Source: Christensenellaceae bacterium (GTDB lineage Bacteria > Bacillota > Clostridia > Christensenellales > UBA1750). From it: a stretch of 64,000 bases of DNA. A program made the position numbers and the translations under genes. Below are positions 1 to 64,000 of this stretch, one piece after another; the first letter of the stretch is position 1; each line of letters opens with the position of its first letter. The DNA lies in the NCBI GenBank assembly GCA_031280685.1, contig JAITGM010000010.1:1-64000 (forward strand), in the 5' to 3' direction. The notes under the pieces were generated by a model. That model was not told where the DNA came from. It ran no database searches and saw only the letters and a program-made list of their open reading frames with translations.

Positions 1-173
1 TTGCCGAGGGTAAACCCTTGCCTGAAAAATATAGTGACCATGCCTTGACCGGCAACTGGATAGGACACCGTGATTGCCACATTCAAAACGATTGGCTGCT
101 CATCTACCGCATTGAAGAAGACAGTCTGGTTCTGGTGCTTTCACGCACAGGGACGCACAGCGACATATTTTAA
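1..173 (+). CDS. YafQ/RelE-superfamily toxin, 3' end only
   Basis: These are the last 56 codons of a gene cut by the left edge of the window (frame begins at base 3, stop TAA at 171-173). The motifs PEKYSDHALTGNW, CHIQNDWLLIYRI and the terminal SRTGTHSDIF match the C-terminus of YafQ-type mRNA interferases of the RelE/ParE fold, which cleave mRNA on the ribosome and are paired with a DinJ-type antitoxin. The antitoxin would normally lie immediately upstream, outside the window. The stop codon overlaps the end of the convergent PolA-HNH fragment, so this gene abuts a recombination product. The family call rests on recognition of the C-terminal motif only. Confidence 0.8.
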   Translation, partial: AEGKPLPEKYSDHALTGNWIGHRDCHIQNDWLLIYRIEEDSLVLVLSRTGTHSDIF

Positions 174-1180
174 TCTTTCCGCTTGTTGTTCGCAGTAAGA
201 GTGATCCCTGAGTGACACGGTGTGCAGAGCGCCATAAGGTTTCGCTCATCATGCGTTCCGCCGTCAGCCAGCGGCTTGATGTGGTGAACCTCCTGGGCAG
301 GGGTACGCTGCTCTTTGTTATGCTTGCCTTCGCCATAAATCACGGTAGCGGTTTGGTCGTGGATGTCTCCGCCCGTTCGGTAGGTCTCCAGCATCTTTTC
401 ATCACGGCAGTAGAAAGCTCCGACACGCAATTCAATCTGGGAGAAGTCAAGACCGAGCAGTGCCTTACCTTCAGGAGCAATGAAGAAGTTCCGAACACCC
501 ACATCGTCCGCACCCGCTCTGGGCATATTTTGCAGATTTGGCTTGCGGGCGGCGAACCGTCCCGTTTCCGTCGCCAGCGGCATAAGGTCGGCGTGAATGC
601 GCCCTGTCGCCGGGTTGATGTGCTGCCGGTAACCGTCGATGTAGGTGGACTTGATTTTTCCCCAACGGCGGTACTCCTGCACCAGCTTGAACAGCGGCAC
701 AAGTTCCGGGCGGTTGGTTTCGCACCACTCGGACAGCAGCACCATTGCCTCATCATCGGCGGCTTCTTGATATTTGGCAGTTGTTTTCAGCACTGGCAAT
801 CCCAAATCTTTGTACAGATACTGCTTGAAAGCTGATGTACTGGCGTTTGCGCCGATGTTCACGTCGCCCACGATGAATGCGATGTCTTCTCGCAGCTTGG
901 CGAGCTTCTCCTCGCATTCGGCGGCTTTTTGCTCCATCAAGTGGGCGTCCACCAGCAGACCGTTGTGCTTCATCAACCCCACATAGACAGCGGTCGGGCT
1001 TTCAATCTGCTCCACAATGTAGCGGTGCTTCGGTAGCCAGTTATCGAACCAACCGTTGAATAAGTGATACAGCCGCAGCGTGTAATCCGAGTCGGCGCAG
1101 GCGTAATGGACGGTCTCGCTGTAGGTGGGGTCGAGCTCGTCAAAGTGCCGCCCGGCTGTATCCGCGAAGCGAAGAATGCC
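170..1180 (-). pseudogene. Phage-type DNA polymerase A fragment fused to an HNH endonuclease tail
   Basis: The open frame has no native start. It begins inside the 3'-5' exonuclease domain (third exonuclease motif YACADSDYTL near 1095) and runs through the thumb and palm to polymerase motif A (LGLDFSQIELR near 345). Just before motif B (where KEQRTxAK is expected) it switches in frame to the second half of an HNH endonuclease: VHHIKPLADGGTHDERNLMAL followed by a CTPCH pair. Motifs B and C of the polymerase and the N-terminal half of the HNH protein are missing, so neither enzyme should work. The upstream end stops abruptly at about 1178, where an unrelated gene begins. Such family-A polymerases occur in clostridial prophages and integrative elements. 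Confidence 0.85.
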
Positions 1181-2158
1181 CTATCAAGCGTTCAAGCTAA
1201 GGATGTTAAAAATAAGCAGATCATTATTGTGGACACCGGAATATCAACGACTGGTGAACTAAATTTTTTAGATATGGACTTTATTTATGGGAAGCCAGAA
1301 ATAAAGGATATTATTGCCCAACTCAAGAGCTATGAACGACTTGGCATTTTGCCGGATTTAACCGGAATAAAGATTACGTTCATCGGGACAACTGATGGAT
1401 TGGCCGAAGTAGCAGAACCGCAAAAAACACTCACGACCGACAAGCGGTTCATAAAGAATTTATGGGATGGTATTGTTAGAGCGTGTGGCTCGACCGACGT
1501 CAATTTTGAGGCCGCCGCTGGTTGGGACACTCCAAATAAGTACACCGAAGATGCGGATTCCAAATTCAAATATGTATCCGTCATCAACTTCACACATGAA
1601 AGAGTTATCCAAATTCCCGAAATACCCGGTTATGATCCTAATAATCCTGATGGCCAGCCCGATTCACCGAACCCGCCAAATGTGGAAGTAAAGTTTCCCA
1701 GCGAAACCGTTGGGTTCAAACCAGACAGAGCCGATTATTTGAATGAGGCCAATGCGCAAAAACTACTTAGGCCATATGCTGATGAACTTAAGAAATTCTT
1801 TCAAACCTATCCAAACGAAAAAATATGGATAGTGGGAACCACCGCCGCTGTCACAAAAGGTTCGACAGGCGGGATTGATTTGAGCTTGCGAAGGGCGGAA
1901 ACCGTAAAAAATACACTTGTAAGTTTTGGGATTCCCGAAGACAAGTTGCTAACGATTGGCTTGGGTTCAAAATTCCCTTGGTGGGTTGACGAATTCACAA
2001 GCGGGAACTTTGACACAAATGTTGCACAGGCGAACCGTGCAGTTTGGCTTTTAACTGCTCATGCAGATACCGACAAGTTTAACAAACTAAAAGCGGCGGC
2101 GACCAATTCAGAGCTATTGCCGGAAGTTGTGGAAAGGTTTAACTCGTTATACCATTGA
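1178..2158 (+). CDS. OmpA-like domain protein, 5'-truncated
   Basis: The coding sequence reads open from the junction at about 1178. Bases 1064-1177 of the same frame are only antisense to the polymerase, so the true N-terminus is lost. The visible N-terminal part (QIIIVDTGISTTGELNFLDMDF, interrupted here by description: a strand-D-x-G pattern) resembles a von Willebrand-like or surface-associated domain. After a Pro/Asn/Asp-rich linker the C-terminal 130 residues have the OmpA-like peptidoglycan-binding pattern (VGFKPDRADYL, WIVGTTAAV, LSLRRAETVKNTLVSFGIP, NRAVWLL). It probably pairs with the small membrane protein that follows 28 bp downstream. Base composition is visibly more A/T-rich than both flanks, so it came from elsewhere. 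Confidence 0.7.
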   Translation, partial: ALSSVQAKDVKNKQIIIVDTGISTTGELNFLDMDFIYGKPEIKDIIAQLKSYERLGILPDLTGIKITFIGTTDGLAEVAEPQKTLTTDKRFIKNLWDGIVRACGSTDVNFEAAAGWDTPNKYTEDADSKFKYVSVINFTHERVIQIPEIPGYDPNNPDGQPDSPNPPNVEVKFPSETVGFKPDRADYLNEANAQKLLRPYADELKKFFQTYPNEKIWIVGTTAAVTKGSTGGIDLSLRRAETVKNTLVSFGIPEDKLLTIGLGSKFPWWVDEFTSGNFDTNVAQANRAVWLLTAHADTDKFNKLKAAATNSELLPEVVERFNSLYH

Positions 2159-2186
2159 TTCTAATCAATAAACCGAAAGGTAGGCG

Positions 2187-2414
2187 ATGATGATGCTTGA
2201 ATTTCTAAATGGTCTCGGTGGAGCCATTGCCGCTTTTTTGGCCACTGGTACTGGATTGGGTATTGCTTTCAAAGGGTTTTTGGATTGGAAATATGATCCT
2301 GACTCCGCGAAAAAGAAAAAAGGGAAAGGTCTGATGATTGGCGGGTTAGCGGCTTTTGCCCTAACGATCATCTTCGTTATTATTGTTGTGGCGTTATGGA
2401 ATACCATAAGATGA
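2187..2414 (+). CDS. Small two-TM membrane protein
   Basis: A 75-residue protein with a hydrophobic N-terminal helix (about residues 6-30, rich in Gly/Ala), a charged middle segment (DWKYDPDSAKKKKGKG) and a second strong transmembrane helix (residues 50-70). The layout resembles small conjugation- or secretion-associated membrane proteins of integrative elements, but I do not recognise the family. A GAAAGG ribosome-binding sequence precedes three successive ATG codons (2187, 2190, 2193); either of the last two has better spacing. Its stop codon lies exactly where the decayed prophage begins on the opposite strand. Composition matches the OmpA-like gene upstream, so the two form one imported block. 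Confidence 0.6.
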   Translation: MMMLEFLNGLGGAIAAFLATGTGLGIAFKGFLDWKYDPDSAKKKKGKGLMIGGLAAFALTIIFVIIVVALWNTIR

Positions 2415-5400
2415 TGCAGATCATTATACACCTCAACTTGGAACAAGCCTAAGGCCCTATGCAGAACGCTATTGCTTGAATAAATCGTTGGCATTGCACC
2501 CTTTGACCTGTCCACCATAGCTTTCCCTGTCCAGGCATCCGCTGCCGCCCGCGCATCTGCATCGCTCATCCCTCGGCTGATATTGCCATAGTACCGCGCA
2601 CGAGCCAGAGCTTCTAAACCAAAATTATCCATAATGGCCATCGGAACAAAGCCTGCATCCCTCAATGCTTCCAACCGGCTTCGGCGAAGCCTCTCCGCTC
2701 CCCTGCGAGCAGTGAGGAAGTCGCTCTTATCTACAAATCCATCCGAGTCGTTTGCGTTACGTATAGTATCGGCCATCCCACGGATGAGGTTCACTGGCCC
2801 GACCTCGGCGCCATTCTCAACAAGAGGAATGAGGTTGGAAATCGCGGAGCGCACATTCATCCACATAACATTGGTGGCGTAGCGACCAACAAGATTATTG
2901 ATCCAGCGCGTCGTTTTGCGGCTGGTTCCCTTTTCGGTATCCCTGCCAAACATGGATTGCTTCCCGGCCAGCCCATTCGCATAGTCCGTTAGCCAGATGG
3001 CAAAGCCCGCAAGGTGCGAAGGCGTATTATCTTTTATAGCTAATACCGCCTCATTCGCATCCGACTTTTCCTCATAAGTTGCACGGGGATCATCCCATAT
3101 ATTTTTTATCACACGGGCGGTATTCTCGCTCGAATACTTTTCCCGCAAGGACGTATCCAGCGCACGCCAAAATCGAACGTCATCAGAATGATAGATGATG
3201 TCAAGAGCGGTATGAACGTAGCGCTCAAAGCCCTTTACCGCGTCATACGTGGTTTTTGTGCCGTGCCGTTGCTGTGCGTTGGCAAAGTACCGCGAAGCTG
3301 GCCTAAAGTTCTCGCTCATGCCAGCAACAGAGGTTGGGATTTCGGCGATCGGGTTCCCCTCAAATCCAAGCGCGGTGGATAGCGCAGAAAGAAGCCCATC
3401 GTTGCCATCCTCGGTGAAGTGCGGAAAGTAGCCGCGCCGATATGGGATCGGGTCTTTGCCGATGGAAACCAGCGTTTCGTTCAGCGCCTGAAACAGCGCA
3501 TCATAGTTTTCACGGAAGTGCTCAATTGCGCCGTCGATCTTTCCCATGTTCAGGTTCGGATGATCCGATAAATGCGCATTAATCGCGGCTGCGTTCGCCT
3601 GGTAGGCCGCCTCATCCTCCGCAGTGATTGCGCGGCGAACCGTGCCGTTGTTTTCAAGCATCACGCCGCGCTCAAGCGCCTCCTCATAGCGCGCCATATT
3701 GTCGCGGGTTTCCTCTATAAACTGCACTGCTTCCGATTCTGCCTCGCTTAAATTTAGCGCACGTATTCCGTAACCAAGGGCCTTATATGCCCGTTCAATT
3801 TCTGCGCTATTATGGCGCACAAGATCGTAACGAGCCATCAATGCATCACGAGCGGCGCCCGGCGGAACCGTAGCCTCAATTACGGCGCCGGGTGAGTTAA
3901 TTGCATTCACATAGGCCCAGCGTCTACCATTCCACCCATCCGATGTTTGAGTGATTTCATCGGCAACAGAGCGATATGCGGTGACCACCGCGCGCTTATG
4001 GTCTAAAACCTCGTTTTCAAGCGGCGCCAGCCTTGCTTTCGCTTCGTGTAGCTCCATCTTGGCGTTGAACCCGTCCGTGATTCTGGCCATGTCAACACCC
4101 ATCGCTTGAACAGCGCGTAGATTTAAGGTTCCATCAAGCAAGCCATCAATGAGTTTGTTTTCCTGCTCAGTTAAGCCCGCGCGCTGTGCGTACGCGCTCC
4201 ATTGGCTTTGGGCCGCATCACGAGTAGCGCGAAGCGCGGAGAGCGCCTGGGCCACTTCAATAATGTTCTGCGCCGCTTGCCTACCTTCTGGGTTGGCCAA
4301 GAGCGGGGCGCGATCAAGCACTGCAAATCGCTCCGGGCGCTGGGAAGCGTTTTCGGCCTGCCCATTTTCCCCGGATGTATCATTGACAGCCGGTTCGGCA
4401 TATGATAAGCTGTCGGTATCGACAGCAGGCAACGCAGCCGATCCTGTTCTCGCCTCGGTAGGCGAAACATCCGGAGATATCGTTGCCTGTTTGTTGTTTG
4501 TTTCAAAAAGGGAGCTCACCTTCCCATCGGGCGTGAGGAGCCTATGGGCATAGTACTGATTATCGCTGGTTTTATGCACAATAACACCAACCATTGCGTC
4601 TTGCCCATTTACGGTTATCGGCGCGGCTAACAAGCGAGTTTCATATCCTCGGCCTTTGTGGTTCGGATTATGGAAAATCTCTGCGCCATCCCGGATCACA
4701 TCGGCAACCGCACCAAAAGCCGCCGCATCACCGATGTTTTTAATATGCGCCGCCCCGTTTGCAATACCTGATTGATCCATACGCACATCACCTAAGCCAT
4801 TGCGATTCATATGGAAGCCCACGCTTTCGAATGCTCGGCGAGCAAACTCCATGATCGAAGTATTAGTTGACAGGTCTTGTGGGTTCACCGTCACGCTTGC
4901 GATGGGGTTTAGTTGGCTAAGCTCGGGCGATACAGCCTTCAGGGCGTTGGGGATTCGAATGGATCCATTGGGGCTGATTTGCTCACGAACACGTTGTTTG
5001 GCCCGGTCGATCAGCGCCGCGGCTTCAGGGGAAGCGATATCAACCCCTTGCGGGGTTTGGGGTTGCACTTGCGGGATTTGCTCGTTTTGCACCTGCTGAG
5101 CGGCCATTCGCGCTTCGTTGGCGGTGCGCTGCTCCGGCGTGGTAAATGGATTGATAACGTCCTGCCGTTGCGCAGTACTTTGTTGGTTTTGTTCAGTCAA
5201 GGCTTGATTCGCTGCCGTAAACGGGTTGATGATAGGTTGCTGCTGCGCATCAAAGGCCCTGCGGGCCGCCTGCGAGGTGAAAGGGTTAATGGCTTGGCTT
5301 CCGCTCATGGTCGCGGTGGACTGCGGAACACTGCCACCGCCAAATAGGCCGGAAACCAGCATACCCATGCCACCAGCCGCGAGGTATTCATCCAGCGTGC

Positions 5401-6667
5401 CAAGGTCAAGATTCTTAAACCCGTTGATCGTTGCCCAGTCAACAAATTTGTTCCCAAACTGCTCAGCGACCTCTTCCAGACCTTCGCCCGCGATATTAAT
5501 GCCCTTCTGCACGGCCCAGTTCACCACGGGATTAGCAAAGAGCTTGTCTGCGATGACCTGCTGCAGCTTATCGAGCGAAGAGTATTGCGTTAATCCGGGG
5601 ATGCCCTTCGCCAAACCTTCTACTATATACGAAAGCGCACCAGAAAGAGTGCCACGCGCCGAAGCTTGCTCGCGCGTAGCGCCGCTTGCATAGGCCTCGT
5701 TGGCCGAACTGCCGCTAGCTCCAAGGGCCATCGCGGCGCGGCCAAGATTTGCAAGTCCCATTTCAGCACCCATGCCGCCAATCATCGCTGAGGGCATCAT
5801 AGCGCCTATCGCACCCACGCCCCTGGTGAGAGTTCCTACAACGGGCCCGCGCTCATCGCCGCGCCGCTCAATATCTTGAATATAGGCTGTTTCTGTCGGC
5901 TGATACTCCAACAGCTTGTCAATGGGAGCATTCAACGTAGTGGCAATGTTCCGCGCCATTTCATTGCCCGATACCCGAGCGGCCGCGTCTGCCAAGATGC
6001 GCGGCGCCACAGTTGACCCCATATAAGCATATCGCAGGCCTTCGTTCACCATCATTTGACCGGCATTTGGTGCGTTTGGAGCCGCGTTTTCGAGAATTGG
6101 AAACAGGTTTTTATTCCATTCGGGCCGACTTTCCTCATACCCCGGTTGCCCAGGCATCAATGGCGTGCCCGTCAGCCCGCGCCGAAGCTCTCGCTGAATG
6201 GCTACGGGCAATGTAACGCCATTTTTTACATCCGCGTAAACATTCATAGGACTTTGAACAATCGCAGGCTTAGGCAAGCCTGCAAGCGCAGCCAGTGAGT
6301 TTTTGACGGCGGTTGGGCCTGCTTTCGTTGCCGGAACGGCTTGTCGTGTGGTGCCGACCTGGGGCACCATGGGCGGCAGAGTGACCTTCGGCGTAGCGGC
6401 CTTGGGCACCATGGGCGGCAAAACTACCTTTGGAATAACGGGCTTCGGAGCCGTCAAAGACTTCAAAGACGATTGCCCCTGCACGGTCGGCGCGGGAAGC
6501 TTTGGGGCCTGCTGGGCCTTTTGCGCAACCGCCTTGTACTGCTGCGGCACGATGGGCGGCAGCTCAACCTTTTTAGGCGCCACAACGGGAGCGGCTTTAG
6601 GCCGCTCCACGATATAGGGCTCCTGTTTCTTCTTTTGAGTAGATGCTGAAGCTTTATTTAGCGCCAT
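2413..6667 (-). pseudogene. Truncated polyvalent virion protein of a decayed prophage
   Basis: About 1417 codons of a giant phage protein, cut at its 3' end at about 2413. The reading frame continues past this point only by chance, antisense to the small membrane gene. The N-terminus has repeated Pro-rich motifs (VVLPPMVPKAATPKVTLPP), then Gly/Ala-rich hydrophobic stretches and the motif EEVAEQFGNKFVDW followed by a GGMGMLVSGLFGGG glycine zipper (about residues 405-445), as in the intact homologue at 38305. Residues about 640-710 (IKNIGDAAAFGAVADVIRDG, TRLLAAPITVNGQDAMVG) look like a small domain of the polyvalent-protein world (LPD3- or nuclease-like; assignment tentative). The rest is helical. 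Such proteins are packaged and injected into the host. It is not functional as it stands. Confidence 0.75.
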
Positions 6668-6672
6668 TCGTT

Positions 6673-7361
6673 TTACCTCGTTCCGCCACCTGAAATTGGC
6701 CTCGGTGTTTTGCTTGCCAATACCCCTCCGGACTGGTACATACCACTACCGGCCACATACGAGCCGCCATTCTGCACTGGAGCCGCATTACCCCCAGAGC
6801 CAACCGTTTACCGCCCGTGTCGCTTGTGGCGGTCGCTCCGCCCTTGTTAGTGGGCGAAGAAGTTCGAGCCGCGAGAGACCCACTCCCAGAACTGTAGCTG
6901 CCGCCAGAAGAATAGCCGCCGTTCATGGCGTTCTGCAACTCGTAGTGCCAGCGGCCGCCAACATATATTTACCACTCGTGGGAATCGTGTAGGCCTTCTT
7001 GTACAGTGCTCGCGGCGATGTCCGGGATGGGCGAAAGCCCAATTTGCGAGGCGCCTAGTGGGGATTGGTACTCCTCAATGAATCCATCCACGTAATTGCG
7101 CAGCAAGCTTAACGCCTCTTGGACTGTAACGGGCTGTTCAGTAACGGAAACTGGGTTCTCAGCGCCAATCTGCGCCGCGCCAGCTTGGCCATTCAGCAGA
7201 TCAATCAGCGCATTAAGGCGCGGGGCAACAAGCTCTTTCACGAGCGTATCAAAAACGGCCTTGTTTTCTGCGGGCGTGCCCGTAAGCACATCCGGCAGAG
7301 AAGCAACGTCCTTGCCCGTATAATCCACGTCCACGATTTTGAGCTCCAGAATTTCAGACAT
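6673..7361 (-). pseudogene. Phage tail-associated gene broken by a nonsense codon and a frameshift
   Basis: The gene starts at 7361 (MSEILELKIVDVDYTGKDV), a beginning typical of a clostridial prophage structural protein. After DSHEW a TAA codon at 6969-6971 ends the frame, yet the same frame continues directly with sensible phage sequence (IYVGGRWHYELQNAMNGGY, then Ser/Gly-rich). Near 6810 the sense frame shifts by one base and continues as GSGGNAAPVQNGGSYVAGSG to a stop at 6673-6675, six bases before the next gene. Read together, these pieces give one protein of about 229 residues. Two independent lesions in one gene support decay of this prophage, although two sequencing errors cannot be excluded. 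Confidence 0.65.
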
Positions 7362-7372
7362 GAAAAGCCCCC

Positions 7373-8038
7373 TTACTTAACATAGCCATTAATGACGTAG
7401 GTTTTTTCCACCCGGTACACGCCGAACCCCTCGTTTAGGGCGTCATTCGAAAAGATCAGTTGCAACGTGATATATTTCTTCACCTTCTGGTTGAATGGCA
7501 CGATCTTGGGCGATGCGTCGCTAAAGAACGTGAATCGAGCAAAATCAATCAATTTCCAAGTGAATATATCGGCGTCCATCAGCGATAAAACAACGTCCTC
7601 TCGGTCGCTTTCCGTGCGAATCGCCACTTGTACGGATGAACGGGTAAACGGCTTGATGACCACCACGCCACCACGCTTTTGCATGCTCTTGTAGTGCCCC
7701 GCGTACCCGTCATGGTCGGCGGGCGTAGCCCAAGAAGCCGCGATGGGCTGACCATCGTCGTTATACTTGGTCGTTCCGGGTAAATCGTCGTTGAACCGGC
7801 ATAGCCTTCCATTCATCGTGCCAAAGAACACCGCTCCCCGGTTCGACAACATAACACGGGCCGGAATGTTCAACCAATGATAGCCTTCGTACGCATATTC
7901 ATAGTTAGAGTTTTGCCTATACTGCTTGGGCTGGCGCCCATCCAGCACATACATTTTAGAAGTTGCCGGGATCGCAACCATGAAGAGCCCATTGCCACGG
8001 TTCTTTGCGCCGCTATTCTGCTTTGCACACATTGCCAT
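7373..8038 (-). pseudogene. C-terminal part of a phage tail propeller protein
   Basis: 221 residues with the pattern of the last third of large clostridial-phage tail or connector proteins: FMVAIPATSKMYVLD, WLNIPARVMLSNRGAVFFGT and NGRLCRFNDD are propeller blades, and DIFTWKLIDFARFTF plus NDALNEGFGVYRVEK form the closing domain. The intact functional analogue in the next prophage (33178-34914) is 578 residues, so this copy probably lost its 5' part at the boundary near 8040. It does begin with ATG behind a GGGAGGGA sequence, so it could be expressed as a stump. It lies just upstream of the broken gene at 6673-7361 in the same direction, as expected for one late operon. Confidence 0.55.
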
Positions 8039-8039
8039 T

Positions 8040-8298
8040 CCCTCCCCACATAAAAGCTTTTATATCAAGGCATTTTGCCGTCACTCGCATTATACGAATC
8101 TAGAAAACGATTGTAAACACGGTAAATAATCGTAAAATATCATCGTTTTAGAACAAATTTGAGGTGGTATTGCAGATTTGTTCTGAAACGCCCATAAAAC
8201 AATAAAATCGTATTCTTTTATGAGTATTGTTAAATTGGCGTTATGTAATTCTCAGTATAGTATATATTTAAAATCTATAATTCTTTCTAAGCTTCATG
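8040..8298. other. A/T-rich gene-free stretch at the edge of the decayed prophage
   Basis: I see no open reading frame with a ribosome-binding site. The stretch is conspicuously A/T-rich compared with everything around it. It contains two partly complementary occurrences of TTTTAGAACAAATTTG and CAGATTTGTTCTGAAA (8147-8185). Confidence 0.5.
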
Positions 8299-8337
8299 GG
8301 CGTTACGAAGAACCCTTCAAGGGTTCGTAGTAACGCC
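8299..8337. repeat. 39-bp near-perfect palindrome
   Basis: The left arm GGCGTTACGAAGAACCCTT is followed by an arm complementary to it (AAGGGTTCGTAGTAACGCC) with a single-base centre and one unpaired base pair. No T-tract follows, so it is not a typical terminator. It could extrude as a cruciform or fold as a long RNA hairpin. Confidence 0.7.
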
Positions 8338-8489
8338 ACGTAAGCTATTAAACTCTCAATCTCTCAAGCTATAAGACTATAAAGCTTATAAGCTAGTATT
8401 AAGCGATATACTGAATTTATTTTGATATTATATATTTAAAAAACGTATAGCAAACTCTAAGTATTAATCAGCGAAGTAGGATTAACTAT

Positions 8490-8562
8490 GTGGGGGATTA
8501 TAGGGGGAGTAATAATAGGGGTGTGGGGGGAAGAAGAGAGGGGGGAGAAAGGGGGGACGCTT
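8490..8562 (+). other. Purine-rich run with six G-tracts (G-quadruplex candidate)
   Basis: Between about 8492 and 8557 the plus strand has six runs of four to six G separated by short A/T-rich or purine spacers (for example GGGGGATTATAGGGGG and GGGGGGAGAAAGGGGGG). This satisfies the usual four-tract quadruplex pattern more than once. It lies in gene-free DNA next to the palindrome. Confidence 0.7.
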
Positions 8563-9412
8563 TGCCGCCTCTCTCGCTCCGGGCTCGGGGGCCTTGATGG
8601 CCCCTCCCCCTCACGCCTGTTCACTAAACCGCCGCCTTACACGTGAAGGCCTTTTAAAATCCGCGAAACACGCGAGGCTTGAGAAATGTGTGTGGGCTTA
8701 CATCACCGTTTCCGGCTGGGGATTCGCCCTACCCCCGGGGATTCGCTCTGCTCCTGGGGTGGGGTGGGTTCTCGATCATCCCCCTGCTTCTAGGGCGGCG
8801 TGGGTGCCTACCACGATTCCCGGCCGTCCTCTCGGCGCGCTGTGCGAAAGAGGCGGGGCTTATCGTGCCACGGATGCCTAGCTTGCGTGCCGTCGACGAA
8901 GGCGATGTGCGAGCGTGGCTATGGCCGCTCTTGTTAGTGATACGCCTTGCGTCCCCTGCGCCAACGGCAAGCGCATGTGCTGGTCGCTCTCGATCGTGGC
9001 TTTGTAGCTGTGCCGTGCGGGGCTTGTACTCACTTGCTGGCAACTTGCTCGAACGCCAAAGGAGCCATATGCCTTAAAACGAATTCTTTTGGCCTTCTCG
9101 CAGATTTCAACGCTTCGCTCTAAGGTCGCTCAACGAGTCGGGCAAAACGACCCATGGAGCCATTTTGGCGCGATTAAGGCCATGCCAGCATCGCGCTTGG
9201 TGTTTTGCCTACACTCTGCCGCACCATGGCCGCTCTCAGCCTTTTGCAATCGCTCGACAATTAGCACAAAGCGCGGGCGAGTTTTTATGCAACCATCACA
9301 ATATCTTCTATCAAGTAGTTTTGCTTGACACATCCGCACGCTGGAGCGAGGGTGGCAGGGCCTTTGTAAACCAAAATCCCACCAATAAAGATTTACAATT
9401 GGTCTCTCCATG
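8563..9412. other. Gene-free stretch of about 850 bp
   Basis: Several open frames of 80-130 codons exist here on both strands, but none has a convincing ribosome-binding site, family motif or normal residue usage (Arg, Cys, Trp and Pro are over-represented). I interpret the stretch as non-coding or fully eroded DNA. Confidence 0.5.
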
Positions 9413-9432
9413 GTTGACAATCGGGGCATGTA

Positions 9433-9453
9433 TTATGCAATAATTCTGCATAA
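9433..9453. promoter_or_regulatory. Inverted repeat TTATGCA-N7-TGCATAA, operator-like
   Basis: A perfect 7-bp inverted repeat with a 7-bp spacer lies just after TTGACA (9414-9419). It has the size and symmetry of a dimeric repressor site upstream of the small genes that follow. Confidence 0.4.
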
Positions 9454-9496
9454 CAATGAATGCAACAAAAGGGATACAAGAAAACTGAGAAAACTA

Positions 9497-9526
9497 TTGA
9501 CATACTACTATTATACATGGTACTAT
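9497..9526 (+). promoter_or_regulatory. Sigma-A-type promoter TTGACA-N18-TACTAT
   Basis: TTGACA at 9497-9502 and TACTAT at 9521-9526 with an 18-bp spacer. It reads towards the small genes at 9618 and 9793. Confidence 0.5.
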
Positions 9527-9617
9527 GAGTGTGTCGAAAGGGAAAGGAGCCTTAAGACAAAAAGAACCGCCAACCGTGAGCGACCACGGCAGGCGGCAAG
9601 ACGGGAGGTGATGAACC

Positions 9618-9710
9618 TTGGATGAAGGCTATACTCCCTACGGCTATAGGCTGAATGGAATCGAGTATGCAACGCTAGACGAAGCACTGGAAGCCCAGAG
9701 CAGCCAATAG
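9618..9710 (+). CDS. Possible 30-residue small protein
   Basis: A TTG start nine bases after GGGAGGTG opens a 30-codon frame with ordinary composition (YTPYGYRLNGIEYATLDEAL). It ends 82 bp before the RHH-like gene and would share its promoter. I recognise no family. A frame this short may be chance. Confidence 0.35.
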   Translation: MDEGYTPYGYRLNGIEYATLDEALEAQSSQ

Positions 9711-9792
9711 CCAACGCTGGAAGCCTGAGCGGGGAGCAATCCCCGCCGGGCAACCGGCAAGGGAAGTATAGCACAAGAAAAGAGGTGAAGCA

Positions 9793-9990
9793 ATGGAGGA
9801 AAGGCCAAAACGCAAGACCCACACAAGCACGGAGGTTAAAAGACGCTACAACCAGAAGACCTACGATCAGTTTAACTTTTCCCTACGCAAGGATGACCCA
9901 GTAAACAAAGCATTGAAAGGCTACGATGGAAGCAAAACCGCCCTGATTCGGGAGCTCCTCAGAAAGTTTTTTGGAATAGGGCAAGAATGA
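9793..9990 (+). CDS. Small basic RHH-like DNA-binding protein
   Basis: 65 residues, very basic at the N-terminus (EERPKRKTHTSTEVKRRYN), followed by a beta-strand-like segment (YDQFNFSLRKDDP) and two helices (VNKALKGY, TALIRELLRKFFG). This order of strand-helix-helix fits a ribbon-helix-helix fold as found in plasmid or mobile-element regulators. The start has AGAGGTG at the right spacing. It is clearly related to the protein encoded at 23975-24178 inside the prophage: the aligned cores share QF-x-FS-x-R, DP, AL, Y and LIR-x-LLR-x-x-FG. Its target is unknown. Confidence 0.6.
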   Translation: MEERPKRKTHTSTEVKRRYNQKTYDQFNFSLRKDDPVNKALKGYDGSKTALIRELLRKFFGIGQE

Positions 9991-10002
9991 AAAAGGTGGC
10001 CC

Positions 10003-10040
10003 AACCCCGGCGCAGCACCAAAGCTTAGCCGGGGTTTTCC
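10003..10040 (+). terminator. Rho-independent terminator after the RHH-like gene
   Basis: AACCCCGGC and GCCGGGGTT form the stem around a 20-base loop, followed by TTTCCC. It begins 13 bases after the stop codon. Confidence 0.75.
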
Positions 10041-10084
10041 CTTGCTCTCAAAAGCACTTTGTCACACAAAATGTCATACGTATA

Positions 10085-10113
10085 AGAAAAACCGCCTGAT
10101 TTAGGCGGTTTTG
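10085..10113. terminator. Terminator next to attL
   Basis: AAAACCGCC-TGATTTA-GGCGGTTTT is a compact hairpin with A- and T-runs on both sides, so it can act in both directions. On the minus strand it stands directly downstream of the duplicated tRNA-Pro 3' end, and was probably the original terminator of that tRNA before the phage inserted. Confidence 0.7.
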
Positions 10114-10141
10114 TGGTCGAGGTGACAGGATTTGAACCTGC
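10114..10141. other. attL: 28-bp copy of the tRNA-Pro 3' end
   Basis: Bases 10114-10141 are identical to 52073-52100, which form the 3' end (T-arm half, acceptor strand and CCA) of the tRNA-Pro gene. The integrase gene begins 22 bp inside. Together the two copies define a prophage of about 42 kb. Confidence 0.9.
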
Positions 10142-10162
10142 AGACGGCTTTATAAAACTAGC

Positions 10163-11230
10163 CTATTTCAAGCTTTTTTCTGCTATCGTGTCCGTTTTCG
10201 TGTCCATTTCTCTTTGAGCCACACTCATAAGCGCCGCAAAATGCTCGTTCCCAATACGCGCGACTTCTTTAGCCTTAGCCTCCATGGTGGCACGATAAAC
10301 GCGCTTCATCGTGTGCTCAGAAGCCCAACCACCACGCTCCATTATGTACGCATCGGGCACCCCTAGGGCGTGTAAGATGGAAACCTGATAATGCCGAAGG
10401 TCATGAAATCGTAAGCCTTCTAGGCCAGCTTGTTTCACAAGTTTTCCGAATCTCCGAGTAATCGCATCCGGCATTAGGTCAACGATTCGGCCATTGGACG
10501 GTATTAGTTGCCGGGCGATATTCTCGTCCATCTCAACCACCCGCGCACTAGCCTTTGCTTTCGGTTGTTTGATCACCCAATGCCGATCCTTGTTCTGCAC
10601 CATCGCCTTGCTCACGCGCACGAATCCGTCTTTTGCATCTTCCTCTGTAAGCGCTGCGATTTCGCTGCGTCTAAGCGACCCGAAAGCAGCTAACAAGATC
10701 GCTTTGAGCAACTCGCTCCCATGGGCGCTTGCTATCAACTTGACGATGTCTGCATCGCTAGGAACGTATAGATTCGGCTCAATGCGCTGTGGAAGCGTAG
10801 TATTCAAGCGCATATCCGGCCTGAACATACCCAGTACCGCCGATAGTAACCCGTGTATGTTTCGAACGCTCTTAGGCGAGCGCCCAGCTGCCTCTATATT
10901 GATGGCTACTTGGATTTTTTCTCTCGTAAGGTCATCAAGCAATACTTCCATGAGCGATGGAAGCATCCTTCTACGCATGCTCTCGTATTCGCGCACCGTA
11001 GCCGGAGAGAGCACGCTACTCTTGCTCGCAATGTAGCGATCCGTAGCTACGCCTAAGGTTATCTTTGTTGCGGCACGCGTTGACTTCTTTGCAGCAAACT
11101 CTGCAGCTAGAAACTCCGCTTCTCTGCGATCATCTGCCGTGAAAGACCGTCGAACGGAATTTCCACTTGCATCTACGCCCGCAATGCGCACCCGCCACGC
11201 TCCGCTCGGCAGCTTATGCGCCTTAGCCAA
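10163..11230 (-). CDS. int: Tyrosine-family integrase of prophage C
   Basis: 355 residues: an N-terminal arm-binding domain (KLPSGAWRVRIAGVDASGN), a SAM-like core-binding domain (about residues 55-150) and the catalytic domain. The catalytic residues are visible: Arg in FGSLRRSEIAAL, the HDLRH box, the Trp/His position in GGWASEHTMK and the Tyr nucleophile in RVYRATM. It catalyses recombination between attP and the tRNA-Pro 3' end; attL lies 22 bp beyond its stop codon. It is the last gene of the leftward lysogeny operon and its first codons overlap the end of the ImmA-like gene. Its 3' end contains the repeat CGTGTCC-N4-TTCGTGTCC also found near attR. Confidence 0.95.
   Translation of the reverse strand: MAKAHKLPSGAWRVRIAGVDASGNSVRRSFTADDRREAEFLAAEFAAKKSTRAATKITLGVATDRYIASKSSVLSPATVREYESMRRRMLPSLMEVLLDDLTREKIQVAINIEAAGRSPKSVRNIHGLLSAVLGMFRPDMRLNTTLPQRIEPNLYVPSDADIVKLIASAHGSELLKAILLAAFGSLRRSEIAALTEEDAKDGFVRVSKAMVQNKDRHWVIKQPKAKASARVVEMDENIARQLIPSNGRIVDLMPDAITRRFGKLVKQAGLEGLRFHDLRHYQVSILHALGVPDAYIMERGGWASEHTMKRVYRATMEAKAKEVARIGNEHFAALMSVAQREMDTKTDTIAEKSLK
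10187..10209. repeat. Integrase arm-type repeat candidate, left copy
   Basis: Two CGTGTCC units spaced by RTTTT. The 23-bp block differs by one base from 51929-51951 near attR and has the same orientation. It lies 46 bp inside attL, within the 3' end of the integrase gene. Confidence 0.5.
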
Positions 11231-11645
11231 TCCCCCACACGCCCTTTCTCCTATAGTATTTGATAGCGCACTCCACGAGGTCTTCGGTCACCCCAAGTTC
11301 TTCGGCGGCAATTTGCGGATTTCCGTTACATACGTTGAGCACGCTGGCTAATCGCTTTGCTGGAAGCAAACTCCCAATCGTGAGCGCTATGGCACGCTGT
11401 TCTTGCTTGACGATGGCAAGCGCACTCATCGCACGCATGTCACCAGTCCCTGTAGACAAATGGGCGATTTCGTGAGCAAGAATGCACTTGCGCGCGGCGG
11501 CTGATAGGCCCTTGCGCACGATTATGGTTTTGCGGCGTCCATGGCAGACAACGAGGCCGTCCGTTCCATCTGGCAGGGCATCGTCCTCGACGACCTTGGC
11601 GCCCGCATCGTGTGCGGATTGCTGTAATGCTTCATAGATTGTCAT
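11223..11645 (-). CDS. ImmA/IrrE-like metallopeptidase
   Basis: 140 residues from ATG at 11645, eight bases after AGGAGGG. A longer frame exists but lacks a ribosome-binding site. The zinc-peptidase motif HEIAH (in CILAHEIAHLSTG) sits near residue 72, with helical flanks typical of COG2856. Known relatives (ImmA of ICEBs1, and IrrE) cleave or inactivate a repressor to induce the element. Its position downstream of the CI-like repressor and before the integrase fits control of induction. The C-terminal half (LASVLNVCNGNPQIAAEELGVTEDLVECAIKYYRR) also matches the family. The partner is presumably the repressor at 14707-15105. Confidence 0.9.
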   Translation of the reverse strand: MTIYEALQQSAHDAGAKVVEDDALPDGTDGLVVCHGRRKTIIVRKGLSAAARKCILAHEIAHLSTGTGDMRAMSALAIVKQEQRAIALTIGSLLPAKRLASVLNVCNGNPQIAAEELGVTEDLVECAIKYYRRKGVWGIG

Positions 11646-11770
11646 AAGATGATCCCTCCTGTTGTTTCCGTTTTGTTTCAACAGGTTACTATCTCCAGCG
11701 ACAAATAGCAACAGTACGGCGCGAAATGAATGGTAAAAATGTGTAAGGGCGCGTTTTGTGGCGTGGACGC

Positions 11771-13918
11771 TTAACGCTCATATGCCCGCAAAAACTCATC
11801 TTCATACTCTCTGCAGTCGCGCCGCGTGATGATGTTTTCTTTAAGCGCCCATTGCATGGATTCGTAGAAAATATGCTTGATAGTTTGACCCAAGGGGCGC
11901 TCTTCGCCGCGATAGCTTTTGTGCAAGCCGCTATTGACCGCATTCTGTAGGCAGACGTGAATGAGTTTGAAGGATCGCTCTTCGGTTGTTGAGCCATCAT
12001 CGGCGTCAAAGGCATCACTGTCGTCTAACGAGCGCATCATGTCATCGCGGTAGGATGGGAGATCGGCGGGCAGGGTGGATTCGAAGGATTCAAGGAGGGA
12101 ATAGATGGAAGCGAATAGGTCGTCGGTCTTATCGACTAATGACTTCCCTTGTCGTACGGCTCGAAGTTCTTTTGATGCACTCCCATTCTTGACCTCTGGA
12201 TGCAATGTTAGGAAGGCCTCCTCTTGTGATACGCCCGATTTCACCATTGCTGCGAAGCGCTCATCACGCAATTCGCTCACGGCGTCAAAACTCGGATATT
12301 TCTTTTTTATCTCGCTCGCTTCCTCCATAAGCGCATCTATGCGTGTCTTTCGTGAAGTAGCCAACTCTTCTTCCATCTGCTTTATCTGGACAAGCTGTTC
12401 AACGGTCACTTCGCGATTTATGGCCTCTTCTTCTAATGATGTGCTCACAACTGGAACTGTTGAATGATCTAATAAGCTGCCATCATTATTGAAAGGTTTT
12501 TCGCTTGTATTTGCATTGTGCTGCCTATCAAACAGAAATGCTTTAAGTCCGTTTTCAAATGAGCGCCCGACGCTTGGCAACGCTTCCAGTTGTCTCGATA
12601 TGTATTTAATTTCTTGTTCAAAGTCTTTTGATGATATTTGCGCATTGTCTAAAAGTTCCTTTTCGTTCACCGTAAAAATGGCGTAAAACATCCACACAAC
12701 TTCTTGTTTGTTCAGAAATTTTATGTCTTTCACGATGTTTTCAATCATTATTTTTCTTATGCACATCCTTGCCATTCTCTCAAGCACTTGTTCATAGTGT
12801 GATTCGAACATATCACTGTATTCCGTTTGCAGTTCACTAAATGCAACTCGAATGGTTTCCGACTTGCTTGCAATATTTTGTATCTTCGCACTTAATACAT
12901 CGCTACTCGCAGGCAAACTATTGAGCCTCTGTTCATATTGGTTTAATACAACTCTCATTTTCCGCACCAATGCTTTAAACACTTTTGTATTTCTAGCTTG
13001 GTTCGATTCCGTCTGCCTGTCTGTGCACCTGCTTCTTCCTGTAACAGACGTCTTATTTTCGCCGTTAATCTTTCGAGCCAGCCATCTAAAGAACCACACT
13101 AAAGCGGCCGTAACCCCGCCTACAATTGCGCCAGACAAAGCGGTCAATATCCAATCAGAAAACATTTCCATTACTACAACTTCCTCGGCTTCTGTCCGCG
13201 TCATCCCGACTGATGCTGTTTGGAGTCCTGGTTTTGACTTCACATCAAAAACAATGCTCTTCATCGCTTTCTCAAACAAATAAACAGTATAGCTATTAAA
13301 CGATGTATTGCCATAGGTACGCCAGCTCACCGTTATCGGTCTTCCATTTACCACGGTTGTATACATCTGAGCCCCTGACCTCAAAGTATTAGCTTCAACG
13401 CTTACAGATACAAGAGCATATTTTTGCCCATTGTACTCACACATCTCATTGTTCAAAATTCGCATTCCTTTTTGTTTTGCGCCAGCCACCAATCCATCCA
13501 GAAGTGCCTGCGTGTCGGCTTCGTCCAGATCGTCCATGCTCCACAAAGCATCCAATGTAGTTTCCGTATCGCACATAATAACAAGCTCACTCATCGCTTC
13601 TCCCGGTTCAATGGGAACGATAGCATCTAGCCAGGAATTGTTTTTCGGCATATCGATACTCTGAAACTCGCTAATGTTTATCCCGACTTTTTCCGAAAGT
13701 GCAGTTGAATTAATAACCTTATCGCGCGTAATCACATACCAATCCAGCGGTATATCCAGGCTCATATCCAGCTCATCTATCGTCCAGGTTTTGGCCGTAA
13801 TTGCGAACGCGGGCACGGCTACGCTGAGCAGCATTACAGAAAGAAGCAAGATCGCAAGCCCGGCTTTATTTCTTGTTCCGTTTACGCTCCTCAGCCCCTC
13901 TCTCTTCGTTTTCACCAT
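11771..13918 (-). CDS. Lysogeny-operon membrane protein with a capsid-scaffold-like cytoplasmic segment
   Basis: 715 residues, no family recognised overall. Residues 18-39 form a signal peptide or first TM (LAILLLSVMLLSVAVPAFA), residues 40-252 a probable outside domain, residues about 255-282 a TM helix followed by positive charges, and 283-715 a largely helical cytoplasmic part. Residues 505-573 align with residues 139-215 of the phage scaffold protein (gene 30359-31261): TVEQL-x2-I-x2-M-x2-ELA-x2-R, then RI-x-A-x-M-x-EA, FD-x3-EL-x3-RF-x-A-x-V-x2-G-x-SQ-x2-A-x4-H. About 31 of 69 residues are identical by hand alignment, with one 8-residue gap. The gene overlaps the preceding membrane-protein gene by 53 bp and is more A/T-rich than the phage average. 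It should be expressed from the repressor transcript in the lysogen. Inferred role: superinfection interference. Confidence 0.75.
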   Translation of the reverse strand: MVKTKREGLRSVNGTRNKAGLAILLLSVMLLSVAVPAFAITAKTWTIDELDMSLDIPLDWYVITRDKVINSTALSEKVGINISEFQSIDMPKNNSWLDAIVPIEPGEAMSELVIMCDTETTLDALWSMDDLDEADTQALLDGLVAGAKQKGMRILNNEMCEYNGQKYALVSVSVEANTLRSGAQMYTTVVNGRPITVSWRTYGNTSFNSYTVYLFEKAMKSIVFDVKSKPGLQTASVGMTRTEAEEVVVMEMFSDWILTALSGAIVGGVTAALVWFFRWLARKINGENKTSVTGRSRCTDRQTESNQARNTKVFKALVRKMRVVLNQYEQRLNSLPASSDVLSAKIQNIASKSETIRVAFSELQTEYSDMFESHYEQVLERMARMCIRKIMIENIVKDIKFLNKQEVVWMFYAIFTVNEKELLDNAQISSKDFEQEIKYISRQLEALPSVGRSFENGLKAFLFDRQHNANTSEKPFNNDGSLLDHSTVPVVSTSLEEEAINREVTVEQLVQIKQMEEELATSRKTRIDALMEEASEIKKKYPSFDAVSELRDERFAAMVKSGVSQEEAFLTLHPEVKNGSASKELRAVRQGKSLVDKTDDLFASIYSLLESFESTLPADLPSYRDDMMRSLDDSDAFDADDGSTTEERSFKLIHVCLQNAVNSGLHKSYRGEERPLGQTIKHIFYESMQWALKENIITRRDCREYEDEFLRAYER

Positions 13919-14726
13919 ACAAAATTCGGCTGTAAATATCCAATGCCTCTTTATCTCCTCGCCTTATCCTGCGCTTCAGCCTAATAACCTCAGCCCTCCG
14001 CTTTGCTGCAGAAACGAGTAGCATATCAGTCTTTATTTTTTCTAGCTCTCCTTCGGCCCGTATTCGATTCTCCGTCGTTCCTCTAGCTTCGATTGCGTCC
14101 ATTGCGTCTAGGTCTATTTTTAGGTTAATCAAAACGCCCTCTTCTCGCAACTTGGTTGCGTTTTCGTGCTGTGCTTGCTCGTAATCATTTACTAATCTTT
14201 CTATAACCCATTCTTCTAAAGGCGTGTATGGCCAAGGCTTATCTTGCTTGGTTTGTTGATGTACTTTGTTTTTATTTCCTAGGGCGATATAGCTTCTAAC
14301 AAACCGAATCACCCATGGGATTTGGGCCAACACAACTCCAAATGGGAAAACTTCAAAGACACCTCTTATTGACGTTTCCCACAACCATTCCTTTGTAGCT
14401 GTTTCATATGGTGGCCAGCTCTTTGTAGATTCAACGCGAATAAAATAAACTAAACACGAAACGACAAGCAGTGCAACTGTAAATATGACCGAAGAAAGCA
14501 GTGCGGAAAGCGCGGCCTTTTTGAAATATGGGTAGGATTTAGAGCAATTCACTTCCGCGCTTTCTACTCTAATATATGATGTCGACAAACACGCAACAAT
14601 TAACGCGGCTAACAGATTAAACCACCACGCCGAATGAACCAGAAAGTAGAGCAACTCGTTAACCGCGAATCCCAGCAAGATCGGCGCTACATAGCGCAAT
14701 AAGAACTTACTTGCGTTTGCGTTCAC
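13866..14726 (-). CDS. Four-TM membrane protein in the lysogeny operon
   Basis: 286 residues with four predicted transmembrane helices (about 11-30, 32-50, 71-96, 120-147) and a charged, helical cytoplasmic tail (150-286, rich in Glu, Lys and Arg; ends GAEERKRNKK). I do not recognise the family. The start overlaps the last 20 bases of the repressor gene, and the stop lies inside the next membrane-protein gene, so the three are translationally coupled. A/T-richer than the phage structural genes. Genes in this position, expressed with the repressor during lysogeny, often encode superinfection exclusion or defence functions. That role is inferred from position only. Confidence 0.7.
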   Translation of the reverse strand: MNANASKFLLRYVAPILLGFAVNELLYFLVHSAWWFNLLAALIVACLSTSYIRVESAEVNCSKSYPYFKKAALSALLSSVIFTVALLVVSCLVYFIRVESTKSWPPYETATKEWLWETSIRGVFEVFPFGVVLAQIPWVIRFVRSYIALGNKNKVHQQTKQDKPWPYTPLEEWVIERLVNDYEQAQHENATKLREEGVLINLKIDLDAMDAIEARGTTENRIRAEGELEKIKTDMLLVSAAKRRAEVIRLKRRIRRGDKEALDIYSRILYGENEERGAEERKRNKK

Positions 14727-15105
14727 GCTCTTCGTCCTCCTTCATCTTCTGCAACTGGTACTCCACGTAGTCGCTGATCGCTTTCTGTCGCTCGGGCGGT
14801 AGCTGGTTGTAGGTTAGGCCGCCTAGGTCAGCGGCGACAATGATGGTTTCGTCGTCATCGTCGCGGGCACCGGATGCAGCCATTGTGCGAACGTCCGTTC
14901 GACCCATCAGGTAATCCGTGGAAACTCCAAAGTAATCAGCAAGCCTTCCTAGATTATCAAGGTTAGGCGCTCCCTTGCCGTTCCTCCAGTTGGATATCAA
15001 CCCATTTGCAATCCCCGTTGCCTTTGTAAGTTTGTAGCTACTCACATCTAGTTCTGACATGAGAGCATTTAGTCGCTCTGTAAATTCCAAAAATTTCATC
15101 TCCAT
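14707..15105 (-). CDS. CI-like XRE-family repressor of prophage C
   Basis: 132 residues. Residues about 7-65 form a classical helix-turn-helix (LNALMSELDVSSYKLTKATGIANGLISNWRNG) followed by the frequent dimer-linker motif DYFGVSTDYLMGR. The C-terminal half is acidic and has no LexA-type autoprotease domain, consistent with removal by the neighbouring ImmA-like peptidase instead of RecA-stimulated self-cleavage. The gene is divergent from the early genes; the interval 15106-15204 holds a promoter and inverted repeats that it presumably binds. It heads the operon repressor, two membrane proteins, ImmA, integrase. Confidence 0.9.
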   Translation of the reverse strand: MEMKFLEFTERLNALMSELDVSSYKLTKATGIANGLISNWRNGKGAPNLDNLGRLADYFGVSTDYLMGRTDVRTMAASGARDDDDETIIVAADLGGLTYNQLPPERQKAISDYVEYQLQKMKEDEERERKRK

Positions 15106-15108
15106 TAT

Positions 15109-15151
15109 CTCTAAGATTCCTATTGCATATCTCCATAAATAAAGATATACT
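15109..15151 (+). promoter_or_regulatory. Early promoter with operator-like repeats
   Basis: TTGCAT (15123-15128) and TATACT (15146-15151) are spaced by 17 bp and read rightwards. ATCTCTAAGAT (15109-15119) and ATATCT-N10-AGATAT (15128-15149 region) are short inverted repeats that overlap the promoter, as expected for repressor/Cro sites. Confidence 0.65.
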
Positions 15152-15204
15152 CATCTCATTCCACCAGGTGTGTCCAACTACTCGTGAAAGGAGGTGCCCC
15201 TGTC

Positions 15205-15426
15205 ATGTGCGCGCCAGCCAACGCCGTCCCCATAAGCGACCTCATCCAGGGCCTAGAGCATCAAAAGCTGTCCTGGGAGCGCGGTGTTGACTGGATTTTT
15301 CAAGCCGCTACGGTTGAGCGAACCGTGCCCGGCTACCTCGAAGCGCTTCGGCCCGCAGAAATCGCATTCCTGGCAAACGTCATTGATGCTCTGAAGCGTC
15401 TGGCTGCGATTGAAGATCAAGCGTGA
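15205..15426 (+). CDS. Small early phage protein
   Basis: 73 residues from the ATG at 15205, which has AAAGGAGGT nine bases upstream. An in-frame GTG at 15184 lacks a ribosome-binding site. The sequence (SDLIQGLEHQKLSWERGVDWI, LRPAEIAFLANVIDALKRL) is helical, with no recognised family. It is the first rightward gene after the immunity promoter, so it is expressed early. Its last 47 bases overlap a convergent gene on the minus strand. Confidence 0.6.
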   Translation: MCAPANAVPISDLIQGLEHQKLSWERGVDWIFQAATVERTVPGYLEALRPAEIAFLANVIDALKRLAAIEDQA

Positions 15427-15661
15427 TTGGCGCTGATGACAACAATGCTCCTGAGCCACGAAAAAACATGCGAATGATCGCCGCGCAGCATTGCTCACAG
15501 ACCAGATTGCCATTGAGTTCCTCGCATCCGGCGAAATTGGGCCTTGGAACCCACGTGTCACCGTTCCACATCCTGTCCATTTGCATGGGATAAACCTTGG
15601 AATTACGCGGACATAAAACACGGAAGTTTACGAAATCAATGTCCCCAACTCTGTGATGCAT
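15380..15661 (-). CDS. Small Cys-rich phage protein, antisense to the early operon
   Basis: 93 residues from an ATG behind GAGAGGG. The pattern VLCPRNSKVYPMQM, PNFAGCEELNGN and VCEQCC-x3-RMFF has four or five spaced Cys, resembling small phage proteins with a Cys-rich knuckle (CP...GCE...C..C). A minus-strand promoter (TTGACA-N17-TAAATT, 15690-15718) stands just upstream. The convergent gene overlaps its 3' end. I am not certain that it is translated; the ordinary residue composition and the promoter favour it. Confidence 0.5.
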   Translation of the reverse strand: MHHRVGDIDFVNFRVLCPRNSKVYPMQMDRMWNGDTWVPRPNFAGCEELNGNLVCEQCCAAIIRMFFRGSGALLSSAPITLDLQSQPDASEHQ

Positions 15662-15689
15662 GCGAACCCTCTCAAGCGCAGTTTCCCCC

Positions 15690-15718
15690 AATTTACCCCC
15701 AATAATGTACTTTGTCAA
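15690..15718 (-). promoter_or_regulatory. Minus-strand promoter TTGACA-N17-TAAATT
   Basis: A perfect -35 box (15713-15718) and a near-consensus -10 (15690-15695) with a 17-bp spacer, reading leftwards through the 15380-15661 gene and possibly on towards the immunity region. Confidence 0.6.
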
Positions 15719-15744
15719 CCTGGTGAACAAAAGGAGGTGAGCTA

Positions 15745-15960
15745 ATGCTAGGCGTGAACATTCGCAGATGCTTGAACGACGTAGGTATGACTGCGCTTGA
15801 TTTAGCAGACGCGTGTGGGTGCAGTAAGTCCTTCATGAGCTACGTCTTGAGCGGCGAAAAAGTGCCGAACGCTTACATGTTTTCTCGCATGGCCAAAGCG
15901 CTCGGCTGCACGATGGAGCATCTCATGGCCGAAGACCCATCGCACGAAGCAGCTCAATGA
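15745..15960 (+). CDS. Cro-like XRE regulator
   Basis: 71 residues consisting almost entirely of a helix-turn-helix domain: MTALDLADACGCSKSFMSYV is the recognition unit, followed by MFSRMAKALGCTMEHLM. AGGAGGT lies six bases before the ATG. Its size and position as an early rightward gene opposite the CI-like repressor fit a Cro-type switch partner. The stop overlaps the ATG of the next gene (ATGA), so the two are translationally coupled. Confidence 0.85.
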   Translation: MLGVNIRRCLNDVGMTALDLADACGCSKSFMSYVLSGEKVPNAYMFSRMAKALGCTMEHLMAEDPSHEAAQ

Positions 15961-16127
15961 CACGACGATCTAGAGCCCGCCCGAACGTTCGCGTGTTCGT
16001 ATGCACCATCTGCAGGCAACGGGCGACGGCCACGCGACGGCATCCAACCGCTATTGGCCACATCAAACATATGTGGTGCCCTAAGTGCCGCGAGGTTACG
16101 GCACACGAACAGATTTATGACTACTGA
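15957..16127 (+). CDS. 56-residue zinc-ribbon phage protein
   Basis: Starts at the ATG overlapping the Cro-like stop. The sequence has two CxxC knuckles, VFVCTICRQRATATRR and MWCPKCREVTAHEQI, separated by GHIKH. This matches a widespread family of tiny phage zinc-ribbon proteins with unknown function, usually in early regions. Four Cys should bind one zinc ion. It was too short for ordinary gene callers with a 60-codon cut-off but is well supported by its motif and coupling. Confidence 0.75.
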   Translation: MTRRSRARPNVRVFVCTICRQRATATRRHPTAIGHIKHMWCPKCREVTAHEQIYDY

Positions 16128-16141
16128 AAGGAGGAATCAGG

Positions 16142-16423
16142 ATGCCTAAGCTAACGCCGCGCCCACTTCCGGGACGCACCATTAAGCTCTTGCAGATCAA
16201 GACGAGCCTGCATGCAGCGCTGGAACTCCTGAGGGCGCGTGGGGAAAAAGATCCGTTTAAGTCGCTGTCCATGGCGGCGCGCGTGTCCACCTACACACTA
16301 GGGCGTCGCATGATGGAACCCGAAAAAATGACGCTCGGGGAACTGATTGGCATTGCTAGCAAGCTTGGCGTGCCCATCGAAAGCCTGCTGAGCGGGGAAG
16401 GAGTGCTAAAACATGTCGGGTGA
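16142..16423 (+). CDS. Early helix-turn-helix-like regulator
   Basis: 93 residues behind AAAGGAGG. After a basic N-terminus (PKLTPRPLPGRTIKLLQIK) it has an HTH-like core (SMAARVSTYTLGRRMMEPEKMTLGELIGIASKLGVPIESLL) similar to XRE-related regulators of clostridial phages. The last 11 bases overlap the next small gene. Expected to act early, possibly in the lysis-lysogeny decision. The exact target is not deducible. Confidence 0.65.
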   Translation: MPKLTPRPLPGRTIKLLQIKTSLHAALELLRARGEKDPFKSLSMAARVSTYTLGRRMMEPEKMTLGELIGIASKLGVPIESLLSGEGVLKHVG

Positions 16424-16544
16424 AGTGATCTTGCGATCCATCTTCGCGCTGCTCGTCCTATACTGCTTCGCTCTGGGCGTCGTAACGCTCGGAAAGCAGC
16501 TCATCTATGGGATCGGGCACATTATAGGCCGGTTATGGCCGTAA
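16413..16544 (+). CDS. 43-residue single-TM protein
   Basis: ATG at 16413 overlaps the end of the regulator gene and has GGAAGGAG upstream. Residues 8-29 (LRSIFALLVLYCFALGVVTL) form one transmembrane helix, followed by a short amphipathic tail (LIYGIGHIIGRLWP). No recognised family. Many phages encode such small early membrane proteins. Confidence 0.55.
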   Translation: MSGEVILRSIFALLVLYCFALGVVTLGKQLIYGIGHIIGRLWP

Positions 16545-16620
16545 GGAACGATAAAAAAAGACCCCGTTAGGGGCCAAGAAACAACACCCGCAGTATACCG
16601 CGGGATCGGAGGAATGTCAA

Positions 16621-18591
16621 ATGAAACTCATCGAGTTGCATGCCCGCAACTTCAAGGGCTTGCGCGACTTTCATCTTCAGACCTATGGCGACGATATCGA
16701 CATCTTCGGTGATAACGCTACCGGCAAGACCTCGGTCTACGACGCTTTCCTGTGGCTGCTTTTCGGAAAGGACAGCGCAGGGCACGACACGTCCCACTTC
16801 TCTATTAAGCCTCTGGGCGCAGACGGCTCTGTTCTCGCCCCCGAAGTCGAGGTTAGCGCAACGCTAAGCATCGAATCCGGCGCCCGCAGGATCATCGCGC
16901 TTCGCAAGGTCTTCTCCGAAAAGTGGGAGCGCAAGCGTGGCGAGGCATCCGAGCGTCTGACCGGTCACGAAACCACATGCTTTGTTGACGGCTTGCCTGT
17001 CAAGGTCACTGACTTCCAATCCAAGATCGAAAGTTTGATCCCTGAAGACCTCTTCCGGCTCTTGACCAGCCCCTACCGTTTCAGCCAGCTCCCGAAGGCC
17101 GATGCCCGAAAAGTCCTTATGGATATGATCGGCGGCGTGGACATTGTGGCGGCCCTGGCCGGAAAGCCCGAACTTATGAAGCTTGAAGTCGAGCGCGGCG
17201 AGTACGACATTGAATCCTACCGCAAGATGCTCGACGGTCATCGGCGTGAAGCCAATGCGATGCTCAAACAGCTTCCCGCTCGCATGGACGAAGCGCTACG
17301 AGGCAAGGGTCCCGTTGTGTGCGTCGATTTGGTCGCGAGCGAGGTCGCCCGCAAGCGCGCTCTAGTTGAGCAGTACCAGCAGGAAATCGCCGCGTCACAG
17401 GACGGGCGCGTCGCCGGCGTGAAAGCCCAGATTCAGACGATCGAGGCCGAGCTTGCGAGTATTGAGCGCGAACGTAGGCTATCCGCGCAGGCATGGGACG
17501 CTGACGAACTCCGGGCGCAGAGCGCAAGACTGCAACCGCTGGAAGACGATATGGCCAGGCTCCAGGCGAGGCTGCGCGAGCTGAAAAGTAACACAGAAAC
17601 CCTTAGCGGGTCCAAAGCTGTACAGGAACGTCAGCGCGACAAGGCACGCGAAGATTGGGTGGCGCTTGAGGCTAAGCCTGTCGAAGTGACAGAGATATGC
17701 CCGACATGCGGCCAGCACTTGTCTGACGAAGCGATCCAGCAGACCCGCGCGGCGCTCGAGGCGCTGAAAGATGAGCGGCTTCTGACCATCCAAGAACTCG
17801 GAGAACTCGCGGTCAAAGAAATCGGTAGCATCGACGGCCAGATGCGCACGGGTAGCGAGGGCATCGTTGCCGCAGAGAAGGAACTTCAGCGCATAGTGGC
17901 GCAGCATACGGAGATCGCTGCCTTCCCGCTGCAGTCCTTCGAAAACTCCAGCAAAGCGGCCGAGTATGGCGCGCGAAAGCTCTCCCTAGATTCCCAGCTC
18001 GGCGACTTACACTCGAAGCTCGTCGAACTCCTGCGAGGTGACACCAAGTCCGACGCACTGAAAATCGAGATCGATCGGCTAAGATCAGAAATCGCCGAGG
18101 GCGAAAAGCAGCTGGCGCAGGCAGAAGCCGACAAGCGCGCCGACGCCCGTGTGGTTGAGCTAGAAGCCGAGCAAAGGAGCCTGGGAGGCGAGCTTGAGAG
18201 CCTGGAGCGCAAGATCATCCTATGTGAAGAATACATGCGAGCGATGGCAACAGAGATTGAAAAGCGCGTCAACGATTTCTTTGAGATCGTGGGCTTCAGG
18301 CTCTTTGTCGAGCAGATCAACGGCGGCCTGGCCGATACCTGCGAAGTCGTCGTAAATGGCGTTCCCTGGGCAGACCTGAACCACGCGATGCAGGTCAACG
18401 CCGGGCTTGATATCATATCGGCGTTAACCAGGCATTACGGAAAGTCCGCACCGATCTTCATCGACAATTCCGAGAGCGTGACGCGACTGCGAGTGCCGAG
18501 CGCACAGTTGATCAGGCTTGTGGTTGTGGCAGGCGTGAGTCCCATGGAAATTACTAGGGTCGAATCGGCCCGGAAAGAAGGAGTAGCATGA
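16621..18591 (+). CDS. RecF/SbcC-like SMC-family ATPase
   Basis: 656 residues. The N-terminus has FKGLRDFHL and Walker A FGDNATGKTS (about residues 30-40). A long coiled coil (about 190-560) is interrupted by a zinc hook CPTCGQ near residue 361. The C-terminus has the ABC-type Walker B region APIFIDNSESVTRL. This is the phage AAA_23-type ATPase found beside recombination and replication genes, thought to act on DNA ends like the SbcC/Rad50 subunit. An SbcD nuclease subunit is not adjacent. It overlaps the next gene by 4 bp (ATGA) and probably forms a functional set with the replication protein and MBL-fold enzyme. Confidence 0.85.
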   Translation: MKLIELHARNFKGLRDFHLQTYGDDIDIFGDNATGKTSVYDAFLWLLFGKDSAGHDTSHFSIKPLGADGSVLAPEVEVSATLSIESGARRIIALRKVFSEKWERKRGEASERLTGHETTCFVDGLPVKVTDFQSKIESLIPEDLFRLLTSPYRFSQLPKADARKVLMDMIGGVDIVAALAGKPELMKLEVERGEYDIESYRKMLDGHRREANAMLKQLPARMDEALRGKGPVVCVDLVASEVARKRALVEQYQQEIAASQDGRVAGVKAQIQTIEAELASIERERRLSAQAWDADELRAQSARLQPLEDDMARLQARLRELKSNTETLSGSKAVQERQRDKAREDWVALEAKPVEVTEICPTCGQHLSDEAIQQTRAALEALKDERLLTIQELGELAVKEIGSIDGQMRTGSEGIVAAEKELQRIVAQHTEIAAFPLQSFENSSKAAEYGARKLSLDSQLGDLHSKLVELLRGDTKSDALKIEIDRLRSEIAEGEKQLAQAEADKRADARVVELEAEQRSLGGELESLERKIILCEEYMRAMATEIEKRVNDFFEIVGFRLFVEQINGGLADTCEVVVNGVPWADLNHAMQVNAGLDIISALTRHYGKSAPIFIDNSESVTRLRVPSAQLIRLVVVAGVSPMEITRVESARKEGVA

Positions 18592-19232
18592 GCGTCAATG
18601 TGCCTCGCAAAGCAAAATCCAACGTTCCCTTGCTCGAATCTGGCGTATATCCGGCGATCTGTATAGGCCTGGTTGACTTCGGAGCACAGTTCAACAAGCG
18701 CTGGAATAAAACGAGCGAAGAAATTCAACTGGTTTTTGAAGTCGTTGGAGAAATGGTTGATATCGAAGGCGAAGACATGCCGCGCTGGCTGTCACAGGGC
18801 TTTACCAAATCGCTTGGCGACAAGTCAAATCTGCGCGCCGCCCTAAAGACGTGGCGTGGGCGCGACATCAACGACGGAGATTTTGACGGTGCCGACAACT
18901 TTGACTTGGAGCAGCTCATCGGCATGGGGTGCCAGCTCTCTGTGGCAATTTCCGAAGACGGACAATACAACAATGTTTCTGGTATCATGGGTTTGCCTAA
19001 GGGCATCAAAGCCGCGCGGCCCATCAGCGACACCTTTGTTTTCGACATGCATGCGGAGAATGCCGCAGAGGTCTACGCAAAGTTGCCGCAGTGGATGCGC
19101 GACAAAATAGACCGAAGCTTGACCTGGCAGGAAATACGGGCAGGCTCGGAAGATATGGACATGGACGACGATCCGAAAGTGGACATGGAAACCGGCGAAA
19201 TCAAGCGCGAGGGGCGCAAACCTACCTTCTAA
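18588..19232 (+). CDS. Phage replication-associated protein (NGO0469-like)
   Basis: 214 residues. The beginning (MSVNVPRKAKSNVPLLESGVYPA interrupted by normal phage variation), the WNKTSEEIQLVFEV block, and the acidic C-terminus ending EIKREGRKPTF match the family annotated as phage replication initiation protein NGO0469-like, with features of single-strand-binding proteins (beta-rich core, acidic tail). It is coupled by ATGA to the upstream ATPase and followed 9 bp later by the MBL-fold gene. Biochemical function in clostridial phages is not established. Confidence 0.7.
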   Translation: MSVNVPRKAKSNVPLLESGVYPAICIGLVDFGAQFNKRWNKTSEEIQLVFEVVGEMVDIEGEDMPRWLSQGFTKSLGDKSNLRAALKTWRGRDINDGDFDGADNFDLEQLIGMGCQLSVAISEDGQYNNVSGIMGLPKGIKAARPISDTFVFDMHAENAAEVYAKLPQWMRDKIDRSLTWQEIRAGSEDMDMDDDPKVDMETGEIKREGRKPTF

Positions 19233-19241
19233 GGAGGCAAT

Positions 19242-19946
19242 ATGCTGCTCACGCCCTACGCATCTTCGTCGCGCGGCAATCTCTACGAGGTGAGCGACGG
19301 TCGCACCCGGCTTCTGGTCGAGTGCGGCCTCCCCCTCAAAAAGATACATCGCCTGCTGGATAGGCCCGTGACGGACTACGCCGCATGCCTCGTGACGCAT
19401 GAGCACAAGGATCACTCAAAGGCCGTGGGCGAGCTGCTCTCGCGCGGCGTTCCCTGTTATATGACGCAGGGCACCAAGGACGCGCTTGGAGATGAGGCCG
19501 CTTTCGCTACGGTTGTGCGATATGGAAAGAAGGTCGAGATTGGAAGCTTTTCCGTGAAGGCATTCGCCACCGCTCACGACTGCGCAGAGCCTTGCGGATG
19601 GCTAATTCATAGCACCACCACGGTAGAGAGGCTAGTCTTCGCGACGGACACGGCTTTCATACGCTATCGATTCCCGGGCCTAACCGAGGCTGCCGTGGAA
19701 TGCAACTATAGCGAATCGCAGCTTGTCCAGAGCGAACTGCCGCCGCAGGTGATAGACCGCATCCGCGCGACGCATATGAGCTTCGAGCAAGCGGGTCGGT
19801 GGCTAGTCTCGAATGACTTGATCGGTGTACGGAAGGTATGGCTTTTGCACTTGTCGGATCGGCATAGCCAGGCGTGGAGCTTTGAGCAGCTTATCGCAAA
19901 AACCACTGGAATCGAGACTGAAGCATGCAAGGAGGTACTCAAGTGA
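19242..19946 (+). CDS. MBL-fold metallo-hydrolase
   Basis: 234 residues. The metallo-beta-lactamase motif THEHKDHSKAV (HxHxDH) lies near residue 48; FATDTAFIRY and a further His in LLHLSDRHSQ supply other metal ligands. Such phage MBL proteins resemble the YycJ/WalJ group and may act as nucleases on replication intermediates. It lies between the replication protein and a small protein whose start overlaps its end. AAGGAGG precedes the ATG. Confidence 0.85.
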   Translation: MLLTPYASSSRGNLYEVSDGRTRLLVECGLPLKKIHRLLDRPVTDYAACLVTHEHKDHSKAVGELLSRGVPCYMTQGTKDALGDEAAFATVVRYGKKVEIGSFSVKAFATAHDCAEPCGWLIHSTTTVERLVFATDTAFIRYRFPGLTEAAVECNYSESQLVQSELPPQVIDRIRATHMSFEQAGRWLVSNDLIGVRKVWLLHLSDRHSQAWSFEQLIAKTTGIETEACKEVLK

Positions 19947-20314
19947 TTGTCCAAATCAACAATCTAGACGCTTTCCTGGGCGGCGCGTTCAGCGAGCGGG
20001 TCAAGGAAGCGCTAGGCAAAATCTCTGCGAATATCATGGATCCTAATACTTTGGCGTCTAGAGCACGCACGCTCACGATCAAAATTAGCATTGTTCCAGC
20101 TAAAAACAGAAGAAATGCCGAAATAACCGTTGATGTAGGTACCGCTCTCGCCGGATATGCCCCTATCGAAACCAGTGGCATGATCGCCGTGGACGAAGAA
20201 ACAGGAGAGCTGATCATAGTTGAAGATAATGGTGAGCTACCCGGCCAGACAAATCTTGATGGCGAAGAAGCGCAGCCTAACGTACTTCGCATGGGAGGGA
20301 AAGACAATGCCTGA
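19943..20314 (+). CDS. Conserved early phage protein (replication-terminator-like annotation)
   Basis: 123 residues from a GTG whose GTGA overlaps the previous stop and has AAGGAGG upstream; this is a better start than the earlier in-frame ATG inside the MBL gene. The sequence (VQINNLDAFLGGAFSERVKEAL, ARTLTIKISIVP, AEITVDVGTALAGYAPIET) belongs to a common early-gene family of Firmicutes phages sometimes labelled replication terminator protein; that label is not experimentally founded. Position suggests a role in replication or recombination. Confidence 0.65.
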   Translation: MIVQINNLDAFLGGAFSERVKEALGKISANIMDPNTLASRARTLTIKISIVPAKNRRNAEITVDVGTALAGYAPIETSGMIAVDEETGELIIVEDNGELPGQTNLDGEEAQPNVLRMGGKDNA

Positions 20315-20405
20315 TCTAACCAGAGAATCCATAGAAGCGGTGCACTCTATCGCAAGCTGGCTGGGCGAAGCCTTGGATGGATCGGGCTTGCTGATCCTCG
20401 CATAG
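20307..20405 (+). CDS. 32-residue truncated early protein
   Basis: Starts with ATG overlapping the preceding gene and GGGAGGGAAAG upstream. The peptide (RESIEAVHSIASWLGEALD, ending LLILA) looks like the first third of an early phage protein and then ends at TAG. The 59 bases to the next gene continue without a recognisable start. It may be a remnant of a longer gene shortened by deletion. Confidence 0.4.
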   Translation: MPDLTRESIEAVHSIASWLGEALDGSGLLILA

Positions 20406-20464
20406 CAACTTGGTCGGCGGGGGCGTCGGTGGCGTCCCTGTCTGCCCTGAAAGGCGGTGATGTT

Positions 20465-21355
20465 GTGGCCCGACCGCGTAAGGCTGGGCTGGATTACTTC
20501 CCTTTGGACACTCAGCTGGATGACAAGACGCGGCAGCTCATAGCCCGGTACGGTGTGCAGGGATATGGGATACTAGTAAGGCTGTGGCAAAAGATTTACG
20601 GCGAAGCCGGATATTTCACGGCCTGGAATGAAGGCGTAATCTCCATTTTTGCGCACGAGAACGGTGTTCTCGCGGACGGTGTCCGGGCGACGGTGTCGAT
20701 CTGCGTGGAGCTTGGCCTGTTTGATGAGAGAATCCTGCGGGAGTACGGTGTGCTCACATCCGTGGGGATCCAAAAAAGATATGCCGCCATCTTGCAAAAG
20801 CGGGTTCGCCGAGAAATCAATCCGGCCTACCTCTTAATAAGTTTACCATCAGAAATGGTTTCCGACGCGAAAACCGAGGTTTCCGACGCGAAAACCGAGG
20901 TTTCCGATGGCCATAACCCCCAAAGTAAAGTAAATGAAAGAAAAGAAAAACAAAGGAAAGTAAAGGTTGACGCGCTGGCGCGCGCAACGCCACTACACAC
21001 ACCCAATGAAGACATGATCGTCCAGCGAGGAGAAGTGACGCTGGCGCGCTCAGGGTATGACGAGCTGGCATCGGCCTACGGATTGGGCGCGGTAGATAGC
21101 AAGATAGAGCGCATGAATGAGTGGCTCCATGAGCACCCGGGCCATCGCATCAAGGACTACTTCGCGAAGCTCCGCGCCTGGCTTGCAGAAGATACACAAG
21201 CGTCCGCAAGGCCTGGACCTTCGGTGCATCGCCCGGGTAAGACCGTGAGCGCCCAGCGCGTCCCGCAGAGAGAGTATGGCGACGATGAGTACAGGGCGAT
21301 GTACGCAGACTTGGGAAGTGTGCTCAGTGAGTACGACGGTAAGGAGACAAAGTGA
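20465..21355 (+). CDS. DnaD-like replication protein with Lin1244/Lin1753-type N-terminus
   Basis: 296 residues from the GTG at 20465 (AAAGGcGGTG upstream); the N-terminus ARPRKAGLDYFPLDTQLDD is the canonical beginning of this family, so the upstream frame from 20429 is not translated. The N-terminal winged-helix part (to about residue 130) is followed by a linker with tandem VSDAKTE repeats, a charged segment and a C-terminal domain (LASAYGLGAV, IKDYFAKLRAWLAED). Such proteins load helicase at phage origins. No DnaC-like loader gene is adjacent. Confidence 0.75.
   Translation: MARPRKAGLDYFPLDTQLDDKTRQLIARYGVQGYGILVRLWQKIYGEAGYFTAWNEGVISIFAHENGVLADGVRATVSICVELGLFDERILREYGVLTSVGIQKRYAAILQKRVRREINPAYLLISLPSEMVSDAKTEVSDAKTEVSDGHNPQSKVNERKEKQRKVKVDALARATPLHTPNEDMIVQRGEVTLARSGYDELASAYGLGAVDSKIERMNEWLHEHPGHRIKDYFAKLRAWLAEDTQASARPGPSVHRPGKTVSAQRVPQREYGDDEYRAMYADLGSVLSEYDGKETK
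20858..20908. repeat. Tandem 21-bp repeat in the DnaD-like gene
   Basis: Two identical 21-bp units plus a partial third (GTTTCCGA...) encode VSDAKTE-VSDAKTE-VSD. The repeat sits in the linker between domains, where length changes are tolerated. Confidence 0.85.
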
Positions 21356-21392
21356 CTATACAGGATCAAGGAGCCTTGCATACCTACAGCGC

Positions 21393-21500
21393 TTGATCAC
21401 GGCTCTTGAGACCGTGACATGGGCGCAAGACAAAAGGCGCCTGCGGCTCATGGAGCAAGCGGCGCGCGAGCTGCGGAAGCTGCTGGAAGAGCAGACATAA
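21393..21500 (+). CDS. Short helical early protein, start uncertain
   Basis: The C-terminal frame (LITALETVTWAQDKRRLRLMEQAARELRKLLEEQT, quoted here only as a helical Arg/Glu/Leu-rich stretch) is plausible coding sequence ending at 21500. No start with a ribosome-binding site is obvious: TTG at 21393 is possible, while the GTG at 21349 is in another frame. It could be a remnant with a lost 5' end. Confidence 0.3.
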   Translation: MITALETVTWAQDKRRLRLMEQAARELRKLLEEQT

Positions 21501-21525
21501 GAGCAAGAGCAAGGAGGAAAAAAGC

Positions 21526-21978
21526 ATGAAAGCATTTGATAGAAATGCCTTTTTATCGGCCATCGACGCGAAGGACTGGGATGCCGCCAAAGAGTATGAC
21601 CTGCGCTGGGCCCACCTGGACGGAGCCTACTTGGAAGGGGCCCACCTGCGCGGAGCCTACCTGGAAGATGCCCACCTGCGCGGAGCCTACCTGGAAGGGG
21701 CCCACCTGGATAGTACTGCCTTTCTCATGGTATCGCCTATCGGCTCTAGAAATGGCGTCACCTACTTTTACGGCGGTCATGGCGATGGATCCATCACGGT
21801 CATGTGCGGGTGCTATCGCGTGGACGGCGCCCTGCCCACCCTCGCGCAGTTCGCGGCGCGGGTGGACAAGGTCTACCCAGAGAGCAATGAATCATACGGC
21901 CATGGCGCGGCGTACCGCGCAGCCATCGCGCTGGCAAGGGTGAAGCTGGGAAAGAAGGAGGAGAAGAAAGATGAGTGA
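21526..21978 (+). CDS. Pentapeptide-repeat protein of the early region
   Basis: 150 residues. Residues 26-63 are pentapeptide repeats of the A(Y/H)L-x-G type (AYLEG-AHLRG-AYLED-AHLRG), forming a short right-handed beta-helix, too short for a gyrase-mimic fold of MfpA/Qnr size. The C-terminal part (GVTYFYGGHGDGSITVMCGCYRV, HGAAYRAAIALARVKLG) belongs to a phage and mobile-element family without known function. AAGGAGG precedes the ATG; the last 8 bases overlap the next gene. Confidence 0.75.
   Translation: MKAFDRNAFLSAIDAKDWDAAKEYDLRWAHLDGAYLEGAHLRGAYLEDAHLRGAYLEGAHLDSTAFLMVSPIGSRNGVTYFYGGHGDGSITVMCGCYRVDGALPTLAQFAARVDKVYPESNESYGHGAAYRAAIALARVKLGKKEEKKDE
21610..21711. repeat. Tandem 30-bp repeats in the pentapeptide gene
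   Basis: Three units (21610-21639, 21640-21669, 21670-21699) and a partial fourth encode two pentapeptides each. Units two and three differ only in their last codon, so the copy number probably changes by slippage or recombination. Confidence 0.85.
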
Positions 21979-22225
21979 CAAGATCGCAGGCTGGATCGGC
22001 AGCACAAAGGGCGGCGCGGCCAAGAGCTTCTCGCGGCCCATGACGGATCAAGAAGAAGCCAAGTACGAGGGCATGAAAGATCTATCAGAGTGGGAAGCGC
22101 AGGACTTCCAAGCGCTGTACTATGCCATCAAGGGTGAGGAGCAGCCAGATGAGCTGCAGCATGTCTGGAGCGTGATCTATGCTGTGATCAGGCAGTACGC
22201 GAGAAAGGATGAAGAAGATGCCTAA
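21971..22225 (+). CDS. Early phage protein of unknown function
   Basis: 84 residues, start overlapping the pentapeptide gene with AAGGAGGAG upstream. The middle (MTDQEEAKYEGMKDLSEWE, FQALYYAIKGEE) and the C-terminal helix (LQHVWSVIYAVIRQYARK) are helical. No family recognised. The stop region overlaps the ATG of a small frameshifted gene. Confidence 0.6.
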   Translation: MSDKIAGWIGSTKGGAAKSFSRPMTDQEEAKYEGMKDLSEWEAQDFQALYYAIKGEEQPDELQHVWSVIYAVIRQYARKDEEDA

Positions 22226-22434
22226 AGCGCTTACACCGCAAGAGGTGATCTCAGCACTCGAAAAGTGCAGCGCATCAGCTATTGATTTTTATGCAGACTG
22301 CAGCACTGTGCTATAGCGAGCTACTAGGCCGTGCAGCAGATCTACTGCGTGAGGTCTACGGCAAGCGCGGCAAGCCCAAAGACCCGGCCCCAGCGAGGGC
22401 CACGAGAAGATCCACACGGCGCATAGAGCCGTGA
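22217..22434 (+). pseudogene. Small early gene with a frameshift
   Basis: ATG at 22217 opens KALTPQEVISALEKCSASA and runs to TAG at 22313. One frame over, beginning at about 22300, is the natural continuation CYSELLGRAADLLREVYGK, ending at TGA 22432-22434. The combined 72-residue protein has the ALEKC...C...L...AADLL pattern seen in small phage Cys proteins (compare the next full gene at 22622). A one-base indel or sequencing error breaks it. Confidence 0.55.
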
Positions 22435-22458
22435 AGATAAAGGAGGAAAAGAAGTACC

Positions 22459-22600
22459 ATGAAGCCGATCTACCATCCCACACAGAAGACTATGGGTATA
22501 CGAAATCGAATCGCCATTCACAGAAGACCATCAGATCATCTATCTCAAGCTAGAGCAGCTCGCCAAGGCTGCATCGACACTGAAAAAGCCATCCTGGTGA
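22459..22600 (+). pseudogene. Second small early gene with a frameshift
   Basis: ATG at 22459 with AGGAGGAAAAG upstream encodes KPIYHPTQKT; the sensible continuation WVYEIESPFTEDHQIIYLKL, QLAKAASTLKKPSW lies one frame over, from 22493 to TGA 22598-22600. One extra base in ACTATGGG would explain the break. Together this gives a 46-residue protein of unknown family. Confidence 0.55.
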
Positions 22601-22621
22601 CCATCAAGGAGGTAAGTAGCG

Positions 22622-23098
22622 ATGAGTGAAGCCCACTCCACAGTAGCAGACCTGACCACCCCAGCGCAGATCGCCGACCTACTGCGGCACTGCGGAAGCA
22701 GCATAGATGGGTGCCGGGAGTGCCCAAATGCCGACGCGCCAGATGAGGAGTGCCTGGGCATGTACATCCGCGCCGCCGATCTGATCGAGACGCAAGTGCG
22801 CTACGAAGAGCGCTTGCAAGCACTTTTTGATGCATGCATCGATGGAAGAGAAGAGATGCGGAAGGCCACGAAAGCGCAGACTCTCGTGATCCTGGCACGC
22901 TATAGTGCCGCCACCATCGCTGAGATAAATCGGAGGTGTATGACCGCGGGGATAGACGCATGCAAGACGTGCCCGCTATCAGTGGATGAGGATATGCCGG
23001 TGGACTATACCTGCACAGATGCGCTTGGCGCTGCGGCATCGGACACCATCGATCATCTGCTCGAGCGGCTGGGCGAGGCGCGGAGGGCAGAAGGATGA
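22622..23098 (+). CDS. Cys-rich early protein with duplicated motif
   Basis: 158 residues. Two related blocks are visible: CGSSIDGCRECPNADAPDEEC followed by AADLIE (residues 23-60) and CMTAGIDACKTCPLSVDED...C followed by SDTIDHLLE (residues 105-152). Both follow a C-x6-C-x2-CP-x6-C pattern. No function is known; related small proteins occur in clostridial phages. AAGGAGG is ten bases upstream of the ATG. Overlaps the next gene by 4 bp. Confidence 0.65.
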   Translation: MSEAHSTVADLTTPAQIADLLRHCGSSIDGCRECPNADAPDEECLGMYIRAADLIETQVRYEERLQALFDACIDGREEMRKATKAQTLVILARYSAATIAEINRRCMTAGIDACKTCPLSVDEDMPVDYTCTDALGAAASDTIDHLLERLGEARRAEG

Positions 23099-23553
23099 GC
23101 AAAGAAGCAGTCTTCGAGAAAGCGCGCCCATGCCCCGCCTGCGGCGCACCTCCGATCATCGGAAAGTATAAAAATCCCGCGATGACATCGAGCCTTTACT
23201 ACGCAGAGTGCTCGGCGTGCCGCTGGGGGCACCAGACGCTATACAGCTTTGTCAAAAAAAAAGAGATCCTAGACGCCTGGAATGACTGCGCGGAGCGCGG
23301 TGACGTCACGTTGCGCGATCTTGGCGAAGCGGCCGTCGAGCCGGAGCCAGAGATCAAAGAGGCCAGCCCGGACTACCTCGCCCGGCACATCATCTTTGAG
23401 CGCAAGCCGCTCGGACTCTTTATCTCCTACAAGCGAGACGAGGGGTATACGGCAGTGGACAATCGGAGCGGCGATGCCTTTACAAAGCTTTTCTCGACGC
23501 GCGAGCAGGCGGTGCATTGGCTACGGCATCCAGAAGAGGAGGCGCACACATGA
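23095..23553 (+). CDS. Lar-like zinc-ribbon protein
   Basis: 152 residues. The N-terminal 65 residues form a Lar-family restriction-alleviation-type ribbon: RPCPACGAPPIIGKYKN, then AECSACRWG and the A-W-N ending ILDAWNDC. Lar of the Rac prophage moderates type I restriction; phage relatives are common and mostly untested. The C-terminal part (FERKPLGLFISYKRDEGYTA) is a separate, unrecognised domain. Translationally coupled (ATGA) to its neighbours on both sides. Confidence 0.7.
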   Translation: MSKEAVFEKARPCPACGAPPIIGKYKNPAMTSSLYYAECSACRWGHQTLYSFVKKKEILDAWNDCAERGDVTLRDLGEAAVEPEPEIKEASPDYLARHIIFERKPLGLFISYKRDEGYTAVDNRSGDAFTKLFSTREQAVHWLRHPEEEAHT

Positions 23554-23702
23554 GCACCGCCGACCTGATCTGGCTTGCGCTACCGCTGCTGTGCATCGCG
23601 CTTCCAAGGCTGGCATGGGCAGCGCTGCAAGGGCTTCGCAGAAAACCAAAGAAGCGTGCTGGACCAGAAGAGCAGATTGATGGTCAAGTGAGCTTTCTAT
23701 AG
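23550..23702 (+). CDS. 50-residue single-TM protein
   Basis: ATG at 23550 overlaps the end of the Lar-like gene and has AGAGGAGG upstream. Residues 5-28 (DLIWLALPLLCIALPRLAWA) form a transmembrane helix, followed by a basic tail (LRRKPKKRAG). No recognised family. Confidence 0.55.
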   Translation: MSTADLIWLALPLLCIALPRLAWAALQGLRRKPKKRAGPEEQIDGQVSFL

Positions 23703-23713
23703 GAGGAGATCAG

Positions 23714-23938
23714 ATGCCGATCGTAGGCCGTCCTTCCACCAAGCCGATGCCTTTCTGCCCTTTTTTCATCCGCAGGCACGCGACCTCGATCGAGTGTGAG
23801 CATGCGGAAGAGGGCTGGGCATCTATACGGCACTTCCCATCGTACAAGGACGCGCAGGATTTCTTCGTGGAAAACTGCTGCTCCGAGAGCGGCGTCAAGC
23901 AGTGCCCGATGGCGCTAAGGATTGATGCGGGCTATTGA
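23714..23938 (+). CDS. Cys-rich early protein (CPFFIRR family)
   Basis: 74 residues, AGGAGGAGATCAG upstream. The pattern CPFFIRRHATSIECEH, SYKDAQDFFVENCC and KQCPMALRI matches a frequent clostridial-phage family with four or five conserved Cys, of unknown function. It is the last gene of the rightward early operon and is followed by a strong terminator. Confidence 0.7.
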   Translation: MPIVGRPSTKPMPFCPFFIRRHATSIECEHAEEGWASIRHFPSYKDAQDFFVENCCSESGVKQCPMALRIDAGY

Positions 23939-23946
23939 GGCACAAA

Positions 23947-23973
23947 AAAGAGAGGCGTGGGGGCCTCTCTTTT
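23947..23973. terminator. Bidirectional terminator between early operon and accessory island
   Basis: AAAAGAGAGGC-GTGGG-GGCCTCTCTTTT: a perfect stem with A- and T-runs on both sides, ending two converging transcripts. Confidence 0.85.
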
Positions 23974-23974
23974 G

Positions 23975-24178
23975 CTATTCTTTGGGTGGGAGTCCGAAGT
24001 GACTTCGGAGCAGGCGGCGTATGAGGCACCCAATGTTGTCCTCATAGGCTTCCAGCGCCTCCAAGAGTGGATCTCCGCGACGCACTGAAAATGAAAACTG
24101 CTTGAGATTTTTAGAACGCCATCTTTTGTGCGCTTCTGGACTTGTGGTATCCTTGCGCTTGCTTGGCGGATCGGCCAT
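23975..24178 (-). CDS. RHH-like DNA-binding protein of the accessory island
   Basis: 67 residues from ATG at 24178, behind AAAGGAGG; a longer frame to 24229 lacks such a signal. The core (EAHKRWRSKNLKQFSFSVRR, DPLLEALEAY, LIRRLLRSHFGL) is homologous to the 65-residue protein at 9793-9990 outside the prophage. The strand-helix-helix order fits a ribbon-helix-helix fold. It lies 31 bp after the serine recombinase gene in the same direction and may regulate the island or act as a recombination accessory protein. Confidence 0.6.
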   Translation of the reverse strand: MADPPSKRKDTTSPEAHKRWRSKNLKQFSFSVRRGDPLLEALEAYEDNIGCLIRRLLRSHFGLPPKE

Positions 24179-24209
24179 GAGATCAGCCTCCTTTGGGCTT
24201 AGTATAAAC

Positions 24210-25079
24210 TTACGTGCTAGAGAGCGCAAGCTCTTGGGAGACGCCGCCCTTGATTATCCACAATGGACACTTTCTTTTTCTTCCCGCGGGCAAGGTGGAA
24301 ATTATTCGCTGGACTGCGTTATAGGTAGTCGCAGAAATGATAGGCTCTATGTTTGGGGCGGGCATCACCTTGCCCTTAAAGCGGTAGTATCCGACGTAAA
24401 TTGGACGCGTGAGCACAAGACGCACACCTTCCAAATCAATTTTTCCTCCGCGCGCTCCGCGCATACCACGCGCAGCAATCCTTCTCGCAACCTCGGACGC
24501 ATTCCTGCATCCCAGATACGTCTCAAAAATTGCGCGCACGATTTCGGCTTCCCCTGGCACCACGACAAGCTGCTGCGTCGACTTATCTAGCCTGTAGCCT
24601 AGCGCATAGCTACATGTAGACTTGCCTTGGCGTGCGCGCTCAGCCATAGCGAGCTGAACGCGCTCCGAAGTAAGCTCGCGCTCGAATTGCGCGATCACGC
24701 CCAGAATTCCGACAAGAAGGCGTCCCAAGACCGTGCCTACATCAAAACCCTCTGTGACACTTACAAAGCGAACGTCGTAATCGGAGAAAATGGAAAGTAG
24801 TGCGTACAGGTCGGGCACAGACCGCGTAATCCGGCTTAGCTGCCAGACCACGACAGCGCTATGCTCGCCGCGCTGGAGAGCGGCCACAAGCTCCTTCAGC
24901 TTGGGCCTGTGCACGATGTCTTTAGCGCTTAGCCCGGACTCTTCGTAAAGTACGAAGGCCCAGCCCTGCCTTTCGCAGTAGTCGCTCAAGCTTCGAGCTT
25001 GGCCAGCCAAGGAGTATCCCTGGCTGGCTTGCTCTTCGGTGGAGACGCGGATATAGATAGCGGCTGTGCGATCAAGCAT
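24210..25079 (-). CDS. Serine recombinase, C-terminally short
   Basis: 289 residues from ATG 25079, which overlaps the preceding stop. The resolvase domain shows the catalytic Ser in AIYIRVSTEEQASQGYSL and the Arg cluster in WQLSRITRSVPDL; FERELTSERVQLAMAERARQG is the E-helix. The recombinase domain follows (NASEVARRIAARGM, LTRPIYVGYYRFKG). Large serine integrases continue for 150-250 more residues with a zinc ribbon (paired Cys) and coiled coil; here the protein ends at QELALSST with no Cys pairs. Either it is truncated or it is a compact inversion/resolution enzyme. The prophage already has a tyrosine integrase, so this is a second system, perhaps for the minus-strand island. Confidence 0.85.
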   Translation of the reverse strand: MLDRTAAIYIRVSTEEQASQGYSLAGQARSLSDYCERQGWAFVLYEESGLSAKDIVHRPKLKELVAALQRGEHSAVVVWQLSRITRSVPDLYALLSIFSDYDVRFVSVTEGFDVGTVLGRLLVGILGVIAQFERELTSERVQLAMAERARQGKSTCSYALGYRLDKSTQQLVVVPGEAEIVRAIFETYLGCRNASEVARRIAARGMRGARGGKIDLEGVRLVLTRPIYVGYYRFKGKVMPAPNIEPIISATTYNAVQRIISTLPAGRKRKCPLWIIKGGVSQELALSST

Positions 25080-25686
25080 CGAGTGCCTCAAGCTCGGCGT
25101 CTATCTCGGAAATCCTACGCGATAGACGCTCCCGCTCCTCTAGGAGCTTCGAGCGCGTGTCTTCTTCGCTGGCTTTGCGGATGACCTCTATCGTGCAGGG
25201 GTCTACGCCATAGATGGACCAGCCGTGCCCGCGCTCTACTAGGGCTTCCGGCACGTCGTAGACTTCAAAAATGGCGCCCGCAGGAATCGTAGTCCGCCAA
25301 TTTTTCACGCTCCCGCCAGAGCCAGGCTTTTTGGATATGAAAGCGACGCCGTCCCCTATACGTGCCCCGGTATCGCGGCCTGAAGCCGAAGCTATGACGT
25401 GGCCATACATTACGAGCGAAGAGGTGTAGTCGCTTTCATATGCGCTGGTCATGGTCACGCGGACGGTGACGACGGCGGTAGCATCATCGTCCAAGTCATC
25501 CACGCCATACACGGCGCGCATGTGCCGCCGTGCGGACTCTATGGCACTTTTGCTGATGGTCCACGCCTTTAGGGAGCCGTCCCAGCGAGCACCGCAACTC
25601 TTGATGGCCGCTACGAAGTCGGGATGATAAGGGGTGTAGAGCGCGATCTTGCCGTCCTCGAGGGTCTTGATAGTGATCTGTGACAT
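25072..25686 (-). CDS. Phage protein with HARP-like N-terminal domain
   Basis: 204 residues from ATG 25686 behind AAGGAGG. The N-terminal 60 residues (YHPDFVAAIKSCGARWDGSL, KAWTI) follow the HARP-like pattern G-x-RWD-x6-W known from SMARCAL1-type annealing helicases and several phage proteins that handle DNA. The middle is beta-rich and the end is a coiled coil (LLEERERLSRRISEIDAELEAL). It is translationally coupled to the serine recombinase. Function in DNA handling is inferred from the N-terminal motif only. Confidence 0.6.
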   Translation of the reverse strand: MSQITIKTLEDGKIALYTPYHPDFVAAIKSCGARWDGSLKAWTISKSAIESARRHMRAVYGVDDLDDDATAVVTVRVTMTSAYESDYTSSLVMYGHVIASASGRDTGARIGDGVAFISKKPGSGGSVKNWRTTIPAGAIFEVYDVPEALVERGHGWSIYGVDPCTIEVIRKASEEDTRSKLLEERERLSRRISEIDAELEALDA

Positions 25687-25807
25687 GTGTGTGCCTCCTT
25701 GCTTTCTGTGAGGCGGCACGCTATACTTCTAGGTGCCGCCCGTGGTCTTGCTTGGTCTCGGTGTCGGTAGGGGCTTGTGGGAGGTGGTGCTTCCGCAAGC
25801 CCTGTCT

Positions 25808-26035
25808 TTACATCACGAAGTACTTTTCGCTCCGGGCAAAGGTGCTGGCTTTGACGCCGATGGCGCTTGGATGGCCGCCCGCACTTTTGCTATAGGGGCC
25901 GTATACGCCGCAAGCGACTTGGCCTGCTCTTGCGCCCGCGCTCGAGGCGGTGGTCGCGCCGACGATCCTTCCATCTTCTACGCGGACCTCGTAGCCGCGC
26001 AGGGTGTGCCATCCGTCCCTGTAAATCCTTTTCAC
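25808..26035 (-). CDS. Small island protein of unknown function
   Basis: 75 residues from a GTG at 26035 preceded by AAAGGAGGAAAAG; longer upstream frames lack a ribosome-binding site. The sequence (KRIYRDGWHTLRGYEVRVED, GRIVGATTASSAGARAGQVA, ending SEKYFVM) is beta-rich at the start and otherwise unrecognised. It is the first gene of the leftward island and directly follows the promoter at 26083-26111. Confidence 0.6.
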   Translation of the reverse strand: MKRIYRDGWHTLRGYEVRVEDGRIVGATTASSAGARAGQVACGVYGPYSKSAGGHPSAIGVKASTFARSEKYFVM

Positions 26036-26082
26036 TTTCTTTTCCTCCTTTTTTTGTGATGCTTTCCGCATCTCACAAAAAG

Positions 26083-26111
26083 AGTATAGCATGGACATAT
26101 TACCATGTAAA
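26083..26111 (-). promoter_or_regulatory. Leftward island promoter with internal operator
   Basis: TTTACA (26106-26111) and TATACT (26083-26088) with a 17-bp spacer. An inverted repeat CATGG-N8-CCATG (26090-26107) fills the spacer and would be a repressor site. Confidence 0.6.
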
Positions 26112-26158
26112 TAGGCTGAATGTAAAGAATACGTTAAGAACATGGCCTGCACCGGGTC

Positions 26159-26200
26159 TTTTTTCTCGCGCCTGAAAATCGGACTTTTTCGCGCTACTAT
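26159..26200 (+). promoter_or_regulatory. Late promoter 1 (packaging genes)
   Basis: TTTTTTCTCGC upstream element, then CTGAAA (26172-26177), 17-bp spacer and TACTAT (26195-26200), 20 bp before the TerS start. The same layout recurs at 30239-30267 and 47089-47117. Confidence 0.65.
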
Positions 26201-26220
26201 AGGAGAAAAGAGGTGATCAT

Positions 26221-26673
26221 ATGGCTACCCCTAGGAAGCACAAAGACCCCAAAGTGGTAAAAAAGCTGATAGACGACTACTTTTCGTACTGCGAGGGCAC
26301 GCTTCTGCTCAGCAAAGGCGAGCCCGTGCTCTACAAGTGCTTGCCCGTATACAGACGCGCGCCAGTGCCGCCCACGGTCGCGGGGCTGGTGTATGCTTTG
26401 GGCTTCGCGGATGAGCAAAGTGTGCGCGAGTATGAGATCCGAGGCGCTGGAGCCGATGCGACGCCAGAAGAGCAAGCTATCGGCGTGCTTATCACGCGCG
26501 CGAAGTGGGCGATAAGGCAGTACGTCGAGCAAAGGCTCTTTGACAAGGACGGCGCGCGCGGCGCTGTCTGGTGGCTTGCGGTGCATGCTGGCCAGCGAGA
26601 AAAGGCCGAAGCGGACGCTCCGCAGACGATCGTCATAAAGATGGCGAGCGAAGATGACGGGCTTGCAGACTAA
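26221..26673 (+). CDS. terS: Terminase small subunit (P22 gp3-like)
   Basis: 150 residues. The N-terminus (KVVKKLIDDYFSYCEGT) and the block PPTVAGLVYALGFADEQSVREYE, together with IGVLITRAKWAIRQYVEQRLFDK, match the DNA-packaging protein gp3 type of small terminase. It recognises the packaging site and recruits the large subunit. It is the first late gene, behind late promoter 1, with AGAGGTGATCAT before the ATG, and its end overlaps the TerL start by 20 bp. Confidence 0.85.
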   Translation: MATPRKHKDPKVVKKLIDDYFSYCEGTLLLSKGEPVLYKCLPVYRRAPVPPTVAGLVYALGFADEQSVREYEIRGAGADATPEEQAIGVLITRAKWAIRQYVEQRLFDKDGARGAVWWLAVHAGQREKAEADAPQTIVIKMASEDDGLAD

Positions 26674-28081
26674 GGTCGGTTTTGAGCTTCGCATCGACGC
26701 GCCGAGCGACAAGCAGCGCGCATTTTTCCTCGCTCGCCAGAAGTATGTTGGCTATGGCGGTGCGCGCGGTGGCGGCAAGTCGTGGGCGATCCGCACGAAG
26801 GCCGTGCTCCTGTGCCTGCGATACCCTGGCATAAAGGTCATGATCGTGCGCCGCACATACCCAGAGCTTACAGCGAATCACATTCTGCCGCTTCGTGAGC
26901 TTTTGGGCGCGCATATAGCCCGGTATCACGAGCAGCGCAAGGAGTACCGCTTTTCCAGCGGCAGCACGATCACTTTCAGATACTGCGCGAGCGAAAAAGA
27001 CATGGGCGCTTTTCAGGGTCTTGAGATAGACGCGCTCTTTCTTGATGAAGCCACGCAGATGGACGAGCGCGTCTTTCAGATGCTCACTGCCTGCGTGCGC
27101 GGGACAAATGCCTTCCCCAAGCGATTTTACCTTACGTGCAACCCAGGCGGCCGCGGGCACGCCTGGTTCAAGCGGCTTTTCATCGACCGCAGCTTCAAAG
27201 AGAGCGAAAATCCCGACGAGTACACCTTCATCCAAGCCTTGCCACAGGACAATGCCGCGCTCATGCGCGCGCAGCCCGACTATATCGACCAGCTTAAGTC
27301 CCTGCCACACTCGCTGCGTGAAGCATGGCTCTATGGAAAGTGGGATGTCTTCAGCGGTCAGGTCTTCGCGGAGTGGCGCGACGTGCCCGAAGAGTATGCC
27401 ACAGGCGTGGGCACTCACGTCATAGACCCCATCGACATCCCGGCATGGTGGCCCATCTATCGCGGCTTTGACTTCGGATACTCGAAGCCCTTCGCATGCT
27501 ACTGGGCGTCGGTGTCGCCAGATGAGCGGATATATGTGATCCGCGAGCTTTATGGCATCCGTGGCGATGAAGCAGACGCCGGCGCGCAGATGGAGCCGCG
27601 AGAGATCGCGGAGAGGATACGGCGCATAGAGCACGAGAGCTTCCATGGCCGTGAGATCATAGGCATAGCCGATCCGGCGATCTTCGCCCACGACCGAGGA
27701 GAGAGCATCGCGCAAATTATGGCTGGCCCATACCCAGCGGGCGTCATCTTCAGCAAAGGAGACCATCGTCGGCTTCCTGGCCTGATGCAGGTGCATCGAC
27801 GCCTGGCTTTCGGCGCTGATGGTCGCCCGATGCTCCAGGTCTTTAGCACGTGCAAGCACCTGATCCGCACGCTTCCGGCGCTGGTCTATGACGAAAGGGA
27901 TGTCGAAGACGTAGACACATCACAGGAGGATCACGCCTATGATGCCCTTCGCTATATCTTGATGGCCCGGCCCATGGGCGCGATAGACCCCGCAAGCAAG
28001 CGCGCGCCAAAGCCAAAGCTTTTCGACCCGCTCGACATTGCTACAGAGGAGGATTTTTATGCAAGGTATGCTATCAGATAA
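26654..28081 (+). CDS. terL: Terminase large subunit
   Basis: 475 residues. The ATPase half has Walker A YGGARGGGKSWAIRTKA (about residues 33-49), Walker B IDALFLDEATQMD (about 122-134) and a coupling motif YLTCNPGG. The RNase H-like nuclease half begins with the catalytic Asp in YRGFDFGYSKP (about 271) and has IGIADPAIF and DVDTSQEDHAYDALRYI with the further acidic residues. It translocates DNA into procapsids and cuts concatemers. It overlaps TerS at its start and the portal gene at its end. Confidence 0.95.
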   Translation: MTGLQTKVGFELRIDAPSDKQRAFFLARQKYVGYGGARGGGKSWAIRTKAVLLCLRYPGIKVMIVRRTYPELTANHILPLRELLGAHIARYHEQRKEYRFSSGSTITFRYCASEKDMGAFQGLEIDALFLDEATQMDERVFQMLTACVRGTNAFPKRFYLTCNPGGRGHAWFKRLFIDRSFKESENPDEYTFIQALPQDNAALMRAQPDYIDQLKSLPHSLREAWLYGKWDVFSGQVFAEWRDVPEEYATGVGTHVIDPIDIPAWWPIYRGFDFGYSKPFACYWASVSPDERIYVIRELYGIRGDEADAGAQMEPREIAERIRRIEHESFHGREIIGIADPAIFAHDRGESIAQIMAGPYPAGVIFSKGDHRRLPGLMQVHRRLAFGADGRPMLQVFSTCKHLIRTLPALVYDERDVEDVDTSQEDHAYDALRYILMARPMGAIDPASKRAPKPKLFDPLDIATEEDFYARYAIR

Positions 28082-29960
28082 GCAAATTCCCGCTACGCTT
28101 CCAGGCGTAGCGGGCGAGGGAGCGGCTTCATCCTCGGCTCGGGCCATCATCGGCGAGGTCGAGGTCGCTGCCGCCGAAAGCAAGCGGATGCGCTTCCGCT
28201 CGGGCAAAAGCGTCATAGACACTCGCGTGCTCACGAATGAAAATTTTTATAGGCGGCGCTATTGGGATAAGGCCTTCATGGACGCCAAGCAAAAGGGCAA
28301 GCGCAGTACGCGCATCGACACGCGGAGCGCGTGGCTCTTGAACTCGCTGGCAAATAAACACGCGGACGCGATGGATCAGTCGCCTGAGCCCAATGTTTTG
28401 CCTCGTGCAGCTGACGATGACGAGGCCGCAAAGGTGCTGTCTGGCGTGCTACCCGTCGTGCTGGAGCAGGCCGGCTTTGAAAGCGTCTACCGTGAGCTTT
28501 GGTGGGATAAGCTCAAGCACGGCTGCTCCATAGCCGCCGTCACATGGGACTCGCGCAAGCTCAATGGGTTGGGGGACGTGGGCCTTCGCCGCATCGACCC
28601 GCTCACGATCTGCTGGGAGCCGGGCGTGCGCGATATACAGGATTCTAGCGACATCTTCATCGAAGTCGTGATGCGTGCCGACGAAGCCAAGGCGCTCTAT
28701 CCAGAGCACGCAGATAGGCTGCGCGCGGGCGCCGTGAAGCTCTCTCCAAGCTATGTGCAGGACGAAGCGCAGGACATGCAAGACAAAATCGTTGTTGTGG
28801 ACTGGTACTACAAGCGCATCATAGGCGGCAGGAGCATCGTCCACTACGCGCGCTATGCTTGCGGCGTGCCGCTATACGCGTCCGAAAATGACGAGCGCTA
28901 TACGCAGAGCGGATACTACGCAGACGGCGACTTCCCATTCGTCTTCGATGTGCTCTTTCCTATCGCCGACTCACCCTTCGGCTTTGGCTATATCGATGTC
29001 ATGCAGGATATGCAGGAGTACATAGACAAGCTGGACGCCGTGATGCTCGAGAATGCGGTCCTTTCTAGCAAAAAGCGCTTTCTGATCAGCAAGTCTGCTG
29101 GGATACGCAAGGAGGAGATTGCCGACTTTGACCTGGACTTTATCGAGGCGGCATCGCTAGACGCCGCCAGCTTTCAGGAGCTGTCGCACTCGCCCTTGCC
29201 CGGCTCCTCGATGCAGATTTTGCAGGCGAAGATCGAGGAGCTTAAGGAGACCTCAGGCAATCGCGACTTCTCGCAAGGGGGTACGTCTTCTGGTGTCACG
29301 GCGGCGTCGGCCATCGCGGCGCTTCAGGAGGCCGGAAGCAAGCTCTCGCGTGACATGATTGCGACCAGCTACAGCGCTTTCGGGAAGATATGCTACATGG
29401 TAATCGAGCGGATCAGGCAGTTCTATCAGGCGGGGCGTACATTCAGGATCATAGGGCAAGAGCATGAGCAGGATTTTGTCGAGCTAGACCCTGCACAGAT
29501 CGGCCTGCAGCCACATGGAAGCATCGCTGGCGTAGACTTAGGCGAGCGCATGCCGATCTTCGATGTGCGCGTGACAGCCAGCCGGAAGACCGCATTCTCG
29601 AGAATCTCTCAAAACGAGCTGGCTGTGCAGCTCTATCAGCTCGGCTTTTTCGCGCCTCAGATGGTCGATCAATCGCTTGGCGCGCTGGAGCTTATGGACT
29701 TCGACGGCAAAAGAAACGTCGAGGACATCATCCGCAAAAATGGCGGCCTGATGCAGCAGATCGAGCAGATGCAGATGGCGATGCAGCAGATGGCTATGGT
29801 CATAGATGCCCAAAATGGGACTTCGCTCGCGGAAGGCATGGCGCAGGAGCAAGCGGTCCAGCAGGGCGCGCCGAAGCCATCGGGCGGCAGGCAACCGCTC
29901 CAAATACCGCTAGACCAAAAGGCTAGGGGCCGCGCGCAGAAGCCGGGGGTGCCGAAGTGA
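28059..29960 (+). CDS. Portal protein
   Basis: 633 residues from ATG 28059, six bases after GAGGAGG; the earlier ATG at 28038 has no ribosome-binding site. Features typical of podovirus-like portals: WLLNSLANKHADAMDQ, WDKLKHGCSIAAVTWD, DPLTICWEPG, and the long C-terminal helical barrel rich in Met and Gln (QQIEQMQMAMQQMAMV). Twelve copies form the DNA channel in the head. The middle loop TSGNRDFSQGGTSSGVTAASAI is characteristic of this portal group. It follows TerL and precedes the protease and scaffold genes, the usual head-assembly order. Confidence 0.85.
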   Translation: MQGMLSDKQIPATLPGVAGEGAASSSARAIIGEVEVAAAESKRMRFRSGKSVIDTRVLTNENFYRRRYWDKAFMDAKQKGKRSTRIDTRSAWLLNSLANKHADAMDQSPEPNVLPRAADDDEAAKVLSGVLPVVLEQAGFESVYRELWWDKLKHGCSIAAVTWDSRKLNGLGDVGLRRIDPLTICWEPGVRDIQDSSDIFIEVVMRADEAKALYPEHADRLRAGAVKLSPSYVQDEAQDMQDKIVVVDWYYKRIIGGRSIVHYARYACGVPLYASENDERYTQSGYYADGDFPFVFDVLFPIADSPFGFGYIDVMQDMQEYIDKLDAVMLENAVLSSKKRFLISKSAGIRKEEIADFDLDFIEAASLDAASFQELSHSPLPGSSMQILQAKIEELKETSGNRDFSQGGTSSGVTAASAIAALQEAGSKLSRDMIATSYSAFGKICYMVIERIRQFYQAGRTFRIIGQEHEQDFVELDPAQIGLQPHGSIAGVDLGERMPIFDVRVTASRKTAFSRISQNELAVQLYQLGFFAPQMVDQSLGALELMDFDGKRNVEDIIRKNGGLMQQIEQMQMAMQQMAMVIDAQNGTSLAEGMAQEQAVQQGAPKPSGGRQPLQIPLDQKARGRAQKPGVPK

Positions 29961-30217
29961 TCAAAGTGGAGCGCCGTGGCGGTAGGATCAGCTTCGAAGG
30001 GCATGCCGACTATGCTCCATACGGCTACGACGTGGTCTGCGCAGCGGTGTCTGGCGCGTCCGCTGCGCTTGCCTGCGTAGCAGATGAGGACTGCACCGAC
30101 GAGAGCGGAGCGGTGCAGTGGGTAGATCTAGGCGAAGCAAGGGCCACTGCCGCGATGTGCTTCTTCGATAAGATTGCGGGTGCCTTCCCGAGGGTCATAC
30201 AAACCAGGTCGAGATAA
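29957..30217 (+). CDS. prp: Prp-family cysteine protease (prohead processing)
   Basis: 86 residues, GTG start overlapping the portal stop. The signature GHADYAPYGYDVVCAAVSG contains the catalytic His16 and Cys28 of the Prp family (DUF464). Host Prp removes the N-terminal extension of ribosomal protein L27 in Firmicutes, cutting after FFA, and also processes the scaffold and capsid of staphylococcal phage 80alpha. Here the gene is phage-borne and sits directly upstream of the scaffold, whose N-terminus carries a matching LAPFFA-PDGGG site. It is therefore probably the prohead protease. At 86 residues it is slightly shorter than host Prp. Confidence 0.85.
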   Translation: MIKVERRGGRISFEGHADYAPYGYDVVCAAVSGASAALACVADEDCTDESGAVQWVDLGEARATAAMCFFDKIAGAFPRVIQTRSR

Positions 30218-30223
30218 GCGGCA

Positions 30224-30267
30224 TTTTTTCACGCACACCTGAAAGTACCATGGCTTTTATGTATGAT
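30224..30267 (+). promoter_or_regulatory. Late promoter 2 (scaffold and capsid)
   Basis: TTTTTTCACGC element, CTGAAA (30239-30244), exact 17-bp spacer, TATGAT (30262-30267). It would give extra scaffold and capsid transcript independent of late promoter 1. Confidence 0.65.
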
Positions 30268-30358
30268 AGTCCTGACACATCGGAAAGACGATGCATTTCA
30301 GGCAAAAGCCCCGTACTACGGGAGATTAGACGCGCTGGAAAGACAGCGGAGGTGCACG

Positions 30359-31261
30359 ATGTTTGTTTTTTCTACCCTAGCCCCTTTCTTCGCCCCCGAT
30401 GGAGGCGGCGCTGGCTCTGGCGCAGCTGGCGCGGCTGGTGCAGCTGGCGCTGCTGGTTCTGCTGGTTCTGCTGGTGCATCTGGTGCTGATGGTGCTGATG
30501 GCGCTGCTGGCGCGGATGGCCAAGCGCAGACGCCGACCTTCGACGACATCCTGAAAGATCCCAATCATCGCAAGGAGTATGACGCCCGTGTGAGCCGCAT
30601 GGTTACAGATCGCCTAAAGGGCACAAAAGGCCAGCTTGACAAAGCCAATGGGGTGCTCGCCTACATAGCATCGCGCTACGAAGGCATCGATCCGAGCGAC
30701 TACGACGGCATACGCAAGGCGCTTGAAGGGGACGACGATCTTCTGTCAACCGAGGCTGAAAGGCGCGGCATGACCGTGGAGCAGCTTCGAGAAATTCGAG
30801 CGATGAAAGCGGAGCTGGCGCAGGCTCGCATGCAGCAATCGCAGATTGTCCAGCAGCAGCGCATCGAAGCGTCCATGGCAGAAGCAGCAGCTCTGAAAGC
30901 GGAGTTTTCAGATTTCGATCCCATAGCCGAGCTACAGAATCCCAGATTCCGCGCTCTTGTGCAGGGTGGAGCTTCCCAGCGCGACGCGTACATCGCGACA
31001 CATATTGATGAGATCGCGCCCGCACTGATGGGCAAGGCTGCACGGGAAGCGCAAAGCGCGACAGTGCAAAATATAGCGGCAGGCACACGGCCCATTGAGG
31101 GATCACGCGCCAGCGCGACGCCCGCGACAGCAGCAGCCGATTATAGCGGATGGAAATCCAGGGACTTCGAAGCAGTTCGTATGGCGATAGAAAGAGGCAC
31201 GCCCCCACAACAGGCGGTGGATGAAGTATTTGCGCGCAAGCGCAGGTCATCCACCAGTTAG
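30359..31261 (+). CDS. Capsid scaffold protein
   Basis: 300 residues from ATG 30359 behind GCGGAGGTG. The N-terminus FVFSTLAPFFAPDGGG holds a probable Prp cleavage site after FFA; a Gly/Ala/Ser-rich tail (14-58, AGAAGAAGAAGSAGSAG-like) follows. Residues 139-215 are the helical core (TVEQLREIRAMKAELAQAR, FSDFDPIAELQNPRFRALV, GGASQRDAYIATH) typical of phage scaffolds. The C-terminal 60 residues include WKSRDFEAVRMAIERG. It directs assembly of the N4-gp56-like capsid protein that follows and is normally removed before DNA packaging. The core is duplicated in the lysogeny membrane protein at 11771-13918. Confidence 0.85.
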   Translation: MFVFSTLAPFFAPDGGGAGSGAAGAAGAAGAAGSAGSAGASGADGADGAAGADGQAQTPTFDDILKDPNHRKEYDARVSRMVTDRLKGTKGQLDKANGVLAYIASRYEGIDPSDYDGIRKALEGDDDLLSTEAERRGMTVEQLREIRAMKAELAQARMQQSQIVQQQRIEASMAEAAALKAEFSDFDPIAELQNPRFRALVQGGASQRDAYIATHIDEIAPALMGKAAREAQSATVQNIAAGTRPIEGSRASATPATAAADYSGWKSRDFEAVRMAIERGTPPQQAVDEVFARKRRSSTS

Positions 31262-31271
31262 GAGAGAACAC

Positions 31272-32330
31272 ATGATCAGACCCAATTCGATCCTTTCGGT
31301 TATGCAAACCGCAACCGCGCTCGCCATGATCCAGGCGCGCACGAATCTCAACACGAACGTTTCGACTGCGGCGACTGCCGGGAACGATCTTTCAGCCGAC
31401 ATGAAAGTCTACTATGACATGCAGCTCCTTAGAGATGCGGAGCCGCATCTCGTACATCGACAGTTCGGCAAGAAAGCGACCATCCCTCAAGGCACAGGCA
31501 AGACCATAGAGTTTAGGCGCTTCGCTGATCTGCCCAGAAATCTCACACCGCTCACAGAAGGCGTGACGCCCAACGGAATGAGCCTGGACGTTGCCGCGAT
31601 TACGGCGATGGTCAAGCAGTACGGTGGATATGTGGCTACATCCGATATCCTGGTTATGACTGCAATTGATAACATCATGTCGGAGGCCGTGCAGCTGCTC
31701 GGCAGTAATGCTGGCATTGTGCTCGATACGCTCTGCAGAAACGTTCTCCTAACGGGTACAAATGTTATGTACGCCAATGATAGCGCAACTGGAAGCGCCA
31801 TTTCCGCGCGTGCCGATTTGCTGCAAACAGCGAATCTCACTGTCCGCGAGGTCTCTCGCGCCGTGACCATCCTGCGCCAGCAGAACGCTCCCACACTCGA
31901 TGGGAGCTATGTGGCCATTGCTCATCCCAATGTCATTCACGAGCTGATGGCAAATTCGGAAGATGGCTGGATGGACATCACAAAGTATACTCGCTTGGAT
32001 GATGCTTTGACTGGCGAGGTCGGGAAGTGCATGGGCGTTCGCTTTGTCGAGAGCACGCAGGCAAAGGTGTTTGGAGGCGCGTCCTCTGAAGATAGCGCGG
32101 TCTACGGCACGCTGTTCATCGGACAGGGCGCCTACGGCGTCATTGACCTTGAGGGCGGCGGTTTGCAGACCATCGCGAAGGCGCGTGGCTCCGCAGGCAC
32201 AAGCGACCCGCTCAACCAGAGGGCCACGGTTGGTTGGAAAGCCGTCGAAGCTACCAAGATTCTCGTGCCGCAGTATCTGCTGCGCGTCGAGAGCTGCGTA
32301 CGCGACTTTGGCGATCAGCCCGAAAACTAA
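31272..32330 (+). CDS. Major capsid protein, N4-gp56 family
   Basis: 352 residues from ATG 31272 (AGGAGAGAACAC upstream). Family landmarks: NLNTNVSTAATAGNDLSADM, MKVYYDMQLLRDAEPHLVH, QFGKKATIPQGTGKTIEFRR, LTEGVTPNGMSLDV, YGGYVATSDILVMTAIDNIM, and YVAIAHPNVIHEL. This HK97-fold group forms icosahedral heads of N4-like and many short-tailed phages. It has no obvious FFA-type site, so Prp processing probably concerns the scaffold only. Confidence 0.9.
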   Translation: MIRPNSILSVMQTATALAMIQARTNLNTNVSTAATAGNDLSADMKVYYDMQLLRDAEPHLVHRQFGKKATIPQGTGKTIEFRRFADLPRNLTPLTEGVTPNGMSLDVAAITAMVKQYGGYVATSDILVMTAIDNIMSEAVQLLGSNAGIVLDTLCRNVLLTGTNVMYANDSATGSAISARADLLQTANLTVREVSRAVTILRQQNAPTLDGSYVAIAHPNVIHELMANSEDGWMDITKYTRLDDALTGEVGKCMGVRFVESTQAKVFGGASSEDSAVYGTLFIGQGAYGVIDLEGGGLQTIAKARGSAGTSDPLNQRATVGWKAVEATKILVPQYLLRVESCVRDFGDQPEN

Positions 32331-32340
32331 GCGATTATGC

Positions 32341-32364
32341 GGGCGCTCTCGTGAGGGAGCGCCC
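32341..32364. terminator. Hairpin after the capsid gene
   Basis: GGGCGCTCTC-GTGA-GGGAGCGCCC is a very stable stem without a T-tract. It may attenuate readthrough or stabilise the 3' end of the abundant capsid mRNA. Confidence 0.6.
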
Positions 32365-32383
32365 ATCTATCAAGGAGGCCATA

Positions 32384-32752
32384 ATGAGCGAAGATTATCA
32401 GAAAGATGAGGTTCTGGACGAGGATGAGCTTAGCAAATCCCTCGTCTTAGAGAGCGATACAAAATCCGTCGGTACGCCGAAGCGCAGACGCAGTCTCAAG
32501 CGCGACATTTCCGAAAGCGGAAATGCCCCCACTGCATCCAGCGGCATGGTGGAGGCTATCTTTCAGCCCTTAAACGACGGCGAAAAATACGTGGATGTTG
32601 GGATTAATGGACAGTTCTATCGTCTTCCTGCATATCAGCGCGTGATGGTGCCCGCACACGTGGCAGCGATTCTGCTGAATTCGGAAGACCAGCGCGTAAC
32701 GATAGACGCCCATCTGCCCAAGGTGCCCGGAGGCACGAACTTCAAGGTTTAG
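32384..32752 (+). CDS. Head decoration or fibre-like protein
   Basis: 122 residues behind CAAGGAGG. The N-terminal half is acidic then basic (DEVLDEDELSKSLVLE, KRRRSLKRD). The C-terminal half (MVEAIFQPLNDGEKYVDVGI, QFYRLPAYQRVMVPAHVAAIL) is a conserved small beta-rich domain seen after N4-gp56-type capsid genes. A structural head role is likely from position; the exact function is unknown. Confidence 0.6.
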   Translation: MSEDYQKDEVLDEDELSKSLVLESDTKSVGTPKRRRSLKRDISESGNAPTASSGMVEAIFQPLNDGEKYVDVGINGQFYRLPAYQRVMVPAHVAAILLNSEDQRVTIDAHLPKVPGGTNFKV

Positions 32753-32775
32753 GGGCAGCCGACTGCCCCTTTCCC
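32752..32775 (+). terminator. Partial terminator before the connector genes
   Basis: GGGGCAG-CCGA-CTGCCCC followed by TTTCCCC. A weak T-tract suggests partial termination, so that tail genes are transcribed less than capsid. Confidence 0.55.
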
Positions 32776-32796
32776 CTTCCAAAGGAGGCTTACACA

Positions 32797-33168
32797 ATGA
32801 CCGTTCGCGAGGCCGTTGCCCTGTTCGATCAGGAGTACCCGAACACGGCCAGCGATTCGCAGAAGCTGCGCTGGCTTAACGATTTGGATGGGCGTGTCTT
32901 TACTGACGTGATCATGGCGCACGAGCACGAAGACGGCATTGCCTTCACGCCCTATGACAGCACAGAAGCCTCATACGCTCGCGAGCTGCTCGTGACTGGG
33001 CCACATGTGCGCATATACCTTCCTTGGATGCAGGCCCAGTATGATTTCAGCCAAATGAACATCCCGCGCTATAACGTCAATATTTCGGCGTTCCAGTCTG
33101 ATTTCTCTGACTTTCAGGCGTGGTACACAAGAACGCATCGCTCTTGCCCGACCTACTTCCGCATGTGA
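32797..33168 (+). CDS. Head-tail connector, P22 gp4-like
   Basis: 123 residues, CAAAGGAGG upstream. DSQKLRWLNDLDGRVFTDVI and FTPYDSTEASYARELLVTG, then YDFSQMNIPRYNVNISAFQS, fit the P22 tail accessory factor gp4/connector family, which binds beneath the portal. It lies directly before the gp10-like gene, as in P22-like phages, and supports a short-tailed virion. Confidence 0.75.
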   Translation: MTVREAVALFDQEYPNTASDSQKLRWLNDLDGRVFTDVIMAHEHEDGIAFTPYDSTEASYARELLVTGPHVRIYLPWMQAQYDFSQMNIPRYNVNISAFQSDFSDFQAWYTRTHRSCPTYFRM

Positions 33169-33177
33169 GGTGCAAGA

Positions 33178-34914
33178 ATGCCTAAGACACAATTGCCCGA
33201 TCTTCCTGTCGCGCAGGACATGATCAGCACATTCCTTGGCTATGATCACAACATCCGCATCGACAATGCGGCTTTTTTCGATATGCAAAACATGAGTTCC
33301 AATCTATTTCCGGTTGCCAGCCAGAGGCCCCGGCGCGCCAGCGTAATGGAATTTATCGCTCCGCAGGGGCTATATGCCAAGGAACAGCTTGCCTGGGTTG
33401 ATAGTAATCGCTTCTATTATGCGGGCGCTTACATTGGCGACGTGACGCCCGGTGAGAAGCAAATCATTGGCATGGGCGCCCAAATCATCATTTGGCCAGA
33501 TGCGGCCATGTACAATATCGACACCGCAAAATACATCCAGCTCGGTGCAAAGTGGACGCAGATGGACGGCAGCACCGTCACTTATTCGCTGACTACCATA
33601 GATGGTTCTGATTACGAAAACTATATCATTTCATCCTCTGCGCCCGAAGACCCTTCGGACGCGACGCTGTGGCTGGACACTAGCTCCACACCGCATGTCC
33701 TGAAGCAGTTTTCAGCATCCTCCGGCATGTGGATCGGCATTCCAACGACCTACATCAAGATCGCATGCACCGGCATTGGCGCGGCGTTTAAGAAGCAGGA
33801 CGGCCTGACGATTAAGAATTCTGTCGTGGAATCTCTTAATGCAGATACCGTCGCGTGGAGCCTTTCGGACAATGCCGTCGTGGTGGTCGGACTCATCGAC
33901 CAAGTAACCACGCAAGAGTATGACGCAAGCGCTCCGTTGACCGTTGAGCGCCGCATTCCACAGATGGACTTCATCTGTGAGAGCGGAAACCGCATATGGG
34001 GCTGCTCGTCTGCGAATCACGAGGTTTATTGCTGTAAGCTGGGCGATCCTACGAACTGGTTCTCCTACATCGGCATCGCGTCCGACAGCTATGCAGCAAC
34101 CGTAGGTAGCGACGGGCCATTTACAGGCATCGCCGCCTTTGAAAGCTCCATCTATTTCTTTAAGGACGACCGATATCATAGGCTTTGGGGATCCGTTCCA
34201 AGTAATTTCCAGCTGACCGAGATTCAGGCTGCGGGTGTTGCGCAGGGCAGCCACAAGTCTATCGCCGTAGTCAACTCTGTGCTTTATTACCTGTCCATCT
34301 ATGGTGTGATGGCCTATTCAGGCGGCAGGCCCTCTCCTGTAAGCCAGGCATTTGGCGAGAAGCGGTATAGGCTAGGCGTCGCGGGCATTAGGGGCAGCAA
34401 GTATTACTTGAGCGTAGAGGATGATCTGGGAAAGCCGTCGCTGTTTGTGCTCGACACCGAAAAGGGCATGTGGCATCGCGAGGACGACGTGCGCGCACGC
34501 TGGTTCGCGTCGCTAGACAACGAAACCTATTTCATCTCGGAACCCAAGAATGCAGACGGCTCATACGTGCTCATGTCCATCGGCGGGCATGGCAGCACAA
34601 GCCTAGAGGGGCCGCTTCCTTGGTTCGTAGAGAGCGGCGTAATCGGCCTTGAATCTCCCGACCGCAAATACATTACGCGCCTGCAGATTCGCGCGGAGAT
34701 GACTGCGGGAGCCACCCTTCGCATCGGCATTGAGCACGATTCCTCTGGCTATTGGGAGTGGACGGACTTCGTTGTGGCCAAAACCATGCGGAGCTTTTAT
34801 ATGCCCGTGCGCGTTCGGCACTGCGACCATTTCCGGGTTCGGCTCGAAGGCGTCGGTGAGTGCCGTATCGTATCCATGTCCAAGCATGTTGAGCAAGGGA
34901 GCGACTGGGCATGA
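33178..34914 (+). CDS. P22 gp10-like packaged-DNA stabilisation / propeller protein
   Basis: 578 residues, AGGTGCAAG before ATG. The N-terminus (GYDHNIRIDNAAFFDMQNMS) is typical of this structural group. Residues about 250-520 form beta-propeller blades: NRIWGCSSANHEVYCCKLGD, FESSIYFFKDDRYHRLWG, LYYLSIYGVMAYSGGRPS. The C-terminal jelly-roll-like part ends MSKHVEQGSDWA. In P22, gp10 closes the portal channel and holds the tail needle. The last 4 bases overlap the next gene. Confidence 0.75.
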   Translation: MPKTQLPDLPVAQDMISTFLGYDHNIRIDNAAFFDMQNMSSNLFPVASQRPRRASVMEFIAPQGLYAKEQLAWVDSNRFYYAGAYIGDVTPGEKQIIGMGAQIIIWPDAAMYNIDTAKYIQLGAKWTQMDGSTVTYSLTTIDGSDYENYIISSSAPEDPSDATLWLDTSSTPHVLKQFSASSGMWIGIPTTYIKIACTGIGAAFKKQDGLTIKNSVVESLNADTVAWSLSDNAVVVVGLIDQVTTQEYDASAPLTVERRIPQMDFICESGNRIWGCSSANHEVYCCKLGDPTNWFSYIGIASDSYAATVGSDGPFTGIAAFESSIYFFKDDRYHRLWGSVPSNFQLTEIQAAGVAQGSHKSIAVVNSVLYYLSIYGVMAYSGGRPSPVSQAFGEKRYRLGVAGIRGSKYYLSVEDDLGKPSLFVLDTEKGMWHREDDVRARWFASLDNETYFISEPKNADGSYVLMSIGGHGSTSLEGPLPWFVESGVIGLESPDRKYITRLQIRAEMTAGATLRIGIEHDSSGYWEWTDFVVAKTMRSFYMPVRVRHCDHFRVRLEGVGECRIVSMSKHVEQGSDWA

Positions 34915-35654
34915 TCATTCAGTTTCGGCTGCCTCCCGCTTTTCAGGACAGCGCTGCCTATGGCTGGGCCGTTGAGATGGTTGACGCGCTCAATGTGGCG
35001 TTGTCCAGCATTGACGTTGAAAACCTGTCCGATCGCACACGCCGAGCGCTTTCGCTTAGCACAGCAACCGGCGGCGCGGTCTATGAAGGAATGACGGATG
35101 AGGAGCGCACAGAATTCCGCACCATTGCGGAGCTGATTCGGCAGACCGCTGATCGCGTGGCCACGGAAACGTTGATCAGGGTCGAACAGACCAAGGACGC
35201 TATCATAAGCACCGTGGCGTCAAGCTATGTGGCTGTTTCTGATGGCGATAGCGAGCACACAACCGCAGAACTCAAGGCATTTACCAGCTCACAGGTGCAG
35301 CAGACCGCAGAAGCCTTCACGATCCGTTTCGACATCGTGGAGCAGGCCACGCAAGAAACCGCCGATGAGCTATCAACCTACATAAGCGAGCAGAATCTCT
35401 ATATCCGCGCTAGTATTGACGGCCTGGAGCTGGGTAGGATCGAGAGTCCCTACAAGGTGCTAATCACTAACGAGCAGATGAGCTTCCTGTACAACAACAT
35501 CCCGGTCGCCTACGTGAAGTACAACTACATGTACATCCAAGAAATTCAGGTTCTTCAGCGTCTTGCCATCGGAAGCGCAGATAACGGCGGGTTCTTCGAT
35601 ATTGAAACCACGCCAGAGGGCGTTGGCTGGAAGTGGCGGGAGGTGATCGCCTAA
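34911..35654 (+). CDS. Tail protein with long helical stalk
   Basis: 247 residues. Residues 25-150 are predicted helical/coiled coil (TIAELIRQTADRVATETLIRV, FDIVEQATQETADELSTYIS); the C-terminal part (YKVLITNEQMSFLYNNIPVA, GSADNGGFFDIETTPEGVGW) is a beta-rich tip conserved in clostridial phage minor structural proteins. The architecture would suit a tail needle or fibre adaptor. Stop and next start overlap (TAATG). Confidence 0.6.
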   Translation: MIIQFRLPPAFQDSAAYGWAVEMVDALNVALSSIDVENLSDRTRRALSLSTATGGAVYEGMTDEERTEFRTIAELIRQTADRVATETLIRVEQTKDAIISTVASSYVAVSDGDSEHTTAELKAFTSSQVQQTAEAFTIRFDIVEQATQETADELSTYISEQNLYIRASIDGLELGRIESPYKVLITNEQMSFLYNNIPVAYVKYNYMYIQEIQVLQRLAIGSADNGGFFDIETTPEGVGWKWREVIA

Positions 35655-37117
35655 TGGCTGTTTTTCTAAGCTACACGAACCCGGTTGTCATGACGCCAAC
35701 GGGCGCGACATTCACCGTTACATTCGCTCGAAAAGTCGGCGGAGGGTACGACAATCCCAATATCAGCTATGACGCGACGCTCCTCAAGAACATGCAATAT
35801 CCGGGCCAATACTACGCAAAAATTTCGTCGTCTTCAAGTGATCCGCAGACATACTCAGTGAATCTTCCGGTGAGCATCCTGAACGATATTCCTGGAACAA
35901 GCCTTACAGTCTACCTTGACGGATATCGCTTTTACAACGGCGGCGTAGACGTTGACGACGACGGCAGTGCTCATCAAACTGTGCCGATCACCATCCAAGT
36001 CGGGCCGACTGTTGGACCGACGATTAACGACATCGCCATGGCGCGCATCGACAACGATGTTCCACCGGCCTGGGGAGTGTTTGTGCAGGGCCACTCTCAG
36101 GCGCAAGCAACGATTCAGGTTACGCATGCCCCTGCCGCGACACTGCTTAACAGCTCACTCTATGGCGCTGGGTTTTACCAGGTGCGCACAGACCTGCAGT
36201 ATACCACTACGCGCATACAGGCGGGCGGCGATGTGACCTATCAGGCGCGAGTGACCGATTCGCGCGGTCGGCAAGCTGTCTTCAACAAGGTCATTCAGGT
36301 GTTGCCATGGACTGCACCATATCTCAAAAACTACAAGGTGTTCAGGTGCGACGCCGACGGTTCCCCAGCTCGCGCGGGTGCTTATATCAGCGTTTCCGCT
36401 GACGTGATCTGGAGCCCTTGCAATAATGGCACGCAAGACCTCAACTTTATCGTGGTCGCCGTGCAGATCAAAGAAACTACTTCCGGCATATGGAGCGATC
36501 CCGTGGACGTTGGGCTGACATCTTCCGCACCCACGATCATAGACGCCGGACTGTCTGTCGATAGCACTTACGATGTGCAGTATCTGCTAAGCGACCAGTT
36601 CGGCAGCTATATCGTCCAGGGCAATGTTTCGTCCGGTGAGTACACATTCCACTTCAAGCGCGGAGGTACCGGTGTCGCGGTGGGCAAGGCAGCTGAGTAT
36701 GACAATCTCTTTGATATCGGTCTTCCCACGCTGTTTCGCGATGATGTGACCGTAACAGTCAACGCCCAGCAAATGAGCCTGCAAGACTTGTTTCTGGCAT
36801 CTACCAGCGCATTCTCCGCTTCGTCTGCCCTGTCGCCCATTACTAATGGTTTGCGCAAGCAAGGCGGAATTGTGTCTGTAGAGATCGTTGCGACCGTTTC
36901 AAGCACGTTTACCGCGCAGACCAACATAGGCACATTCCCCACTGGATGGTTCGCGCCGGGAACGCTTGGATTGAATGTCTATTTGCAAAACACGCCTACA
37001 AAACGCAGCCAGCCCATCTATAGCTACGTGGACACAGACGGTTCGCTGCTGGTGCAAAATATGGACGGCTATACTGCTGGCGGATACCTGATCATTATCG
37101 GCCAGATGCTGGCCTAA
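35654..37117 (+). CDS. DUF859-like phage structural protein
   Basis: 487 residues from the ATG at 35654 (overlapping the previous stop); the earlier in-frame ATG at 35633 lies inside the preceding gene. Fibronectin-like repeats (AQATIQVTHAPA, YQARVTDSRGRQAVFNKVIQV) are followed by the FHFKRGGTGVAVGKAAEYDN motif and the SALSPITNGLRKQGGIVSVE tail domain of DUF859-type proteins. These are peripheral tail or fibre components. Function inferred from family and position. Confidence 0.7.
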   Translation: MAVFLSYTNPVVMTPTGATFTVTFARKVGGGYDNPNISYDATLLKNMQYPGQYYAKISSSSSDPQTYSVNLPVSILNDIPGTSLTVYLDGYRFYNGGVDVDDDGSAHQTVPITIQVGPTVGPTINDIAMARIDNDVPPAWGVFVQGHSQAQATIQVTHAPAATLLNSSLYGAGFYQVRTDLQYTTTRIQAGGDVTYQARVTDSRGRQAVFNKVIQVLPWTAPYLKNYKVFRCDADGSPARAGAYISVSADVIWSPCNNGTQDLNFIVVAVQIKETTSGIWSDPVDVGLTSSAPTIIDAGLSVDSTYDVQYLLSDQFGSYIVQGNVSSGEYTFHFKRGGTGVAVGKAAEYDNLFDIGLPTLFRDDVTVTVNAQQMSLQDLFLASTSAFSASSALSPITNGLRKQGGIVSVEIVATVSSTFTAQTNIGTFPTGWFAPGTLGLNVYLQNTPTKRSQPIYSYVDTDGSLLVQNMDGYTAGGYLIIIGQMLA

Positions 37118-37129
37118 CGGAGGGATAAC

Positions 37130-38296
37130 ATGGCTTCGACTTTGAAACTTGGCTCGCGCGGCGATGAGGTGAAGCAGCTTCAAACGCTGTTGAACTCCAA
37201 GGGAGCAAACTTGACCGTTGATGGCATTTTCGGAAACAACACGTTAAGCGCCGTCAGGAACTACCAGGGCGGCAACAGCCTGTCGGTCGATGGCATCGTC
37301 GGCAACAACACATGGTCTTCCCTGCTGGGCAACGCCGCAACAGGCTCCGCAAGCGGTTCGTCGTCCTATTCGTCGCAAACCACGCCATATGGCGCAGCGT
37401 CTACGGCGCCGAGGCCCACCTACACGCCTTCAGCGCAAGTCAACCAAGCGTTCGGGAACTATCAGGCGGCGCAGGCGAATAAGCCCGGGCCATATTCGTC
37501 CGCTTGGCAGGCGCAGCTTGATGATCTACTTGGGAAAATACAGGGACGTAAGCCCTTTAGCTACGACTTCAATGTAGACCCGATTTACAAACAGTATAAA
37601 GATCAGTACACCAGGCAGGGCAATCTTGCCATGCAGGACACCATGGCGAATGCGGCTACGCTCTCCGGTGGTTACGGCAACAGCTATGCTTCGGTTGCAG
37701 GAAACCTGGCCTATCAAAACAGTCTGCAGCAGCTCAACAATGTTATTCCGGAGCTTGCAGGGCAGGCCTATGGGCGCTATCAGGACGAAGGGCAGCAACT
37801 CTATAACCAGTTCGGCTTGATCAACGGCATGGAAGACCGAGATTACAGCAGGTATCGCGATACGGTCGGGGATTATTATTCTGAAGCCGATCGCCTGCGC
37901 GCTCTGTACAACGATTTGTGGAATCAAGATCGCTCCGTGTTCGGAGATAGCCTGAGCGGATGGGAGTATGATCAGGATAGGGCTTATCAGATGAGCCGTG
38001 ATGCCGTAGGCGATGCCCAATGGGAGAAGGAGTATGCGCTCGCACAGCAGCAGGCGTCCAAGAGCGGTGGAAGTGGAAGTTCATCGTCCAAGTCCACCGG
38101 CCCGGATTGGAACGTGTACGAGCAAACGGTTTGGGCTAATCTCGAGGACGCCCTCGAGAAAGGCAACTTGGCATCGGCTCAAAACATACTGGCACAAGCG
38201 CGCAAAGTGAGCGATAACCGTCCAATCGGAAGCACGCAGCCAAAGTTATCGCCTGAATTCATCGCGCAAGCCCTGCAATTCATGAATAGAGCGTAG
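37130..38296 (+). CDS. Structural protein with tandem peptidoglycan-binding motifs
   Basis: 388 residues. Two PF01471-type repeats occupy residues 1-70: LGSRGDEVKQLQTLLNSKG, LTVDGIFGNNTLSAVRNYQG and LSVDGIVGNNTWSSLLG. A low-complexity Ser/Thr/Pro linker and a Gln/Tyr-rich domain follow (LAMQDTMANAATLSGGYGNS, YYSEADRLRALYNDLWNQD). It precedes the polyvalent protein and may anchor the ejection apparatus to peptidoglycan during entry. It lacks hydrolase residues. RBS GGAGG precedes ATG. Confidence 0.75.
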   Translation: MASTLKLGSRGDEVKQLQTLLNSKGANLTVDGIFGNNTLSAVRNYQGGNSLSVDGIVGNNTWSSLLGNAATGSASGSSSYSSQTTPYGAASTAPRPTYTPSAQVNQAFGNYQAAQANKPGPYSSAWQAQLDDLLGKIQGRKPFSYDFNVDPIYKQYKDQYTRQGNLAMQDTMANAATLSGGYGNSYASVAGNLAYQNSLQQLNNVIPELAGQAYGRYQDEGQQLYNQFGLINGMEDRDYSRYRDTVGDYYSEADRLRALYNDLWNQDRSVFGDSLSGWEYDQDRAYQMSRDAVGDAQWEKEYALAQQQASKSGGSGSSSSKSTGPDWNVYEQTVWANLEDALEKGNLASAQNILAQARKVSDNRPIGSTQPKLSPEFIAQALQFMNRA

Positions 38297-38304
38297 GAGG
38301 AAAT

Positions 38305-41300
38305 ATGGCTAGGATTTTTCGTAAAAACTTCGAAGAAGCTCAAGAGGCTTGGAAGCAGAAACATCCATCCTATAGCCGCGTATCCTCGTCCTCAGCGTCA
38401 CTCGTTGACGCCATGCGCAAGAAGGAACGCGAGGATAAGGATAAGGCAAGCGCTACATTTTCCAAGGACTATGATTCTCTGTACGAAAAATATCAGGAAG
38501 CGCTGTTCGGATTGGAAGAGTATTCTCCGGGCGGTGCGTCTGCTCCGAAGGCCTACTCTCCAGTAGACTACATTACAACCGCGCCCAATGGCAACGTCGC
38601 CGCAGCGACGAATAAGACGCCCTCGCAATCGCCTGCTGGGTTTTATTCGGCATATAGCAAGGCGTTTGCCGCCGAAGATAAGCTGGCCTCCTTGATTGCA
38701 AGCATGCCTAAGGACGTGCGCGACGAGATGGGTATCGATTTCAAGCGCCAGGTTGCCACGGGTTACTATAGCCAGCTGCAAGAAATACAGAAAGACCAAG
38801 CTGCAGAGGCGCTCAATTCGGCGTCAGAGAAGATTGCGAAAGAAAGCCCGTATGCGTCAGATTTTGCGAAGCGAAAGAAAGCCGATGAACTCACCGCTAG
38901 CGAACAGTTCGCTCTTGATCGCGATATCTCCTACAACCCCGGTGACATTGGCGATAACGCGTTGCTGTCCAAGCTTGCGGTTAATAAGTACTTCGGCCAG
39001 CCTGATAATCTCGCGAAGGCCCAGCAGGCGTATGCGGAGCTGTGGGCGAAGGTCGATGCAGACTACAAACGCTTGAAAGAATCTGGAGTCATGCTTAGAG
39101 ACTCAAGCCTTCCGGCCTCATACGATTTCGACGATCCGAAGCGCCAGGAGAAAATCAACAATTTGGAGGCAGAGATTGCGAGAGCTGAAAACGGCTTTAT
39201 CCCAAAACGAAAGCGCGATCTTGAGCTGATGGCCAACTATTTCAAAATGGGTGCCGCTGGGGGATTTGAGAACGCAGCGAACGGGTTTGTCGGCATGGTA
39301 GGCGATTATTTGCCCGGTATGGCTGCACAGATTCTTTCGAAAGCTCCAGGCATTGAAGGCTCTGAACTCGGTCAACGCATGAATGCTTTTGCTGATCGAG
39401 CAATGACTAATTTCGAAGCAATCACAGGGCGCGAAAGCGCGGTCGTAAATGACGCGTGGAGGCGCACCACAGAGTTAGAACCCACGGACGCAGAACAAGA
39501 AGTAGGCAAACACATCAGTAACATTGGACAAATTGCCGGTAATGTATGGATGGCAGGCGGGGGTGCACCCCAAGTGCCCATTCCTGCAAATCCTGGCATT
39601 ACATCGAAAATTGCAAGTTACAGAGCAGTAGCTCCGCTTGCGCTTTCCGCTGCGGGCGGCGAAACGTCAAAACTATTGAACAATGGGGTTGATCTACATA
39701 AAGCGGTCGCGCGCGGTCTTATCCAGGGCGCGATTGAAGGGATTCCTGAGATCGCGTTTGGTGGAATTCCCGGGTACGGAGAAGGTGTTTTGTCCTCAGC
39801 TTTACAAAAGGTAATGCCGCGCATGGCTTCGAGCCCCATTGTGCAAGAAATTATCAGGCGCGCGACTGATGCATTTGGCGAAGGCGCGGAGGAAATTTTA
39901 TCCGAGGCTCTTTCGCCTATCGTGGACCGCATGATGATTGATCCCGAAACACCGTTGGCAACGCTTGGTGATTTATTAAGCGCTGGTGGCGGTGGCGCAG
40001 TTATCTCCCTGATTCTTGGTATCGGGGAATCCGGCTTTGACGCGATTGGCCGACCTGTCATACGATCTACCACCCACGGCGCTGCGCAAGGCTTGCCTGC
40101 CTCTACCGAACAACTCAACCGTGACATTGCAGAGTTCCAGCGCACCGGCGTTGTGCCCAGCAACCAGCAGACGGATGAGGCGTTCAACGCATATGCAAAA
40201 TTTTACGAGCAAGCGGGCCTGCCTGCCGAACAGGTGCAGCAGAATGCCGAGAACGACTTGCGTGAGGCGTATTCCGAGCTTTACGGAGCTTCAGCGCAAC
40301 CGTCTGGAGCCACCTCCATGCCCATCGATCCCGCTGAACTAGAGCGCACGTCTGAAGAAGCCGTCGCCTCTCCGGATAGCACCGTTGAAACGCCGCAAGG
40401 GATGGTAGAGCGCCATATCGATGCTCTTGCTAAATCGGGTGGTTACTCCGAACCTGCCCGCGCCGAAATTCTCCGATCCTTTCGGGAGAATAAGGACAGT
40501 ATTTCAGATCCCTCTGAGTACGCGAGCGCATTCAATGCAGCTTACAAGGCAGGGCAACTCGACAGCGCCGATTACGAGGACGTCGCTCAGGGCCTACGAT
40601 CCAAAGCGCCGGAAGTCGCGCTTCGGGCCGCGTGGAACATCGGGCAGAACGAGCGGCAGGGAACGACGAGGGAGATGCCGACCGAAGTGCGCGCGGTTGA
40701 GCCGAACGTGGTTGACAACACCAGCGGTACAGCAAGCTCGGATTTCGTAGAACTCGAGCACGCGCTAGCGCAGAAGACGGGTATTGAGATCAGGATAGAA
40801 GACACCCTGATCAACAAGGACGGACAGGCCGCAAACGGCAACTTTGAAGCCAGACTTCTTCGCATGACCATCGCAGCCGACGCAGACAATCCGCTGACTG
40901 CGCGTCTGCATGAAACTATGGAGTTTGCCCGTGCGTTCGCGCCCGAGAAGATGGCTGGCGTTTATCGCGAGGTGGCCAAAATGCTCATTGCGCGAGCTGG
41001 GGGCGCGGAGAATTTCGCGGATGCGATAGCCACTTACGCGAATGGCTATAAAGGCACGGTAGAGGACGCCGCCCGCGAATACATGAATGATGCAATCGCG
41101 GGCGTGTTTGCCACGCCCGAAGGCTTCGGCGAGTTTTCTGCATGGCTATCCGATTCGAAGACGATCACGCAAGCGCAAAAAAAGAGCACGCTGCAGACCA
41201 TCGCGGACTTCCTGCAGAACATGCTCGAGAAAATCCATGCTTTTATCACGGGCGAAAACAATCGCCTGAACAACAGTGAGCGTGCGCTCTTGGGCGAGGA

Positions 41301-44300
41301 AGAACAAAAGCTGGAAAAGCTGCGCGCGCAGGTGCTGGAGGCGTTGGATGAGGCGGTTGAGAACCGCAAGGCGCTGCCGAGCACCGGCATCGAGATCGCC
41401 GACGAAGCCCGTTACTCCCAGAAGATGCAGGATACGATTCGGGAGTACAAGGAAGCAGTAGATCCCAAGATGCTGGCTCTCGCCGAACGCTTTAAGGCGA
41501 ATAAGAACGCAAAGTTCGAGCGTTATGTGATCGGTAATGTTTCCGAGAGAGCCGCAGATGACATTCAAGACTTGACTGGGGTTAACGTGCGTGGGTATGA
41601 GAGCGCAATCAACAAGAGTGCATTCATACATATCGAGAATCGCCATGGAGAAAACGGCGCGGCCGATCACTCCATGGCTGATCTAAACGACGTGGCCCGG
41701 ATGCGATACGTGCTGGAGAATTACGATACGATGAAAATTGCTCGCGATCAAAACGGCGATGTAGTATTCAGTTCAAAATATCATATGGCCAACAGTTCGC
41801 CCGCTCCAGTTCTATTATTCAGCAAGCGCATCAATGGCACATATTACATTTCAGAGGCGGTTACGGATGCTAAATGGCAAAAGGTTTGGGTTACTTCAGC
41901 CCGAATAGAAAAACGAAACCAGCCTCACACGGGTGCTGAAAGTGCCAATACGGCCCCCAGCTATACGTCCAAGACGCCACCCGCTCTGTTGGCTGATTCC
42001 GATGACGCCAGTCTAGCACAGGAAAACAACGGCGTCAAGGGTAGTGTACGCGAAGAATCTGATGATGATGCGAGGTTCTCGCTAAAGGCGCCCATCGAAA
42101 CAGCGGGCGATCTTGTGGCCGTGCACAACCTGACCGAAGCCAAGCTCAAAAAGGTCTTACAGCTTGGCGCTTTTCCCATGCCCAGCATTGCGGTAACAAA
42201 GAGCAGCATTCCACACACGAACTTCGGCGATATTTCGCTGGTCTTTGATCGCAGCACCATAGATCCAAAAGCAAGCCCCAGAAACAAGGTTTACTCTGCA
42301 GACGCCTGGACTTCCGTGGTTCCAAAAACGGAATATGAGATCGACGATAAAAAGGCACGCGCCGCTTCTCAAGCGTTGGCCTCATCCGCTTCGTCTATCA
42401 ATCCAGCTCTAGGGCAGGAAGCTCGGCGTTTTATGAATCAGGTTGACGATTACATCAATGGCAGCAGCGGGATGGACGGCCTCATGGAGCGGGCCTATAC
42501 CAATGCGGGAATACAAGCCGCATTCCTTGCGGATCAAAGTCTGGATGTGCAGCCGGAGATGGAAGAAAAGCGCTGGAATGCGTACTATGATAACGAAGCC
42601 GTTCGTTGGATTGCAGAACAGCACGACAACAACCTTGATAATGTGATGCAAGCGGTCAATGGCGCTCAGGAAGCACGCGAGCGAATGATCCATCTGACCA
42701 AGGAAGCAGTTCGCGCCCAAAATCGTCGAGAGTTTCCCAATCTTGATAGCATGAGGCCCCATCTGCGCAGCGCAATTGAAAAGCAAACTAATGAAATCGG
42801 GTTTTCCCACGCGGATAGCCTTTTCACATCGGCAGCCAACTACTTGCGAGCCGGTGGAGCAAGCGCTCAGAATCAGGAAGTCGACATGCGGGCATCGGAA
42901 GAGAAATTCCGAAAGCTCATAGACCGCGAGGCCTTCGATGCCTGGGCAGATGGTGTATTTGGCGATCTCGTGAAATCAGAAGGCATACGCAACAACGCTG
43001 ATCTTTTCACGCCGCAAGGCAACCGGCGCACTTTCAAGCAACTTCACGTGCCCGTGACCGCCGAGAACATCGTCAATGTGATGCGAGGCGAGGCGAGCGA
43101 CCAACGGCACGTTGTTTCTTTCAACGGGCCTAAATCGTTGCGCGCTGTAACGGCAAAGTCGTTCAAGAGCCTGGATGAGATTAGGAGTGCAAAGCCGCGC
43201 TTGCAGCATCTATCTCAAGAAGAGGCAGAGCGCATAAACGATGAATTCAACAACGTTTTATCTGCTTTGACAAGCTCTATCTATGAAGCGAACAAGGCCA
43301 AGCTCGGGAGCAACCAATTCATCGGGGGCGATGCGGTAGGAGAAGCAATTCTAGAAGCTGCTTCCAAACGCTCCATCTCGGTAAATTCAATTGACAAGAC
43401 CCTTAAGGAATGGAATATCACCATCACGCCGAAGCAGGCAGCCGAGATTTATAGCCTGATTTTGCGCATATCAGAAACCCCGGTTAACATTTTTGAAGCA
43501 AAGCCGGAGCGCGTCGTTGGGTTGTATGAAATCAAGCTTGCGGTTTTGCCAGAAGGGAAGTACTCGGATGTGCGTGCGGCCCTTGCGGAGATGGGTATCC
43601 CCGTAGAGGATTACAATGCCGACAATGAGGATTCCCGCGTGGATGTGCTGAACGGCGCGGCGGCCGATGCCCTAAGATTCTCGCTCCGAGGCATTGAGGC
43701 GCCTTCAACTGAGGTGCAGCGCTTGATGGAAGCCAGCCCGGCGCTTAGCGAGTTCGTTCGCACAACGATGGGCGAGTTCAAGCGTTCTAAACCACTGACG
43801 CAACGAGTGGTTCGGAAATCTGTTGACCTGCTCCTGAAAGAAATCGGCGTCGGGCAGAACAGCGCCGAAGTTCTGACGAGCGCGGTTTTCGATCTCATGT
43901 CCTCGATTTCAGATAGCAACAGTCCGCTTTTGTCTAGGCCCGGCACATACGAATCTGCGTGGTATGAGGTGCGCAATCTCGTTGCAACGGCGATCCATAA
44001 TTCTGGCAAGCTGGATACTGGTTTGCACGAGCAGTATTCTGATCTTCTGCGCGAAATGCGTACGGTCGGCGTCTCACTCGATTCACATCAACGCGCCGAG
44101 GTCGAAAACGCATTCGATTCCGTGAACGCCTTCCGAAAGGCAAACTTCGGGCGTGTGCTGTTTACGAACGACGGCATTCCGTTGGATTCGAAGTGGGTCG
44201 AATGGTCGCAGCAATATCCCGAGCTTTTCGATGCTGATGCGAATTCCAACGAGCAGCCCATCCTGTTAGCACAGGTATGGCAGGCGCTGCAACCTCAAAC

Positions 44301-47040
44301 ACGAAACGAGTTTTCTGGGAACATTGAGGAATCGGCGGCGGTGCACGCAACGGCGCTTCTGGAAGGCTTGCTAGGAAAGACGCAAGACACCTTTGCGAAT
44401 CGAATGCGTCAAGAGGCACGGGACAGCAAGCGCGCGGCCCTCAAAGAACTCAACGATGAGTGGGTTGAAAAATACAAGCGACTTCGGTCAAGTGATCGCG
44501 AAAAGCTCAAGGAGGCCGTTGCTTCTGCGCGCACAAGCTTGCGCGAACAAGCCGCGCAACGCGCCTTGCTAAAGAATCGTCGCAAATCCGTCACGCGTCA
44601 TGTGAAAGGCTTACTGTCCAAGCTTAAGGCGAACAATCGTCATAAGAACATTCCGCTGGAACTGCAGGAAGCAATTCTTCCGTTTCTTGAGAGCCTGGAT
44701 ATGTCCTACAATAGACACAGCGCTTCAAATGCGCTGAACAATGCTATCACCAGATTGACGGAGAAGTTCAAGCCTTATCTGTCCGGCGATCCTGCAGGCA
44801 ACGAAATTCTGAACGACCTCATTGCGTCGTTCAAGGAATCTCTGACCGATGGGGTGAACTTGGGCAGCATGGACGCAGACCAGCTTTTCCGGCTGGATCA
44901 GCTTCTGACTACCATGGATGCGATGGCCCGCGCCGTTCAGGCCCTTCCCGGGCGTTATCGAAACATGACGGTCAATGAAGTCGCCGCCGAGGTCACTTCC
45001 TACGCCGAAACCGTGAAGGAAGCAAAAGGCCTGAACAAAGCACTTCAGTCTCTCGACCGCATGGCTAACAGCGGAAACATGCGCTTCATCGACGCCATGG
45101 ATCAGCTGGGCAGTGGCGGCGAAAAGATCGCTAGCATAATCTTTGACGCCTTGGACGAATATTCCGGGTTCCAGCGCGAGAGCCAGGTCGCATGGGAGGC
45201 GCGCGACAAAGCTCACGGAATAAACCCAGAAACTGTGCGCGAACAGTACACGGACAGCAAAAACAAGATCCGCATTGAGCTATCTAATGGACAATGGGCC
45301 TGGATCACCCAGGCGCAGCTAGCAAACCTCATCACGACCTACAAGACGACAGATGGCAAACGGCGCATAGGCCAGGGTGGTTTTAGGCTGAGCACTATCC
45401 GCAAACGCAGTGGAGGCGAATTCGGCAAGATCGAGCAGATCGATAAGCTTCTGCGGCCTACCGATGCAGACATGGTAAAGCTCGAAAGCCTGGTCGATCC
45501 GAAACTGCTTTCATGGTTCTCAGATGAACAGAAGCGCATGGCTTCTACGTTGGCAGAGCGCGGCAATGTCGTCACGCGTGAGATGTACGGCATCAATCGC
45601 TACATGCTGCGCGATTACTGGCCGCTTGAAACCTATGAAGCTGATCGCGCAAACGGTGCGGGCGCGCCCTCTGACACCTACTATTACAATGGCGCCGAAA
45701 ACCAGGGGTTCACAAAAGATAGGACAAAGACGAGCGCGCCGGTGTTCATACGCGACGGCTTTGATCTGGTAGCCCAGCACGAACAGGGCATGAACAATTT
45801 TGCCGCCTTCACCATGCCCATCAACATCGCCTATCGCTGGTATAACCATACAGACGTTCAAACTGCGGTGAAGCACTTGCTTGGCGATGATATGCGAAAA
45901 TACATGAGCACCTTGCTGATGGACGCACAGGGCTTTGGGCAATCTTCTGCTCGCACCCTTGAGCGCGGATTCCATAAGCTAGTTAGAAATGCCAAGCGTG
46001 CGGCGGTCTATGCGTCACCCACGGTCATTCTGCAGCAGCACACCGCAGGCACCAGAGCACAGCAGGTCATTCCAGAGAAGTTCTGGATAGCCTCCGCCGG
46101 CCAGGGGCGAAAGGCGTACGACGAGAACCTTGCCCATCTGCCGCTACTGTGGATGAAGATACAGGGCAACTATGACATTGGCGTGACGCGCTCAAACCGC
46201 GAGGTGTTGGCGAAGGATTTGACCAAACTGCAGAAGCGCATAGCTTTCATCGCTGATCAGGCGAACGCAAGCGACGGGCGCACATGGAACCGCATCGCCA
46301 ACGCCGTGCGGCTTTGGGTCGAATCCGAAGGCAAGTACGAGGTTGGAAGCGATGCTTATTGGGAAGAAGTGCGGCAACGGTTCGATAAGGTCATCCACGA
46401 AACACAGGTTATTGACACACCGTTCGACCGCACGGAATCTATGCGCAGCGGTGATCTTTTCACCAAGTCGCTGACGGCATTCATGTCGGAGCCGCTATTG
46501 CAGGTGAACCGCATCCGAAACGGCCTGGTAGATGTGGCGCGGCATGGCCCGGGGAAAGGGCGCGGCAAGCGCATCGTGCGCGATTTGGCTTGGTTCGTAG
46601 TCGCGGATTTCCAAGCGTCATTTATGGCCAATCTCATAAAAAACGCATTCTTGGCGATGGGCGACGACGACAAGAAATGGGAAGCTATATGGGAAAATAT
46701 AATGAACCGCACAGTATTCCAGATCAGCGACTTCCGGGGTAATGGGCCAAAGATCGCTCTGACGGGTTTGATGTCGCTCCATCCGCTTCTGCGACAGATC
46801 TCCAATGTCATAGAGGGCTACGACGCAAGCGATCTCAGTCTATCTGCTTTGACCGACTTGGTCGAGGCTGTATCGAACGCGATGAGCAAAAAATCCTCCC
46901 TCACCCTCTACGGGAAGGCTCGCAATATCTCCACAGCGCTTGCACAGCTCAAGGGCGTTCCGCTGCGCTCTTGGCTCAATATCCTCGAACCGATACTCGA
47001 ACTCTTTGGGCAGGGCGATCTGGTGGATCGCTATAAGTAG
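38305..47040 (+). CDS. Giant polyvalent virion protein (2911 residues)
   Basis: A multidomain protein that is probably packaged in the head and ejected into the host. Order (approximate residues): helical N-terminus; glycine-zipper hydrophobic segments 315-350, 405-490 and 525-575 (GEGAEEILSEALSPIVD, SAGGGGAVISLILG), possibly a membrane channel; degenerate zincin-like domain near 869 (LHETMEFARAF, second zinc His replaced, then EYMNDAIAGVF); PBECR-type nuclease-like domain 1065-1205 (FERYVIGNVSERAADDIQDL, IHIENRHGEN, ISEAVTDAKWQKVWV); an ART-like or LPD-type domain from 1270 to about 1775 (VAVHNLTEAKLKKVLQLGAF, GLYEIKLAVL); coiled coils near 2050-2110; and an LPD38-like C-terminus (2310-2911). 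Domain names follow the polyvalent-protein classification and are tentative. It is related in layout to the broken gene at 2413-6667. Confidence 0.8.
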   Translation: MARIFRKNFEEAQEAWKQKHPSYSRVSSSSASLVDAMRKKEREDKDKASATFSKDYDSLYEKYQEALFGLEEYSPGGASAPKAYSPVDYITTAPNGNVAAATNKTPSQSPAGFYSAYSKAFAAEDKLASLIASMPKDVRDEMGIDFKRQVATGYYSQLQEIQKDQAAEALNSASEKIAKESPYASDFAKRKKADELTASEQFALDRDISYNPGDIGDNALLSKLAVNKYFGQPDNLAKAQQAYAELWAKVDADYKRLKESGVMLRDSSLPASYDFDDPKRQEKINNLEAEIARAENGFIPKRKRDLELMANYFKMGAAGGFENAANGFVGMVGDYLPGMAAQILSKAPGIEGSELGQRMNAFADRAMTNFEAITGRESAVVNDAWRRTTELEPTDAEQEVGKHISNIGQIAGNVWMAGGGAPQVPIPANPGITSKIASYRAVAPLALSAAGGETSKLLNNGVDLHKAVARGLIQGAIEGIPEIAFGGIPGYGEGVLSSALQKVMPRMASSPIVQEIIRRATDAFGEGAEEILSEALSPIVDRMMIDPETPLATLGDLLSAGGGGAVISLILGIGESGFDAIGRPVIRSTTHGAAQGLPASTEQLNRDIAEFQRTGVVPSNQQTDEAFNAYAKFYEQAGLPAEQVQQNAENDLREAYSELYGASAQPSGATSMPIDPAELERTSEEAVASPDSTVETPQGMVERHIDALAKSGGYSEPARAEILRSFRENKDSISDPSEYASAFNAAYKAGQLDSADYEDVAQGLRSKAPEVALRAAWNIGQNERQGTTREMPTEVRAVEPNVVDNTSGTASSDFVELEHALAQKTGIEIRIEDTLINKDGQAANGNFEARLLRMTIAADADNPLTARLHETMEFARAFAPEKMAGVYREVAKMLIARAGGAENFADAIATYANGYKGTVEDAAREYMNDAIAGVFATPEGFGEFSAWLSDSKTITQAQKKSTLQTIADFLQNMLEKIHAFITGENNRLNNSERALLGEEEQKLEKLRAQVLEALDEAVENRKALPSTGIEIADEARYSQKMQDTIREYKEAVDPKMLALAERFKANKNAKFERYVIGNVSERAADDIQDLTGVNVRGYESAINKSAFIHIENRHGENGAADHSMADLNDVARMRYVLENYDTMKIARDQNGDVVFSSKYHMANSSPAPVLLFSKRINGTYYISEAVTDAKWQKVWVTSARIEKRNQPHTGAESANTAPSYTSKTPPALLADSDDASLAQENNGVKGSVREESDDDARFSLKAPIETAGDLVAVHNLTEAKLKKVLQLGAFPMPSIAVTKSSIPHTNFGDISLVFDRSTIDPKASPRNKVYSADAWTSVVPKTEYEIDDKKARAASQALASSASSINPALGQEARRFMNQVDDYINGSSGMDGLMERAYTNAGIQAAFLADQSLDVQPEMEEKRWNAYYDNEAVRWIAEQHDNNLDNVMQAVNGAQEARERMIHLTKEAVRAQNRREFPNLDSMRPHLRSAIEKQTNEIGFSHADSLFTSAANYLRAGGASAQNQEVDMRASEEKFRKLIDREAFDAWADGVFGDLVKSEGIRNNADLFTPQGNRRTFKQLHVPVTAENIVNVMRGEASDQRHVVSFNGPKSLRAVTAKSFKSLDEIRSAKPRLQHLSQEEAERINDEFNNVLSALTSSIYEANKAKLGSNQFIGGDAVGEAILEAASKRSISVNSIDKTLKEWNITITPKQAAEIYSLILRISETPVNIFEAKPERVVGLYEIKLAVLPEGKYSDVRAALAEMGIPVEDYNADNEDSRVDVLNGAAADALRFSLRGIEAPSTEVQRLMEASPALSEFVRTTMGEFKRSKPLTQRVVRKSVDLLLKEIGVGQNSAEVLTSAVFDLMSSISDSNSPLLSRPGTYESAWYEVRNLVATAIHNSGKLDTGLHEQYSDLLREMRTVGVSLDSHQRAEVENAFDSVNAFRKANFGRVLFTNDGIPLDSKWVEWSQQYPELFDADANSNEQPILLAQVWQALQPQTRNEFSGNIEESAAVHATALLEGLLGKTQDTFANRMRQEARDSKRAALKELNDEWVEKYKRLRSSDREKLKEAVASARTSLREQAAQRALLKNRRKSVTRHVKGLLSKLKANNRHKNIPLELQEAILPFLESLDMSYNRHSASNALNNAITRLTEKFKPYLSGDPAGNEILNDLIASFKESLTDGVNLGSMDADQLFRLDQLLTTMDAMARAVQALPGRYRNMTVNEVAAEVTSYAETVKEAKGLNKALQSLDRMANSGNMRFIDAMDQLGSGGEKIASIIFDALDEYSGFQRESQVAWEARDKAHGINPETVREQYTDSKNKIRIELSNGQWAWITQAQLANLITTYKTTDGKRRIGQGGFRLSTIRKRSGGEFGKIEQIDKLLRPTDADMVKLESLVDPKLLSWFSDEQKRMASTLAERGNVVTREMYGINRYMLRDYWPLETYEADRANGAGAPSDTYYYNGAENQGFTKDRTKTSAPVFIRDGFDLVAQHEQGMNNFAAFTMPINIAYRWYNHTDVQTAVKHLLGDDMRKYMSTLLMDAQGFGQSSARTLERGFHKLVRNAKRAAVYASPTVILQQHTAGTRAQQVIPEKFWIASAGQGRKAYDENLAHLPLLWMKIQGNYDIGVTRSNREVLAKDLTKLQKRIAFIADQANASDGRTWNRIANAVRLWVESEGKYEVGSDAYWEEVRQRFDKVIHETQVIDTPFDRTESMRSGDLFTKSLTAFMSEPLLQVNRIRNGLVDVARHGPGKGRGKRIVRDLAWFVVADFQASFMANLIKNAFLAMGDDDKKWEAIWENIMNRTVFQISDFRGNGPKIALTGLMSLHPLLRQISNVIEGYDASDLSLSALTDLVEAVSNAMSKKSSLTLYGKARNISTALAQLKGVPLRSWLNILEPILELFGQGDLVDRYK

Positions 47041-47075
47041 TCAGCCAAAAGCCATGCCTATCCGCGTGGGATCTT

Positions 47076-47117
47076 CCTTCGCGCTTCCCTGAAAGTGCCG
47101 ATTTTTCTTGCTATACT
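47076..47117 (+). promoter_or_regulatory. Late promoter 3 (fibres and lysis)
   Basis: TTCCTTCGCGC element, CTGAAA (47089-47094), exact 17-bp spacer, TATACT (47112-47117), 20 bp upstream of the collagen-like gene. Same design as late promoters 1 and 2. Confidence 0.65.
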
Positions 47118-47137
47118 TCCCCAGAGAGGTGAGTTCC

Positions 47138-48871
47138 ATGCAAACGATCCGGATTGACGGCTATATCGCGACACCTGAATCCATTCGATTGGGCACTGCC
47201 GAGAGCTTCGGCATTGAGCAGCTACGCTTCGAGTTTTCGCCCGAATGGAACGGATTGCTCAAGCGCGCGGTATTCGTCTATGGTGCGCTCGCAGGCGTAT
47301 CCGTCGTTATACCTGAAGACGGCAGCGCAGTCACAGTTCCCGCAGAAGCCACACAAATGGCCTCGCCAGCGCAAAACTGGACACTTGTGATAGATGGATA
47401 CGGTGAAGTTTCAGATGGAGAATTCAGGCGCATCCGCTCCGTCAACATACCCTATCGCGTGCAGGGCACGGCCTATGTAGATGCTGAAAATGCCGTACCG
47501 CCCACGCCCAGCGAATATGACCAGATGCTTGCGCAAATGCAATCCTTGATCGACACGATCTATCAGGCGGGCATCGGCATTCGCATCGAGGGGCAGTTCG
47601 ACACGCTGCCCGATCTTGAAGCAGGCGTTTCGAACCCGCGCGTCGGCCAGATGTACAACGTTGGTTTTTCGCCTCCCTATAACATCTATGCTTACATGAA
47701 CATCGACGGCGTTCTCGGCTGGTACGACCAAGGACATTTGCAAGGAGAACAAGGCGAGCAAGGGCCAAAGGGTGACCAGGGCATCCAAGGCATTCAGGGC
47801 GTTCAAGGGCCAAAGGGTGATGCGGGCGCGCAGGGGCCGACTGGCGCCCAAGGGCAGCAAGGCGTCCAAGGCCCGATTGGACCGCAGGGCGCTCAGGGAG
47901 CGCAAGGCATACCCGGCCCCAAGGGTGATACGGGCGATACCGGGCCGCAAGGCGTTTCCGGCCCCAAGGGTGATGCTGGAGATGTCGGGCCGCAAGGGCC
48001 GATAGGCACAACCGGCCCTGCTGGTCCACAAGGCATCCAAGGCCCCACGGGCGCACAGGGGCAGTCTGGCCCCATTGGCCCACAAGGCATTCAGGGCCCA
48101 CAGGGCGTTGCAGGCCCCGCTGGCCCGCAGGGCATCCAAGGCCCGCAAGGTGTCAAGGGCGATAAGGGAGATCAAGGTGACCAAGGAGATCCTGGCGACC
48201 CATTCGACGTAGTTGGTGTTGTGGACACAACGGACGACCTGCCTGACCCGACAACGGTTATTGTGAACGGTGCGTATCTCGTTGGCGCCTCTGCCCCCTA
48301 CGAACTTTATGTGAAGGTAGATTTCGGAAGCGGCCTGCAATGGTTCGACGCGGGCCCCTTCGGCGCAATTCCCGGCCCGCAAGGCATACCCGGCCCCCAA
48401 GGTGTTAATGGCGATACCGGCCCGCAAGGGGTTCCCGGCCAAGACGGCGCTATAGGTGCGACTGGCCCACAAGGCGAACAGGGTCCGCAGGGCGAGCAAG
48501 GCCCCGCAGGCGAGCAAGGGCCTCAAGGCATCAAGGGCGACACGGGCGAACAGGGTCCACAGGGCATTCAGGGGATTCAAGGCATTAAGGGCGACACCGG
48601 CGAGCAGGGAATCCAAGGCCCGCAGGGCGTCAAGGGCGATAAAGGCGACAAGGGCGATACGGGCGAACAGGGCGTCCAAGGCTTGCAGGGTGATCCAGGG
48701 CCGCAAGGCGAGCTTGGGCCGCAAGGCCCACAGGGGATTCAGGGCACGCCCGGCCAGTCGGCCTATGCCGCCGCCCAGTCTGGCGGCTACGCGGGCGCGC
48801 AAAGTGATTTCTATATCGACTTGGCGGCGTTGGATGGTCTAGGCGATGCTCTGGCCGCGATAGGAGGGTAA
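47138..48871 (+). CDS. Collagen-like tail fibre
   Basis: 577 residues from ATG 47138 (AGAGGTGAGTTCC upstream). The N-terminal 150 residues are a beta-rich attachment domain. Two Gly-X-Y blocks (about 200-355 and 411-540, GPQG/GIQG/GPKGD units) are separated by a 50-residue module, [20 protein letters not shown]...PYELYV, which duplicates the module before the first block ([11 protein letters not shown]...PPYNIYAYM). The modules probably trimerise the triple helix. The very short C-terminal tip ([18 protein letters not shown]) suggests that a partner supplies receptor binding, probably the Kelch-like protein that follows 4 bp later. Confidence 0.85.
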
Positions 48872-48874
48872 ACG

Positions 48875-50254
48875 ATGGCAAACGTAGCACAAGGACTTAC
48901 GGCCATTCAGGCCGGGCGGGAGGCCATAGCGGACGCAATCAATGCCAAGGACGAAAATGCGGGGGCGTCGCACTCCGATAGCCTGCAGGCGCTGGCGACG
49001 AAAATAGAGGGAATGGCGAGCGGTTCTGGATTGGACATCTACGCACAAGTGGCCCAGCCTGAAAAGAACGCAGGGCTTTGGATTAAGCGCGGTGATGTGG
49101 CCAAGGTCATAAGCCGGGATGTTTTTACAGGGGACGGGAGCGCCTACGGTATCGGAAACCTTGGGACGGCGGTTAGCCATGCGTCATGCGCGGCCTACGG
49201 AAACAAGCTTTACATATTCGGAGGGCAAACCGGGGCTTTTAGTAGCACAACGCTAAACAACGACTTAACCATTGTGGACACAATCACGGGAGCCATAGAA
49301 GTGCGCACGGGATTTTTGCCATCAAGCCTTATAGCGGCCGCCGCAATAACGGTTGGGAACAAAATTTATGTGCTGAACACCACGACGGCATCATCAAACA
49401 ACGCGCAAATGTATATTTTCGACCCAACAACGGTGGCGCTGACCGCTGGAGAGATAACCGCGTTGACATTTGGGAGCAAAGGCGGCGCGGCGGCGGCGGC
49501 AGTAGGGACGGCCATATACTTCTTCGGCGGGAAATCCTCCTCTTACAGCAACACAACATCTGTCTCATCCCGAAAAGAGATAGTGAGATACGACACCGCT
49601 AACGACACATTTTTACTGTTGAGCGCGACGCTCCCAGAAGCTAGGATTTGCGCGGCGGCTTCGGCATACGGAAATAATATTTATATTTTTGGTGGTGCGG
49701 CAACTGGCTCAATAAATTCAACGCTAACTGGAACCAACACAATTTATAAATTTGACACAACGACAAGCACACTAACCACTCTTTCGAGCGTGCTTCCAAA
49801 CGCCATTGCAGGCATGGCCGCGCAAACAATTGGAAATAAAGTGTATGTATTCGGTGGAAGTTCATCCGGGGCGGCATATGGTGCAATACGTGTGTTTGAC
49901 CCAATAACCAACGGGGTTTCTAACGCGCCGTTTTCGCTTCTGTACACGCTAATCTACATCGAAACCGCATCCGCTGTAATCGCGGGAACAGTATATATTG
50001 CTGGCGGTAGAAACAGCATTACAGGAAACGGAATCAATGGGATAATCGCCGCAAAAATCGCATCGACACAGCTAGATGCCGGAACGGCAATCTTGGCAAT
50101 AAATCGAGGAGGAGCAATCGCGCGGCCTAAAATCTATGAGGACGCCTCAGCAGAGATAGAAATGCCCATAGATGGAGTTTACTATCAAACCCCAAGCGGC
50201 CTAATCGCCGCCGATGCGGCTTGGTGGAATGGCAGCGCGTGGGCAGCGGTTTAG
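48875..50254 (+). CDS. Kelch-repeat fibre tip / receptor-binding protein
   Basis: 459 residues. The N-terminus (NVAQGLTAIQAGREAIADAI, SDSLQALATKIEGMA) is a phage adaptor motif. Residues about 100-400 are five to six Kelch blades with repeated YIFGG and KIYVL/KVYVFGG hallmarks (AAYGNKLYIFGGQT, AVGTAIYFFGGKSS, YGNNIYIFGGAA, IGNKVYVFGGSS). The C-terminus ends DAAWWNGSAWAAV. Kelch propellers bind proteins or glycans, so this is a receptor-binding candidate. The propeller-coding part (about 49.2-50.1 kb) is more A/T-rich, with AUA and ACA codons rare in its neighbours, which points to acquisition from another source. Confidence 0.75.
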   Translation: MANVAQGLTAIQAGREAIADAINAKDENAGASHSDSLQALATKIEGMASGSGLDIYAQVAQPEKNAGLWIKRGDVAKVISRDVFTGDGSAYGIGNLGTAVSHASCAAYGNKLYIFGGQTGAFSSTTLNNDLTIVDTITGAIEVRTGFLPSSLIAAAAITVGNKIYVLNTTTASSNNAQMYIFDPTTVALTAGEITALTFGSKGGAAAAAVGTAIYFFGGKSSSYSNTTSVSSRKEIVRYDTANDTFLLLSATLPEARICAAASAYGNNIYIFGGAATGSINSTLTGTNTIYKFDTTTSTLTTLSSVLPNAIAGMAAQTIGNKVYVFGGSSSGAAYGAIRVFDPITNGVSNAPFSLLYTLIYIETASAVIAGTVYIAGGRNSITGNGINGIIAAKIASTQLDAGTAILAINRGGAIARPKIYEDASAEIEMPIDGVYYQTPSGLIAADAAWWNGSAWAAV

Positions 50255-50267
50255 GAGGAGGAAAAGC

Positions 50268-50951
50268 ATGACGAACGTAATTGAGCGGGTAATCGCTTAC
50301 GCTCTATCCAAACTAGGGTGTAGGTATTCACAATCCGAGCGGCGCAAGGAAGGCGTATATGATTGCTCGAGTCTCATCGCGCGCGCCTTCAAGGCTGCGG
50401 GTGTCCCTCTGGTAGTGGGCGGGAGCGATTGCCCCACCAGCGTCGAAGAGGTCAAGTGGATAGGCTTTAAGCTGCTCTGGCCAGCATCACAAGCGACTAT
50501 CGGCAAGGCCTTTGGGGGAGCAAAGGAGCGAGCGCTTTGCGTGCCCGGCGATGTGGTCTTTTATCGCACGGACAAGGCTACCACGCGCAAGCCCCCGATC
50601 ACCCACGTGGCCCTTGTGACAGCACCGGGACAGATCACTCACGCAAGGGGCACTAAGTACGGCGTTGTAACCACAGCCGATGATATCTATGACGGGAAGA
50701 TATGCGCCATTTGCCGCTACGAGCCGCAGAACGATGTCTCTCCTGCCGATAAGCCCGCCGCTCAAACGGTGTGCGTCACGGGCGGCTCTGTCAACGTGCG
50801 CACCGGTCCCGGCACGAGCTACGGCATCCTAACCACCGTGCATAAGGACGATATCCTTCACGCTCTCGAGATGTCGAACGGATGGACGCGCGTGGAGCTC
50901 GCATCTGGCAAGTCGGGATGGGTGAGCGATAAATATCTGCGGAGGACTTAA
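50268..50951 (+). CDS. NlpC/P60 endolysin with SH3b domain
   Basis: 227 residues. Catalytic domain 1-155: Cys in EGVYDCSSLIARAFKAAGV, His in ITHVALVTAPGQ, second His in QITHARGTKYG. SH3b domain 165-227: VTGGSVNVRTGPGTSYGIL, DILHALEMSNGWTRVELA, GWVSDKYLRR. It hydrolyses stem-peptide bonds in peptidoglycan at the end of infection. No signal peptide is visible, so it depends on the holin-like genes immediately downstream. AGGAGGAGG precedes the ATG. Confidence 0.9.
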   Translation: MTNVIERVIAYALSKLGCRYSQSERRKEGVYDCSSLIARAFKAAGVPLVVGGSDCPTSVEEVKWIGFKLLWPASQATIGKAFGGAKERALCVPGDVVFYRTDKATTRKPPITHVALVTAPGQITHARGTKYGVVTTADDIYDGKICAICRYEPQNDVSPADKPAAQTVCVTGGSVNVRTGPGTSYGILTTVHKDDILHALEMSNGWTRVELASGKSGWVSDKYLRRT

Positions 50952-50953
50952 CC

Positions 50954-51250
50954 GTGGACGAACTTAGGCTTATTGATGTTTTGGATACGGTGCTGCCGCT
51001 CATTGCGATCCTCTTCTCTGGCATTGCCATGTTCCGTAACCGCTCCAAGGACGACGCTGCGGTATTGGTGCAGCTTGCCGCACTAACGGCGATGATGGGC
51101 GAAATGAAAGAGCAAGTTGCGGCGTCGTGTCGCAAGTCCGAAGACCGCGATAAGAGCCATCATGGCCTTGCCGAACGCGTAATAGCGGTTGAATCGTCTG
51201 CAAAGCAAGCGCATAAGCGCCTTGATCGCATAGAGGGGCGGCAAACATGA
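50954..51250 (+). CDS. Single-TM protein with coiled-coil tail, holin/spanin-like
   Basis: 98 residues from a GTG two bases after the endolysin stop. One TM helix (IDVLDTVLPLIAILFSGIAM, residues 7-27) and a helical tail (LAERVIAVESSAKQAHKRLDRIE). The layout resembles haemolysin XhlA-type lysis accessory proteins. Overlaps the next gene by 4 bp. Assignment is by position and topology. Confidence 0.55.
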   Translation: MDELRLIDVLDTVLPLIAILFSGIAMFRNRSKDDAAVLVQLAALTAMMGEMKEQVAASCRKSEDRDKSHHGLAERVIAVESSAKQAHKRLDRIEGRQT

Positions 51251-51528
51251 GAGTGCGCTTTCGCCCCGGCTACGGCGAGCCGATGAGCGACTGCCCGAAG
51301 CACATCAGCGGGCATAGCGCGGACGGCACCCTGCGCTTCGCCTCGCTCGTAATCATCGTGATGGCGTGGTTCCTGCTGGCCTTCACGTTGGCAATGGTGG
51401 CGCTCTTCATCGTCTTCCGCGAAGTGCCCGACACGCTCGTTACCGCCGTCTTTGGCGTCGCTGGCGGCGAAGCGCTGGCGCTTGCCCTGAAACGCATCTT
51501 CGAGAAAAAGACGCAGGAAGAAGGCTAG
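51247..51528 (+). CDS. Two-TM holin-like protein
   Basis: 93 residues. Two hydrophobic helices, FASLVIIVMAWFLLAFTLAMVALF (around residues 31-54, here only summarised) and TLVTAVFGVAGGEALALAL (65-83), with a charged C-terminus KRIFEKKTQEEG. Size and position within endolysin, XhlA-like and LLH-like genes suggest part of the holin system. The family is not certain. Confidence 0.55.
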   Translation: MRVRFRPGYGEPMSDCPKHISGHSADGTLRFASLVIIVMAWFLLAFTLAMVALFIVFREVPDTLVTAVFGVAGGEALALALKRIFEKKTQEEG

Positions 51529-51531
51529 ACA

Positions 51532-51852
51532 ATGAACTTCTGGACGATTTTCACCATCGCGGTCGCCTTGGCCGCTCTCGTGGCCATCATCGCCCGGCGC
51601 GACTGGGAGTTACTGCAAAAGGCGCTCTTTGCGCTGGTCACGGTGGTCGAGCGCGAGATGGGTCCCGGCACCGGCGCTCTCAAGCTCGCCGAGGTAATCC
51701 GGCTGGCTCTGCCGCACATCTCCATGGTGCTCAAACTCGTGCTGAGTGAAGAGCGGCTTGAGAGCGTCGTGGAGAGCGCCCTCGCGAGCGCGAAAGAGGC
51801 CTGGACGAAGAATCCCAACCTTCTCAAATCTCGCCCGCCCGGCGCGGAATAA
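51532..51852 (+). CDS. LLH-type holin-like protein
   Basis: 106 residues. One N-terminal TM helix (FWTIFTIAVALAALVAII) and a helical cytoplasmic part: LVTVVEREMGPGTGALKLAE followed by LVLSEERLESVVESALA. The GTGALKLAEV block is typical of the phage LLH holin superfamily. It is the last late gene, directly before a terminator and attR. Confidence 0.65.
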   Translation: MNFWTIFTIAVALAALVAIIARRDWELLQKALFALVTVVEREMGPGTGALKLAEVIRLALPHISMVLKLVLSEERLESVVESALASAKEAWTKNPNLLKSRPPGAE

Positions 51853-51895
51853 TAGCATCTCGCGGATAATGGTCTAGAAACGCTGGCTCCAATTA

Positions 51896-51928
51896 CAAGC
51901 GCTCGTGAATGCCACATGGGCGCTTTTT
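51896..51928 (+). terminator. Terminator of the late operon
   Basis: AAGCGC and GCGCTT pair around a loop of about 15 bases and are followed by TTTTCG. It ends the rightward late transcript before attR. Confidence 0.65.
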
Positions 51929-51951
51929 CGTGTCCATTTTCGTGTCCATTT
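51929..51951. repeat. Integrase arm-type repeat candidate, right copy
   Basis: A 23-bp block identical in 22 positions to 10187-10209, again two CGTGTCC units. It lies 121 bp inside attR. Confidence 0.5.
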
Positions 51952-52035
51952 TTCACATCAGATATGCTTTTCCCATAGCAATATTGCTCTCATGCGAGCA
52001 AGCATGCCGCATGCTTTCTGGCTGAATCAGGGGGA

Positions 52036-52067
52036 AAAACTAGAACGCCCTTTATTTAGGGCGTTCC
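52036..52067 (-). terminator. Terminator downstream of tRNA-Pro, phage-supplied
   Basis: On the minus strand GAACGCCC-TAAATAAA-GGGCGTTC is followed by TAGTTTTTC. It lies inside the prophage just beyond attR, so the phage restores termination for the tRNA whose original terminator is now at 10085-10113. Confidence 0.8.
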
Positions 52068-52072
52068 TTGCA

Positions 52073-52100
52073 TGGTCGAGGTGACAGGATTTGAACCTGC
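52073..52100. other. attR: 28-bp core within tRNA-Pro
   Basis: Identical to 10114-10141. The core covers the 3' part of the intact tRNA-Pro gene including the encoded CCA. Confidence 0.9.
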
Positions 52101-52149
52101 GACCTTTTGGTCCCGAACCAAACGCGCTACCAAGCTGCGCTACACCTCG
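52073..52149 (-). tRNA. tRNA-Pro (anticodon CGG)
   Basis: Read on the minus strand, the 7-bp acceptor stem CGAGGTG/CACCTCG, D-arm, anticodon loop TTCGGGA (anticodon CGG) and T-arm GGTTCAAATCC are all present, with discriminator A and encoded CCA. It is intact because the phage core restores its 3' end. Confidence 0.95.
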
Positions 52150-52216
52150 AAAATGCGAGAAAATAGCCCTTTACGGCGTGACCTTGCCCATTCAGCAGAA
52201 CGGGCAGGCCGCCGTC

Positions 52217-52292
52217 TGGAGCCAACAAAGGGATTCGAACCCTTGACCTGCAGTTTACGAAACTGCTGCTCTACCTGCTGAGCTATGTTGGC
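52217..52292 (-). tRNA. tRNA-Thr (anticodon CGT)
   Basis: Acceptor stem GCCAACA/TGTTGGC, D-arm GCTC/GAGC, anticodon loop TTCGTAA in stem GCAGT/ACTGC, T-loop GTTCGAATC, discriminator T and encoded CCA. It lies 67 bp from tRNA-Pro and is probably co-transcribed with it. Confidence 0.95.
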
Positions 52293-52419
52293 GCTTCCAA
52301 AGCCCTTCGCCAAGGGGGGGAACAAGGTCAGTATAGCATAACATCCCCCGCTTGGGCAAGGAACTCGATAAAAGAGGGGCCGGCGACGCGCAGATCGCCC
52401 GCCCCTTCCTGTCGTCCCT

Positions 52420-52767
52420 TTAGTAGGTGCGCTCCTTGACCTTGGCGCGCTTGCCCACGCGCTCGCGCAAATAATACAGCTTTGCCCTACGCACCTTGCC
52501 GCGGCGGACAACCGCAATCGAGTCCACGCGCGGGCTGTGCAAGGGGAAGGTACGCTCTACGCCGATGCCGTAAGAAACACGGCGAACGGTAAAGGTTTCA
52601 CGGCTGCCGCCGTTGCGGCGCGCAATCACGGTGCCCTCAAAGGCCTGCAGGCGCTCGCGAGTGCCCTCCACAACCTTGACCTGGACGCGAACGGTATCAC
52701 CAATGGTGAACTCGGGAATGTCGGTCCGGAGCTGCTCGGTTTCGATGGCGCGAATGATTTCACTCAT
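52420..52767 (-). CDS. rplS: 50S ribosomal protein L19
   Basis: 115 residues, full length. [60 protein letters not shown] and [17 protein letters not shown] are the conserved L19 blocks. It sits at the 30S-50S interface. Preceded by GGAAGGAG and a promoter with a leader of about 100 bases. It is separated here from the usual rimM-trmD genes and lies between hflX and the tRNA pair. Confidence 0.97.
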
Positions 52768-52878
52768 GGGGTTTCTCCTTCCCTGCGTAGACGTTCTTGC
52801 CGCTTCTGCCTCCCTTTTGAGACGAAATGGCGGCAGACCGCCCGGCAGAGGACCATCCCATAAAACTCAACGGCAATT

Positions 52879-52907
52879 ATTATACCAGATTGCGCAAATG
52901 CGCGCAA
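52879..52907 (-). promoter_or_regulatory. rplS promoter and leader
   Basis: TTGCGC (52902-52907) and TATAAT (52879-52884) with a 17-bp spacer. The leader from about 52872 to 52768 is G/C-rich and can fold (GCCGGGCGGTCTGCCGCC); autoregulatory L19 leaders are known in Firmicutes, but I cannot confirm that structure here. Confidence 0.6.
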
Positions 52908-52967
52908 GTCCTCGATTTAAACTTTTCCCCGCGATGGAGCCCACGGTTAGGCAAGTTCGGCCACCGT

Positions 52968-54722
52968 TCAGCCCTCCAGCATATTCTTCGCCCTCTCGCG
53001 GTCGGCCGCGGCTAGTCGCACCCGCATCAGGCTGCCGTTTTCGCCAAACTCCTCGCCTTCAAGCTGGCCCGCGCCGCGCAAAAAGGCCATCACGTCCCCC
53101 CGCGTATAGGGCACGAAGAATTCCTCCAGCAAGGAAGCCGCCAGCAGCTTTTCCTCAATCCTTTGCAGCAATTTTCCTATCCCCTGCCCCTCGGTCGCGG
53201 AAACGGGCAGGGTATCCTCCCTTTCGGGTTGAATTCCCGGCGCTTGATCGGCCTTGTTGAGCAAATAGAGCCTCGGCGCTTCCGCAGCGCCCAGCTCGCG
53301 CAGAACCTCTTCGACCACCTCGCCCTGCAGGGCGAAGTTTTCGTCTGAAACGTCGCGCACGATGAGCAAAAGGTCGGCGTGCGCGGCCTCTTCCAGGGTC
53401 GATCTGAAGGCGCGCACCAGATCGTGGGGCAGCTTGTTGATGAAGCCCACCGTGTCGGTCAGCAGGCAGCGCGTGCCGCCCGGCAGCCGAAGGCGCCGCG
53501 TGACGGGGTCTAGCGTGGCAAAGAGCTTGTCTTCCGCCAGCACGTCGGCGCCCGATAGGCGGTTGAGCAGGCTGGACTTCCCGGCGTTCGTGTAGCCCAC
53601 CAGCGCGACCACGGGCATTTCGTGCCTTTCGCGGCGGCTGCGGCGAAGCTTCCTTTGCCTTTCGAGCTCGCCCAGCTCTTTCTCAATGTCGGTGATGCGC
53701 CTGCGAATGCGCCTGCGGTCCACTTCCAGCTTGGTTTCGCCCGGCCCCCTGGTGCCGATGCCGCCGCCCAGGCGCGACAAAGCGGTGCCCAAGCCCGTGA
53801 GCCTTGGCAGGCGGTAACGCATCTGCGCAAGCTCCACCTGCAGCCTGCCCTCGCGCGAGCTGGCGTGCCGCGCGAAGATGTCTAAAATCAGCGCCGTGCG
53901 GTCGATCACCCTGCATGGCAATAGTTCCTCGAGGTTACGCACCTGCGCGCCGCTGAGTTCGTCGTCGAAGATGATCAGCTCACAATCCAGGCTCTGGGCG
54001 ATGAGCGAAAGCTCTTCGGCCTTGCCGGAGCCTATGTAGGTCGCGGAATCGGCCTTTTGCCGGTTTTGGTTGAGCCTGGCCGCAACCTCGGCGCCCGCCG
54101 TTTCGGCCAGACGCCCAAGCTCCATCAGCGACGGGGAATCCGGGCTGTCTGCCAGGCCGACGAGCAGCGCCCGCTCGGCCCTTTTCTCAGGCGCCTGGGC
54201 CTGCGATAAAATGCGCCGATCAACCTCCTCGATGTGGCGCATGAACTCCGCCTGCGGGATGCGCTGAACTGGGTAGGCGCGGGTTAGTTCCACCGCCTGG
54301 CCGCCCTCCTCGCCCAGGAAGGCGGCGCAAAGCCCGGTGGGCGCGCCGTCTTCGGCCACGCCGAGCGCCGCCATCGCGTCGAACTTTAGCCGCCTTAGCG
54401 ACTGCAAATCAACAGGGGAAAGCGCCGGGTCGCCGCCCGGGTGCGTATGCAGGCAGCGCAGGCCCGAAAGGCGGCTCAGATCGCGCCTGAGGTGCATCCT
54501 CTCCAAGGGCACGCTGCGATCCGAGCCGATCGTAATGTCCACCACGTCGCCTTCGCGCGTCAAATACAGGCTGATTTCGCGGTTAATCCTGGCGCTGCAG
54601 GCCGCCAGGGCACGCAGCAGCGCCTCGGGCGCGAATTCGTCCCTCTCGATCTCCATTTCGCCCAGCTTTTCGATTTCAGCCAGCAGGCTTGCGCGAATTC
54701 CTTCGGTGTTTCCTTTAACCAA
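52968..54722 (-). CDS. hflX: Ribosome-associated GTPase HflX with JAMM-like N-terminal extension
   Basis: 584 residues from the TTG at 54722, which has GGAAGGAGG eight bases upstream; longer frames lack a signal. Residues about 60-190 carry CLHTHPGGDPALSPVDLQ, an H-x-H-P-x7-S-x2-D metal-site pattern (His92). The HflX domain follows (DSATYIGSGKAEEL, FDDELSGAQVRNLEEL, VIDRTALILDIFARHASSRE, GTRGPGETKLE), and the G domain with Walker A VGYTNAGKSSLLNRL (about 372-386), DTVGFINKLP and LLNKAD. HflX binds and splits stalled ribosomes. The long N-terminal form is typical of Clostridia. Confidence 0.95.
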   Translation of the reverse strand: MVKGNTEGIRASLLAEIEKLGEMEIERDEFAPEALLRALAACSARINREISLYLTREGDVVDITIGSDRSVPLERMHLRRDLSRLSGLRCLHTHPGGDPALSPVDLQSLRRLKFDAMAALGVAEDGAPTGLCAAFLGEEGGQAVELTRAYPVQRIPQAEFMRHIEEVDRRILSQAQAPEKRAERALLVGLADSPDSPSLMELGRLAETAGAEVAARLNQNRQKADSATYIGSGKAEELSLIAQSLDCELIIFDDELSGAQVRNLEELLPCRVIDRTALILDIFARHASSREGRLQVELAQMRYRLPRLTGLGTALSRLGGGIGTRGPGETKLEVDRRRIRRRITDIEKELGELERQRKLRRSRRERHEMPVVALVGYTNAGKSSLLNRLSGADVLAEDKLFATLDPVTRRLRLPGGTRCLLTDTVGFINKLPHDLVRAFRSTLEEAAHADLLLIVRDVSDENFALQGEVVEEVLRELGAAEAPRLYLLNKADQAPGIQPEREDTLPVSATEGQGIGKLLQRIEEKLLAASLLEEFFVPYTRGDVMAFLRGAGQLEGEEFGENGSLMRVRLAAADRERAKNMLEG

Positions 54723-55008
54723 GAGCGGTTTCCTCCTTCCAAAGAGTGCGGCGCGGCAGCGCCTTCGCGAAGGGGATTGAGGTTCGCCCTCCCGATGGCA
54801 GCGAGGGGGGCGGCGCACAGCCGGTTCGCCGCTTGAAAGGGCACTGTACTGTAAGGAAGGGGCGCGCGCCAGGCACGCCGTTGCGCTGGTTGGCCGTGGA
54901 TCCCCTGCGGGCCAACCAGCAAAAAGTGCCCCCAGGGCATAACCCAGCTCCGATCCCCCCTCCCTGCGGAACCTCCCTTTGGCAGGTCGGCGTTCCGCGC
55001 GGCCCCGG
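54723..55008. other. Intergenic stretch between serpin and hflX
   Basis: G/C-rich, 286 bp. I see a few hairpins (for example GGTTGGCC...GGCCAACC near 54890-54920) but no T-tract, clear promoter or gene. Confidence 0.4.
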
Positions 55009-56340
55009 CTACTGCGCCGCGCCCGTCGCCGGCTGCTCGGCGGCTTCCGGCGCCGCCTTCGAGGGCAGGTTGATCCAGCCCAACAGGAGCGGCAGGCCGG
55101 TCTCCTTATCCACCAGCGCCAGCAGGAAGGGCTCGGTCAGGTTCATGCTGGTCGCGCTCTCGCCGATGTCAAACGCGGCGGGCGAAAGATCGGGCTGCGC
55201 GGGTTCATCCACATTCACGCCGCTTTCGCTGAGCTTCAGCCGCGCCAGCGCGTCGAGCCTGTTGACATAGAGCGGGAAACCCTCCTGCTCGATGAAGGAC
55301 AGGCCGGCCCCCTGCCCAAAAGGCTTCTGCAGCCCCAAAAGGAGCAGGTCCTCGCGCAGATCGGCGCTTTCGCTCAAATCCAGGCTCGGAATCGTCAGCC
55401 GGATCGGGCTTTCGTCCAGCTCGGTGCTCAGCAGCCACTCCGCGCCCTTTTCGCTGAGCAATTCGGCGATTTCAGGGCGGATATTGTCGCTGGGCAGGAG
55501 CAGGCGCAGCTCCGTCCTGCCGCCCTGCATGGGGATGGCCGCAAGCTGGAAGTTTTCATCCTCATAGTAACCGAAAAGCCCCTCAGTATAGAGCATTTTC
55601 GTGGGCAAAAGGCCGCTTGGCGCGTCGAAAAAACCATCGAAGCTCTCGCCAAAGGGGAATGCTGCCGCGAACTTCATCGAGGGCGCCGCGCCGGCCAGTA
55701 AATAAAGCCTTTCGGCCGGAGTAGTCTGGGCATACAGCCCAGCGAATGCCTCGCTAAGCTTGGCGGCCTCCGCGTTCGCAGCCTGCGTGCCGCCCTCTTC
55801 CCCAAAGGCGGCGCTTTCGGTCCCCACGGCCCCCGCAAGCCCTTCGAGGAATTCCGGCTTGTAGCTTAGGGGCTCCCCGAGCACAAAGGCCGCATAGGGC
55901 TTGATCTCAAGGCTCTCAAGCAGGGCGGCGTAACCCTTCAGCGCCTCAGCAGGGTCAGGCGCAAGGCCGGTCTTTGCCGCGATTTCTTCAGCGGTTTCGG
56001 GGGCTGCGCCCAGCGCCAGCGCGTCAAAGAGCGCAAACAGAGCGGCTGGCGAGAGGATCGCGTTCTCGGCAGTCCTTCCCTCCATCATCGCGGGCAGCAG
56101 CCGAAAGCCCAGCGCCTGCGCCTGCAGGGCGATCTCGGCCGCATTGCCGGGCAGGCCGCCTTCGGGCGCGTTCCCCGCATCTTCCGGGCTCTGCGCCGGC
56201 GTTTCCGCCGTGGCCGCGCTTTCTTCGGGCGGCGTGGCGCCGCCCGAAGCCGGTGCGGCCACGCAGGCATTTAACGCGGGCGATAACGCCAGCAGCAGCG
56301 CCAGCAGGGCCGAAGCCCGCTTAAAAAAAGACCTATTCAT
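55009..56340 (-). CDS. Serpin-family lipoprotein
   Basis: 443 residues from ATG 56340 (GGAAGGG upstream). The N-terminal lipoprotein signal ends in ALNAC, so it is exported and anchored. After an Ala/Glu/Pro-rich linker comes a serpin fold: ENAILSPAALFALFDALALG, KFAAAFPFGESFDGFF, LRLLLPSDNI, LTIPSLDL, and the C-terminal EPFLLALVDKETGLPLLLGW. In the reactive-centre region the hinge reads ESGVNVDEPAQPD rather than the Ala-rich EEGTEAAAAT of inhibitory serpins, so protease inhibition is doubtful. It may have a structural or binding role at the cell surface. Confidence 0.85.
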   Translation of the reverse strand: MNRSFFKRASALLALLLALSPALNACVAAPASGGATPPEESAATAETPAQSPEDAGNAPEGGLPGNAAEIALQAQALGFRLLPAMMEGRTAENAILSPAALFALFDALALGAAPETAEEIAAKTGLAPDPAEALKGYAALLESLEIKPYAAFVLGEPLSYKPEFLEGLAGAVGTESAAFGEEGGTQAANAEAAKLSEAFAGLYAQTTPAERLYLLAGAAPSMKFAAAFPFGESFDGFFDAPSGLLPTKMLYTEGLFGYYEDENFQLAAIPMQGGRTELRLLLPSDNIRPEIAELLSEKGAEWLLSTELDESPIRLTIPSLDLSESADLREDLLLLGLQKPFGQGAGLSFIEQEGFPLYVNRLDALARLKLSESGVNVDEPAQPDLSPAAFDIGESATSMNLTEPFLLALVDKETGLPLLLGWINLPSKAAPEAAEQPATGAAQ

Positions 56341-56375
56341 AGCAAAAATCCCTTCCTTATCCTTTGATTTCGCGG

Positions 56376-56957
56376 CTAATCCATCTCGTCTATCGTCAAT
56401 GAAAACGAGGGCAGGCACTCTTCCAAAAAGCGCCTGGCTTCCGGCAGCTCGATCGCTTCAACCTTCTTGCGCGTTTCCCTTTCGGCCCGCGCGAACTCCG
56501 CGTTCCCGGCCTTTAACTCCTCAACGCACTTAATATAGGCGCAAATGGTGTCGGCAGCCTTCACCCGCCGCCATTCCGGGTCGTTTTCAGGTTCGATCAG
56601 CAGGCCCCGGAATGCCTCGCGCAGCCCTTCGGGCAGCGCCGCGTGCAGCTTCCCCGCGGCCAGGGCTTCGATCACCCCGAACGAGGCGCGAAACTCGGGC
56701 GACGCGTACTTAATCGGCGTGGCGATGTCCCCGGTGATGACCTCGGGCGCCTCATGATACAGCGCCAGCGCGGCCGCGCGGCCTGGGTCGGCGCCGCCGC
56801 CGAAGTAAAGGTTTTTATACAGCGCCAGCGCGTGCGCGACCATGGCCACCTGGTGGCTGTGCTGCGCCACGTCCTCCTTGACGCTGCTGCGCATCAAAGG
56901 CCAGCGCCGAAGGTGCTTCATGCGGAACAAATACGCGAAAAAGTGGTGCTTCGCCAT
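56376..56957 (-). CDS. yfbR: HD-domain 5'-deoxynucleotidase YfbR
   Basis: 193 residues from ATG 56957, with GAAAGAGGGG upstream. YLFRMKHLRRWPLMRSSVKED and DVAQHSHQVAMVAHALAL carry the first HD-family His pair; ALYHEAPEVITGDIATPIKY has the HE/D motif and catalytic residues; VKAADTICAYIKCVEEL gives the final Asp. YfbR-type enzymes dephosphorylate deoxynucleoside 5'-monophosphates and help balance dNTP pools. Divergent from thiT. Confidence 0.9.
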   Translation of the reverse strand: MAKHHFFAYLFRMKHLRRWPLMRSSVKEDVAQHSHQVAMVAHALALYKNLYFGGGADPGRAAALALYHEAPEVITGDIATPIKYASPEFRASFGVIEALAAGKLHAALPEGLREAFRGLLIEPENDPEWRRVKAADTICAYIKCVEELKAGNAEFARAERETRKKVEAIELPEARRFLEECLPSFSLTIDEMD

Positions 56958-56986
56958 TCCTTCCCCTCTTTCGGCAGGCAAGGGGC

Positions 56987-57015
56987 TTGACTTCCGCGCG
57001 AAATGCCCTTATACT
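56987..57015 (+). promoter_or_regulatory. Promoter of the thiT transcript
   Basis: TTGACT (56987-56992), 17-bp spacer, TATACT (57010-57015); it starts the riboswitch leader. Confidence 0.75.
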
Positions 57016-57039
57016 GCCTTCAACAACCGAATATTCTTC

Positions 57040-57130
57040 GTCGCTGGGGGAGCTTTCGCTGAGAGGAGCCGATTTTTCGGCTTTACCCTTCGAACCTGTT
57101 GTAGGTAATCCTACCGTAGGGAAGCGTTTT
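57040..57130 (+). ncRNA. TPP riboswitch (THI element)
   Basis: The conserved parts are all present in order: GGGGGAGC, CTGAGAGG, ACCCTTCGAACCTG, and GGTAATCC-TACCGTAGGGAAGC. A further hairpin-rich stretch (GGGCGTGTTTCGCCC and GGGCGCGTTTTCGCGCCC) precedes thiT and may form the expression platform that blocks translation or transcription when thiamine diphosphate is bound. Confidence 0.97.
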
Positions 57131-57258
57131 CGTCAAGGTCGGGCGTGTTTCGCCCGTCGTTGCCGGTTTGTCGTTTCATCGTTCGCGCCCCCTTTCATCC
57201 AAGCGAAAGGCGGGCGCGTTTTCGCGCCCGGCGGCGAGGCAAAGAAAGAAGGAAAACC

Positions 57259-57930
57259 ATGCTGGAGTACCTATCGTTTACCTTTGGCAAGCTGGCCGAG
57301 CAGAGCCCCGCCGTCTACGCCGCCCTGGCCATCCTGGCCGCCTTGTTCCTCGCGCTGTTCTTCACGGCCCGCACGGTCAAATGGAATGCGCGCATGCTCG
57401 CGATGGCCTCGCTTTGCATCGCGCTTTCGTTCGTCCTCTCGTGCGTGCGGCTCTATCGCATGCCGCAGGGCGGCTCCATCACCCTGGCCTCCATGCTGCC
57501 CGTGATGCTCTTCGCCTATGCCTACGGCTTCGGCCCCGGGCTGGTCTGCGCGCTGGCTTACGGCCTTTTGCAGTTCTTTCAGGATATGTACATCGTCAAC
57601 ATCTTCCAGGTGCTGCTCGACTACCCCCTGGCCTTTGCCGCGCTCTCGCTGGCCGCCTTCTTCCGCGGCTGGAAACACCCTCTCGCCCTGCCCGCGGGCG
57701 TTCTCCTTGGCAGCGCGGTTCGCGTGCTCATGCACGTGCTCTCGGGAGTGATCTTCTTTGCGGAATACGCCGAAGGCTCGGGCCACGGCCCCGTCGTCTA
57801 TTCGCTGATCTACAACCTAAGCTCGGTCGGCATAGATGGCCTCATCGTCGCGGCGCTTTCCTTCCTGCCCGCCGTGCGGGGGCTCGCGGAGCGCATCTGC
57901 GCCCCGCAAACGGGAAAATTCGCCTCCTAA
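57259..57930 (+). CDS. thiT: Thiamine ECF transporter S component ThiT
   Basis: 223 residues, six hydrophobic helices. MPQGGSITLASMLPVMLFAY is the S-component signature, and YGFGPGLVCALAYGLLQFFQ, DYPLAFAALSLAAFFRG and LIYNLSSVGIDGLIVAALSF complete the ThiT pattern. ThiT binds thiamine in the membrane and uses the shared EcfAAT module. Translation follows AAGAAGGAAAACC. Control by the upstream TPP riboswitch fits. It lacks the YuaJ-type N-terminal brevity: an extra N-terminal helix (residues 10-38) precedes the family core. Confidence 0.9.
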   Translation: MLEYLSFTFGKLAEQSPAVYAALAILAALFLALFFTARTVKWNARMLAMASLCIALSFVLSCVRLYRMPQGGSITLASMLPVMLFAYAYGFGPGLVCALAYGLLQFFQDMYIVNIFQVLLDYPLAFAALSLAAFFRGWKHPLALPAGVLLGSAVRVLMHVLSGVIFFAEYAEGSGHGPVVYSLIYNLSSVGIDGLIVAALSFLPAVRGLAERICAPQTGKFAS

Positions 57931-57947
57931 AGGCGTCAAAGCCATGA

Positions 57948-57987
57948 AAAGGGGGGAGTTCCTCGCCCGAGGAACTCTCCCCTTTTA
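57948..57987. terminator. Strong bidirectional terminator after thiT
   Basis: AAAAGGGGGGAGTTCCTCG is mirrored by CGAGGAACTCTCCCCTTTT; a 17-bp stem flanked by A- and T-runs, serving thiT and the leftward gene fragment at 58000. Confidence 0.9.
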
Positions 57988-57999
57988 GCCGCGTGCGTA

Positions 58000-58185
58000 T
58001 CAGCCCGCCTTCCTGCCCGCCAGCACGAAGCGATGCTCCCGGCTTTCGACCCAGCCCCGCTCCTCAAGCTCCGCCTGCAGGCGCATAAGCCCGTCGAAGC
58101 AGCGCCCAACCGTGAAGCCAGGCAGCTCCCACTCTATTGTCGGGCTTCGCTTGCCCGTTTTCTGCGGCGGTTTCCCGCCTATCCT
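58000..58185 (-). pseudogene. 3' end of a host gene cut by the second element
   Basis: The minus-strand frame ends at TGA 58000-58002 and encodes a plausible C-terminus: PTIEWELPGFTVGRCFDGLM, RLQAELEERGWVESREHRFV, LAGRKAG. Upstream of about 58130-58185 it loses coding character and reaches a stop at 58186, close to the integrase gene. I do not recognise the protein (the ending resembles some small SAM-dependent methyltransferases). The rest of the gene should be found at the other end of the element, beyond the window. Confidence 0.5.
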
Positions 58186-58258
58186 TTACACACATTACAC
58201 GATTATTCACGATTTGTCACCCCTTAAATGAACGGCGCGGAACCAAAATCGCACCACG

Positions 58259-59344
58259 CTATTCTTCGGAACCCTCGCCCTCCGGCGGCTTCGGCTCCAT
58301 GAGCTCGTCGAGCCGCTGAACCGTGTCGTCGTGCTTGTTAGGGTACAGATGACCATACGTACGCAAGGTGGTCTCCACGTCCTCGTGCCCCAGACGCTCC
58401 GAGATAAGCAGGATGGGAACGCCCATATCAACGAGGAGCGCGGCGTGGGAGTGCCGGAGGTCGTGGATGCGGATGCGCTCGACCCCGGAGGCGGCGCACC
58501 CTTTATCCATCTCGTGGTGGTAGTAGGACTTCGTGAACGGGAACAGGCGGTCGCCGGGCCGATAGTCATAAAGGCAAGGGAGGTACTCCTTCACGCTGTC
58601 GGCGACCTTCGCCGGGAGGGGAACCGTCCGCTTGCTTTTTTTTGTCTTCGGCTCCGTGACTACGTCCTCCCCCTCAATGCGCTGATACGATTTCGTGATG
58701 GAGACGGTGCCCTTTGAGAAATTGAAGTCCTCGGCGGTGAGCGCGAGGAGTTCCCCGATGCGCATACCCGTCCAGTACAGCAACTCAAAGCCGACCCGCG
58801 CCGGCCGCCGCTCCACGCAAGCGATGAACTCCGAGAACTGGTCGAGCGTCCAGAACTTCATCGTGTCGGCGTTTTTACTGCCCATGCTCCCTGCGGCGTG
58901 GCAGGGGTTAGCCGGGAGGTGGAAATACTTCACGGCGTAGTTCAGAACCGCCACAAGCTGATTATTTAGGGATTTGAGGTAGGTCGGAGAGTAGTCCTGC
59001 GCCAGAAGCCCCGCCTGCCATTTGCGGACGTGGGAGGGCGTGATTTTGTTTATAGGCAGGTCGCGGAAGAACGGCATGATGTGCGTCTCCATCACCCAGT
59101 CCTTGTTCTGCCGGGTGGTGGCTTTGAGCCGCGCCTCCATATCCTCCTTGTAGACATCCACCAGCGAGGCGAACGTCATGTCGCAGGACAACTGCTGCTT
59201 CGCAAGGAACTCGCGCTCGAAGTCCTGCGCGTCCTTTTTCCGCTCAAAGCCCCGCTTGTGCTTCCGGCGACGGGTGCCCGTCCAGTCCGTATAGTAGAAC
59301 AGGACATACCAAGTGCCCCGGTCTTTGTCTTTATAAACAGGCAT
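58259..59344 (-). CDS. int: Tyrosine-family integrase of element E
   Basis: 361 residues from ATG 59344 (GGGAGGTGG upstream). N-terminal AP2-like/arm-binding domain (YKDKDRGTWYVLFYYTDWTG), core-binding domain (TFASLVDVYKEDMEARLKAT) and catalytic domain with Arg in YWTGMRIGELLAL, Lys in TKKSKRTVPLP, HDLRHSHAALL, GHEDVETTLRTY with the nucleophilic Tyr in YGHLYP. Typical of Tn916- and phage-type integrases of Clostridia. It is the last gene of the leftward operon and its start overlaps the SAP-nuclease gene by 14 bp. Confidence 0.95.
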   Translation of the reverse strand: MPVYKDKDRGTWYVLFYYTDWTGTRRRKHKRGFERKKDAQDFEREFLAKQQLSCDMTFASLVDVYKEDMEARLKATTRQNKDWVMETHIMPFFRDLPINKITPSHVRKWQAGLLAQDYSPTYLKSLNNQLVAVLNYAVKYFHLPANPCHAAGSMGSKNADTMKFWTLDQFSEFIACVERRPARVGFELLYWTGMRIGELLALTAEDFNFSKGTVSITKSYQRIEGEDVVTEPKTKKSKRTVPLPAKVADSVKEYLPCLYDYRPGDRLFPFTKSYYHHEMDKGCAASGVERIRIHDLRHSHAALLVDMGVPILLISERLGHEDVETTLRTYGHLYPNKHDDTVQRLDELMEPKPPEGEGSEE

Positions 59345-60164
59345 TAGAGCCACCTCCCAGCTTCCGACGAACGACCTCCTCGGTCACGGCTTCATCATAT
59401 CGAACCTCAACAAGGCGGGTGCCATGCTCGGCACACCGCCGTTTCTTTTCTGCATCGCGCTCCCTCGCCCGGACGAACGCCTCCGCACCGCCCCAGTGCT
59501 CCTGCGGCTCGTAGTGCTGGATGCCTTGATACTCAAAGCCGACATTCGCCCCGACAGCATAGACATCCAGTTCGAGGCGACCGAGCCAGTCTGCACGGTA
59601 ATGGTGGACGACCTCGTCGTCCGGGAACAGAGCCTGCACGACGGAGAACAACTCCTCCTCGTTCCTCCAGACCCTAACCAGCTTCGGCAGCGAAGCCTTG
59701 ATTTGCTTCAAGCGCAGACGCTTCTCCTCCTCCACCCAAGAGGAGCGGAGGTCGCGGATACACTTTATATCCGCTTCAAGGTCTGGGAGGACGCTGTAGG
59801 CGCGGGTCGTTATTTGGTACAAAAGCCCTTTCCGGGAGAACTCCTCCAGTTCGTCAGATGGAAAGGAAGAAATGATACGGGCAACGAGAACGGGCTTGTT
59901 GCCCGAAAGTGGCAACCCCCTCTCCCGTAAAAGAGCCTTACAGTCGGCGACTGTCCGATTTTCCACCCCGACAGCACACGACGAATACTCCACAAGCCCC
60001 TCGGACAGGAGGAAGCGGTACGCCTCCTCGAACGAATCGAAAAGGCTCTGGTATGCGTGTTTTGGGAGGTAACCCTCGGCGACGCGCTGACCGTCCACAT
60101 ACTCCAAGAGATGAGCAAGAGCCTTTGTGACCCCGCACTCCTCGAAGGAGCCTACGCTATTCAC
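59331..60164 (-). CDS. SAP-domain PD-(D/E)XK-like nuclease
   Basis: 277 residues from the GTG at 60164, whose GTGAATAG overlaps the antitoxin stop; the longer frame to 60323 is only antisense shadow of the antitoxin. Residues about 60-100 form a SAP DNA-binding motif (RTVADCKALLRERGLPLSGN, KPVLVARII). The C-terminal 90 residues look like a restriction-endonuclease fold of the Vsr/DUF2726 kind: ELDVYAVGANVGFEYQGIQH gives the Asp and E-x-Q/K positions, followed by RDAEKKRRCAEHGTRLVEVR. The nuclease role is inferred from these residues. Overlap with a Phd-like antitoxin gene suggests a toxin or defence effector carried in the lysogeny operon. Confidence 0.65.
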   Translation of the reverse strand: MNSVGSFEECGVTKALAHLLEYVDGQRVAEGYLPKHAYQSLFDSFEEAYRFLLSEGLVEYSSCAVGVENRTVADCKALLRERGLPLSGNKPVLVARIISSFPSDELEEFSRKGLLYQITTRAYSVLPDLEADIKCIRDLRSSWVEEEKRLRLKQIKASLPKLVRVWRNEEELFSVVQALFPDDEVVHHYRADWLGRLELDVYAVGANVGFEYQGIQHYEPQEHWGGAEAFVRARERDAEKKRRCAEHGTRLVEVRYDEAVTEEVVRRKLGGGSNACL

Positions 60165-60342
60165 TCGCCGCACCAAGAACCAGAGCGGCAGCCTCCCGGA
60201 GCACGTTGTATTCTGCCTCCTCCATAACGACGAAGCGACCCGCCTCCCCGGTATCGACGCAGACGATGTCGCCGGCCGCCATGACATCCCACACGATGCC
60301 CGGAAGACCCGCCGAGAACTCATCCAAAGATACGTTTTTCAT
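60157..60342 (-). CDS. Phd/YefM-like antitoxin
   Basis: 61 residues from ATG 60342, with GGGAGG upstream. The pattern KNVSLDEFSAGLPGIVWDVM, GDIVCVDTGEAGRFVVMEEA and EYNVLREAA is the Phd/YefM fold with its short strand-helix N-terminus, normally a DNA-binding antitoxin with a C-terminal toxin-neutralising tail. The C-terminal tail is short here. It overlaps the SAP-nuclease gene by 8 bp and lies 25 bp downstream of the repressor gene. Confidence 0.65.
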   Translation of the reverse strand: MKNVSLDEFSAGLPGIVWDVMAAGDIVCVDTGEAGRFVVMEEAEYNVLREAAALVLGAASE

Positions 60343-60367
60343 TTTGACCTCCCGAAGTCCACATAGA

Positions 60368-60772
60368 TTATTCTGCCTTGCGTCGCAATGACGCGAGGCT
60401 TTCTTCTTTTTTCTCCCCACAGCAGTCGGAAGCATCAGCCCCCGCGAGAGACGTGACGGCAACCCTCACCTGCTGGAAGACCATTGCACGGAGCGCATCG
60501 TTCGGAAGGTCTCGGAACATACCAAGCAACTCTACCTCTTGACCCGAAAGCCCACTCACCCCAGCACTCCTCTCATTTGAGAGGCCCATCAGATAGTCCG
60601 TTGTAACGGAAAAGTATTCTGACAGCTTGACGAGGTAATCAAAACCCGGCTTTTTCTTGCCGGAATGCCACTCACTCACAAGACCAGATTTAGCACCAAT
60701 GGCGGCAACAATAGCAGCCTGCGCCCCGGTATCGCTTCCGAGCAGTTCGGAAAAACGCTCCTTGAAATCCAC
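60368..60772 (-). CDS. XRE-family repressor of element E
   Basis: 134 residues. HTH residues 5-60: FSELLGSDTGAQAAIVAAIG, AKSGLVSEWHSGKKKPGFDY, then EYFSVTTDYLMGLSNE. The C-terminal part is helical (ALRAMVFQQVRVAVTSLAG) with no peptidase motif. It is divergent from the early genes; three CTCTC-N4-GAGAG-type palindromes (one inside this gene) are its probable operators. It heads the operon repressor, antitoxin, SAP-nuclease, integrase. Confidence 0.9.
   Translation of the reverse strand: MDFKERFSELLGSDTGAQAAIVAAIGAKSGLVSEWHSGKKKPGFDYLVKLSEYFSVTTDYLMGLSNERSAGVSGLSGQEVELLGMFRDLPNDALRAMVFQQVRVAVTSLAGADASDCCGEKKEESLASLRRKAE
60570..60583. promoter_or_regulatory. Operator-like palindrome inside the repressor gene
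   Basis: CTCTCATTTGAGAG, the same half-sites as the two operators near the promoter. Binding here could block repressor transcription (roadblock autoregulation) or allow looping over about 230 bp. Confidence 0.55.
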
Positions 60773-60796
60773 GAAAGCACCCTCCTAAAATTTTTC

Positions 60797-60847
60797 CTCT
60801 CAAAAAAGAGCAATTCCATTGACAATGCTCTCTTTTGAGAGTATACT
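60797..60847 (+). promoter_or_regulatory. Early promoter with two operators
   Basis: TTGACA (60819-60824), 17-bp spacer, TATACT (60842-60847). Operator CTCTCTTTTGAGAG (60828-60841) fills the spacer; a second one, CTCTCAAAAAAGAG (60797-60810), lies upstream. Repressor binding must shut this promoter. Confidence 0.8.
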
Positions 60848-61001
60848 AAACACAACGCGAAAGGTTAGTCCACCCGTGGAGGTGGCGACGGCGACCTCGC
60901 GCAGGTGCAAGAAACAGAGTAACCGCCGCCGTCAGACAGTTACACAGACTAAATTATATCACAAACAAGTCAACAAAACAATATAAGGAGGCGAAAAACC
61001 A

Positions 61002-61208
61002 GTGAGACGACCCAAGACCGAGTTCGGAATCGAACTCAAAGTGTTCTGCGCCAAGCACGGAATCACCATCCAGCAGGTCGCAGAGGGCGCGGGGGTCAAT
61101 TACCCGACCCTGCTCGCCTGCACAGTAGACCGAAGCCCCGGCTACGAGCTCATCCCGAAGGTCAAGGAATACATGGCGACCTACGAGGGCCGCGCCGGGA
61201 ACGCCTAA
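61002..61208 (+). CDS. Cro-like small HTH regulator
   Basis: 68 residues from GTG, AAGGAGGCG upstream. The HTH (LKVFCAKHGITIQQVAEGAG, VNYPTLLACTVDRSPG) occupies most of the protein and the end is basic. As the first gene after the operator-controlled promoter it is probably the Cro counterpart of the repressor. The leader between promoter and start (about 150 bp) has G/C hairpins but no gene. Confidence 0.7.
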   Translation: MRRPKTEFGIELKVFCAKHGITIQQVAEGAGVNYPTLLACTVDRSPGYELIPKVKEYMATYEGRAGNA

Positions 61209-61226
61209 CGAAAGGAGCCAGACCCC

Positions 61227-61502
61227 ATGAACCACGCACAGTACAGGTTCTTCTTCGTAGAGGACGTGATGGAGATACTCGGCATCAGCCAGTCGAAAGC
61301 CTACCAGATTATGCGCCGCATCAACAAGGAACTGGAAGCCGAGGGCTACGAAACCATCGCCGGCCGAGTGCCGCAGAAACGGTTCTGCGAGAAGTTCTAC
61401 TGCGGAGAAGCCCCGACCAGCTACAAGCCCACTGTCGTGGGCGACACGAAAAGGAGGATACCGAATGCAAAGAACCCCAGACCCGCGGCAGCGCAGGCGT
61501 AG
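61227..61502 (+). CDS. Excisionase-like HTH protein
   Basis: 91 residues, GAAAGGAG upstream. FFFVEDVMEILGISQSKAYQ followed by IMRRINKELEAEGYETIAGR is the winged HTH of phage and ICE excisionase/regulator proteins; VPQKRFCEKFYCG continues the wing. It may direct excision by the integrase at 58259. The last 38 bases overlap the next gene. Confidence 0.7.
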   Translation: MNHAQYRFFFVEDVMEILGISQSKAYQIMRRINKELEAEGYETIAGRVPQKRFCEKFYCGEAPTSYKPTVVGDTKRRIPNAKNPRPAAAQA

Positions 61503-61779
61503 GCGCCGCAAGGTGACAGCCGAGGCGCGAGCGGTTAGCCGCATGGCGAGGATTATCCTGCTCGGCGCGATAGCCGCAAGGCTCATCATGGTGATGCTGG
61601 ACGCGCTCGCCAACCGCATCGGAAGCCCCGGAGGAGAAATCCTCATCCCCATTTACATCGCGCTCATGCCGATTATCGGCTGGCAGGCTCGCGGCTGGTG
61701 GACGACCGAAGCGAAGCCCATCCTCGCAGGAACCGAGGAAGACACCACACCCACCATCAGAAAGGAGAACGCATCATGA
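61465..61779 (+). CDS. Small membrane protein with basic N-terminus
   Basis: 104 residues from ATG with AAAGGAGGA upstream. The first 20 residues are nearly all Arg/Lys (QRRRRRRKVTAEAR), then two predicted TM helices (ILLGAIAARLIMVMLDALA and EILIPIYIALMPIIGW). No family recognised. It overlaps the DUF6273 gene start by 4 bp. Confidence 0.6.
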   Translation: MQRTPDPRQRRRRRRKVTAEARAVSRMARIILLGAIAARLIMVMLDALANRIGSPGGEILIPIYIALMPIIGWQARGWWTTEAKPILAGTEEDTTPTIRKENAS

Positions 61780-62579
61780 CCAAGCTGAACGACCTCGCAG
61801 TATCGGCGCGACTGGCGAACCGCGCTCGCCCCGGCATCACCTTCCGAGTAGGAGGATGCGACCTGCCCGGTTACCCCGGCACCATTCTGGTCGCAGACGG
61901 CATCGTCAAGCAGGGATGTTTCGACGCGAAAGAACCCAAGAACCCCGACGTGGGGTGCCGCAACTACGGCAACAGCGACTACGAGGTGAGCAACGCCCAC
62001 CAGTGGCTCAACGCTGACGGCAAGAAATGGTTCAAGCCCCAGCACGAGTACGATGCATCGCCCACCAAAGCAAACATCTTCGACGGCGATAACCCCTACG
62101 CGAACGACCCCGGCTTTTTGACCGACTTCTCCCCGGCGTTCAAAGCCGCCCTCGCCAAAGCGACCATCAAGACCCGCAAGATTGAGGACGGCAGCACTCA
62201 CGAGATGCTCGCCTCTGTCTGGCTGATGAGCGGAGCCGAGGTAGGCTTCGACGCGAAGCGCACCGACGACAACGATGAGGGCGAGATGTTCCCGCTTTTC
62301 GCAGACTTCCTCATGAGGATAGCGGCGCCCACCGCCGAGGCGGTCGAGACAGCCAGCTACCAGCCGCGCTCATTCAACCCCCGCGAAAGCTGGTGGTACT
62401 GGCTTCGCTCCCCGTACGCGACGAACTCGTACTACGTCCGCTACGTCAGCGCATCGGGCGCGGAGCTCCGCGTCGGCGCGTACGACGGCGTCAGCGGCCT
62501 GCGCCCCGCTTTGCTTCTGAAATCTGACATCGCGGTATCTGACGAACCCGATGCAAACGGCGTGTACTGGATAGACTGA
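61776..62579 (+). CDS. DUF6273-like protein with C-type-lectin-like end
   Basis: 267 residues from ATG 61776 (AAAGGAGAACGC upstream). The C-terminal 60 residues show the pattern WWYWLRSPYATNSYYVRYVS, GAYDGVSGLRPALLL, which is the ending of DUF6273 and of formylglycine-generating/C-lectin folds used in ligand-binding proteins, some of them targets of diversity-generating retroelements. The N-terminal part (FRVGGCDLPGYPGTILVADG) is a separate beta-rich segment. It is an early gene in this element; its ligand is unknown. Confidence 0.65.
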   Translation: MTKLNDLAVSARLANRARPGITFRVGGCDLPGYPGTILVADGIVKQGCFDAKEPKNPDVGCRNYGNSDYEVSNAHQWLNADGKKWFKPQHEYDASPTKANIFDGDNPYANDPGFLTDFSPAFKAALAKATIKTRKIEDGSTHEMLASVWLMSGAEVGFDAKRTDDNDEGEMFPLFADFLMRIAAPTAEAVETASYQPRSFNPRESWWYWLRSPYATNSYYVRYVSASGAELRVGAYDGVSGLRPALLLKSDIAVSDEPDANGVYWID

Positions 62580-62613
62580 CGCGCCACCAAACCACTGAAA
62601 GGAGGGGAAACGA

Positions 62614-62847
62614 GTGTTTTACAAGCCCTGCCCCTACTGCGGGTGCAACCTCGACCCCGGCGAACGGTGCGACTGCACCGACCCTACCAACAACACCATT
62701 ATATCGCAGAAAGGAGGCGACAAGGATGCCAGCCAACGAAAAGCAGAGGGTACCAGAGTATCTCCGGGAAGCAAGAATGGCGGCTGGATTTTCGAGCCGG
62801 GGCATAGCGGCAACCGAGGTGCCCTACTCGCCGGAAACCATCGGTAG
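62614..62847 (+). CDS. Small zinc-ribbon protein
   Basis: 77 residues from GTG behind GAAAGGAGGGG. The N-terminal 25 residues (KPCPYCGCNLDPGERCDC) contain two Cys pairs typical of a widespread phage zinc ribbon. The remaining frame overlaps the next gene by 122 bp and has poorer composition, so the functional protein may be essentially the N-terminal knuckle. Confidence 0.55.
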   Translation: MFYKPCPYCGCNLDPGERCDCTDPTNNTIISQKGGDKDASQRKAEGTRVSPGSKNGGWIFEPGHSGNRGALLAGNHR

Positions 62848-63298
62848 ACACGAGCGCGGCGAGGTACCCATCGCGCCGGAGGATGCGGTCATTTACGCGA
62901 AAGGCTACGACCGCCCGGACATCCTCATACGGTACTGCACCGACTGCCCCATCGGCAGAGCCACGGGAAAGACCAGCACAGACCGCGACCTGCCGTGGGC
63001 AGCCCTCCGGGTGACCCAACGGCTCCGCAAAGCAAAAGAAATCGCCGACACGCTCGAAAGCATTGCCGACGACGGACAGGTAGACCACGCAGAACGCCTT
63101 GACTTCGAGAGGGCACTCGCGTTCCTACGAACACTCGAAGAAACCATCACAGACATCGTTCTGTGGGCGACAAGTCAAGGGATAGAAAAAGGCCGCCCCG
63201 CTGGCACGGAGGCGACCACAGCTAAATTAACCTACCAACATTCTATCACCACGACGCTCGCCTGTCAATCCCAAACCGAAAAGGAGGAGCGGAAATGA
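62726..63298 (+). CDS. XRE-like HTH early protein
   Basis: 190 residues, AAAGGAGGCG upstream of ATG. Residues 8-60 form an HTH of the XRE type (PEYLREARMAAGFSSRGIAA, YSPETIGRHERGEVPIAPED); a Cys cluster RYCTDCPIG follows and then a helical part (RLRKAKEIADTLESIADDGQ). Related proteins occur in early regions of clostridial phages as regulators. The last bases overlap the next gene. Confidence 0.65.
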   Translation: MPANEKQRVPEYLREARMAAGFSSRGIAATEVPYSPETIGRHERGEVPIAPEDAVIYAKGYDRPDILIRYCTDCPIGRATGKTSTDRDLPWAALRVTQRLRKAKEIADTLESIADDGQVDHAERLDFERALAFLRTLEETITDIVLWATSQGIEKGRPAGTEATTAKLTYQHSITTTLACQSQTEKEERK

Positions 63299-64000
63299 AT
63301 AACCAGAGACTGACGGACACCATCGTCCAACTCAACAAGTACCCGCCCGAACGGTACAACGTCCTCATCCCGGTCACCACGATGCAGGTCATGAGCAATA
63401 TGCAGCGCATCATTGTGAACGAGGTGCAACTCGACACCACCGTCGATGCCAAAGGCAACGGGCGCGACATCTACAAAGAGGGCAGCACGGGCGGCTTCGC
63501 CATCACGAAGGTCGGAGCCATGAAACTCGCCGCCGCCGCGAACATCAGCATCGTCGACACCACGACCACCAGAACCGACGGGTGCGAGCGGTGCATCGAA
63601 ATGGTCAAGGCGACTGGGAAAGCCCAGCCCTGCGGAACCTGCCCCGCCCGGTACGATGTGAACGCCATTGTCACCATCCGGGTGCCGGAACCCTCCGGCG
63701 GCTTCCGCATGATGAAGTTCAACAAGGAAATCGACTGTGCCGAACAGCAGAGGAGCATGACCGAGGCGCAATACAAGAGGTTCCTACCCCATCGCAAAGC
63801 CATCGCGGAAAGTAAAGCCCTCATGCGAGCCATTCGCGCCGCCCTTGGACTGGCACCCACCTACACGCTCGCCGAGCTCAAAAAACCCTTTGTAATCGCC
63901 CATGCGGTGCCGAACCTCGACGCACCCGAAATCAGAGAGGCGGTCGCCTCCAACTACCTGCAGAGCATGGGGATGTTGTTCGAGAGCCAAGCAGGCCAGC
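63295..64000 (+). CDS. Early phage protein, probably recombination-related, cut by window end
   Basis: At least 235 residues from ATG 63295 with AAAGGAGGAG upstream. The beginning (LTDTIVQLNKYPPERYNVLI, PVTTMQ) and the block GCERCIEMVKATGKAQPCGT...VTIRVPEPSGG match a conserved early-gene family next to single-strand-annealing and replication genes of clostridial phages. Four Cys in CxxC pairs may bind zinc. Function not established. The gene continues beyond base 64000. Confidence 0.7.
   Translation, partial: MNNQRLTDTIVQLNKYPPERYNVLIPVTTMQVMSNMQRIIVNEVQLDTTVDAKGNGRDIYKEGSTGGFAITKVGAMKLAAAANISIVDTTTTRTDGCERCIEMVKATGKAQPCGTCPARYDVNAIVTIRVPEPSGGFRMMKFNKEIDCAEQQRSMTEAQYKRFLPHRKAIAESKALMRAIRAALGLAPTYTLAELKKPFVIAHAVPNLDAPEIREAVASNYLQSMGMLFESQAGQ

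Follow-up and report, generated by a model that had tools for sequence, protein, structure and literature searches.

What is a piece of phage head scaffold doing in a membrane protein encoded in the repressor operon of a prophage? The question is raised by a 64-kb window (here, the whole stretch of DNA that was analysed) from a gut-type Christensenellales bacterium, which carries a prophage. Christensenella sp. UBA941 and a Christensenellaceae MAG were used as relatives from the same order. On the minus strand, an HTH repressor is followed by a 286-aa multi-TM protein, a 715-aa protein, an ImmA/IrrE-like protease and an integrase (Table 1), and these ORFs overlap their neighbours save for a short gap 5' of the protease. 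The plus strand carries the head genes (26654–32330), namely those for terminase, P22-like portal, scaffold and major capsid. The first-pass annotation gave the 715-aa ORF the same limits as we found, and described the gene as coupled to the repressor; its place in a lysogeny operon stood, but the 286-aa gene lies between the two and overlaps both. A promoter scan of the operon gave a result no better than chance, and we infer solely from the overlapping repressor-operon position that the 715-aa protein would be made in the lysogen.

Table 1. Features of the prophage window and of the second core-bearing operon (genome G057, JAAXZP010000403.1)
Feature	Position	Strand	Basis or remark
Tyrosine integrase, operon end	10163..11230	-	Phage_integrase 4.1e-12
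ImmA/IrrE-like metalloprotease	11223..11711	-	Peptidase_M78 1.9e-7, PHROG 87
715-aa membrane protein	11771..13918	-	ORF; TMs from hydropathy; relatives of N-terminal domain
C-terminal helical pair, SHOCT-like by eye	11774..11851	-	suggested by sequence
Scaffold core, residues 495–573	12200..12436	-	BLASTP to resident scaffold, PHROG 13908, AF2
Transmembrane helix, residues 256–274	13097..13153	-	hydropathy; then basic RWLARK, cytoplasmic side
N-terminal extracytoplasmic domain	13139..13876	-	profile search, 30/347 genomes matched; tails variable
Signal-like N-terminal hydrophobic helix, residues 22–40	13799..13855	-	hydropathy
286-aa multi-TM protein, overlapping repressor and 715-aa genes	13866..14726	-	ORF overlaps, hydrophobic stretches
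HTH repressor, 132 aa, operon head	14707..15105	-	HTH_3 2.2e-8, PHROG 8
P22-like portal protein	28038..29960	+	P22_portal 2.4e-33
Resident scaffold, source family of core	30359..31261	+	PHROG 13908 6e-39; between portal and major capsid
Major capsid protein, ORF limits	31221..32330	+	PHROG 1357 4.1e-76
G057 S24-type repressor (G057:C346, locus L024; L074)	9–599
G057 246-aa protein with scaffold core	600–1340
G057 integrase	1642–2730		then bacterial genes

For the scaffold, the start at 30359 that had been used before was retained over the longest-ORF start at 30263, as its Met is common to 24 of 25 aligned scaffolds; the true start of the major capsid protein is probably further in than its ORF limit (31272 in the first-pass annotation). 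Elsewhere in the window, the minus strand at 58259–60772 encodes a further integrase (364 aa) along with a further HTH protein (134 aa) that shares 35% identity with the prophage repressor, which points to an additional integrated element on the downstream side of the prophage. A 1500-aa protein (2165–6667, minus strand) with a weak LPD3 polyvalent-protein domain is ~27% identical over 242 residues to a 2911-aa protein (38305–47040), a similarity hinting at a second phage remnant on the left.

The 715-aa protein had been singled out because residues 505–573 could be aligned by hand to the scaffold with about 31 identities and a single 8-residue gap, a count that proved right to the residue. 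Pairwise BLASTP extended the match to residues 495–573 (35/87 identities, one 8-residue gap, E = 4e-16), and the Smith–Waterman score of 159 was 21 SD above 2000 shuffles (34.7 ± 5.9, maximum 67). PHROG 13908, the family of the resident scaffold, independently matched residues 496–587 (7.7e-10). A profile made from scaffolds only scored the protein at 52.7 bits, cf. 14.0 for the best of 10000 block-shuffled controls, and only three other protein pairs within the window are significant. These measures confirm that the segment is truly homologous to the resident scaffold. A chance match between coiled coils was ruled out by the block-shuffled controls, the independent PHROG 13908 match and the tree; in our judgement, weak Pfam matches to FliD_N and YkyA look like coiled-coil noise of this kind. 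In AF2 models of the window scaffold and the 715-aa protein, the core consists of a short helix, a long helix and a small three-helix unit, with pLDDT mostly ~90 or above in both proteins (~89–97 over the core of the 715-aa protein), and it is thus confidently predicted to be a folded unit in the latter. In the 715-aa protein the long helix falls 8 residues short of its counterpart in the resident scaffold. The copy may have drifted, because it keeps 20 of 39 well-conserved scaffold positions, only about half, cf. a fraction of 0.64 in the window scaffold.

Unlike a soluble scaffold of the PHROG 13908 type, the 715-aa protein has two predicted hydrophobic helices, and its gene lies between repressor and integrase, not between portal and major capsid. 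No close homologue over its whole length was found in viral contigs, genomes or phages, searches for solved relatives by sequence or fold gave nothing significant, and no known defence protein in PADLOC-DB matched by profile at E ≤ 0.01. Among predicted viral structures, the second-best match carried the annotation Scaffolding protein, at probability 0.97 though with E = 0.074. The neighbouring 286-aa protein matched no family in the profile searches.

To establish where else the core occurs, core profiles were searched over ~1600 genomes and records plus IMG/VR, yielding ~126 distinct core-bearing reading frames. Two of them, L108 and L119 (Rad50-like and SMC proteins), were chance coiled-coil matches; beyond these, the only non-scaffolds were the 715-aa protein and a 246-aa membrane protein from a further Christensenellales prophage (genome G057). 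All others were scaffolds; wherever neighbouring genes could be scored, nearly all had a portal gene, a major capsid gene or both next to them. A hydropathy screen found TMs only in the 715-aa and G057 proteins, apart from the Rad50-like chance match. A second core was absent from 46 of 46 longer phage records, and the window was the only record with two; related scaffolds are present in the same bacterial order (genomes G009 and G016). A generic domain shared by many proteins was ruled out by this distribution, and as judged from these searches the core is scaffold-specific.

From its N-terminus, the 715-aa protein is composed of a signal-like helix, an extracytoplasmic domain, a TM, a cytoplasmic helical region, the scaffold core and the helical pair. 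The two hydrophobic helices bear out, as a prediction, the cytoplasmic placement of the segment made in the first-pass annotation. The N-terminal domain matched no Pfam family; together with the TM the domain forms a module common in Christensenellales, carrying tails that are SHOCT-like, zinc-ribbon-like or of other kinds. Pfam SHOCT did not match the 715-aa protein itself, and matched the relative of its N-terminal domain in G016 at E = 4.8e-5, under the curated cut-off. That relative, a 403-aa prophage protein also encoded between repressor and integrase, has the membrane platform without the scaffold core. Homologues lacking the segment had been named at the outset as evidence against the idea, and the platform supplies such homologues, which count in part against it. 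The core as a conserved partner of the N-terminal domain was ruled out by such relatives. Because platform relatives, including that in G016, exist without it, the core behaves as a separately acquired module, and the simplest history would be that a membrane platform gained a scaffold core.

The G057 protein provides a second case. Its ORF begins at the base after the stop of an S24-type repressor, with an integrase downstream. Residues 29–124 are scaffold core (PHROG 13908 1e-19), 42% identical to the G016 and G009 scaffolds, and are followed by KRK..RSKR, a TM (138–156) and a Gly/Asp/Tyr-rich tail predicted to lie outside. The anchor is thus on the C-terminal side of the core in this protein and on the N-terminal side in the 715-aa protein, and the two share nothing outside the core. 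In both, the predicted TMs put the core in the cytoplasm, the copy corresponds to one and the same part of the scaffold profile (157–249 and 142–254 of 319) and the N-terminal part of the scaffold is missing. No scaffold or major capsid of the head family that bears PHROG 13908 was found in the G057 genome. After a P22-like portal on another contig, which also bears bacterial genes (G057:C349), locus L259 (10125–10799) encodes a protein that resembles a different scaffold, probably unrelated to the PHROG 13908 type. By comparison of the two loci, a membrane-tethered scaffold core in a lysogeny operon is recurrent and not a single accident, and since the second case occurs in an otherwise unrelated protein at the same operon position, a role directed at phage is more likely than an accident.

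A tree built from 60 cores joined the window copy and the resident scaffold as sisters (98/86) and put the G057 copy elsewhere; a joint clade of both copies was not rejected by the AU test (p = 0.23). Judged from the protein architectures, two independent captures are likely. Recent duplication was ruled out for the window copy, as there is no DNA-level similarity between it and the scaffold; this, together with a core identity of only ~40%, dates the capture as old on sequence grounds.

The part that was copied bears on the probable target. Scaffolds of this type end in a conserved motif, LTxxDRxEIxRRVARGExIxF; its profile matched the true scaffold at 4.6e-14 and gave no match in the 715-aa protein and only noise in the G057 protein. 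Both copies comprise the middle of the scaffold, i.e. the long-helix/three-helix core. In 80alpha and SaPI1, a C-terminal helix and hook of the scaffold binds coat (PMC5644958), and by analogy the conserved motif is likely to be the coat-contact piece. Since it is missing from both copies, simple competition for coat is disfavoured, and the coat protein, which the first-pass annotation took as the target of the segment, is not supported in that role. Scaffold, portal and coat are all possible partners of the copied piece.

Of the explanations considered, the leading one, to which we give close to an even chance, is that the 715-aa protein is a membrane-anchored scaffold-core decoy, or poison, made by the lysogen against head assembly of superinfecting phages with related heads. 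The anchored core would be produced from the repressor–integrase operon and would engage a head-assembly partner of the incoming phage (the scaffold itself, portal or coat); this partner would be tied up in a dead-end complex at the membrane, and burst size would fall. At induction the decoy would go off with the repressor operon and the resident phage would build its own heads. The benefit would have to come from heteroimmune relatives, because the repressor already blocks homotypic superinfection. In favour of this reading, SPP1 procapsid precursors form at the cytoplasmic membrane (PMC13212656), prophage blockers of virion assembly are known (Tab; PMC10884400) and so is a scaffold mimic competing for coat (CpmB; PMC5644958). 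The decoy as first proposed thus keeps the homology, the predicted cytoplasmic placement and the lysogeny operon, gains the G057 case and loses coat binding; counting against it are that there are only two examples, that the platform is known without the core and that the C-terminal motif is missing in both.

The main rival, which we consider somewhat unlikely, is a sensor triggering abortive infection: the core would be bait for head proteins of an invading phage, the TM/extracytoplasmic part or the 286-aa protein would be the effector, and the cell would arrest or leak, in the manner of abortive systems of the Rex type or of those that sense capsids. Membrane anchoring fits this reading, as does a multi-TM gene between the repressor and the 715-aa gene, cf. 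cI-rexA-rexB. Profile searches, however, recognised no effector domain, and the G057 operon has no multi-TM partner, its protein having one TM and a short outside tail. Sensing of structural proteins does have precedents, e.g. Thoeris (PMC12578639). It is unlikely that the core was merely reused for helical oligomerisation or as a spacer, with no phage target; an all-helical unit with a long helix (AF2) on a platform with variable cytoplasmic tails would suit such use, but two otherwise unrelated proteins in matching operon positions use the same stretch, and outside these the core is confined to scaffolds rather than scattered among membrane proteins. A service to the resident phage is improbable, whether the protein would offer a membrane site for the capture or silencing of leaky head proteins in lysogens or would help to place procapsid assembly at the membrane after induction. 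The window copy is indeed closest to its own scaffold, and procapsids can form at the membrane, as in SPP1 (PMC13212656); the gene, however, belongs to the lysogeny operon on the strand opposite to the head genes, and the G057 genome lacks a detectable scaffold or major capsid of the PHROG 13908-type head family. Generalising the decoy reading, we tentatively propose a previously undescribed class of head-assembly decoy immunity, in which temperate phages would repeatedly weld their own or a competitor's scaffold core to unrelated membrane anchors in the repressor operon, so that a structural fragment would act as a dominant-negative inhibitor held where procapsids start.

Among the closest known systems is Rex of lambda (cI-rexA-rexB), in which exclusion genes, including one for a multi-TM protein, are co-transcribed with the repressor; the window operon has a multi-TM neighbour (the 286-aa protein) and that of G057 has none, and RexA is not known to have a scaffold part. 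Superinfection exclusion proteins of the SieA and Ltp type are, like the 715-aa protein, prophage-encoded membrane or surface proteins, but they act at DNA entry, not on head assembly, and are not known to contain a scaffold part. Our searches of the open-licence literature found no membrane-tethered scaffold core in a repressor operon. A scaffold mimic from a satellite is already known: SaPI1 CpmB is likewise encoded outside the phage head module, duplicates a portion of a scaffold and acts as a competitor in head assembly (PMC5644958). CpmB, however, is a small non-membrane protein sharing the C-terminal RIIK coat-binding hook (PMC5644958), whereas the 715-aa protein copies the middle core without the C-terminal motif and is encoded in a prophage lysogeny operon. 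Prophage assembly blockers are also known. Tab, the tail assembly blocker of prophage JBD26, is produced by the prophage and stops invaders from assembling virions (PMC10884400), as is proposed for the 715-aa protein, but its target is the tape measure protein, not the head, and the text of that paper, from which the word 'scaffold' is absent, reports no scaffold homology. Tai (tail assembly inhibition) proteins are a further instance of assembly interference by prophages and satellites, again acting on tails and not, as the proposed decoy would, on heads (PMC11364771). Against this background, the strongest new fact is the recurrence of the core in two differently built proteins. The idea supplies a simple search rule for more such systems, i.e. 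structural-protein fragments fused to TMs adjoining repressors, and, if the decoy reading is true, would help to reveal the binding partner of the poorly understood middle part of the scaffold. Lysogens would then have, copied from a piece of phage scaffold, a head-directed counterpart to the tail-directed blockers Tab and Tai.
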